From an uncultured Opitutia bacterium (GTDB taxonomy: Bacteria; Verrucomicrobiota; Verrucomicrobiia; Opitutales; Opitutaceae), in assembly GCA_903820035.1 (NCBI GenBank), contig CAIJFT010000004.1, positions 1 through 32,588 on the forward strand: 32,588 nucleotides of DNA, written 5' to 3'. The notes beneath the pieces are model-generated. The model was not told the origin of the DNA and ran no database searches. It saw only the letters and a program-made list of their open reading frames with translations. The translations under genes were made by a program, and so were the position numbers. Positions 1-32,588 of this stretch are shown piece by piece (position 1 is the stretch's first letter; every line of letters starts with the position of its first letter).

Positions 1-60
1 GCGCACGAGTCCGGCGAGCTTCTTGTCGTCCTCCATCACGAGGATTTTCACGCGCCCCAT
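1..60 (-). CDS. OmpR-family response regulator, N-terminal 20 codons only
   Basis: Reading the reverse strand from the ATG at 60 gives an open frame running off the left edge. It contains the string ILVMEDDKKLAGLVR, which is the first beta strand, acidic pair and first helix of a two-component receiver domain. Known for the family: the acidic pair binds Mg2+ beside the phosphorylated aspartate, which lies outside this window. The K-x-L spacing is most like OmpR/PhoB/CusR-type regulators, but 20 residues cannot settle the subfamily. The gene is divergent from the truncated gene at 159. A palindrome-like site at 98-118 lies in the shared upstream region, so autoregulation is plausible. No partner kinase is visible. 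Confidence 0.62.
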   Translation of the reverse strand, partial: MGRVKILVMEDDKKLAGLVR

Positions 61-97
61 CAGCCGACCACCCGCTCGCGGGGTCAAGCCGCCAAAC

Positions 98-118
98 ATG
101 ACAGACTATTCATTTCAC
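98..118. promoter_or_regulatory. Candidate response-regulator box in divergent promoter
   Basis: ATGACA-GACT-ATTCAT followed by TTCAC. It aligns at 17 of 21 positions with the perfect palindrome ATGACA-GAAT-TGTCAT-TTCAG at 25842. The form (ATGACA, 4-base spacer, TGTCAT) resembles the box described for CusR-family regulators. It lies 38 bases upstream of the response-regulator start and 41 bases upstream of the gene at 159. The binding role is inference. Confidence 0.4.
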
Positions 119-158
119 CACGGGCGCGCGCTTCCTATCCGCCGGCGAGCGTCGACGG

Positions 159-690
159 ATGCCGCGCCTCCATCCCCTTCGCCTCGCCCTCGCATTAACC
201 GTCCTTCCGGCGGTCGCCCAGCCGCCCGGCACGGTGAAGCCGACCATCGCGCACACAATCACGCTCAACGCCTACGCGGACAGCGGGTGCGCGATCTTCA
301 TCAACGGTGAACTCGTGGCGATCGACGCGATCGATTTCCTGCCGCACAATCAGATCTCGAGCAATATCCTCCCCGAATACCCGATGACGATCGCCGTGCT
401 CGCGAAGGACAACGCCGAGCCCGCGACCGGCCTCGAGTACGGCAACAAAATCGGCGACGCCGGCTTCATCCTCAAACTCGGCGACGGCGCCGTCACCAAC
501 GCCAACGGGAAGGCGAAAGGTTTTTTCAAGGGACCGCTTAATTCCAACCTCACCAATCCCACCGTCGAACGCACGCCCCTCTCCGCCCGCTGGTACGCGA
601 CCGATTTCGACGACAGCGCCTGGGGTAACGCGACGGAGTACACCGCGGAGCACGGCAGCCCCCCGATCGCCAAGACCGTCCGCACTCTCG
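159..690 (+). pseudogene. Truncated secreted protein, 3' part lost, fused in frame to sigma gene
   Basis: The ATG at 159 opens a protein with a signal peptide (about residues 1-20, ending AVAQ). A dense domain follows, with YADSGCAIFINGEL, DFLPHNQISS, PEYPMTIAVLAKDN and GLEYGNKIGDAGFILKLGDG, up to a WYATDFDDSAWGNATEY segment near residue 165. These motifs recall a secreted Verrucomicrobia/Planctomycetes protein of unknown function that normally continues much further. Here the recognisable sequence stops near residue 168. After about 25 unrelated residues the frame runs without a stop into an ECF sigma factor (GTG 741). A secreted domain joined to a cytoplasmic sigma factor makes no topological sense, so I read this as a gene remnant whose stop was lost by deletion or insertion. 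It is divergent from the response-regulator gene, from whose shared promoter region it was probably expressed. The end coordinate is approximate. Confidence 0.6.
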
Positions 691-740
691 ATCTGAGCGT
701 ACCCCTTGCCTTCTCCCGGCGCTGCGGTAGCTCATTCGCC

Positions 741-1283
741 GTGCCGCCTGCCGACCCAGATACCGCCCGCTGGTTCGCCGCGAACATCCAGCAGCACGCC
801 GCCGCGCTGCGCGCATGGCTGGTACACGGCTTCGGCGCGCGACTAGCGGTCGACGACGTCATTCAAGAGGCGTTTCTCCGGGTGCTTCGCGCCCGGGAGA
901 AGGGCGAGTTGAAGGCGCCGAAGGCCTTTCTCTTTGCCATCGCGCGCAACCTCGCGCTCGACCAACTCCGCGGCCACGCGATCTCACGCACCGATTCCTT
1001 AGTGGAAGCGGACCTCTCAAACGTCCTGGATGACCATGCCAGCATCCCCGAGACCGTTGCCCGCGAGCAGGAGCGTGCCCTCTTGACCGAAGCCGTTCAG
1101 TCCCTGCCCGAGCGCTGCCGTCAGGTGATGACGCTGCGCCTAGTCTACAGCCTCACCCAGCGCGAAATCGGCGCAAGGCTCGGTATTTCCGACCGCACCG
1201 TCGCCGCACAGCTCGCGATCGGCACGGCCCGTTGCACGGAGCAGCTGCTACGCCGCGTCGACAGCCGTACCACCCCTCGATGA
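741..1283 (+). CDS. ECF RNA polymerase sigma factor (FecI-like)
   Basis: About 180 residues from the GTG at 741, the usual FecI length. Region 2 is visible as LAVDDVIQEAFLRVLRAR followed by AFLFAIARNLALDQLR. Region 4 is visible as LPERCRQVMTLRLVYSLTQREIGARLGISDRTVAAQL, a helix-turn-helix that contacts the -35 element. Known for the family: such sigma factors are held by a FecR regulator and released when a TonB receptor binds its ligand. The stop overlaps the FecR start (ATGA), so the two are translationally coupled, and a TonB receptor follows, giving a complete surface-signalling cassette. The start is uncertain: the frame is open upstream to 159 through the gene remnant, no clear Shine-Dalgarno precedes 741, and GTG 741 was chosen because homology begins just after it (DPDTARWFAANIQ). 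Confidence 0.85.
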   Translation: MPPADPDTARWFAANIQQHAAALRAWLVHGFGARLAVDDVIQEAFLRVLRAREKGELKAPKAFLFAIARNLALDQLRGHAISRTDSLVEADLSNVLDDHASIPETVAREQERALLTEAVQSLPERCRQVMTLRLVYSLTQREIGARLGISDRTVAAQLAIGTARCTEQLLRRVDSRTTPR

Positions 1284-2305
1284 AACGCCCCGAGCTCGAC
1301 TCCCCCGGCGCCCAGCGCCGCGCCCATGCCGCCGCCGACTGGCTCGTGCGCCGTGACCGCGGCCTCACCGCCGCGGAGCAGGACGAGTTCCTCGGGTGGC
1401 TCGCCGCCGATCCGCGCCACGGCGAGTGGCTCGCGCTGCACCGCCAGACCGTCGGCAATTTCACCGCCCTCGCGCATTGGCGCCCGGAGCATAGCGCGGA
1501 GCCAAACCCCGATCTCCTCGCGCCACCCCGGCGAAAGATTTACTGGTTCGCCCCCACGTTGCTGGCAGCCGCGGCCGCGATCGCGATCGCGTTGGTCTGG
1601 TGGCGCCCGCCTTCGGCGATATTGACCACCGCGCCGATCGCGAGCACGGACCTAAAACGCCGGATCCTCGATGAAGGCTCCTCCGTGGAACTGAACCACG
1701 GCGCCGTCGTGACCACGCACTTCAGCGCAACCGAGCGCCGGGCGACACTCGTCCGCGGCGAGGCTCTCTTCACCGTGGCGAAAGACCCGTCGCGCCCCTT
1801 TATCGTGCGCGCCGACGGCGTCGACGTCCGGGCCGTCGGCACGGCCTTCAGCGTGCGCCTCGACCCCGGCGCCGTCGTAGTGCTCGTCACCGAAGGCAGC
1901 GTCGCACTGGCGCGCACGGAAACGGTCCCCCAAGTCGCCGAAGACAAGAATCCGCGTCCTCCGTCCTCCGAAATCTCCGCCGGCCACCGCGCCACGGTGT
2001 CGCGCACCAAAGCGGAGCCTCCACAGATCACCCAGGTTTCACCCAAGGTTATAGCCCAGCAGCTCCACTGGCAGCCGCAGCTGCTCGACTTTTCGTCGGC
2101 GCCGCTCGCCGTCGCCGTCGCCGAGTTCAACGGCCGCAACCGCGTGCAATTCATCCTCGCCGATGAAGAACTGGCCGCCCTGCCCATCGTGGCCTCGATC
2201 CGTTCGGACAACGTCGAGGGTTTCGCCAAGTTCCTCGCGGCCGCGCCCGGAGTCGAAATCAAGCGCCGCGGAGAGACCGAGATCATCGTCCGGCGGAAGC
2301 GCTAA
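1280..2305 (+). CDS. FecR-family anti-sigma / transmembrane sensor
   Basis: 341 residues from the ATG at 1280, which overlaps the sigma stop by the ATGA arrangement. Residues 1-60 resemble the DUF4880 cytoplasmic sigma-binding region (AADWLVRRDRGLTAAEQDEFLGWLAADPRH). One membrane helix lies at about 88-107 (FAPTLLAAAAAIAIALVW). The periplasmic FecR domain follows at about 110-215, with RADGVDVRAVGTAFSVR and VLVTEGSVAL. The C-terminal 75 residues (LLDFSSAPLAVAVAEFN to VEIKRRGETEIIV) look like an STN/secretin-type fold that would meet the receptor's signalling domain. Family role: an inner-membrane relay controlling the ECF factor encoded just before it. An upstream start at 1232 in the same frame is possible but lies inside the sigma gene and adds residues without family similarity. 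Confidence 0.92.
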   Translation: MKRPELDSPGAQRRAHAAADWLVRRDRGLTAAEQDEFLGWLAADPRHGEWLALHRQTVGNFTALAHWRPEHSAEPNPDLLAPPRRKIYWFAPTLLAAAAAIAIALVWWRPPSAILTTAPIASTDLKRRILDEGSSVELNHGAVVTTHFSATERRATLVRGEALFTVAKDPSRPFIVRADGVDVRAVGTAFSVRLDPGAVVVLVTEGSVALARTETVPQVAEDKNPRPPSSEISAGHRATVSRTKAEPPQITQVSPKVIAQQLHWQPQLLDFSSAPLAVAVAEFNGRNRVQFILADEELAALPIVASIRSDNVEGFAKFLAAAPGVEIKRRGETEIIVRRKR

Positions 2306-2330
2306 TCCCCACCGCGCCAAGCGCGCCCCT

Positions 2331-2804
2331 TTGCCCACACGCGCAACAGTATTCCGCCACCCTGAAGTTTCCTTTAGTGAAACCGCCGGGCTGAGACGTC
2401 TCCGTTCGCTTGCCCTCGTTCTTGCCACGTCCTGTCACCGCCTTATCCGACGGTGCGCTTTCTCTTTCGCCGTGCTCATCGGCGCCGCGGCAGTGGCGAC
2501 CGAAGCGCCGCAGTGGTTCGATGTGCCCGCCGGCGATGCGACCGAAACACTCAAACTCGCAGCCCGCCAGGGCTGCCTTGAAATTGCTTTCTTCGCCGAG
2601 ACCGTGCGCGGCGTTCACACCGCGGCGCTCCGGGGCAACTTCGCACCGCATGAGGCCCTCAGCCGATTGGTGGCCGGCACCGACCTCGCCCTCATCGTCA
2701 ATGATCCATCCGGCACGCTCACTATTCGCCGCGCGGATCGTCGCGGCACCGCGCGCCAGACTCCACCCGACCAGCCGGCCCTACCCTCTCACTCTCCATC
2801 GCTC
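2331..2804 (+). other. STN signalling domain, in-frame 5' extension of the TonB receptor
   Basis: This stretch is open in the same frame as the receptor that follows. It encodes a hydrophobic signal-like segment (CAFSFAVLIGAAAVATEA), then an STN domain: FDVPAGDATETLKLAARQGCLEIAFFAETVRGVHTAALRGNF, then the LSRLVAGTDLALIVNDPSGTLTIRRAD strand ending. Known for FecA-type receptors: the periplasmic STN domain contacts FecR. No ATG exists in this frame after the FecR stop. Possible starts are TTG 2331 (25 bases after FecR) and CTG 2391; GTG 2472 would cut into the signal segment. No Shine-Dalgarno marks any of them. The segment ends at a second, complete signal peptide starting at ATG 2805, so it may be an extended receptor isoform, a released STN peptide, or a relic. 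Confidence 0.6.
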
Positions 2805-5800
2805 ATGAAATCAAAACGTCTTCTGACTATCCTTTCCGGCTTCCTCGCAGCGGCGTTTTATCCCGCAAATCCGGTCCACGCGGCCGACGGCCCGCCCGCC
2901 GCCTCCCGTCAAACCTCCGCGGTCACCGGCCGCGTGCAGAATGTCGTCACCGGCCAGTACCTGAACAACGCCCGCATCACCGTGCTCGGCACCGATCTCG
3001 TGGCCTTCACCGATGCAACCGGCACTTACCGCCTCGCAGGCGTTCCGGCCGGTCGGATCGAACTGGCGGTCTTCTACACCAATCTCGACCCCCAGACGAT
3101 CGCCTTGGTCGCCGCGCCCGGCGAGACGATCGAGCACAACGTCAACCTCACCAGCGTCGCGCGCTACGGCGGAGACAGCCACGTCGTGGCCCTCAAGGCG
3201 TTTACCGTCGCGGCCGACCGGGAAACCGATGCCCAGGCCATCGCCAACAACGAGCAGCGCTTCGCGCCCAATCTCAAAAACGTGATGTCGACCGACTCAC
3301 TGGGCGACGTTTTCGGCAGCAGCGTCGGCGAGTTTTTAAAATTCATCCCCGGCGTGACGGCGAACTACGACAATGCCTCGGTTGTCGGCATCTCCATCCG
3401 CGGCATTGGCGGCGCGATGACGTCGGTCTATTCGGACGGAGCACCGATGGTGAGTGCCGGCACCTCGACCAACCGCTCCTTCGACACCAACAGCATGGCG
3501 CTGAACGACGTGGCCCGCATCGAAGTCACCAAGGTGCCCACGCCGTCGACCCCCGCCGACTCTCTCGCCGGCTCGGTAAACATGGTCAGCAAGAGTGCGT
3601 TCGAACGCAGCAAGGCCCAACTCCGCTACGGCCTCAACCTCGTGGGCAACGGGGAAAACCTCTATCTCCGCAAGATGCCGCGCGCCTACGACGACCGCGA
3701 CGTGTGGAAGATCAATCCCGGGGTCGACTTCGACTTTACGCTTCCGGTGAACAAGAACTTCGGCCTCATCCTGACCGGGCTCTACACCAACCGCTACAAC
3801 GAGCAGCACATCTCGCAGATGACGTTCGCCACGTCCGGCACGGGCGCGTCGATCAGCCGGCCGTATCTGCAATCGCACCTCGCGGCCGACGATCCGCGCA
3901 ACGAGGCGAGAAAGACCCTCGGCTTCAAGGCCGACTGGCGCGTCACGCCCCACGCCGTGCTGTCGTTCAGCGGTCAGTGGAACGAACTCGTTCACTCCAT
4001 CGGCAATAACCGTCTCACGCCCAACGTCGGCGCGGTCGCCGCTCCCACCCCGGCCACCGGCACGCCGTTCAGCTTCGGCGACGACTTCACGATCGGCGCC
4101 GCGGGTCGCGGTTCCGTGACGATGTCGATGACGAACCAGCGCTACGAACAGCGGCTCACCGCGGCCAAGACCAACTATCGCTTCGACGACGGCACGTGGA
4201 AAATCGAAGCCTCCCTCAGCCGCTCCTATTCGAAGATCCTGCGGCGCAACACGGAGCACGGCCATTTCCACCAAGTGGATGCCACGCTTATCGTGCCCGT
4301 GCGGGTCAGCTTTCTCGACATCCGGCCCGACAATCCCGGTCGCGCGGAGGTGTTCAACGCCGCCAACCAGCGCGTCGACCTCACCGAGGTGAAAAACTAC
4401 CAGATCACGACGGCCGTCGACCAGCCGTTGAATCGTCAACTCGACGTTGATGCAGGCAACTTGAACGTCCGCCGCCGCCTCAATTTCCTACCGGTGCCCT
4501 TCGCCCTCCAGGCCGGAAGTTCCGTCGGCATCCAGACGATCGACACGCGCAACTACACGCGCAACTGGACCTACAATGGTCCTGACGGCGATCCCGCCAC
4601 ACCCGACAGCCCCGCGCCCTATCTGATGCGCGCCTATGTGCAGCAGCCGACTGGCTACGGCTACGACGACCGGCTGCCGTGGTTCTCACCCCGCCACGTG
4701 TGGTCCGCCTTCCAGAACAACCCCAGGCTCTTCACCCAGACGCCGGCGCAGTTGGTCGCCCAGGAAATCTCGCGCCTCGGGGCGTCGGAGTATTTGCAGG
4801 AGAAAGTGACCGCCGGCTATCTGCAGGCCGAAACCAGTCTCTTCCGCAACCGGCTGAAGGTGCTCACGGGCGTGCGCTACGAGAAGACCGACGACAACGG
4901 CCGGGGCCTGCGCTACGATCCCAACTCTGTGTTTGCGCGGAACGCCGACGGAACATTCGCGCGCAACGCTGCCGGCGCCCGCATCCGGCGCCCCGAGGCC
5001 GGCGCCGCCAACTCGCTGGAGGAGGCACTTCTCACGCGACAGGAGCGCGCCTATCGGGCCGAGCGCACTTACGACGGCTTCTATCCCAGCCTGCACCTGA
5101 CCTACGACCTCCGGGAAAATTTCCTGCTGCGCCTCGCCTACGCAAAGACCTACGGGCGCCCCAACTTCACCGACATCATCCCGAACGCCACCATCAACGA
5201 GGCCGATCTCACGGCCGCCGAGCTCGCCGATCCCACGCTGATCAAGGGCACCATCACCGTGCGCAACACCGCCCTGCGCCCGTGGTCCGCCGACAACTAC
5301 GACCTCTCGCTCGAATATTACACGCCGCAAGGGGGCCTCTTCAGCGGCGGCGTCTTCGTGAAGGAGATCCGGGACTTTTTCGGCTCGGAGGTGAGGCTCG
5401 CGACGGCCGCCGATCTCGATGCCGCGGGCCTTGACCCGCGTTATGTGGGTTGGAACCTGAGCACCAAGTTCAACGCCGGCAACGCGCGCGTGTCGGGCGT
5501 GGAGTTCAACATCCGGCAGCCCTTGCGCGGCCTCGGCCGCTGGGGCAGCCCTTTCACAATTTTCGCCAACGCCACCCGGCTCCGGCTCGAGGGCAACCAG
5601 ATGGCGTCGTTCGCAACATTCATCCCGAAGAGCGCCAACTGGGGCGCGTCGTTCAGCCGCAAGCGGATCACGGCCGTTGTGCGCTGGAACTACCGCGGCC
5701 TCGACCAGAACGCCGCGGTGCCGGCCTTCGGGCCCGACGCGTTCGGCTACATCAAGGCGCGCACTACGCTCGATCTTAGCTCCGCCTACCAGCTCACGTC

Positions 5801-5951
5801 CCGCCTTTCGCTCAACGCGAGCGTGAACAACCTCTTCAACGAACCGCAGGTGGCGCTGCGCTACGGCTCGCAGACCCCCGCCTACGCGCGCCAGTTCAAC
5901 ACCCGCAACTTTGGCGCGATGCTGTCCCTCGGCGTCAAAGGCACGTTCTGA
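2805..5951 (+). CDS. TonB-dependent outer-membrane receptor with carboxypeptidase-like N-domain
   Basis: 1048 residues from the ATG at 2805, chosen because it starts a textbook signal peptide (MKSKRLL, hydrophobic core, cleavage after NPVHA). Residues about 37-115 form a CarboxypepD_reg-like beta domain (AVTGRVQNVVTGQYLNNARITVLGTD). A plug follows, with VGEFLKFIPGV, SIRGIGG, RIEVTKVPTPSTPADSLAGSVNMVSKSAFE, then a beta barrel ending FGAMLSLGVKGTF with the terminal Phe used for outer-membrane assembly. The architecture matches the TonB-Xanth-Caul/SusC-like receptors that import oligosaccharides or chelates. The frame is open upstream through an STN domain, which together with the preceding sigma/FecR pair argues for a FecA-like signalling receptor. 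It is followed after 5 bases by a secreted FAD oxidoreductase, presumably cotranscribed. The ligand cannot be told from sequence. Confidence 0.93.
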   Translation: MKSKRLLTILSGFLAAAFYPANPVHAADGPPAASRQTSAVTGRVQNVVTGQYLNNARITVLGTDLVAFTDATGTYRLAGVPAGRIELAVFYTNLDPQTIALVAAPGETIEHNVNLTSVARYGGDSHVVALKAFTVAADRETDAQAIANNEQRFAPNLKNVMSTDSLGDVFGSSVGEFLKFIPGVTANYDNASVVGISIRGIGGAMTSVYSDGAPMVSAGTSTNRSFDTNSMALNDVARIEVTKVPTPSTPADSLAGSVNMVSKSAFERSKAQLRYGLNLVGNGENLYLRKMPRAYDDRDVWKINPGVDFDFTLPVNKNFGLILTGLYTNRYNEQHISQMTFATSGTGASISRPYLQSHLAADDPRNEARKTLGFKADWRVTPHAVLSFSGQWNELVHSIGNNRLTPNVGAVAAPTPATGTPFSFGDDFTIGAAGRGSVTMSMTNQRYEQRLTAAKTNYRFDDGTWKIEASLSRSYSKILRRNTEHGHFHQVDATLIVPVRVSFLDIRPDNPGRAEVFNAANQRVDLTEVKNYQITTAVDQPLNRQLDVDAGNLNVRRRLNFLPVPFALQAGSSVGIQTIDTRNYTRNWTYNGPDGDPATPDSPAPYLMRAYVQQPTGYGYDDRLPWFSPRHVWSAFQNNPRLFTQTPAQLVAQEISRLGASEYLQEKVTAGYLQAETSLFRNRLKVLTGVRYEKTDDNGRGLRYDPNSVFARNADGTFARNAAGARIRRPEAGAANSLEEALLTRQERAYRAERTYDGFYPSLHLTYDLRENFLLRLAYAKTYGRPNFTDIIPNATINEADLTAAELADPTLIKGTITVRNTALRPWSADNYDLSLEYYTPQGGLFSGGVFVKEIRDFFGSEVRLATAADLDAAGLDPRYVGWNLSTKFNAGNARVSGVEFNIRQPLRGLGRWGSPFTIFANATRLRLEGNQMASFATFIPKSANWGASFSRKRITAVVRWNYRGLDQNAAVPAFGPDAFGYIKARTTLDLSSAYQLTSRLSLNASVNNLFNEPQVALRYGSQTPAYARQFNTRNFGAMLSLGVKGTF

Positions 5952-5956
5952 CCGGC

Positions 5957-7588
5957 ATGATGCGCACCGCTTCCCTCCTGTTCTACGGGTGCGGGTGCCT
6001 GCTCGCCGTGATCGCACGCGGGGCCACCGCGATCGAGACCTGCGACGTCGCCATCTACGGCGCAACCAGCAGCGGCGTGATTGCGGCAGTGCAGGCCGCC
6101 CGCATGGGAAAGTCCGTCGTGCTATTGGAGCCCGGCCGACACATGGGCGGAATGACCACGGGCGGCCTCGGCGCCACCGATACCGGCCGCGTGGAAGCCA
6201 TCGGCGGTTTGGCGCGCGAGTTTTACGAGCGCATCGCCCGAAAATACGACGACGACCGCTACTGGACCCACCAGAGCCGCGACCAATATATTCCACCGGG
6301 GCCCGCCAGCCGCGCCGCCGACCGCCGCGTGATGTGGACCTTCGAGCCCAAGGTCGCAGCGGAAGTCTTCGCCGACATGATGCGCGAGCAAGGAATCGCC
6401 GTGCGTTTCCGCGAGCGCCTCGTGCCGAAAATCGGCGTGACCAGGGAAGGCGGCCGCATCGTGGAACTTGTCCTCGAGAGCGGCGCGCGGATCCGCGCCA
6501 AGATGTTTATCGACGCCAGCTACGAAGGCGACCTGATGGCTTGGGCGGGTGTCGCCTACACCGTCGGCCGCGAATCGACCCAAGCCTACGGCGAGAGCCT
6601 CAACGGCATCTCGACCAAATACACCTACCGCCACGAGCGGAAAGACGAGATCGACGCCTACGTGATTGTCGGCGATCCGGCGAGCGGCCTGCTCCCCACG
6701 GTGGAGGCGCGGCGCATGACCGAGGGCGCGGCGGACCCGGGCATCATGGCCTCCTGCTTCCGGATGTGCCTCACCAACCAGCCGTCCAACCGGCTGCCAA
6801 TTGAAAAGCCGGCCGCCTACCAGGAGCAGCACTACGAGCTGCTCCTGCGTTCGATCGAGGCGGGGCGCACGGACAAGTTTTTCAACCTCCTTGCCATGCC
6901 CAACGGCAAGACGGACAGCAACTGCACCGAGCCGTTCTCCACGAACTTCGTCGGCATGAACCACGGTTATCCCGACGGCGACTACGCCGCGCGGGAAAAA
7001 ATCGTGACGGCGCACCGGAACTACCAACTCGGCTTCCTCTGGACCTTGCAACATCACCCGCGCGTGCCGGAGCTGGTGCGGCAGACGATGCTCGCCTGGG
7101 GCTTGCCGAAGGACGAATTCGCGGAGCACGGCAATTGGCCCCCTCAACTCTACATCCGCGAAGGCCGGCGCATGATCGGCGAACTCGTGATGCTTCAGCA
7201 GCATTGCGAGAAACTGCGGCCGGTGGCTGAACCCATCGGACTGGGCTCCTACACGATGGATTCGCACTACGTGAGCCGCTTCGCGGACGAGCGTGGCAAA
7301 GTTCGGCACGAGGGAAACTTCGACCGACACGTCAGCCCTTATGGCATCGGCTACCGCGCCCTCGTGCCCAAGGCCGACCAGTGCCGGAATCTACTCGTGT
7401 CTGTCTGTCTCTCCGCCTCCCACGTGGCCTATGGCTCCATTCGCATGGAACCCGTGTTCATGATTCTGGGCCAGTCAGCGGCCACCGCCGCCTGCCTCGC
7501 GATCGACGCTGATACGTCCGTGCAGCAACTGCCCTACGCCAGACTGCGCGACCGGCTCGTCGCGGACAAGCAGGTGCTGGAGTTCTAG
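5957..7588 (+). CDS. Secreted FAD-dependent oxidoreductase (FAD_oxidored type)
   Basis: 543 residues; ATG at 5957, with another Met at the next codon. Residues 1-25 are a Sec-like signal peptide ending ARGATA. The FAD-binding Rossmann start is CDVAIYGATSSGVIAAVQAARMGKSVVLLEP (loop G35-A-T-S-S-G40), followed by GRHMGGMTTGGLGATDTG. Later segments typical of the family include ARIRAKMFIDASYEGDLMAWAGV, ANWPPQLYIREGRRMIGE-like PQLYIREGRRMIG, and a C-terminal SASHVAYGSIRMEPVFMILGQSAATAA. The same blocks occur in the paralogue at 29095. The substrate is unknown; the position directly after the receptor suggests periplasmic oxidation of the imported ligand. No twin-arginine motif is present, although FAD proteins are usually exported folded. 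Confidence 0.88.
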   Translation: MMRTASLLFYGCGCLLAVIARGATAIETCDVAIYGATSSGVIAAVQAARMGKSVVLLEPGRHMGGMTTGGLGATDTGRVEAIGGLAREFYERIARKYDDDRYWTHQSRDQYIPPGPASRAADRRVMWTFEPKVAAEVFADMMREQGIAVRFRERLVPKIGVTREGGRIVELVLESGARIRAKMFIDASYEGDLMAWAGVAYTVGRESTQAYGESLNGISTKYTYRHERKDEIDAYVIVGDPASGLLPTVEARRMTEGAADPGIMASCFRMCLTNQPSNRLPIEKPAAYQEQHYELLLRSIEAGRTDKFFNLLAMPNGKTDSNCTEPFSTNFVGMNHGYPDGDYAAREKIVTAHRNYQLGFLWTLQHHPRVPELVRQTMLAWGLPKDEFAEHGNWPPQLYIREGRRMIGELVMLQQHCEKLRPVAEPIGLGSYTMDSHYVSRFADERGKVRHEGNFDRHVSPYGIGYRALVPKADQCRNLLVSVCLSASHVAYGSIRMEPVFMILGQSAATAACLAIDADTSVQQLPYARLRDRLVADKQVLEF

Positions 7589-7652
7589 CCCGCTAACGTT
7601 TATTAACCTAGGGACTTATTTTTCGTTAATTTTATTATGCTAGGCTCGGTCC
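7589..7652 (+). promoter_or_regulatory. AT-rich upstream region of decayed repeat-domain gene
   Basis: A short island far richer in A and T than the surroundings, with a possible -10 (TATTAT, 7633-7638) but no good -35 at standard spacing. Two imperfect copies of a CGTT-rich stretch ending in CTAGG lie side by side (about 7592-7611 and 7624-7644). It probably served as the promoter of the gene remnant that follows. Confidence 0.3.
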
Positions 7653-7953
7653 ATGAAAGCGGGCCTCGGTTCGGGGTTCGCCCGTTTCACGACCGGAGTC
7701 GCGCGGGCGGCGGCTTGGTTTTCCCCCGGCCACGCCGCCGAACCCGACCCGGCCCGACTCGTTAACATCGCGACCCGCGCCCAAGTCGGTGGCGCTGCCG
7801 GCACCCCGATTGCCGGATTTGTCGTCAGCGGCACCGCCACCAAAAAAGTCCTGATCCGCGCGGCCGGCGCGGCAGATCGAAGTCAGCACTGGCGTCGCGT
7901 GGGTCGAAATCCATGACGCCGCTACGCTCGGCCGAAATGCTTACCTCGGGTGA
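7653..7953 (+). pseudogene. Frameshifted, internally deleted fragment of repeat-domain secreted protein
   Basis: From ATG 7653 the frame gives a signal-like start, then PARLVNIATRAQVGGAAGTPIAGFVVSGTATKKVLIRA. This matches the start of the repeat module in the metallophosphoesterase at 19874 (ARLVNLATRVSVGGNAGTPIPGFVVAGTG). Homology then breaks near 7870 and the frame ends at 7916. In the next frame, 7882-7953 encodes STGVAWVEIHDAATLGRNAYLG and a stop, which matches the end of the same module (TTGVALVEIYE). The middle of the module, about 85 residues, is missing. So one module has lost its centre and gone out of frame. It abuts the MFS transporter stop at 7954. Confidence 0.7.
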
Positions 7954-9231
7954 TTATCGCCGCGCGGCCTGCCGCGCTTCCACCCGGAAACCCCAAACCA
8001 GCGCGGCAAACGCGGTGAGGTGCAGGGCGCCCAACGCCGTAAACACCGGCACATACCCGTACGCCGCGACCGCACGGCCCGTCAGCAGGTTCGACGCGAT
8101 CCCGCCGAGGCTTCCTCCCACGGCCGAAAGGGCGAGGAGCGTCGCGACATTCTCGCGGGAAACGCTCTCGGAGATCAACGTGAGTTGGTTCGCCATCCAG
8201 CAACTCTGCGCCGCCAGCAGCACCGCAATCAGGGCGATCGCCACCCAAGCGCTGTCCACCCGCACGGCCACGGCAGCCAGCGGCATCAGACAAGCCGCCA
8301 ACAACATGAGCGTTCGTCGGGCGCGCCCGGGATTCCAGCCACGACGAATCATCCAATCGGACAGCGCTCCGCCGCCCGGGCCTCCGAGATCAGACGCCAA
8401 AAACGGCAACCAACCCACGAGTCCGATCATCGCCAAAGTAAATCCCCGCGCGTGCGTGAGATAATCCGGCAGCCAAAAAGAGAAAAAATACGACGTGGAA
8501 TCGGTCAACAGGCGGGCGACAAAAAAGCCCACGCAGATCGGGTTGGCCATGAGCCGCCACATCGGAAGCTTGGCGGCGGGAGCAAGTCCGGGCGGGGTCC
8601 GAGCCGCGAGAATGTAGTCGCGCTCGGCGGACGTCAGGCGCGGATGCGACTCGGGCGTTTCGTACACGCGCCACCAAATCACGAGCAGCACCAAGCCCGA
8701 CGCTCCAGTGACGAGAAACGCCCAAGGCCAGCTCAGATGCAGGGCCAGAAATGAGACGAGTGGCGGCGCGATGATCGCACCGATCACGTTGCCGTTGGAG
8801 AACACCGCCATACAGAGTCCCCGTTCGCGGGGCGGTATCCACTCGGCGATGGCCTTCACTCCGGCCGGACTGTTGAAGCTTTCGCCCAGCCCGAGGAGAA
8901 AACGAAATGCCGCCAGCGACATCCAGCCCACCGCCATCGCGTGGCCGGCGCCGGCGATCGACCAGAACGCCAACGCCAGCGCGAGCCCCAGCTTTACCCC
9001 CAGGTGATCCAGCACCCGTCCACAGAACAGATAACCGAGTGTATAGGCCGCGAGAAACGCCGAGGTGATATACGAATACTCAATCGGCCCGAAGCCCATT
9101 TCCTTGCGCAAGGTCGGCGCCAGCACCGACAGTGTCTGCCGATCCAGATTATTGACCAGCGCCACGAAGAAAAGCAGCGCGACGATGAGCCAACGCTGGT
9201 GCTCGCGGACAAACTGGGCAATGCGGGGCAT
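7954..9231 (-). CDS. MFS transporter, hexuronate/anion:cation symporter type
   Basis: 425 residues from the ATG at 9231 (MPRIAQFVREHQRW); the frame extends to 9279, but those extra residues look non-coding. About twelve hydrophobic helices are visible. The first contains WLIVALLFFVALVNNLDRQTLSVLAPTL, the D-R-x-x-L-S-V pattern of the ACS family (ExuT-, GudP- and DgoT-like). LGLGESFNSPAGVKAIAEWIPPRERG and FLVTGASGLVLLVIWW are equally typical. The role would be inner-membrane import of a sugar acid by proton or sodium symport. It is the last gene of the aldolase/FAD/sialidase-like minus-strand run, 67 bases after the sialidase-like stop. The family is well supported; the substrate class is inferred from family and operon. 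Confidence 0.9.
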   Translation of the reverse strand: MPRIAQFVREHQRWLIVALLFFVALVNNLDRQTLSVLAPTLRKEMGFGPIEYSYITSAFLAAYTLGYLFCGRVLDHLGVKLGLALALAFWSIAGAGHAMAVGWMSLAAFRFLLGLGESFNSPAGVKAIAEWIPPRERGLCMAVFSNGNVIGAIIAPPLVSFLALHLSWPWAFLVTGASGLVLLVIWWRVYETPESHPRLTSAERDYILAARTPPGLAPAAKLPMWRLMANPICVGFFVARLLTDSTSYFFSFWLPDYLTHARGFTLAMIGLVGWLPFLASDLGGPGGGALSDWMIRRGWNPGRARRTLMLLAACLMPLAAVAVRVDSAWVAIALIAVLLAAQSCWMANQLTLISESVSRENVATLLALSAVGGSLGGIASNLLTGRAVAAYGYVPVFTALGALHLTAFAALVWGFRVEARQAARR

Positions 9232-9298
9232 GCGGGGGATTAAAGGCACGAGTCGGACCCGGCGGCAACCCGCGGGCAAAGACGCGCTCCGCAGGCAC

Positions 9299-11065
9299 TC
9301 ACCGGGCGCGCACGAGGTCGGCTTCGGTTACGCGGTAAGCCCGGATCGAATTGCGGGAAGGGCCCGTGGGCGCCGCGGCGCCGGGTGCACGGGCGTTGGT
9401 ATAATCAACGATCACAATCGTGCCGTCGGGCAGCTGCGTCCATGAACTGTAGCCGCAATCCGACGCCGGATACGCGTAGTCGAGCACCACCGTGCGGTTG
9501 CGGCGAAATTGATCCGGATAACCCTGCGCCGGCGTCCAGCGCCAGTCGATCGATGTGTCGCGCGCATCGTTGAGCACCTTGACCGACACTGCGCGCCAGT
9601 GGCTTACCGCCTGATTGAGCGGATAGGTCTCCCCGCCTCGCGGCACCGACCGATTCCCAAATCGCACCTCACGCACCCAGATGCCGTCCAACTTTTCCCG
9701 CAGCTTCTCGACGCCATCGGCGAAGATCACGACCTCGCCGCCGGCGCGCACGATGCGGTACCGATGCCAGCCGCGGGTGTCGAAGGCGAAGCCTGCCGCC
9801 GGCCGGCCGGCCAGCGAAATGCGATCGGTGGCAAAATTAATCCAGCATCCCGCGCTGATGGCCACGCCGTTGGCCTCCGCTTCATCGATTTTCAGGGTCG
9901 CCTCGAATTCGACGCGCGCGCGGTCATCCTGGGCCGGATACAGGTTAAGCTCCACGGCCCCGCGTCGACCGTCACCGGTCCGCAGGGTGAGGACCTCCGT
10001 CGTCAGGACGCATCGCGCCTCATCCGGGGCGTAGGAGGTAGGCTGAAATCCGATTCCCTCGTCCGCAGCGAAGACCAAGGCCCGGCTGCCGGGGGTGCCC
10101 CACACATTGCGGTAGGTGGCCAGCAGCCGGCCCGACTTCAGGCGCCCCACGTGCACGCGTTGCCCGTAGAACGGAGCCGGTTCTGCGCGCGGCCAGGTCC
10201 GGCCGTTGTCGTCGCTGTAGAGCAGTCGGCTCGGATGGCCAAAGCGCCCGTTGCCAAGTCCGATGCGGGAAGCGGCGAGCAACTTTCCCGGGCCCACTTC
10301 GGCGAGTCCCACCTCGCAATCACCATGAAACGGGCTGTCGGCCAACCAGGCCGTGCGCGGCCAACTCCGGCCCCGATCATCGGAAAATACGATCTCGTTA
10401 CGATAATAGATATCGTTCCACGGCGCCGGCGGGTTCTTCAGCTGATCCGTCTGCTTCGACGACGTACGCGTGAACGCGAGCGTGCCGTCCGCAAGTTCCA
10501 GCACATAGCCCGGCTCGCCTCCGACCGCATCAACCTTTTCACCCTCCGTCCAAGTCTGGCCGTCATCTGCACTCCAAAATATCCAGTTCGACATCCCCCG
10601 CGCCGGCTTTTGCCAGTCACTTAACATCGGCATGCTTTGACCGGCCGCGCGCTGCCCGCGATCACACACGATGACAATCCGGCCATCGCGCAGGACGCTC
10701 ATCTGCGGCACGACCCAGATTGCCTGGTGATCCCAAACATTGGCATGGGAAAGCGTCCGGTGCTCACCCCACGTCCGGCCCCCGTCACGAGATCGAGCGA
10801 CCATGATCCAGCTCGTCAAAGAGGTGTGCTGATCTGAGAGCTGCCAGCACGCCACCAGCGTGCCGTCCCTCGCGGCCACCACGTTGGCGCACTTGTAGTA
10901 CCACCCTTGCGGATTCGGATTATGTAGCCCGGAGTACTCGTCGCGCGTGACGGTGAACTTCGCCGAATCCGCCAGGACGAGGGAGTCGCGGTGGAACGGC
11001 GCGGCCGGCAGGGACCCGAGCAGCGTCAGGAACAACCAGGTGATGCGATTAACGTGCATGCGCAT
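9299..11065 (-). CDS. Secreted BNR/sialidase-fold protein with C-terminal extension
   Basis: 588 residues from the ATG at 11065 (starts at 11080 and 11059 are also possible), beginning with a signal peptide (NRITWLFLTLLGSLPAA). Four Asp-box motifs mark a six-bladed sialidase-type propeller: SRDGGRTW near residue 90, SADDGQTW near 164, SDDRGRSW near 227 and SDDNGRTW near 283. After residue about 370 comes a beta-rich, lectin-like insertion (VEFEATLKIDEAEANGVAISAG, GFAFDTRGWHRYRIVRAGGEVVIFADG). The chain ends with another propeller-like SSWTQLPDGTIVIVDYTN. Many such Verrucomicrobia proteins are named exo-alpha-sialidase (GH33) without proof of activity. It overlaps the 3' end of the FAD gene at 11049, indicating cotranscription. 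Confidence 0.85.
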   Translation of the reverse strand: MRMHVNRITWLFLTLLGSLPAAPFHRDSLVLADSAKFTVTRDEYSGLHNPNPQGWYYKCANVVAARDGTLVACWQLSDQHTSLTSWIMVARSRDGGRTWGEHRTLSHANVWDHQAIWVVPQMSVLRDGRIVIVCDRGQRAAGQSMPMLSDWQKPARGMSNWIFWSADDGQTWTEGEKVDAVGGEPGYVLELADGTLAFTRTSSKQTDQLKNPPAPWNDIYYRNEIVFSDDRGRSWPRTAWLADSPFHGDCEVGLAEVGPGKLLAASRIGLGNGRFGHPSRLLYSDDNGRTWPRAEPAPFYGQRVHVGRLKSGRLLATYRNVWGTPGSRALVFAADEGIGFQPTSYAPDEARCVLTTEVLTLRTGDGRRGAVELNLYPAQDDRARVEFEATLKIDEAEANGVAISAGCWINFATDRISLAGRPAAGFAFDTRGWHRYRIVRAGGEVVIFADGVEKLREKLDGIWVREVRFGNRSVPRGGETYPLNQAVSHWRAVSVKVLNDARDTSIDWRWTPAQGYPDQFRRNRTVVLDYAYPASDCGYSSWTQLPDGTIVIVDYTNARAPGAAAPTGPSRNSIRAYRVTEADLVRAR

Positions 11066-12674
11066 GGGGATCGCCGTCATCGAGGGTGAGATTTTCCGGC
11101 CAAGTCAGCTCGACTCCGCGGGCCTTCAGCCGCTCCTGGAGGGCGGCGAGTCGCTCCGGACTGGCGTGGACCGTGCGCGGCGCTTCCCCGGATTCAAGGC
11201 AGTGGACACACAGTGCACCTGCAGCTTCCCCGATATTCCACTCCACCGGGTGCAGCCGGTAGCAACCGTTCGTCAGGTGAGTGGTGCCGATGTTCTTGGC
11301 CGCCGGCAGGACATTTTCGAAGCGGACCGGAATCAGCGCCCCCAGCGGTATCCGGAACGGCAGCGACGGCACGTCGATGTAATTGTCGCCGCCCGTCGAG
11401 GGGTGAAGGTCGATTCGGTAGTAACCGATGCCGACCGAATCGGGGTAACGCTCCGCCAGCGTCTCACCCGGACGAAACGTGGCGGATACGTCGCGTTCGA
11501 CGACCGTTTTTATGGCGCGGATTCGGCGTGACTCGCGGATGTAGGGCGCCATCGCAAGCCCGTCGGTGGTGCCAAGCAGATCGCCGCGCAGGCGCAGGCC
11601 CGGCCATCCCACCCCTCCGTCCGACCGCGGCGCCTCCGTTTGCAGCCAGTGGACCATTGAGAGACTGAGCTGCTTGGCGTCAGCCAGACGCGCGGCCCGG
11701 GTCGCATCGTCACAGGTCAGCAAATCGCCCTCCATGTAGTCGATCATCGGCCAGTTCACGAGGCATACGTCGCTCGCGTAGGCCCCGGGCTCAAATTGCG
11801 CCCGGTCGATAATACGCCGAAACGCCCACAACCCCGAAAACAGGCCGGGCTTTTCCCCATGCGGAGCGAAGTTGTAACGCATCGCCTCCATGGTGCGCGG
11901 ATTCAGCCCGGCCCAACCCAGCAGCGGTCCCGGCCACGCGGGTTGCAGCTTCGGCACATAACTCCGCCAGAAATCGTAACGCTCCGGACGCGGAATGACG
12001 TGGGATTCCCCCGCGCGCTCCTCGAGGACGAAACAGACTGAAAACGACTGGATGTTCGCCGGTGCCGCTCGATCCGGCGCACTCGCCTCCCCGGTGTCGG
12101 CCCGCGACTCGGCGCCGGTAACGTACTCCACCCCCGCCAAGGGCAAAAGGTCCCCGTTTTCGGTGGCGTCGAGAAAATACCGGGCGCGCAAGACACCGTC
12201 GTCGCCCCCGCGAAGGTCGCGCACCACCACCGCCGCAAGGCGATCCGCCCCGTCCGCGCGAACCGCAACGACCCGATGCTGACGCATGATTTGCACGCGG
12301 CCGCTGGAAACATGCGGGGCGAGCATCGCTTCGAGTACCGCTAGCGCGACGCGCGGTTCGTGGCACAAAGGGGACACCCAACCGTTGCCCGGATTCAGGC
12401 GCGGATTGGCGCGCACCGCCGGCAGCAGCGGATAGTGCGCCCGATAGTAAGCGCGCACTCCGTCCCGAAATCGCCGGTAGCTCCGCGTGCAGCCAAACTG
12501 TTCGATCCAACCGTGTTCGTCCGGCGGGACCGCTTGGGAGGTTAGTTGGCCGCCGATCCACGCAAACTCTTCGGTCAGCAACACGCTCCGCCCGGCCTCC
12601 GCCAGCGCCAGTGCGGCCGCACAACCGCCCACCCCTCCCCCAATCACGACCACATCAGCAACCAGCTCTTTCAT
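11049..12674 (-). CDS. Cytoplasmic FAD-dependent oxidoreductase
   Basis: 541 residues with no signal peptide. MKELVADVVVIGGGVGGCAAALALAEAGRSVLL is a canonical FAD dinucleotide fold (G12-x-G-x-x-G17), followed by the EFAWIGGQLTSQ block of the FAD_oxidored family. Further family blocks: RARYFLDATENGDLLPLAGVEYVTG, APYIRESRRIRAIKTVVERD and the C-terminal KNIGTTHLTNGCYRLHPVEWNIGEAAGALC. Its N-terminus differs from the two secreted paralogues at 5957 and 29095, so the product stays in the cytoplasm. It follows the aldolase by 98 bases and its stop overlaps the sialidase-like start. The likely role is oxidation of a sugar or sugar acid ahead of the aldolase step; this is inference from position. Confidence 0.88.
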   Translation of the reverse strand: MKELVADVVVIGGGVGGCAAALALAEAGRSVLLTEEFAWIGGQLTSQAVPPDEHGWIEQFGCTRSYRRFRDGVRAYYRAHYPLLPAVRANPRLNPGNGWVSPLCHEPRVALAVLEAMLAPHVSSGRVQIMRQHRVVAVRADGADRLAAVVVRDLRGGDDGVLRARYFLDATENGDLLPLAGVEYVTGAESRADTGEASAPDRAAPANIQSFSVCFVLEERAGESHVIPRPERYDFWRSYVPKLQPAWPGPLLGWAGLNPRTMEAMRYNFAPHGEKPGLFSGLWAFRRIIDRAQFEPGAYASDVCLVNWPMIDYMEGDLLTCDDATRAARLADAKQLSLSMVHWLQTEAPRSDGGVGWPGLRLRGDLLGTTDGLAMAPYIRESRRIRAIKTVVERDVSATFRPGETLAERYPDSVGIGYYRIDLHPSTGGDNYIDVPSLPFRIPLGALIPVRFENVLPAAKNIGTTHLTNGCYRLHPVEWNIGEAAGALCVHCLESGEAPRTVHASPERLAALQERLKARGVELTWPENLTLDDGDPHAHAR

Positions 12675-12772
12675 GGGTAAGGCTCCGCAGGCTACCGGCG
12701 CGCCGCCAACAACACGCCGGACAGAAGGTCGACCACACCGGCACCGTCATGCGTGAGACGAGGCATGGAGGA

Positions 12773-13582
12773 TTACGCCTGCTGGGGGAACGTCTTCAGC
12801 AACTCCCGCACGCCGAGTTGCATCACCTTGACGTCACCCCCGGCGCAAATCAGGCGGGCGCCCAAGCCATAAACCCGCGCGAACATGTCGGGACCAATGG
12901 CCAGCGTGCCCCACCATTTGCCCGCGGCCTTCGCGGCCTGCCCCACCGCGGCCGTCGCCGCGCGCACCGTCTCATGGTCAATTTGCCCGGGCAGCCCCAT
13001 CGCAACCGAATAGTCGCCTGGGCCAAAAAATAGTCCGTCAACCCCCGGCACCGCCGCAATCGCCGCCGCCGCGGCCACCGCGGCCTCGGTCTCGATCTGG
13101 CAGATGATCATCGTTTGGGTATTCTGGTGGCGAATGTAGTCGGCCGCCGGCAGCGTCGCGTACGCCGCGTCGATATTTCCCCCGTTCCAGCCGCGGGCAC
13201 CGGTGACCTCGCCCGGCACGGGCTTCGGGTTGTTGAACTTCGCCCACTGGACAATCTGGCGCGCCTCGTCGGCCGAGTTGACCATCGCACACATGATCCC
13301 GCCCACTCCGGTCTCTAGGATGCGCATGACGGTCTGGTAGTCGGTGGCCTTGAGCCGCGCGATGGTACTCACCGGAAACCCCCGCGCCACGAGATTCAAT
13401 ACCGCCACCTCACGCGTCGGCAGATCAAAGTGCTCCAAATCCAGCCAGATCGCATCGAAGGCACCGGTACGGCAGATGAAGTCGACATGACGCGGCGTCG
13501 TAAAATTGCCGGTGACGTACAACTTGACCAACTCGTCGGCCTTAAGTTTTGCCAGAGCAGGATTGGGCGGGAGAGGATTCAT
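12773..13582 (-). CDS. HpcH/HpaI-family class II aldolase
   Basis: 269 residues from ATG 13582 (MNPLPPNPALAKLK). The catalytic set is complete and spaced as in E. coli HpaI: His51 in DAIWLDLEHFD, Arg76 in STIARLK (25 later), metal ligands Glu164 in CQIETEAAV and Asp190 in FFGPGDYSVAMG (26 later). Known chemistry: metal-dependent retro-aldol cleavage of 2-keto-3-deoxy sugar acids or 4-hydroxy-2-oxo acids to pyruvate plus an aldehyde. It is the first gene of a minus-strand operon with an FAD oxidoreductase, a sialidase-fold enzyme and a sugar-acid-type transporter, and is divergent from a GntR-type regulator 143 bases away. The in-frame extension to 13615 adds a poor N-terminus. The exact substrate is not determinable. 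Confidence 0.93.
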   Translation of the reverse strand: MNPLPPNPALAKLKADELVKLYVTGNFTTPRHVDFICRTGAFDAIWLDLEHFDLPTREVAVLNLVARGFPVSTIARLKATDYQTVMRILETGVGGIMCAMVNSADEARQIVQWAKFNNPKPVPGEVTGARGWNGGNIDAAYATLPAADYIRHQNTQTMIICQIETEAAVAAAAAIAAVPGVDGLFFGPGDYSVAMGLPGQIDHETVRAATAAVGQAAKAAGKWWGTLAIGPDMFARVYGLGARLICAGGDVKVMQLGVRELLKTFPQQA

Positions 13583-13647
13583 GGAACAGTAGGCCGGGAC
13601 GGCTCCGCGAGGCAACCGCGCGCCGCGCCCGGCGCCAATCCCGGACT

Positions 13648-13667
13648 AGTGGTCTCCTCCGGGAACC
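13648..13667. promoter_or_regulatory. Candidate operator A for the GntR-type regulator
   Basis: AGTGGTCTCCTCCGGGAACC, in the divergent promoter between the aldolase and the regulator. The core GGTCTCC-TCC-GGGAACC is an imperfect palindrome (GGT-N11-ACC). It shares 14 of 20 positions with the site at 18331 and GTGGTCTCC exactly with the site at 19651. The function as an operator is inferred. Confidence 0.45.
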
Positions 13668-13725
13668 GCTGGACGCCAGATCACCGTTGCCAACCGGGAC
13701 GGGCGCCTCCTCGCTGGGCACGACG

Positions 13726-14823
13726 ATGCCATTGAAATTCCAGTCGATCGCCGAGCAGGTGGCCGGGGCGATCCGCACGGAGATGGAAAACCGCACCTGG
13801 GGCCGGCTATTGCCGGGCGAACGGCAATTGGCCGAACAGTTCCACGTCAGCCGCAAAACGGTGCGCAAGGCCCTGGTTGAACTGCGGGCCGCCGGTGTCC
13901 TGCAGACCGAGCGGGGACGCGGCTCGCAACCGTCGCCCCGACGCGGCACCCGGCGCGAGCCGAGTCCACGTATCGCCCTTCTCCTGCCGGAACCGCTGGA
14001 GGGCTCGCGGCCCTTCACCGCCCTGTGGGTAAACCACTTGATGAGTCTACTGCAGGATGCCGGCCGGCCCCTGCAGATTTTTCACGGCGCCCAGTACTAC
14101 GGCGCCAACGCGGCCCGGGCGCTCGCGCGGCTCACCTCCGCGCACTCCGCCCGCTGCTGGATCGTCGCCCGGTCCAATCACACCGTGCAACAGTGGTTTG
14201 CCGCGAGCGGGCAGCCGGCCCTGATCTGTGGCTCAGCCCACCCCGGCGTGGCGCTGCCGAGCGTCGACGTCGATCATCGGGCCCTCTGCCGCCACAGCGC
14301 CGCGCTCTTCCTGCGCCAAGGCCACCGGCGTCTCGCGCTCTTCCTTGAACACGGTGGCCACGGCGGCGATGTCGAAAGTGAAAAGGGATTCCGCGAAGGC
14401 CTGCGCTCGACCCCGGGGGCCGCCGCCCCCCTGGTTTGCACGCCCGAGCGCAACGCCGCCTCGATCATGCGTGAACTCCGCCGCCTACTCAACCGGAAGG
14501 AGCCGCCCACCGGCCTGCTCCTTTCCAACTCCTACTCCTATCTCACGGTGCTCAGCTATCTCGGCGCCCTCGGCCGGCACGTGCCGCGGGATATGTCCAT
14601 CGTCTCGCGTGACGAGGAAACATTTCTGCGCTTCCTGCACCCCACGCCGACTTATTACTCCACACGCCCCGCCAAGTTCGCCCGTGCTTTGCATCAGGCG
14701 CTCAAGCGGATTTTGGACGGTGACCGGACCCCTTTCACGATCCGTATCATGCCCGACCTTGTGCAAGGGGAGTCGGTTGGACCAACCGCCAGCAAACGGG
14801 TTCAAGCAGCGCCGCGGCACTGA
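13726..14823 (+). CDS. Transcriptional regulator, GntR-type HTH with LacI-like effector domain
   Basis: 365 residues from ATG 13726; the frame is open back to 13549 but similarity starts at MPLKFQSIAEQVAGAIRTEM. Residues about 5-70 are a GntR winged helix: LLPGERQLAEQFHVSRKTVRKALVELRAAGVLQTERGRGSQ. Residues about 83-350 look like a periplasmic-binding-protein/LacI effector domain (RIALLLPEPLEG, ARCWIVARSNHTVQQWF, VDHRALCRHSAALFLRQGHRRLALF, PTGLLLSNSYSYLTVLSYLGALGRHVPRDMSIVSRDEE). This architecture is the AraR-like class of sugar-sensing repressors. It is divergent from the aldolase operon, which it presumably controls. Related operator-like sites upstream of the TonB receptor (18331) and the sialidase-like gene (19651) suggest a wider regulon. 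Confidence 0.9.
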   Translation: MPLKFQSIAEQVAGAIRTEMENRTWGRLLPGERQLAEQFHVSRKTVRKALVELRAAGVLQTERGRGSQPSPRRGTRREPSPRIALLLPEPLEGSRPFTALWVNHLMSLLQDAGRPLQIFHGAQYYGANAARALARLTSAHSARCWIVARSNHTVQQWFAASGQPALICGSAHPGVALPSVDVDHRALCRHSAALFLRQGHRRLALFLEHGGHGGDVESEKGFREGLRSTPGAAAPLVCTPERNAASIMRELRRLLNRKEPPTGLLLSNSYSYLTVLSYLGALGRHVPRDMSIVSRDEETFLRFLHPTPTYYSTRPAKFARALHQALKRILDGDRTPFTIRIMPDLVQGESVGPTASKRVQAAPRH

Positions 14824-14865
14824 CACGGACTCAGGCCGGTGAGCGTCAGGGACTCAGTGTTGGGA

Positions 14866-14904
14866 TAAAAAAAGGCGGCTGGGCGATTGCAGGTCCTTTC
14901 GCCC
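14866..14904 (-). terminator. Candidate rho-independent terminator after the TonB receptor
   Basis: On the minus strand GGGCGA and TCGCCC form a 6-bp stem with a 12-base loop, followed after 7 bases by seven T residues (A run at 14867-14873). It lies 220 bases beyond the receptor stop at 15124. The gene-free stretch 14824-15123 also holds an inverted repeat CACTGA/TCAGTG (14818-14823 and 14854-14859) that could end the regulator transcript, and a heptad repeat at 14927. I see no convincing gene in it. Confidence 0.4.
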
Positions 14905-14926
14905 GGGGCCTCCGCTCGGATTGTTC

Positions 14927-14954
14927 GCGCAACCCGCAACGCTCAACCTTCAAC
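14927..14954. repeat. Four degenerate 7-base direct repeats (NNNCAAC)
   Basis: The units are GCGCAAC, CCGCAAC, GCTCAAC and CTTCAAC, contiguous and in phase. The array is immediately followed by CGGGA-TGA-TCCCG, a small perfect hairpin (14955-14967). It lies in the convergent intergenic region between the regulator and TonB receptor genes. The role is unknown. Confidence 0.45.
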
Positions 14955-15123
14955 GGGATGATCCCGCTCAGGCCCGGCCACGCCTTCGCCTCCGGCGCAA
15001 ACGAAGCAACGAGAACGGTTGATCCGCCATAAACCAAGGCGCCACCGACTGGGCCCGGAGCAGGAACGCCGCCCTCAAAGTCGGATCAGGTGCTTGATTA
15101 CGCCGGTCCAGTCCACCGCCGGG

Positions 15124-18100
15124 TCAGAACGAACCCTTCACCCCCAAGGTGATTGTCGCACCGAGTTCCTGATACCGTTGCGGCTTGGCGTACGAGGGCG
15201 TGTTCGGCGCGTAACGCAGCGTGGTGGGGTTGAAGCCCCCGTTGAGGTCCGTCATCGCCCCGAAGACCGCGAGGCGTTTCGTCAGGCTGTACTGACCACT
15301 GACGCCCCAGCGGCGGCGAGCATCCTGATAGTTGTAGGTGCCAGCGGGAATCGTCGCACTGGCGCCGACCGCCCCGCGCTGGGTCTCCCCTTGGTACGTG
15401 CAAGTCAGTTTGAGGAAGTAACGCGGTCGGATGAAGTTGATGCCCCCCGCGTAGGCGCTCGGGTTGAACCCCGTGAAATCGGCCGTCGTGCTTCCCGAAA
15501 GCGTCATCTTCGTGCCGTTGATAAAAATCTGCAACCCCCTCGCCCACGAGGGCAGGAACGTGAGCGATTGCCGGTAATTAAATTCCACGCCCGTAATCTT
15601 CGCGTCGCCCGAGTTGGTCGTGGTCACGATCTCATAGCCGAGAAAAGCAGGGTCATTCGGCAGGCCGTAGAGGTCCAGCAACTCGGGCGTCGCCGGACTG
15701 CGGACCGAGCCGAAAAAGTTCCGGATGTTCTTTTGGAAGACGCCGACCGAGCCGAAGCCGTCCTTGAGGTGATAGGACTCGACCGTGAAGTCGTAACTGT
15801 CAGCCGTCCACGGCTTCAGGCCGGAGTTGGTTACCGTGATGGTCGGGCTGGCGATTGTCGGCTCGCTGAAGGTGGCGCTGGGCACGACCGACGTGACATT
15901 CGGCCGGCCGATGGTACGGGCGTAGGCTCCGCGCAGCACCAGATTTTCCGATAGACTGAAGGTCGCGTTCACACTGGGGTAGTAGCCGCTATAGTCTCGG
16001 CGCGCATGGGTGCCGCGCTCGACATAGCGCTGCTTCGCCCGCGCAAGGAGATCATTGGTTAGAAAAATCGGCTGCACCCCCGCCAACGCCGGATTGCCGT
16101 CTACCACGCGACCGGCGGCGTCTTTCTGATACTGGGCCGAGGGGTCACTCTTCGCTCCCCAGCCCTCGTCTTCCGTCTGCTCTAATCGCACGCCCGACAC
16201 CAGCCACAGCCGGTTCCGGAACAGCCGGATGTCGGAACGCAGGTAAGCCGCGGAAACCGTCTCGATCATCCGGCGGGAATTCGCGACGAAGTTCTGGTGC
16301 GCCAGCGGCTCGTCCAACACGAACCAGCCCGGCTGTTGCTGGTAAAGTTGGTAGAGCTTAGCGACGCTGATCCAACGCATGCGCTGGCCATAAACCGCTG
16401 GCGCATCCCGGTTGAACTCATCGTCAAACACCGGAAAACCTCCCGCCAGCCGCGAGGTCACATCACTGGCGCCATTGGGGCGGAAGTTCCACGTCTTCAG
16501 GAAACGGTGGTTGTCGCGATCCGTGCGGTCCACCAGGGCCCCGACCTTCAGTGCCGATGTGACCGGCCAGGAAAAGTCCCGGGTGAAATCCAGCCGCCCG
16601 CCGAACTTCTCCGCGGCATAGTCGTTCTGCTGGGTCGTCGTGCTGGCGATGGCATAGTTGCCGCCCTGGAAGATATCGACCGGCGCCCCGGTGCGGGTCG
16701 TGGCCGAGTAAACCGTGGGGATGATGCCGCTCGCAGCCGGGATCCCATCGCCGCGGACGATCAGGCTATCGATGGATGTCACCACCGTGTTGAAGTGACC
16801 GCGATCAATGTCGAGCCACTGCGACCCGGCCCGCGACCAACTGAGGCCGCTCTCGATTCGCCACCGGTCATGCCGGTGCGAATACCGCAGATTGGCCTGC
16901 GTCGTCTGGGTCAGGATATCCTGATTATTTCCGTTACCCTGGGCCACGCTGCCGACGCCAGAGCCGGCCCCCTGGGAAAATGTCTGCCCGCCCGTCGCGC
17001 CGGCCCCGTAATTCGCCGTGAAAATACTCCGCGTGATGTAGCTGTCGGATTCACGGTACTGAATCCCCGCGGACAATGTGTCCCGCGCGCTGAGGCGCCA
17101 GTCGACCCCGACCTGCCCGGACGTAGTCGTGAGGATCTGCGCCAGGCTCTGCCAGTCGCTCGACTGCATCACGCCCCGCACCAGATCCCAGTTGGCCGTT
17201 TCATCCGAATCCTTGCCGCGTTCCATCGGCTTTTGGCGCCACGTACGGGAACCACCGACGCTGAAGGCCACATTGCGATTCACCGGGTGCAGGTAGCTGA
17301 AACTAAACGACGGCTGCACAAAGTCAGGACTCAGTGCATCGACGTGATTGCGCGGCCCGCCGTCCAGCGTGAGCCCGCTGCGACTGTGGAGGATCTGAGA
17401 TAATTGGTAGGCGAAGGCCGGCCGCTTGCTCTCAAAGCCGCCCTTGCTGATGATGTTCAGCGAGCCGCCGAGACCGCTAGCTGGCATGTCCGGCGTCGGC
17501 ACCTTGGTGACTTCAACTCGCGAAACGTTGCTCATGGGCACCTCCAAAAGCGAAAGCGCGCGGGTATCGCCACCGCGGGCCCCCATGACATCGCCCCCGT
17601 CGATGGTCACACTCGAAGTCGTCGCCGGAAAGCCACGCAGCGTGACCTCGTTCGGTACCTGTCCCGAGTCGTTAAGGGCCACGCCGGGAAGAAAGCGGAG
17701 GAACTCGCCGATGTTTTCATCGCCGCGGTCGCCGTACTCGTCGATGGCGACGACGCTCTTGATGTTCGGAGCGTAGCGTTGCTCGTTCATCGCAATCGCC
17801 TGAGCGCTCATCTCGCGATCGGCCACCACGGTGAACTCCTGCAGCTTGATCGTCTCTCCCGCCACCCGCGGCGCGCCGACCACGGTCAAATCGAAATCCT
17901 GCAGCACCACGCCGCCGGCTATCACACTCACCGTTGCCCGCTGGCCCTCAAACCCGAGATAGGCGACGCCGAGCTGCACCACCCCGGGCGCCACGCCGGT
18001 CAACTGGTAAATCCCGGCCTTGTCCGTCAGCACCTCGCGCGACGCGCTTTCGATGTAAACCCGTGCGTTCGCCAGCGCGGCCCCACTCGTGGCGTTGAAA

Positions 18101-18234
18101 ACACGACCTTCAATCAAGCCCGGTGTCTGGCCCCAAGCCAGCCCCCGGGTCAGCGCGGTCCCGACCAGAATCAGGGTCAGGGCAAACCAACGGTTGGAAC
18201 CAACCAAAGCAGTCACAGGTGCGGAGGTATTCAT
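15124..18234 (-). CDS. TonB-dependent outer-membrane receptor, no STN domain
   Basis: 1036 residues from ATG 18234. The signal peptide runs to about residue 36 (FALTLILVGTALTRGLAWGQ). A CarboxypepD_reg-like domain lies at about 38-115 (GLIEGRVFNATSGAALANARVYIES). The plug contains IGEFLRFLPGVALNDSG, VTLRGFPATTSSVTIDGG and RVEVTKVPTPDMPASGLGGSLNIISKGGFES. The barrel ends GATITLGVKGSF with terminal Phe. It is a paralogue of the receptor at 2805, with matching plug blocks (QAIAMNEQRYAPNIKSVV against QAIANNEQRFAPNLKNVM), but lacks an STN segment and a neighbouring sigma/FecR pair, so it should be a transport-only receptor. A sialidase-like gene lies 171 bases upstream on the same strand. Operator-like sequence at 18331 links it to the GntR-type regulator. 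Confidence 0.93.
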   Translation of the reverse strand: MNTSAPVTALVGSNRWFALTLILVGTALTRGLAWGQTPGLIEGRVFNATSGAALANARVYIESASREVLTDKAGIYQLTGVAPGVVQLGVAYLGFEGQRATVSVIAGGVVLQDFDLTVVGAPRVAGETIKLQEFTVVADREMSAQAIAMNEQRYAPNIKSVVAIDEYGDRGDENIGEFLRFLPGVALNDSGQVPNEVTLRGFPATTSSVTIDGGDVMGARGGDTRALSLLEVPMSNVSRVEVTKVPTPDMPASGLGGSLNIISKGGFESKRPAFAYQLSQILHSRSGLTLDGGPRNHVDALSPDFVQPSFSFSYLHPVNRNVAFSVGGSRTWRQKPMERGKDSDETANWDLVRGVMQSSDWQSLAQILTTTSGQVGVDWRLSARDTLSAGIQYRESDSYITRSIFTANYGAGATGGQTFSQGAGSGVGSVAQGNGNNQDILTQTTQANLRYSHRHDRWRIESGLSWSRAGSQWLDIDRGHFNTVVTSIDSLIVRGDGIPAASGIIPTVYSATTRTGAPVDIFQGGNYAIASTTTQQNDYAAEKFGGRLDFTRDFSWPVTSALKVGALVDRTDRDNHRFLKTWNFRPNGASDVTSRLAGGFPVFDDEFNRDAPAVYGQRMRWISVAKLYQLYQQQPGWFVLDEPLAHQNFVANSRRMIETVSAAYLRSDIRLFRNRLWLVSGVRLEQTEDEGWGAKSDPSAQYQKDAAGRVVDGNPALAGVQPIFLTNDLLARAKQRYVERGTHARRDYSGYYPSVNATFSLSENLVLRGAYARTIGRPNVTSVVPSATFSEPTIASPTITVTNSGLKPWTADSYDFTVESYHLKDGFGSVGVFQKNIRNFFGSVRSPATPELLDLYGLPNDPAFLGYEIVTTTNSGDAKITGVEFNYRQSLTFLPSWARGLQIFINGTKMTLSGSTTADFTGFNPSAYAGGINFIRPRYFLKLTCTYQGETQRGAVGASATIPAGTYNYQDARRRWGVSGQYSLTKRLAVFGAMTDLNGGFNPTTLRYAPNTPSYAKPQRYQELGATITLGVKGSF

Positions 18235-18268
18235 GGGGTACGAGACGGGGGGATTTCCAATCCATCAC

Positions 18269-18304
18269 CTGCCGGGGGTGACAGTTTTTTGCAGTGTCCG
18301 GCAG
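18269..18304. promoter_or_regulatory. Inverted repeat in TonB-receptor leader
   Basis: CTGCCGG (18269-18275) and CCGGCAG (18298-18304) form a perfect 7-bp inverted repeat around a 22-base centre. The centre contains GACA-N11-TGTC and a run of six T residues. It lies 34 bases upstream of the receptor start, so it would sit in the mRNA leader or over the promoter. The function is not known. Confidence 0.3.
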
Positions 18305-18330
18305 CCCTGCGCGACTTCCGAACAAATACG

Positions 18331-18350
18331 AGTGGTTTCCTTAAGAGACC
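18331..18350. promoter_or_regulatory. Candidate operator B upstream of the TonB receptor
   Basis: AGTGGTTTCCTTAAGAGACC; the 17-base core GGTTTCCT-T-AAGAGACC is a palindrome at 6 of 8 paired positions. Its first half matches operator A at 13648 at 10 of 11 bases. It is centred about 105 bases upstream of the receptor start. Regulator binding is inference. Confidence 0.45.
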
Positions 18351-18405
18351 GGTCCTGGGCGAGCTTGAGCCCCGTCCCGCCGCATCCCGGCGGCGGTCGA
18401 AATCG

Positions 18406-19605
18406 CTAGTCGCCGCCCGATTTCCGGCCCGCCGCGAGACGGTCGGTTTCACTCAACTGAAAGCGGGTACTCACCACGGAGTTTTTTTCCGATCCCTCGC
18501 GGTACTTGATGTAGGTAGTCGCGACGAATGTGCCGTCCGGCAGCAACTCGAGGCCGGGATAGCCGTTGTCGCCCCCCTTGAAACTGTGCAGCAGCTTCAC
18601 GCGGTACTGACCGTCACGCCCGCCGACGATGTCCGCGTAACGCCCCACCCACGCGACAAAATGGGTCGAGGTCGGGCTGCCGTAAGTACCGCCGGTGTCG
18701 CGCATGCACACGACCAGCCGGCCGTCGGCGGCATAACGTGCGGTATGCCGGTCACCCCACAGCCCGGGCGGCAGCGGACGCGTCGGCGACCAGGTGCGCC
18801 CTTCATCGTCGCTCGTGATGAACTGAGCCACCCGCTTCTCGTTCTCCCGCAGCAGCGCAAGCAGCTGAGTCCCGTCGGGCGACCGCAAGACCCATGGTTC
18901 GCAGGGCTTCAGGCCGGGCAAATCCAGAATAACGCGCCACGGCGCCCATGTGAGACCGCCATCGGATGATGTGCTTTGCACGATGACATTGGAGCGCACC
19001 TCCTTCGTTTCCCCGGGGCGACGGATATTCGTCAAGCCGAGCAATCTTTTTCCGCCATCGATCGGCTCGATGCTGCACAACGGCATCACGCATTCCAAGC
19101 CGGTGCTCGCCATCGGAGACCACGTGCGACCTTCGTCCAGCGAGTGCGACTGATGCATGGCCCCGTCCGCCCCCTGCCCCGCGTAAACCACAAGCCGCGC
19201 GGTCCCAGCCGGATCAACCAGCCGAAAAATCGCCGGGCAATTCTTCACGGTCCGCCAACTCGCCGGCACCGGTAGCAGCTCGCCCCACGTGCGACCGCCA
19301 TCGTCGCTGCGCTTCATGGGACCGCAGAACCCTCCATGATTGAGGGTCCACACACAGTAGATCGTTTTTCCGTCCGGCAGGAGCGCGGTGGTGGGATGGC
19401 CTTGGTAAGTTTCCGCTGTGCCCTGCGCGATGACCACCTGACGCGCCATGTCGCGCGACAAATCCACGGTCGACGGAAAAGTCGCGCGCGGCGCGGTCGC
19501 CCGAACCGGCAACGCCGCCGGATCAGCTGTCCAAGCCTGCAGGACCGTCAAGAACAAGAGCGTGGCGAACCGCGTCTGTCGCCGCAGCGTAACCGGGGTA
19601 ATCAT
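18406..19605 (-). CDS. Secreted BNR/sialidase-fold protein
   Basis: 399 residues from ATG 19605 (MITPVTLRRQTRFATLLFLTVLQAWTADP, a signal peptide). The open frame extends far upstream to 20271, but that part is antisense to the metallophosphoesterase gene and was discarded. Four Asp boxes are present: SDDGGRTW near residue 98, SLDEGRTW near 154, SSDGGLTW near 211 and SDDEGRTW near 263. HPTTALLPDGKTIYCVWTLNHGG precedes the first, and GDNGYPGLELLPDGTFVATTYIKY forms the last blade. The length equals a bare sialidase propeller (BNR_2), shorter than the enzyme at 9299. The predicted periplasmic product would trim a glycan for the receptor encoded downstream. Activity on sialic acid itself is not shown by sequence. 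Confidence 0.87.
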   Translation of the reverse strand: MITPVTLRRQTRFATLLFLTVLQAWTADPAALPVRATAPRATFPSTVDLSRDMARQVVIAQGTAETYQGHPTTALLPDGKTIYCVWTLNHGGFCGPMKRSDDGGRTWGELLPVPASWRTVKNCPAIFRLVDPAGTARLVVYAGQGADGAMHQSHSLDEGRTWSPMASTGLECVMPLCSIEPIDGGKRLLGLTNIRRPGETKEVRSNVIVQSTSSDGGLTWAPWRVILDLPGLKPCEPWVLRSPDGTQLLALLRENEKRVAQFITSDDEGRTWSPTRPLPPGLWGDRHTARYAADGRLVVCMRDTGGTYGSPTSTHFVAWVGRYADIVGGRDGQYRVKLLHSFKGGDNGYPGLELLPDGTFVATTYIKYREGSEKNSVVSTRFQLSETDRLAAGRKSGGD

Positions 19606-19649
19606 CTTCCCGACATTGGCTCCTCTCTCCGCCGCGACAAGCCGCGCGC

Positions 19650-19681
19650 CGTGGTCTCCGGAGGGGTCCGGGGTAGACCAC
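19650..19681. promoter_or_regulatory. Candidate operator C with long inverted repeat
   Basis: CGTGGTCTCCGGAGGGGTCC shares GTGGTCTCC with operator A and a similar right half (15 of 21 positions with the extended site). In addition GTGGTCT (19651-19657) is inverted as AGACCAC (19675-19681), a perfect 7-bp pair 17 bases apart. The site is 45 bases upstream of the sialidase-like start at 19605. Confidence 0.45.
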
Positions 19682-19808
19682 GCGGTGCGGACAGCGTGGC
19701 TCGGTTCCATTGACCCTATGGTTGGGAGTGTCTGCGCATGGAGTTCGGGCCCATGCGGACAAGTCAGACCTCCGCCCACCGCAGGGCAGGCCGTGGGCCG
19801 ATCCCACG

Positions 19809-19827
19809 AAAATGACAGTCTTGTAAT
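19809..19827. promoter_or_regulatory. Candidate response-regulator box upstream of metallophosphoesterases
   Basis: AAAATGACA-GTCT-TGTAAT: the ATGACA-N4-TGTCAT pattern with one mismatch. The left half fits the CusR-type AAAATGACA half-site completely. It ends 46 bases before ATG 19874. TGTAAT could alternatively be a -10 element, but no -35 sits at the right distance. Confidence 0.38.
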
Positions 19828-19873
19828 GCTGCCCCGCCGCCACGGTTCATCTTCCTCCGCTAGGTTCCCGCCG

Positions 19874-22522
19874 ATGAATTCCGCCCACCGGTTCACCCGC
19901 GGGAGCTTTGTCTTTTTCCTCACCTTGGCCGCCAGTCTGGCCGGCCCGCGCACCGGCCTTGCCGCCGAGCCCCCGTCGGCCCGTTTGGTCAACCTCGCCA
20001 CGCGGGTCAGCGTCGGCGGCAATGCCGGCACCCCGATCCCCGGCTTCGTCGTCGCCGGTACCGGCAGCCGCACCCTGCTCGTCCGCGCAGTCGGTCCGAC
20101 TCTCGGCGGCTTCGGCGTGTCCGGCGTGCTCGCCGATCCGCACCTCAATCTCCTCTCCGGCACTACGACCGTCGCCAGCAACGACAACTGGCTCGCCGCC
20201 GACGCCGCGACCATGACGGGCGCCGGCGCTTTCGCCCTCACCGCCGGCAGTCGCGACGCCGCGCTCGTCACCTCGCTCGCGCCCGGCGCCTACACCGCCC
20301 CGGTCACCGCCGCCAACAACGGCAGCGGCGTCGCTCTCGTTGAAGTCTACGACGCAGCGTCCTCCCCCACCTCCTACCTCGTCAACGCCTCGACCCGCGC
20401 CTTCGTCGGCACCGGCGACAACGTCCTCATCCCCGGCTTTGTCATCAGCGGCCCCGGCTCACTGCGCCTGCTGATCCGCGCCGTCGGCCCGACCTTGAAT
20501 ACCTTCGGGGTCACGGGCGCCCTCGCCGATCCCACGATCACGTTGTACCGCGGGCAAACCGCGATCGCCAGCAACGACAACTGGTCGGCCGCCACCAACG
20601 CCGCCGACATCGCCGCGGCCGCGACCACGTTCGGCGCCTTCACCCTGCCGGCCAACAGCCGCGACGCCGCCCTTCTCGTCACCCTGCCCGCCGGCTCGTA
20701 TTCCGCCGTCGTCAGCGGCGCGGGCAACACCACCGGCACCGCGCTGGTCGAACTCTACAGCGAAACCCCTGCCGCACCGCCGCCGCCAAATACCGCGGGC
20801 TTCACCATCGTCGCCCCCGTCACCGGCCCCACCGTCCCAACTTATCTGGACACCGTCGGTATCAGTACGCGCATCACGCCGCCCGCCGGCACCACCCTCG
20901 CCGGCGTCACGCTGACCTACACGGTCGTCGCCGGCACCACGCAACCGCCGGTAAAGGTAACCATGTTTGACGATGGCCAGCACGACGACGGCGCCGCGGG
21001 CGACGGCGTCTTCGGCGCGACCATTCCCGTGCAGGCCGCGGGCTCAACCGTGGACTACGCGATCACCGCCACCGATCGTAACGGCGGCACCGCCACATCC
21101 GTGACCGCCTCGTACTTGGTGGGCACCACGCTGGTCGACCCGGTCTTTACCTCGCCCGAATTCCTCGGCATCCCGACTCCGCAAAGCGTCACGCTCAACC
21201 TCGAGGCCGCGCCCACGCTCGAGGTCTACGTTGACTACGGCACCGCGCCGGGGGTTTACACCGGGCAGACCCCGGTCGCGACCTATCCGGGCAACGCCCC
21301 GATCGAGCTCAAGATCCAGTCGGCCGACGCGCGCGCCCCGTTCCAGGCGAACCGCCGTTACAATTACCGCGTCCGCTACCGCGCCCCGGGCGAGAGCACG
21401 TTCCGCAGCCGCGGCGAGCGCAGCTTCATCACCGCCCGCCCCAAGGCCACGCCGTTTACGTTCACGCTGACCGCCGACCCGCACATGGACGAGATGACCA
21501 ATCCGGGACTTTTCGCCCTGGCGATGCGCAACATCCGGACGGACAACCCGGACTTCCACGTCGATCTCGGCGACATCTTCATGACCGACAAGATCGCGAC
21601 GATCATTCCCGGCATTACGATCAACTACGGCGCCGTCGAGTACCGCGCGCTGCTCCTGCGCAACGCCTTCGCCGACTTCGCCCACTCGATCCCCTTCTTC
21701 TTTACCCTTGGCAACCACGAGGCCGAGTACCGTTACGTCTACGACGCCGACCGCGCGGTGGCGAAGGACAACAACGTCGCCTCGTGGGACATCCTCGCGC
21801 GCAAGAAATATTTCCCAACGCCTGTGCCCGACACCTTCTACACCGGCAGCACGGAAACACGGCTGATCTCCGGTAAAAACGAGACCTTGGAAAACTACTA
21901 CGCCTGGGAATGGGGTGACGCCCTTTTTGTGGTGCTGGATCCGTTCAACAACACCCTGACCAACCCGAACTCGAATCCGTCCGACAACTGGCGCTGGTCG
22001 CTCGGCAAGACGCAGTACGACTGGCTGAAGACCACGCTCCAGACGAGCAAGGCGCGGTACAAGTTCCTCTTCATGCACCACCTCGTCGGCGGCGTGACCT
22101 CCGCCCGCGGCGGCACGGAGACGGCGCACCGTTACGAATGGGGCGGCAAGAACCTCGACGGCACGGAGGGTTTCGCCGACAAGCGCCCCGGCTGGGACAT
22201 GCCCATCCACCAGCTGCTCGTCGCCAACAAAGTGAGCGCGGTCTTCCACGGCCACGACCACCTCTACGCCTACCAGTCGCTCGACGGCATCGTCTACCAG
22301 GAGTGCCCGCAGCCCGGCACCGGCCAGTTCAACACCGGCAGCCAGACCGACGGCGAGTACACCACCGGCACAATCCTGCCCAACTCCGGCCACCTGCGCG
22401 TCACCGTCGGTCCCGACAACACGAAGGTCGAGTACGTGCGCGCCGCCCTGCCCACGCAGGAAACCGCGACGCTGAAGAACCGTACGATCTCACACACCTA
22501 CACGATCGCGCCGGCGAACTAA
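19874..22522 (+). CDS. Secreted multidomain metallophosphoesterase 1
   Basis: 882 residues from ATG 19874 (open frame upstream to 19448 is antisense to the sialidase-like gene). Signal peptide to about residue 31. Two copies of a roughly 130-residue repeat module follow (37-166 and 168-297), then an Ig/cadherin-like domain (about 305-415) and a purple-acid-phosphatase-like Fn3 domain (about 420-525). The metallophosphoesterase core has all ligand blocks: ADPHMD (Asp535, His537), GD at 566-567, GNHE at 613-616, HH at 735-736 and GHDH at 793-796. Family chemistry: two-metal hydrolysis of phosphomonoesters or diesters; the substrate is unknown. A second enzyme starts 6 bases downstream, so the two are cotranscribed. 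A CusR-type box lies upstream. Confidence 0.9.
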   Translation: MNSAHRFTRGSFVFFLTLAASLAGPRTGLAAEPPSARLVNLATRVSVGGNAGTPIPGFVVAGTGSRTLLVRAVGPTLGGFGVSGVLADPHLNLLSGTTTVASNDNWLAADAATMTGAGAFALTAGSRDAALVTSLAPGAYTAPVTAANNGSGVALVEVYDAASSPTSYLVNASTRAFVGTGDNVLIPGFVISGPGSLRLLIRAVGPTLNTFGVTGALADPTITLYRGQTAIASNDNWSAATNAADIAAAATTFGAFTLPANSRDAALLVTLPAGSYSAVVSGAGNTTGTALVELYSETPAAPPPPNTAGFTIVAPVTGPTVPTYLDTVGISTRITPPAGTTLAGVTLTYTVVAGTTQPPVKVTMFDDGQHDDGAAGDGVFGATIPVQAAGSTVDYAITATDRNGGTATSVTASYLVGTTLVDPVFTSPEFLGIPTPQSVTLNLEAAPTLEVYVDYGTAPGVYTGQTPVATYPGNAPIELKIQSADARAPFQANRRYNYRVRYRAPGESTFRSRGERSFITARPKATPFTFTLTADPHMDEMTNPGLFALAMRNIRTDNPDFHVDLGDIFMTDKIATIIPGITINYGAVEYRALLLRNAFADFAHSIPFFFTLGNHEAEYRYVYDADRAVAKDNNVASWDILARKKYFPTPVPDTFYTGSTETRLISGKNETLENYYAWEWGDALFVVLDPFNNTLTNPNSNPSDNWRWSLGKTQYDWLKTTLQTSKARYKFLFMHHLVGGVTSARGGTETAHRYEWGGKNLDGTEGFADKRPGWDMPIHQLLVANKVSAVFHGHDHLYAYQSLDGIVYQECPQPGTGQFNTGSQTDGEYTTGTILPNSGHLRVTVGPDNTKVEYVRAALPTQETATLKNRTISHTYTIAPAN
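19982..20764 (+). repeat. Two tandem copies of a ~130-residue secreted repeat module
   Basis: Each copy runs from LVN.(A/S)TR through G(T/N).IPGFV(V/I).G, LL(I/V)RAVGPTL..FGV.G.LADP, ASNDNW, GAF.L...SRDAAL, and ends G.ALVE(V/L)Y. The module also occurs twice in the gene at 22529 and once, broken, at 7653. I recognise it as common in Verrucomicrobia secreted proteins but know no function. Confidence 0.8.
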
Positions 22523-22528
22523 CCCACG

Positions 22529-25015
22529 ATGTCCCTTCGTTACCTTCTCCTATTCGGCCTCGCCTGCACCGGACTTCACGCCGCCGACTTTACCGGCACG
22601 ATCGTGCTCGGGCGGCCGACCAACCAGTCGATCGCCGCCAACCTGCTCGCGCCATCCGCGCAGTCGGTCTATCTTGAATACGGCATCCGGACCGGGACCT
22701 ACACCGGCCAGATCGACGCCGTGGCGCTCGCCGCAAACGTGCCGCAGGAGGTGACGCTCCCCGGCCTGACCGCCAACACGCGTTACTATTACCGCATCCG
22801 GTTTCGTACGCCGACCGCGACCGTCTATGACGCGAGCCCTGAATACTCGTTCATGACCCAGCGTCCGCCGGGCAGCGCGTTTGTCTTCGGCGTCCAAGGC
22901 GACTCCCATCCCGAGCGCGCCAACACGCAGTTCAACTCCGCGTTCTACACGCGGACCATGAACACCGTCGCCGCGGACCAGCCGGATTTCTACCTCACCA
23001 GCGGCGATGACTTCAGCGTCGACACGATCAACCAGGCCAACCCCCGCGCGGTGACGCAGCCCCAGGTCATGGACCGCTACAACATCCAGCGCCCGTACCT
23101 CGGCATCCTCGGCAAGACCGCGCCCATTTTCCTCGTCAACGGCAACCACGAGCAGGCCGCCCGCTACATTCTCGACGGCACGCCGAACAACGTCGCCGTC
23201 TGGGCCCAAAACGCCCGCAACCTCTACTACGCCCAGCCGGCGCCCGACGCTTTCTATTCGGGCAATTCCGAAATCGTGGAGCACATCGGCCTGCTACGAA
23301 ACTACTACGCGTGGGAATGGGGCGACGCCCTGTTTGTTACGCTCGACCCCTACTGGGGTTCGCCGGTCGTCGTGGACAACGATTTCTACGGCGGCGACAA
23401 GCGCAGCAGCCTCTGGGACATCACCCACGGCGACGCGCAGTACAAGTGGCTCAAGGCCACCCTCGAACAGAGCAAGGCGAAGTTTAAGTTCGTCTTCGCC
23501 CACCACGTGCTCGGCACGCAGCGGGGCGGGATCGACGTCGCCCTCAAATACGAATGGGGCGGCCAGAACAACAACGGCACGCCCGGCTTCACCCAGAACC
23601 GCCCGACGTGGGCCCTCCCGATCCACCAGCTCTTCGTCGCCAACAAGGTCACGATCTTCTTCCAGGGCCACGACCACATCTGGGTCCACCAGCAACTCGA
23701 CGGCGTCACCTACCAGGCCCTCGGCTCTCCCGCCAATCCGAACTACTCGCTCTTCAACTCCGACGCCTACGCCACGGGCGAACGCTTTCCGGACAGCGGC
23801 TACACCCGCGTCACCGTCGCCCCGACCGGCGTGAAGGTGGAATACGTCCGCACCTACCTCCCCGCCGACGAGGGCCCGGGCAAGGTCAACGGCAGCGTCC
23901 AGTTCGCCTACACCGTCGGCACCGCCGCGGAACAAACCAATACGCCGGTCATCACCGCACAGCCCCGCTCGCAGGCCGTTTCCACCGGCAGTGCCGTGAC
24001 CTTTTCTGTCAGCGCGACCAGTGCGCTGCCTCTCACCTACCAGTGGAAACGCAACGGCGCGGACATTCCCGGCGCGACCACCGCCGTCCTCGGCATTGCG
24101 CGCATGCAGGCAGCCGACGCCGGCAGCTACACCGTTGTCGTCTCCACCACCGCCGGCTCCGTGACCTCCGCCGTGGCGGCCCTCACGCTCGGCGCCAGCC
24201 GGCTCGGCAACCTGTCCGTCCGCTCCACCGCCGGCACCGGTAGCGACACGCTGATCGTCGGCTGCGTCGTCGGCCAGGGCGATCCCGTGCCGCTGCTGAT
24301 CCGTGGCGTCGGCCCCTCGCTGACGGGCTTCGGCGTGACCGGTGTATTGCCGGATCCGGTACTCACGGTGTTCGACGCCAACAACGGCACCGTCGCGACC
24401 AACGACAACTGGAGCACCGGCACCAACTCCAATCAAACGGTCGCAATCACGTCGCGCGTCGGGGCCTTCGCGCTCGCCGCCAACGCCCTCGACGCCTCGC
24501 TCGTCGCGAACCTCACGCCCGGCAGTTACTCCGCCGTGGTCACCGGCAAGGCCAACGCCACCGGCGTCGCGCTGATGGAGGCCTACGACGCTTCGACCAC
24601 GACCACCACCGCGCGGCTCGTGAACATGTCCGCCCGCACCAGCGTCGGCACCGGCGGCTCGATCCTGATCGCCGGGTTCTCCATCTCCGGCGACGCCCCG
24701 AAGCAGCTCCTCATCCGCGCCGTCGGCCCCAGCCTCGCGCAGTTCGGCGTCACCGGCGTGCTGGCCGACCCGCAGCTCGCGCTGTTCCGCCAGGGCAATG
24801 CGACCGCGCTGCAACAAAACGACAACTGGCTCGCCGCCCCCAACGCCGCGCAGATCGGCCTCGCCGCCGGCAACGCCGGCGCCTTCGCCCTGCCCGCCAA
24901 CTCCCGCGACGCCGCCCTGCTGGTCACCTTGGATCCCGGCACCTACACCGCCCAGGTCAGCGGAGTCGACAACACCACCGGCGTGGCCCTCGTTGAAATT
25001 TATGAAGTGCCCTGA
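22529..25015 (+). CDS. Secreted multidomain metallophosphoesterase 2
   Basis: 828 residues from ATG 22529, 6 bases after the preceding stop. Signal peptide 1-19 (LLLFGLACTGLHA), Fn3-like domain about 20-112, then the phosphoesterase core: GDSH (Asp125, His127), GDD at 159-161, GNHE at 205-208, HH at 325-326 and GHDH at 380-383. An Ig domain follows at about 471-552 (PLTYQWKRNGADIPGATTAVLGI, DAGSYTVVVS), then two copies of the repeat module (about 556-690 and 695-828). The core closely resembles the upstream enzyme (NYYAWEWGDALFV, KYEWGG, WALPIHQLFVANKV). The order catalytic-then-repeats is the reverse of enzyme 1. The likely location is periplasmic or cell surface; the substrate is unknown. 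Confidence 0.9.
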   Translation: MSLRYLLLFGLACTGLHAADFTGTIVLGRPTNQSIAANLLAPSAQSVYLEYGIRTGTYTGQIDAVALAANVPQEVTLPGLTANTRYYYRIRFRTPTATVYDASPEYSFMTQRPPGSAFVFGVQGDSHPERANTQFNSAFYTRTMNTVAADQPDFYLTSGDDFSVDTINQANPRAVTQPQVMDRYNIQRPYLGILGKTAPIFLVNGNHEQAARYILDGTPNNVAVWAQNARNLYYAQPAPDAFYSGNSEIVEHIGLLRNYYAWEWGDALFVTLDPYWGSPVVVDNDFYGGDKRSSLWDITHGDAQYKWLKATLEQSKAKFKFVFAHHVLGTQRGGIDVALKYEWGGQNNNGTPGFTQNRPTWALPIHQLFVANKVTIFFQGHDHIWVHQQLDGVTYQALGSPANPNYSLFNSDAYATGERFPDSGYTRVTVAPTGVKVEYVRTYLPADEGPGKVNGSVQFAYTVGTAAEQTNTPVITAQPRSQAVSTGSAVTFSVSATSALPLTYQWKRNGADIPGATTAVLGIARMQAADAGSYTVVVSTTAGSVTSAVAALTLGASRLGNLSVRSTAGTGSDTLIVGCVVGQGDPVPLLIRGVGPSLTGFGVTGVLPDPVLTVFDANNGTVATNDNWSTGTNSNQTVAITSRVGAFALAANALDASLVANLTPGSYSAVVTGKANATGVALMEAYDASTTTTTARLVNMSARTSVGTGGSILIAGFSISGDAPKQLLIRAVGPSLAQFGVTGVLADPQLALFRQGNATALQQNDNWLAAPNAAQIGLAAGNAGAFALPANSRDAALLVTLDPGTYTAQVSGVDNTTGVALVEIYEVP
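24200..25012 (+). repeat. Two C-terminal copies of the ~130-residue repeat module
   Basis: Copy one is divergent at its start (LGNLSVRSTAGTGSDTLIVGCVV) but keeps LLIRGVGPSLTGFGVTGVLPDP and GVALMEAYD. Copy two is canonical (RLVNMSARTSVGTGGS to GVALVEIYE) and ends the protein three codons from its stop. Compare the copies at 19982-20764. Confidence 0.8.
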
Positions 25016-25116
25016 GCCGTACCGGGCCGGAGCCGCCGGTCGCGGATAACCAGAAATTGGGTACACCCGCGCCTCGCACCGCCGCGCGGCGCGTGTTCCA
25101 ACCAACCTTCACCCGT

Positions 25117-25758
25117 ATGTCTCGGACTCCCACCGCCGTTCCCCAATCCGCCGAGTGCGCCGCGGCCGTGCAGGAACTCACGCTGCTGCTCCGCCGGGCC
25201 GAAGCCGGCGAAGCCGCGGCCCAAACGGAACTCGTGGCGCGCTACTCGCGTCGCCTGGCCGGTTTCATCCGCCCGATCATCCGCGACGTCGACTCGGTCG
25301 CCGACGTGACCCAGACGATTTATATCAAAATGTTTCGCCGGCTCTCCCGGCTGCGGGAACCCGCGCACTTTGAGGCCTGGCTTTTCACCCTCGCCCGGAA
25401 CTCCTGCCTCGATTTTTTGCGCCGCCGCCGTTGCCGCCTCGCCACCCAGGAGCTCGACGAACAGGCCCACCAGGTGCCGGACACGGCGCAGGCCGACGCC
25501 TCCGCCGAGATCATGGTCGCGCTGGAACGGGCGCTCACCCGGCTTTCGCCGCTGGACCGCACCCTGGTGAGTCAGGTCGTCGCCGGCGAACGCTATGGCG
25601 CGATCGCGTCGCGCACCGGTTTGTCCGTTACCGCCGTCAAGGTGCGGCTCCATCGCGTCCGCCCGTTTCTCCGGGCTTGGGTCGGTGAAATGACGGCCAC
25701 CCGCCAGCGCGGCCACAAGGGCTGGCACGCCGGCGCCCGATCGAGGTTGGCGGCCTAA
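25117..25758 (+). CDS. ECF RNA polymerase sigma factor, no adjacent anti-sigma gene
   Basis: 213 residues from ATG 25117; the frame is open from TTG 25057, but ATG was preferred. Region 2 is visible as ELVARYSRRLAGFIRPIIRDVDSVADVTQTIYIKMFRRLSRLREPAHFEAWLFTLARNSCLDFLRRRR (about 38-105). Region 4 is LSPLDRTLVSQVVAGERYGAIASRTGLSVTAVKVRLHRVRPFLR (about 140-188). It lies 101 bases after metallophosphoesterase 2 on the same strand and may be read with it. No FecR or zinc-type anti-sigma gene lies beside it, unlike the sigma factor at 741. Sequence between the two sigma factors is only distantly similar. What controls it is not visible. Confidence 0.9.
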   Translation: MSRTPTAVPQSAECAAAVQELTLLLRRAEAGEAAAQTELVARYSRRLAGFIRPIIRDVDSVADVTQTIYIKMFRRLSRLREPAHFEAWLFTLARNSCLDFLRRRRCRLATQELDEQAHQVPDTAQADASAEIMVALERALTRLSPLDRTLVSQVVAGERYGAIASRTGLSVTAVKVRLHRVRPFLRAWVGEMTATRQRGHKGWHAGARSRLAA

Positions 25759-25804
25759 GCACGTTGCACGGGTCAAACCGCACCGGCGTTGCCCCGGGGC
25801 CGAC

Positions 25805-25821
25805 CGCGGGCGTCACCCGCG
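25805..25821 (+). terminator. GC hairpin after the sigma factor
   Basis: CGCGGG-CGTCA-CCCGCG is a perfect 6-bp stem with a 5-base loop, 46 bases after the sigma stop. There is no T run, so it is at best a weak or factor-assisted terminator. Confidence 0.25.
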
Positions 25822-25841
25822 CGGGCATCCTGGGTGCTTGG

Positions 25842-25860
25842 ATGACAGAATTGTCATTTC
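25842..25860. promoter_or_regulatory. Perfect ATGACA-N4-TGTCAT palindrome
   Basis: ATGACA-GAAT-TGTCAT (25842-25857) followed by TTC. This is the best copy of the motif also seen at 98 and 19809, and it fits the CusR-family box pattern. It lies 170 bases upstream of ATG 26028. A second palindrome, GGCAT-GA-ATGCC, follows at 25867-25878. The remainder of the 269-base gap to 26027 holds no gene that I can support. Confidence 0.45.
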
Positions 25861-26027
25861 AGCGTGGGCATGAATGCCACTTAAGGCTGGTAACCTAGGC
25901 GCACTCCCATCGTCTACCCGGCTCGTCCCATGATTTCGCCCATTCCCCTTTCCGATCGCAGTTGTGCTGCAGATGCAGATCGCCGAGTCCACGCCAAGTC
26001 CAGCATTGGCCCGACCCGCCAGGGAAA

Positions 26028-27266
26028 ATGAAGCGAGTCATCTGCGATCAAAGGACCCGATTTGCGAATCAGACCGGCCCGCGTCTTCGACGTTTGCGTT
26101 ATTTGCTTAACCGGACCGCCATCGGTTTCATCATCGGGCTAAGCCTCTCGGTTCCGGCCAGCCGCGGGGCCGCTCCGCCACCCGCTTCCGCGGTCCCGGC
26201 CGCGTGGGGTACGATCGAAACCACGCCGCTGTACCTCGAAGCGACCACGGATCTGTTAGCTTCGACGCCCAGACCCGACCAGACGCCGCTGTGGTATTTC
26301 GCCGTCAGCTCGCCAGCGGAGCTCCGGACGGTGCTGGAACGGGTCGGCTTCACCGAACCCCTCCTCTCCCGCCTGCTGGAGCCTGCGCTTTGCAAGGCCG
26401 AGCGCGGCGGTTTTGTCGTGCTGCTCCCGACGGAAGTGGTGATCGACCTGCCGCCGGCCACCCGCCAGGCACTTTACGAAGTGCTCGCCCGGACGCCGGG
26501 AAACCCGAACCACGAGATGCCGCTTTTCATCCCCGATGATCTGGCCACCTGGCTCGCCGGCACGCACCTCTCGGCAACGCAAAAGCGGGTTTGGCAACAG
26601 CTCGTCTGGCGTCGCGGCCACCTGTCCGCCTTCAGCGATCTTCCCGTCATGATCAAGCTCGCGACCTCGAGCGATGAGGTCGCGGCCGCATGCCGGGCCG
26701 TCACCCGGGTCAAGACCTTCACCGCACGCATCCAGCCGGCGCACGGGGCGCAGGATGCCTTCCTGGAGTACTGGAGTGCCGGCGGTCGCAACCTTGACGC
26801 GCTTCCAATGCTGCACGCGATTGCCGAACGCACAGACGGACCCGGGCTGGATTTATGCCACCTGTTGCCGTCGCTCGCACGCGAGCGCCTGTACACGTAT
26901 CCGTCGTTGAGCGACATCATTGGCGGCCGTCTCCCCGACTGCCAGTGGACGGCGCTCAATTTCTTCGCCGCCAACCCGCAGCCGTACTTCCTGGACGGCC
27001 GGACCTCTTACTTGGAGCTGACCGAAAACTACACTCTGATCGAACAAACCGGCCAACTCGGTGATCTTGTCTGTTTCGTCACCCGGGCCGGCGTGGTTTA
27101 CCATTCGTGCATCTATCTCGCCGACGACATCGTCTTTACCAAGAACGGGGTAAACCCGCTGGCGCCTTGGATCCTCATGAAACTCGCAACCGTGGAGACG
27201 ATCTACGACCGCGGCGACGGCAGCCGAGCCGTTTTCTACCGGCAAAAGCCGGCCGGGCGTCTCTAG
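26028..27266 (+). CDS. Secreted protein with NlpC/P60-like C-terminal domain
   Basis: 412 residues from ATG 26028, preceded by AGGGAAA, one of the few Shine-Dalgarno-like sequences here. A signal or anchor segment lies near 27-48 (LLNRTAIGFIIGLSLSVPASRGA). Residues about 50-290 match nothing I know. The C-terminus has the layout of NlpC/P60 cysteine peptidases: Cys305 in DCQWTALNFF, then GDLVCFV and His359 in VVYHSCIYLADDIVF, then Asn373 in TKNG. The spacings (54 and 14) are close to those in E. coli Spr (51 and 12). Known members cut peptidoglycan peptides or act on acyl/amide bonds. The assignment is by pattern only; the Cys context is not the usual DCSG. Convergent with the gene at 27286. 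Confidence 0.75.
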   Translation: MKRVICDQRTRFANQTGPRLRRLRYLLNRTAIGFIIGLSLSVPASRGAAPPPASAVPAAWGTIETTPLYLEATTDLLASTPRPDQTPLWYFAVSSPAELRTVLERVGFTEPLLSRLLEPALCKAERGGFVVLLPTEVVIDLPPATRQALYEVLARTPGNPNHEMPLFIPDDLATWLAGTHLSATQKRVWQQLVWRRGHLSAFSDLPVMIKLATSSDEVAAACRAVTRVKTFTARIQPAHGAQDAFLEYWSAGGRNLDALPMLHAIAERTDGPGLDLCHLLPSLARERLYTYPSLSDIIGGRLPDCQWTALNFFAANPQPYFLDGRTSYLELTENYTLIEQTGQLGDLVCFVTRAGVVYHSCIYLADDIVFTKNGVNPLAPWILMKLATVETIYDRGDGSRAVFYRQKPAGRL

Positions 27267-27285
27267 GTCGACTCCCGCCGGCCGC

Positions 27286-29013
27286 CTACTTGGCCACCGG
27301 CGCGTTCGCCAACGCCTGTCGCGCTTGCTCGAGCCGCTCGCGCAGCGCCGGATCCGTTACAAAGGGTAAACCGGCATCCAGAAACCCGCGGGCGCCGGCC
27401 CGCTCACCGCGTTCGAGCGCGGCGCGGAACGCCGCCAGCGTCAGCCGCGTATTCCGTGGAAACCGTTTTTGGCCCTCCTGCAGACGGGCCAGCACCTCCA
27501 CCGCACTGAGGTCGGGGCAACGCCGCCACAACTCGGCGAGGAGTTCGTAGGTCACCGTCATCGCCGGCTCCTGCCGCCACGCTTGTTCCAGCGGCAGGAG
27601 CACTGGCAGCGCATCGACGTGCGGGATCGGCGCCCGCGCCCCGATCCGACCGTTGATCTCGAAAAAGCGCAGGTGCGCCAAGGTAAACCACGCGCGGGGC
27701 CGCGCCTGACCGCCCACCGTCGCGGCCGCCAGCAAGGCCAGCGCGCGCGGATTGTCTCCCGACTCGAACTCGTAAAGCCCCAGCACCGCCGCCAGACGCA
27801 CGTCCGTCGGATCGGCCGCATACGCCGCGCGCAAGGTACGTCCGGCCTTCGCCCCGTACTTCGCCGCGATCTCGGGAAACCGCGCCTGGAGCAGCGTCGC
27901 CTCGCCCCGCTCCCAGTCGCCGCGTACCCGCGCCACCTCGGACTTGGTCGCCGGGCGCAACGCCAGGGGCGGCACCACCAGCGGAGCGATCGGCCGCGAC
28001 GTCCGCTCCCCGAGCGCGATCGGCAGGTACCACGCCATCTCGTCCCGCACCTCGTCGTATCCGATTCCAAAGCACTCGCGAAAAAACGCCTCGTCGACGA
28101 CTCGGCCGCAGGCCTCCGCCGCAAACCGCCACAACGCGTCGTGACGCTTACCGTCCTGCGCGTACAGCCCCCAGCGCACGAAGAGGGCGCAACTCGCCGC
28201 CCAGCGCGCATTCTCCTCGGGCGATCGCCGGTCCTCCGCGGATCCGCCGGTCCAGAGCGCGGCGGGTGACACCATCGCGTCCCGCAACGCCGGCGCCGCC
28301 GCGATCGCCCCGCGACGTTTCTCCGGCGCCGTATCGAAATAGGAGTTAGCCAACCCCACCAACTGCTCCGCGCGGATCAGCTCGGCCTCCTTGCACCACA
28401 GCGCACTGACCACCCCGGCATGCTTGCCGCGATCCGGGTATTCAATCCCCTCGCGGTAAAGCCCGTAGGCCCCGTACAAGGCCTCGAGCAACCAAGGCGG
28501 CGCCGCCGGCGTATGCAGCGCCAGCAGCGTGCGCAGGTCGAAACGAAAGGTCGACGAGTAGGTAAAGTAGCGACCGGCCAAATTGACGCAGAACACCTCG
28601 CGATCGGGCAGCGTGCGCTTGATCACATTCGTCCAGTGCGAGCTCTGTTCGTGCTCCTTTTTTAACGATCCAAGCGACGACGGTCCGGCCGCCCGGTCGC
28701 CCTCCTGATCGAAGATAATCACCGCCGTCGGCGTCGCCGGATTAGGGCGTAGCGCCGGCGGCAGCGTCAGGCGCGGACCGCGCCACAACGCCGCGAACAC
28801 CTGCTGCGTCGCATCATCCGAAACCTGCGAGATGATTTCGAAACCTTCCGCCTCGGCATAACGCCAAGCCCGCTCGGACGGACGCGGCTCCGTGATCACG
28901 AACGCCGGCATCTCGACCACCGGCCCGCCAACCCCCTCCGCCGCCCGCAGGGCCGGAATTCCCGCTACGAGGCTCAGGCCGAGGAAGGACATACGGGTTC
29001 GAAACGAGGACAT
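27286..29013 (-). CDS. Secreted protein of unknown function, TPR-like C-terminal half
   Basis: 575 residues from ATG 29013 (MSSFRTRMSFLGLSLVAGIPALRAAEG, a signal peptide; ATGs at 29034 and 29067 are in frame). The N-terminal part (WRYAEAEGFEIISQVSDDATQQVFAAL, TAVIIFDQEGDR, YFTYSSTFRFDLRTLLALHTPAAPPWLLEALYGAYG) resembles secreted Verrucomicrobia proteins of unknown role with a degenerate gluzincin-like look but no HExxH. The C-terminal part is helical with alternating repeats (TLRAAYAADPTDVRLAAVLGLYEFESGDNPRALALLAAA, LLPLEQAWRQEP, RLQEGQKRFPRNTRLTLAAFRAALERGERAGA) typical of tetratricopeptide solenoids. It follows the FAD oxidoreductase by 81 bases on the same strand. I cannot assign a function. 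Confidence 0.75.
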   Translation of the reverse strand: MSSFRTRMSFLGLSLVAGIPALRAAEGVGGPVVEMPAFVITEPRPSERAWRYAEAEGFEIISQVSDDATQQVFAALWRGPRLTLPPALRPNPATPTAVIIFDQEGDRAAGPSSLGSLKKEHEQSSHWTNVIKRTLPDREVFCVNLAGRYFTYSSTFRFDLRTLLALHTPAAPPWLLEALYGAYGLYREGIEYPDRGKHAGVVSALWCKEAELIRAEQLVGLANSYFDTAPEKRRGAIAAAPALRDAMVSPAALWTGGSAEDRRSPEENARWAASCALFVRWGLYAQDGKRHDALWRFAAEACGRVVDEAFFRECFGIGYDEVRDEMAWYLPIALGERTSRPIAPLVVPPLALRPATKSEVARVRGDWERGEATLLQARFPEIAAKYGAKAGRTLRAAYAADPTDVRLAAVLGLYEFESGDNPRALALLAAATVGGQARPRAWFTLAHLRFFEINGRIGARAPIPHVDALPVLLPLEQAWRQEPAMTVTYELLAELWRRCPDLSAVEVLARLQEGQKRFPRNTRLTLAAFRAALERGERAGARGFLDAGLPFVTDPALRERLEQARQALANAPVAK

Positions 29014-29094
29014 CGGGGATGCGATCCAGTCCATGCCGCGCCGCGCCGCGCGCAACCCGATAGTCACCCTCCGCCTTGACCGCCCCGCCCACGC

Positions 29095-30750
29095 TTATGG
29101 CTGCAACCGCTCGTAGGCCTTCGGTCCGGTCGTCGCCGGCGCCCGGTACCGCGCGCGGATGATCGCCAGCGCCTCCTCCTGAAAAACCGCTCCGCGCTGG
29201 AACACGGCACCCTCCCGCTTCAACTGCTGCTGCAACGCCGGCACATCGGTTTCCTGCACACTCTTTCCGGAACGGGCCGCCGCCGCCGCGGCCAGTCCCG
29301 CGGCGTGTCCAAGAATCATATACTGCGGCTCCATGCGCAGGCTCGCATAGGCAATGTGGCTCGCGGAGAAGCACACCGGCACCAGGAGATTTTCGGCCTG
29401 CGCCCGCTTCGGCACCACCACCCGAAACGGGATTTGGTAGGGCGAAACCGGCACCTGCACGTCGCCCTCGTTCTCCACCGCGCCACGCGCATTGGCGAAA
29501 CGCTGGACGTTGTGGGAATCCGAATTGTAGCTCCCCATCCCGATCACGTCCGGCTTCGTGAGCTCGGTCTGCAGGTCTTTTTGGGTCGCAACAAAATCAC
29601 CCACGAGCCGGCGCGCCTCGCGGATATACAATTGATCCGGCCAATGCCCGTTCGCGACGAATTCATCCCGCGCCAGTCCGTACTCGTTCATTTCCGCCTG
29701 CAGCTCGGCCGGGACGCGCGGATCCGACGCGAGGAAATAATAGAACCCGCGCTGGTACGCCTCGTGGTCGCGCCAGATCCGCTCCCGGGTCGCATAGGAC
29801 CCGTCGGGAAAATCGTAGTTTTTGCCGATGTAGTCGGTGGAAAAACCGCCGCGGTTATTGAGGTCGACCTTCCCGTTGGGAATGACGCGCAGCAGGCTGA
29901 CCTCGTTCAAACGCGGCGCCCGCCCCAGGTGGGCCGTCGTGGCCGACAACGTCCGCGCCAGCAGCTCGTAACGCGCAGGATCATAGCCGACCGGCTTGGT
30001 CCACGGCAGGCGATTCGCGGGCACATGGGTGGCAATGACGCGGAAGTTGTACGCTTGAATCCGCCGATCGGCCGCGCCGGGCTCCCCGCGCGGCCCGGAT
30101 GCGACTTCGGGCAACAACCGGCCCGCGCCGTCGTACGCAGAAATATCCACGGGAAACTGATGACTCGGCGTGTGGGCCCGGATGCCGGCGAGAGACTCGC
30201 CATACTGCTTCACCCCCTCGCGACCGAGCGTGTAGCCCACCCCCGCCTGCGCCATGAGGTCGCCTTCATAGGACGCATCGGCAAAGACCCGCGCCTGGAT
30301 GCGGGCGCCGTTTTCACAGACGAGCTCGACCACGCGACGCCCCGCCATGCGCACCCCGGTCCGCTCCACCAGACGATGCTGTTCGAGCAGGGTGACCCCG
30401 GCCTCCCGGAGCATCGCGCGAAACACGGCCGCCGCCACCTTGGGCTCGGGCATCCAGGCCACCTCCTGCAAGTGCCGCTCCAACCCGTATTCTCGGCCAC
30501 AGCGAAAATAGAACTCCAAAGCGAGACCACCGATCACCTCCTTCTTGCCGACGTCGGTCCCCGACAACCCGCCGGCCACCATCCCACCGATCTGCGTCCG
30601 CGGCTCCAGCAGGGCGGTCTTCGCCCCCGCACGCGCGGCGGCCACGGCCGTCATCACCCCACCCGCGGTGCCGCCGTACACCACGACATCGTAAGCCACC
30701 TGAGCCCGAGCCAGGGCGGAAATTACAAGGAAAAGAAAGAGTCGCTTCAT
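29095..30750 (-). CDS. Secreted FAD-dependent oxidoreductase (FAD_oxidored type)
   Basis: 551 residues from ATG 30750 (MKRLFLFLVISALARAQ, a Sec signal peptide; an upstream ATG at 30777 adds nine residues). FAD fold: YDVVVYGGTAGGVMTAVAAARAGAKTALLEP (G26 to G31), then TQIGGMVAGGLSGTDVG. Shared blocks with the paralogue at 5957 include IQARVFADASYEGDLMAQAGVGYTLGRE, DEFVANGHWPDQLYIREARRLVGDFV, IGMGSYNSDSHNVQRF and SASHIAYASLRMEPQYMILGHAAGLAA. The substrate is unknown. It lies between a ceramidase-like gene (51 bases upstream) and the gene at 27286, on one strand, so it is probably one transcript. As in the paralogue, there is no twin-arginine motif. Confidence 0.88.
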   Translation of the reverse strand: MKRLFLFLVISALARAQVAYDVVVYGGTAGGVMTAVAAARAGAKTALLEPRTQIGGMVAGGLSGTDVGKKEVIGGLALEFYFRCGREYGLERHLQEVAWMPEPKVAAAVFRAMLREAGVTLLEQHRLVERTGVRMAGRRVVELVCENGARIQARVFADASYEGDLMAQAGVGYTLGREGVKQYGESLAGIRAHTPSHQFPVDISAYDGAGRLLPEVASGPRGEPGAADRRIQAYNFRVIATHVPANRLPWTKPVGYDPARYELLARTLSATTAHLGRAPRLNEVSLLRVIPNGKVDLNNRGGFSTDYIGKNYDFPDGSYATRERIWRDHEAYQRGFYYFLASDPRVPAELQAEMNEYGLARDEFVANGHWPDQLYIREARRLVGDFVATQKDLQTELTKPDVIGMGSYNSDSHNVQRFANARGAVENEGDVQVPVSPYQIPFRVVVPKRAQAENLLVPVCFSASHIAYASLRMEPQYMILGHAAGLAAAAAARSGKSVQETDVPALQQQLKREGAVFQRGAVFQEEALAIIRARYRAPATTGPKAYERLQP

Positions 30751-30801
30751 GCGGAGGGATAACACCGGTCGGCTCACACCCGGCTGGCGGGATAACGGGG
30801 A

Positions 30802-32181
30802 TTAGCGGCTGAAGGCCTTCGGCATCATCGTGCCGACCGCCCCGATGATGCGTGTCTCTTGGGAACCGTCGAAGCGGTTCGGACGGTTGTAATACACCAT
30901 CGCACCGGCCGCCTCGTAGCCACCCTCGTCCCACACGCGCCGCGACGGGATGTAGCAGGGCACGTCGTTCGAGTAGCCGTTCACCCACAACCGCGCGCCG
31001 TCATAATCCCGTTTCAAGCGCAGGCTGTAGTCGACCACCACCTCGCCGGGCAAAAACACCATCGCGAGATCGCGCCCGAAATTCCACACCTGCACGAGGT
31101 ACGGCAGCGCCTTGGGAATCGTCCCACCGCCGTCGAGCGTCTTGAGCGCAAACTGCGCGCGGAGACCCGCGGCGCCGGTTTTCTTCGCGTCGGCCTCCCA
31201 CTCGGCGCGGGTCGGCAGCGGGTCGAAGGGCAGCTCGATCCGGCGCGTCTGCCCGGCCATCGGACCGTTCAACGCCGTGAACTTCCCCTCGCGCAGGAGC
31301 CGGCCTACCTCGGCCCCGAGCGTGCGGCCATGCTGCTCGGCCAGCTCGTTCGTCCCGCGCGGATACGGATTCTGGTCCGCGCCGCAGCCGATCGCGGTCA
31401 GCGCGATGCAGCCGGGATTCGCCTGCTCGATCGCCAACTGCGCGGAACCCGCCCAATCGGCGTGCATTTTATTGAAGCCGACGGTGGTGCAGTGGCACGC
31501 ATAGTTCAGGAACACGGCGCGGAGCTTTCCGTCGGCGCCCGTCACGCGCAGCAGCGGCAATTCATGATCGACCGGCCCCTCCGGATATTGCGCGTTCTGG
31601 TAACCGGTCGGCGTGGGCTTCCGCCGGTTGCCGGCAAACTTCACTTCCCCCTTCGCCCACGCCAGCGTCGACGGCGCGCGATTGGCGAGCGCCGCCAGCA
31701 CGACCTGCTCCAGCTTGTCGGTGAATTCGCGCGTGTAGCGGTCGAGGTTCTTCTGGTGCTCCGGCGGGATCGGCACGCCGAAGATCGTCGGCAACACGCC
31801 GTTCAACATCGGCGCGGAATGCGTGTGGCTCGAGCAGAGCGCGAAGCGGTCGCCCGTCACGTGCTTCGCAGCCAACCGCAACAGCAGCTCCGTGCGGATC
31901 GTTTCCGGGACGCCGCAGTTGTCGACGGTGATGACCACGAAGGGTTGGTCGCCGTCGGTGCCGATCGCGAGCGCCTTGGCGCGAATGCGTTGCTCAACGC
32001 CCTCCGACTCCGTGCGGCGACCGCCGTAGCCGTTGAGGCGGACGGCGTAATCGGGCGTGACATCAATCTGCGCGACGCCCACCGACCGGATCACATCGCC
32101 GGCCGCCCAAGCAAAGGTGGCAACGTTCGAAAGCAAAAGCGCCCAGAGCAGCGCGACGAGGGGTAAGCGGCGACGGTTCAT
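30802..32181 (-). CDS. Neutral/alkaline non-lysosomal ceramidase-like protein
   Basis: 459 residues from ATG 32181 with a signal peptide (LPLVALLWALLLSNVATFAWA). It shows the core features of the neutral-ceramidase N-terminal domain: GVAQIDVTPDYAVRLNGYGGR at the start, the zinc-site string SSHTHSAP (His119, His121), YACHCTTVG (His230), AIGCGADQNPYPRG and MVFLPGEVVVDYSLRLK. Bona fide enzymes are about 650 residues or more and carry a C-terminal Ig-like domain; this one stops after the catalytic region. Such short forms are common in Verrucomicrobia and Planctomycetes and may act on other amides. It is the first gene of a run with an FAD oxidoreductase and the gene at 27286. Amide-bond hydrolysis outside the cytoplasm is the likely chemistry; ceramide as substrate is not established. 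Confidence 0.87.
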   Translation of the reverse strand: MNRRRLPLVALLWALLLSNVATFAWAAGDVIRSVGVAQIDVTPDYAVRLNGYGGRRTESEGVEQRIRAKALAIGTDGDQPFVVITVDNCGVPETIRTELLLRLAAKHVTGDRFALCSSHTHSAPMLNGVLPTIFGVPIPPEHQKNLDRYTREFTDKLEQVVLAALANRAPSTLAWAKGEVKFAGNRRKPTPTGYQNAQYPEGPVDHELPLLRVTGADGKLRAVFLNYACHCTTVGFNKMHADWAGSAQLAIEQANPGCIALTAIGCGADQNPYPRGTNELAEQHGRTLGAEVGRLLREGKFTALNGPMAGQTRRIELPFDPLPTRAEWEADAKKTGAAGLRAQFALKTLDGGGTIPKALPYLVQVWNFGRDLAMVFLPGEVVVDYSLRLKRDYDGARLWVNGYSNDVPCYIPSRRVWDEGGYEAAGAMVYYNRPNRFDGSQETRIIGAVGTMMPKAFSR

Positions 32182-32309
32182 GCGCGGACGTTTTCAAGGC
32201 CGACCCGCCAAGTCAACGAACGCGTCGGAGTCGACGGCAGATGGCGCCCGCTGTCCCCATCGGGCCGGAATGCCCGCGCCGCGAATCGACCCGCTGCGGA
32301 CATCGGGGC

Positions 32310-32322
32310 CCCTCCGCGAGGG
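32310..32322 (-). terminator. Short GC hairpin after the LamG gene
   Basis: CCCTC-CGC-GAGGG forms a perfect 5-bp stem 12 bases beyond the minus-strand stop at 32335. It is not followed by a T run, so termination is uncertain. The rest of 32182-32334 shows no gene. Confidence 0.25.
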
Positions 32323-32334
32323 CTCAACCCGAGC

Positions 32335-32588
32335 CTACTGCCCCGCCAACCGCGCGATCTCCTTGGCCGACAGCGCGCGCGGAAACACGGCGATCTCATC
32401 CAGCCGCCCCTCCCAGTTGGCCTCGTTGTCGCTGCGCCCCCCGAAGAAGCCCTGCTGCAATCCCGCCGGGAAGTCCGCCGGTGCCTCGATCGCCAATTCC
32501 GGTTGGCCGTTCAGATAGACGCGCACCGCCTTGCCCTCGCGCACCAGTGCCACGTGCCGCCACTCCCACCGCGGGATCACCGTCGTCC
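32335..32588 (-). CDS. LamG/concanavalin-A-like domain protein, C-terminal end only
   Basis: The minus-strand frame enters from the right edge and ends at TAG 32335. The last 80 or so residues show the end of a LamG-type jelly roll: WRHVALVREGKAVRVYLNGQPELAI, FFGGRSDNEANWEGRLDEIAVFPRALSAKEIARLAGQ. The W-HVA-V, VYLNG and G-LDEIAVF-RALS-EI blocks are diagnostic of this carbohydrate-binding or adhesive fold. The Met at 32580 is internal, since the frame stays open to the edge. The rest of the protein, which often carries catalytic or anchoring domains, is outside the window. Confidence 0.85.
   Translation of the reverse strand, partial: TTVIPRWEWRHVALVREGKAVRVYLNGQPELAIEAPADFPAGLQQGFFGGRSDNEANWEGRLDEIAVFPRALSAKEIARLAGQ

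Follow-up and report, generated by a model that had tools for sequence, protein, structure and literature searches.

Do three similar palindromes in the intergenic DNA of an Opitutaceae genome make one regulon of the genes around a GntR-type regulator? The question is raised by the window, by which we mean the whole analysed stretch of 32,588 nucleotides, for which a preliminary description had proposed a common operator for outer-membrane uptake, glycan trimming, inner-membrane transport and aldol cleavage. The three sequences named there were found by direct reading, as written, at 13648, 18331 and 19650; sites 1 and 2 are identical in 14 of 20 bases, GTGGTCTCC is common to sites 1 and 3, and all three sites are intergenic. 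Operator 1 (13649-13669, centre 13659; none of the three operators is assigned a strand) is located in the divergent region between the aldolase operon and the regulator, 13583-13725. Operator 2 (18332-18352, centre 18342) lies within 18235-18405, 108 bp upstream of the TonB receptor start, and operator 3 (19651-19671, centre 19661) is situated 56 bp upstream of the start of a BNR_2 gene at 19605. A larger inverted repeat surrounds site 3. The refined motif, the 21-bp palindrome YGGTYYCC-N3-GGRRACCR, exceeds in length the pattern first described, GGTYTCC-N3-RGRRACC, and its central part is less strict. It is in accordance with the general GntR operator NyGTNxACNy, which requires a palindrome with conserved GT and AC, and over 34 sites its column 5 (G) and column 6 (T) are each kept in 67 of 68 half-site readings. 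Matrix scores are 26.4 bits for site 1, which belonged to the training set of the matrix, 22.3 for site 2 and 17.6 for site 3, the weakest. With up to two mismatches and strands counted apart, the pattern first described matches the window 13 times versus 2.98 expected, and none of 100 shuffles reached 13 matches. The observation of three shared intergenic sites is confirmed as real, beyond chance.

Apart from the regulator, the genes behind the operators lie on the minus strand. Behind site 1 a tight series consists of an HpcH/HpaI-family aldolase (12773-13582, 269 aa), an FAD-dependent oxidoreductase (FADox2, PF12831, 11049-12674), a BNR_2 or sialidase-like protein (BNR1, 9299-11080, 593 aa) and an MFS transporter (7954-9279), and since the MFS gene closes this series, inner-membrane transport is part of the proposed regulon. 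The start of the MFS gene may be 9231 instead of 9279. Behind site 2 is a TonB-dependent receptor with a carboxypeptidase-regulatory-like domain (TBDR2, 15124-18234, 1036 aa), and behind site 3 a BNR_2 sialidase-fold protein (BNR2, 18406-19605, 399 aa).

In its own genome (6.05 Mb) the pattern first described is present exactly at two places, both within the window, a count that is partly circular because the pattern was derived from those sites. Allowing no or one mismatch, the whole genome has 20 distinct places; all three in the window are intergenic, while 14 of the 17 outside it lie within called genes. A non-circular test was made with a profile built solely from other genomes: of 45 non-own sites, the 34 that looked more regular were chosen by eye. 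With 150 of 2436 first-look candidates scored, this profile gave five rows at E<=10, which represent four places. Site 1 was matched on each strand (E 0.04 and 0.6), and C356:2362, which is inside a gene, ranks second (E 0.46), followed by site 3 (E 1.2) and then site 2 (E 1.9). Against the whole genome, neither site 2 nor site 3 is thus significant by itself. Chance matches in genes can score high (the best of 22 coding control sites has 21.7 bits), and the profile also matches places outside the regulon in genomes G031, G008, G017 and G018.

The sites are kept in relatives. In G018, whose regulator is 76% identical, they are found, as in the window, at the aldolase/regulator promoter and at those of the TonB receptor and the BNR gene, and in addition at a fourth. 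Five orthologs of the regulator (59-76% identity) were found among 57 genomes, and all of them have a near-match palindrome upstream of the regulator, centred 54-106 bp before its start. Of the 33 aldolase orthologs found among 252 genomes of the family, 25 are preceded by a canonical site (at least 12.1 bits). In 23 regions totalling 574 kb, 87% coding and some of them fetched because they carried a site, 48 of 49 sites of at least 13.5 bits are intergenic. The thresholds of 12.1, 12.7, 13.5 and 13.7 bits were chosen after the scores were seen. Among called genes of the 23 regions, the window's own included, a site precedes eight of ten TBDR2-type and five of nine BNR2-type genes. More distant homologs mostly lack it: just one of 19 TBDR2-homolog loci (44-69% identical) and seven of 24 BNR2-homolog loci (42-76% identical) have a site, the BNR2 counts referring to at least 14 bits within about 350 bp upstream. 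Immediately before their own gene, second-clade regulators (REG025) lack a site (0 of 6 called genes in the 23 regions), and in G031 and G229 the aldolase ortholog is present but no site precedes it and no regulator was found in the stretch examined. In the hold-out, G266 and G269 have in-gene matches of 13.6 and 14.1 bits, which were not counted as operators.

The regulator (13726-14823, plus strand, 365 aa) begins with a GntR winged helix-turn-helix (residues 9-66, PF00392, E 8e-13) and ends with a GalR/LacI-type domain (Peripla_BP_3, residues 194-351, PF13377, E 2e-19). LacI-type solved structures were matched too, and a profile of eight regulator orthologs matches structures of CcpA, that is, the LacI-type sensor fold. 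Judged by these domain matches, the regulator is a GntR/LacI chimera with AraR architecture. The LacI-type sensor domain had been missed in the preliminary description, and so had the constant spacing from the -35-like element, a sign of activation. The recognition helix reads RKTVRKA. Fifteen of the 16 regulators with the helix [SG]RKT[VIL]R[KR]A have a site of at least 13.7 bits within 6 kb, and regulators with other helices have one nearby in 4 of 28 cases. Among eight held-out complete RKT-type regulators beside an aldolase, the canonical site precedes the aldolase in six; the remaining two, whose helix ends in KAI or KSI, have TGGCCTCC-N3-GGAG[GT]CCA before the aldolase. The canonical site was found before the aldolase in none of three held-out RRTLTAA regulators. 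RRTL[TS]AA homologs beside orthologous aldolases have, in the same frame and without the canonical palindrome, a different one, which beside the RRTLTAA-type homologs is CYGGNNTCAWWWTGANNCCRG. The pairs of helix and operator are RKT[VIL]R[KR]A with GGTYYCC, RKTVRK[AS]I with GGCCTCC and RRTL[TS]AA with GGNNTCA. The recognition helix tracks the operator sequence, a link which on the tree amounts to two independent contrasts, too few for significance. Three full-length paralogs of the regulator in its own genome are without the RKT helix. A fourth own-genome paralog match is partial (E 6e-4). De novo ranking of palindromes upstream of single regulators was too noisy for finding operators alone.

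The distance between operator and promoter is also regular. TTG is present at +21 from the operator centre on 32 of 68 gene-facing sides versus 2 of 30 other sides, compared with a mean of 1.0 at each other position, and T at +49 on 38 of 68. The two resemble a -35/-10 pair and would constitute a previously unreported rule. The spacing shared by aldolase promoters is partly inherited because these promoters are orthologous; on the sides that face genes other than the aldolase and the regulator, TTG stands at +21 in 19 of 45 cases. It was also found in all eight held-out canonical aldolase sites and, counting variant and alternative palindromes as well, at 14 of 15 held-out places, and in controls on none of 44 coding and 2 of 24 intergenic sides. 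All five BNR2 promoters with a site have it. TBDR2 promoters have TTG in one of eight and T there in eight of eight, with TCGG at +21 in four (the window, G018, G088 and G024), and regulator promoters have TTG at +21 in none of eight. For 27 of the 28 non-RKT regulators, a generic palindrome search gave ten gene-facing sides, none with TTG at +21, so the rule is not shown for the wider paralog family. Operator and TTG taken as a single pattern match 29 times in 252 genomes versus once for the reversed control, 13 of the 29 lying in the set from which the rule was derived and 16 outside it; 27 of the 29 are intergenic, repeats from overlapping loci being removed. This pattern overlooks sites that depart from the consensus and recovers one of the three own-genome sites. 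In the window, the predicted -35 of the aldolase operon (TTGGCG, 13633-13638, minus strand) begins at +21 from the centre of operator 1 and is followed, after a 17-bp spacer, by a predicted weak -10 (TTGCCT, 13610-13615, minus strand, +44 to +49). At +21 from operators 2 and 3 there are, also on the minus strand, a predicted -35-like element of the TonB receptor gene (TCGGAA, 18316-18321) and a predicted -35 of the BNR_2 gene (TTGTCG, 19635-19640). Elsewhere in the genome, C230:866 (22.0 bits, upstream of an MFS gene and a BNR_2 gene) was considered as a fourth member and left as doubtful because it has no TTG at +21 and is absent from the profile scan; intergenic places on C337 (15.0 bits) and C163 (15.4 bits), both missing TTG at +21, were likewise set aside.

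What the data show is a set of conserved sites with a fixed spacing and with co-variation between site and helix, and together with the MFS gene in the operon this supports the single regulon that had been proposed. Two of the checks suggested with that proposal, the distribution of matches over the genome and the conservation of the sites in relatives, came out in favor of it. We consider it likely that the sites are operators of the regulator at 13726-14823 and that it acts, probably as an activator, on one sugar-acid regulon; binding, activation, ligand and substrate we infer. A dimer of the regulator would bind the 21-bp palindrome. Operator 1, which also sits before the regulator's own gene, would serve the aldolase-FADox2-BNR1-MFS operon, operator 2 would control the TonB receptor and operator 3 the BNR2 gene. 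With its centre about -57 from the transcription start, the operator would place the ligand-bound regulator in touch with RNA polymerase. This fixed place suggests an activator, and activation is the most likely mode because the operator centre keeps a constant distance of 21 bp to where the -35-like element begins and the -10s are weak. Substrate would be taken up across the outer membrane, trimmed by sialidase-fold enzymes, imported, oxidized and cleaved by the aldolase. From their sequences, the TonB receptor, sialidase-fold proteins, transporters, FAD oxidoreductase and HpcH/HpaI aldolase are the putative members, joined in relatives by NanM-like proteins.

The substrate is probably a 2-keto-3-deoxy sugar acid of sialic or ulosonic type, Kdo being among the latter. 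NanM-type genes (PF24996 above cut-off) adjoin FADox2 in the aldolase operons of G018, G022 and G013, and the best solved match of their NANM-family proteins is YjhT, the NanM of E. coli; the window's own aldolase operon has no NanM-type gene. The DHDPS family, to which NanA-type lyases belong, is represented in the cluster of G025 and on the own-genome contig C230, the conserved aldolase being instead of HpcH/HpaI type. The NANM-family proteins, the DHDPS-family gene near the G025 regulator and the sialidase folds argue against a regulon for another sugar acid, hexuronate- or galactonate-like, an alternative which we regard as rather unlikely. It would agree with the MFS transporter, whose best model is a D-galactonate transporter, below the curated cut-off, and with the aldolase, which has the HpcH/HpaI family domain (PF03328, 88.7 bits, cut-off 25) and reaches the cut-off of none of the four equivalog models listed, scoring much the same (99-106 bits) with HpaI and GarL-type models and 73 bits with an RhmA-type one, all far below cut-off. 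Compared with true exo-sialidases (GH33), the BNR2 fold matches sialidases (TMq about 0.5-0.6), with weak sequence matches; it also matches a GH93 arabinofuranosidase, which would agree with the alternative. In 17 aligned BNR2 sequences the place of the Arg-Ile-Pro of sialidases reads GHP in 13, AHP in two, GQP in one and GHV in one.

If the regulator of the same regulon were a repressor like AraR of B. subtilis, the operator upstream of the -35 would block the polymerase or an activator, and the ligand would release the regulator. Repressor sites require no single exact distance to the -35, but the +21 distance recurs at promoters that are not orthologous and persists where the operator has changed in sequence, and the predicted -10s are weak; we hold repression to be improbable. 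The AraR consensus has its GT and AC 4 nt apart, unlike the window operator, where the 34-site consensus places them 11 nt apart, and unlike this repressor the window regulator has an operator position that suggests activation and targets that do not appear arabinose-like. CcpA is a global regulator with a LacI DNA-binding domain, unlike the local GntR-type binder of the window. What favors repression is that the domain architecture equals that of AraR, whose GntR winged helix and GalR/LacI-type sensor control sugar uptake and breakdown (PMC4494728, PMC4218819), and which is described with repression, one of its operators being ATACATACGTACAAAT (PMC4218819). CcpA, of the LacI family, is likewise able to act as a repressor when bound before a promoter, as at lev; its general rule is that cre boxes upstream of the -35 activate, as at ackA-type promoters (PMC3463425). 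The window regulator is like CcpA in operator position and in sensor fold. That the palindromes are operators of another regulator, such as a global one or a paralog, is very improbable: exact sites gather round the window-type regulator (in G023 three of three are on its contig), changes of helix accompany changes of operator beside orthologous aldolases, and the full-length own-genome paralogs lack the RKT helix. In its favor are the few non-RKT regulators near a site and a neighboring regulator that in some genomes (G025) is merely about 42% identical. Chance similarity in G+C-rich DNA, to which the 17 one-mismatch places elsewhere in the genome, mostly within genes, and the coding place outranking sites 2 and 3 might point, is contradicted by conservation in relatives, the held-out tests and the reversed-pattern control, and its probability is negligible.

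Compared with other GntR regulators, the activator proposed here resembles E. coli NanR, which governs sialic acid use and binds GGTATA repeats (PMC8012715) and which has been placed in the FadR subfamily (PMC4494728); it differs in its LacI-type sensor, its palindrome and the HpcH/HpaI aldolase. The outer GT...AC is like that of FadR and HutC motifs, in which, however, the typical distance is 3 nt (2 in some groups) and 4 nt, respectively, and not 11; in the longer YtrA motifs GT and AC stand well away from the centre (PMC4494728).

Literature searches found no regulon for this GntR/LacI regulator in Opitutaceae. To our knowledge, few regulons have been worked out in Verrucomicrobiota. Since the operator with the +21 pattern is very low-noise, target genes may be predicted in uncultured genomes, and sialidase-like and TonB genes, otherwise hard to assign, gain a testable function. 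As helix and operator change in parallel at constant spacing, DNA specificity can be tested directly. It is an even question whether Opitutaceae possess a modular activator platform, with a GntR/LacI chimera fixed 21 bp from the -35 of its target promoters and the inner operator letters and helix changing together, the 21-bp frame and the spacing to the -35 being constant. If true, this would be a natural experiment in which a regulator shifts its DNA specificity without moving its RNA polymerase contact, and it would mean that a regulon for a sialic-type acid has an activator of AraR type.

The three copies of a GGTYTCC-type operator that the preliminary description had placed between genes at 13648, 18331 and 19650 were found there by direct reading and gene calls, and all are intergenic. 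Operator 1 lies in the divergent region between the aldolase and the GntR/LacI chimeric regulator (13726..14823, forward strand), operator 2 before the TonB receptor TBDR2 (15124..18234, reverse strand) and operator 3 before BNR2, a BNR_2 sialidase-fold protein (18406..19605, reverse strand). The pattern originally proposed, GGTYTCC-N3-RGRRACC, has two exact places in the organism's own genome (G000; 6,048,463 bases in 469 contigs), both within the window; as it was derived from these two places, the exact-match count alone is weak proof. Allowing at most one mismatch gives 20 distinct places. The window contributes three, each between genes; of the 17 others, 14 fall within called genes (the gene caller was a simple codon model, with ten genes of the window as its training set). 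A non-circular profile was built from 34 of the 45 sites of other genomes in the 23-region set described below, the more regular ones, chosen by eye. At E<=10 it gave five rows in the own genome (150 of 2436 first-look candidates scored), corresponding to four distinct places: operator 1 on both strands (E 0.04 and 0.6), a place inside a called gene of contig C356 (0.46), operator 3 (1.2) and operator 2 (1.9). Three of these four are the sites first described, operators 2 and 3 being individually below significance in this search. Applied to 12 other genomes, this profile recovered the regulon sites plus some places outside the regulon; of those inspected, one on contig C207 of G018 and one in G031 are within genes, while two in G031 are intergenic. 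Operator 3 is also part of a larger inverted repeat, CGTGGTCT...AGACCACG (19650-19657 and 19675-19682), given which a third half-site may be present.

Orthologs of the regulator (59-76% identity) occur in five of 57 genomes, and each of the five has a near-match palindrome whose centre lies 54-106 bp before the start of the regulator gene. The canonical form of the operator is YGGTYYCC-N3-GGRRACCR (21 bp). The matrix made from these five sites and operator 1 detected 49 sites scoring 13.5 bits or more in 23 regions (574 kb, 87% coding), a count enriched by design because some of the regions were picked for holding a site. All but one of the 49 are intergenic; the exception lies 150 bp ahead of a TBDR2 gene, in an opposite gene whose start has probably been called too far out. 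Conservation in relatives, which had been named as a check, was observed in genome G018, where each of the three promoters that have a site in the window has one too. The family's 252 genomes contain 33 aldolase orthologs (in 29 genomes), 25 of them preceded by a canonical site scoring 12.1 bits or more; those lacking one are in G011, G205, G266, G268 (contig C22), G269, G091 (third copy), G031 and G229. The site is kept less often before homologs of the two other targets: 7 of 24 BNR2-homolog loci (42-76% identity) and 1 of 19 TBDR2-homolog loci (44-69% identity) have it. Many operators are clustered on G148:C13 (loci L164/L165) and G091:C1 (L166/L167/L208), several before BNR-type and unlabelled genes, and the G148 cluster has nine operators of at least 13.5 bits within about 27 kb. 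A TonB receptor behind an operator in G023 (L064 13022-16218; contig C44 174022-177218) reads as two adjacent frames, plug and barrel, and looks interrupted.

A domain search finds a GntR winged helix-turn-helix and a LacI-type sensor domain in the regulator; solved relatives of the sensor are LacI-type regulators, with CcpA among them when searched with a profile. Excerpts of PMC4494728 and PMC4218819 describe this combination for the AraR subfamily. The GT-AC distance of the present operator is 11 nt, in contrast to 3 (or 2) nt for FadR and 4 nt for HutC in the excerpt of PMC4494728, and no description of this regulon for Opitutaceae or Verrucomicrobiota was found in excerpts from the open-licence PubMed Central literature. 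The recognition helix [SG]RKT[VIL]R[KR]A (RKT-type) is present in 16 of 44 regulators of this kind, and 15 of these 16 have a site scoring 13.7 bits or more within 6 kb, as opposed to 4 of the 28 others. The 16 occupy at least two parts of the regulator tree, but the tree offers only two independent contrasts, so relatedness may also be the cause of the association between helix and site. Upstream regions of fourteen aldolase genes not previously inspected served as a hold-out, and a canonical site scoring 12.7 bits or more was present in eight. Where a complete RKT-type regulator adjoins, six of eight have the canonical site and two (G011 and G205, helix RKTVRK[AS]I) a variant palindrome with GGCCTCC halves; the other two canonical sites belong to G186, whose regulator is cut off before the helix, and G024, with no regulator in the available stretch. 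The canonical site is absent before the aldolase in all three cases with the helix SRRTLTAA (G266, G268 C22, G269), G266 and G269 having matches of 13.6 and 14.1 bits inside genes. In these three and the third copy in G091 (SRRTLSAA) the 21-bp frame is kept and holds another palindrome, CYGGNNTCAWWWTGANNCCRG, matched with at most one mismatch. This pattern was composed post hoc from those upstream regions, and a gene of the window also contains a one-mismatch match to it. G229 has neither a regulator in the available stretch nor a site before the aldolase.

In an alignment of all 49 sites, the first T of a TTG stands exactly 21 bp from the centre of the operator (+21) on 32 of 68 gene-facing sides, against a mean of 1.0 and a maximum of 8 at other positions and 2 of 30 at +21 on sides not facing a gene start. 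T is found at +49 on 38 of the 68. The pair fits a -35 element followed, after a 17-bp spacer, by a -10 element that ends at this T, from which we infer a transcription start about 57 bp from the centre. The TTG is present in 13 of 15 aldolase, five of five BNR2 and three of three TBDR1-like promoters, in one of eight TBDR2 promoters (all eight have its first T, and four read TCGG) and in none of eight regulator promoters; with aldolase and regulator excluded, the count is 19 of 45. Held-out aldolase promoters have it in 8 of 8 cases with a canonical site and at 14 of 15 places with variant and alternative palindromes included, the single exception being the farther of two G266 palindromes, the one that fits the alternative pattern more closely. 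Control sites have it on 0 of 44 coding and 2 of 24 intergenic sides. Operator and TTG taken as one pattern gave 29 matches in 252 genomes versus one for the pattern read backwards (37 listed lines before repeats from overlapping loci were removed; one operator each in G119 and G091, with TTG on both sides, is counted twice). Thirteen of the 29 come from the rule-discovery set and 16 from outside it, 27 are intergenic (the coding ones are in G226 and G116), and the only one in the own genome is the aldolase promoter.

Some palindromes lack this TTG: a 22.0-bit one in the own genome (L083, contig C230, 855-877), before an MFS and then a BNR_2 gene and just downstream of the end of a DHDPS-family gene, and two strong intergenic ones on contig C1 of G031 (L206 8103 and L210 7427; 20.6 and 21.7 bits), a genome with no site before its aldolase ortholog. 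A second element, TTGGCAA/TTGCCAA, is common to the divergent aldolase/regulator regions of G000, G018, G022, G023 and G013, on the regulator side and at varying distance from the operator (TTG at +22 to +65).

Because the operator is situated just upstream of the -35 at one exact distance, the regulator is likely an activator, which would touch RNA polymerase from there. Boxes of the LacI-family regulator CcpA upstream of the -35 activate, stated as a general rule in an excerpt of PMC3463425. Promoters with TTG have weak predicted -10s: of 32, 16 carry T at +44 and 22 carry it at +49, as would be expected of promoters needing help. The regulator's own promoter does not follow the +21 rule, so its gene is probably controlled differently.

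Elsewhere in the window, positions 159-7588 encode an ECF-type sigma factor, a FecR-like protein, a large TonB receptor with an STN domain and a PF12831 oxidoreductase, which together resemble an additional uptake system distinct from this one; the highest-scoring operator-like match of the matrix scan there has 10.9 bits and is inside a gene. Within the PF12831 gene, 6821-6847 is a perfect 10-bp inverted repeat with a 7-bp loop (CAGGAGCAGC...GCTGCTCCTG), the sole 10-of-10 arm pair in an inverted-repeat scan with gaps of 0-11.

Behind operator 1 are genes for an HpcH/HpaI aldolase, a PF12831 FAD oxidoreductase, a BNR_2 protein and an MFS transporter, behind operator 2 the TonB receptor and behind operator 3 the second BNR_2 protein. 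Clusters of relatives also contain NanM-family (PF24996) proteins, sodium:solute symporters, a DHDPS-family gene and a GDSL esterase. The predicted fold of BNR2 is a sialidase-type propeller (mean pLDDT 87.3), whose best structural match is an uncharacterised protein, followed by sialidases, and a GH93 enzyme is matched too. No single part settles the substrate, and together the parts fit a route in which sialidase-type enzymes would release a 2-keto-3-deoxy acid that, after mutarotation and import, would be split to pyruvate.
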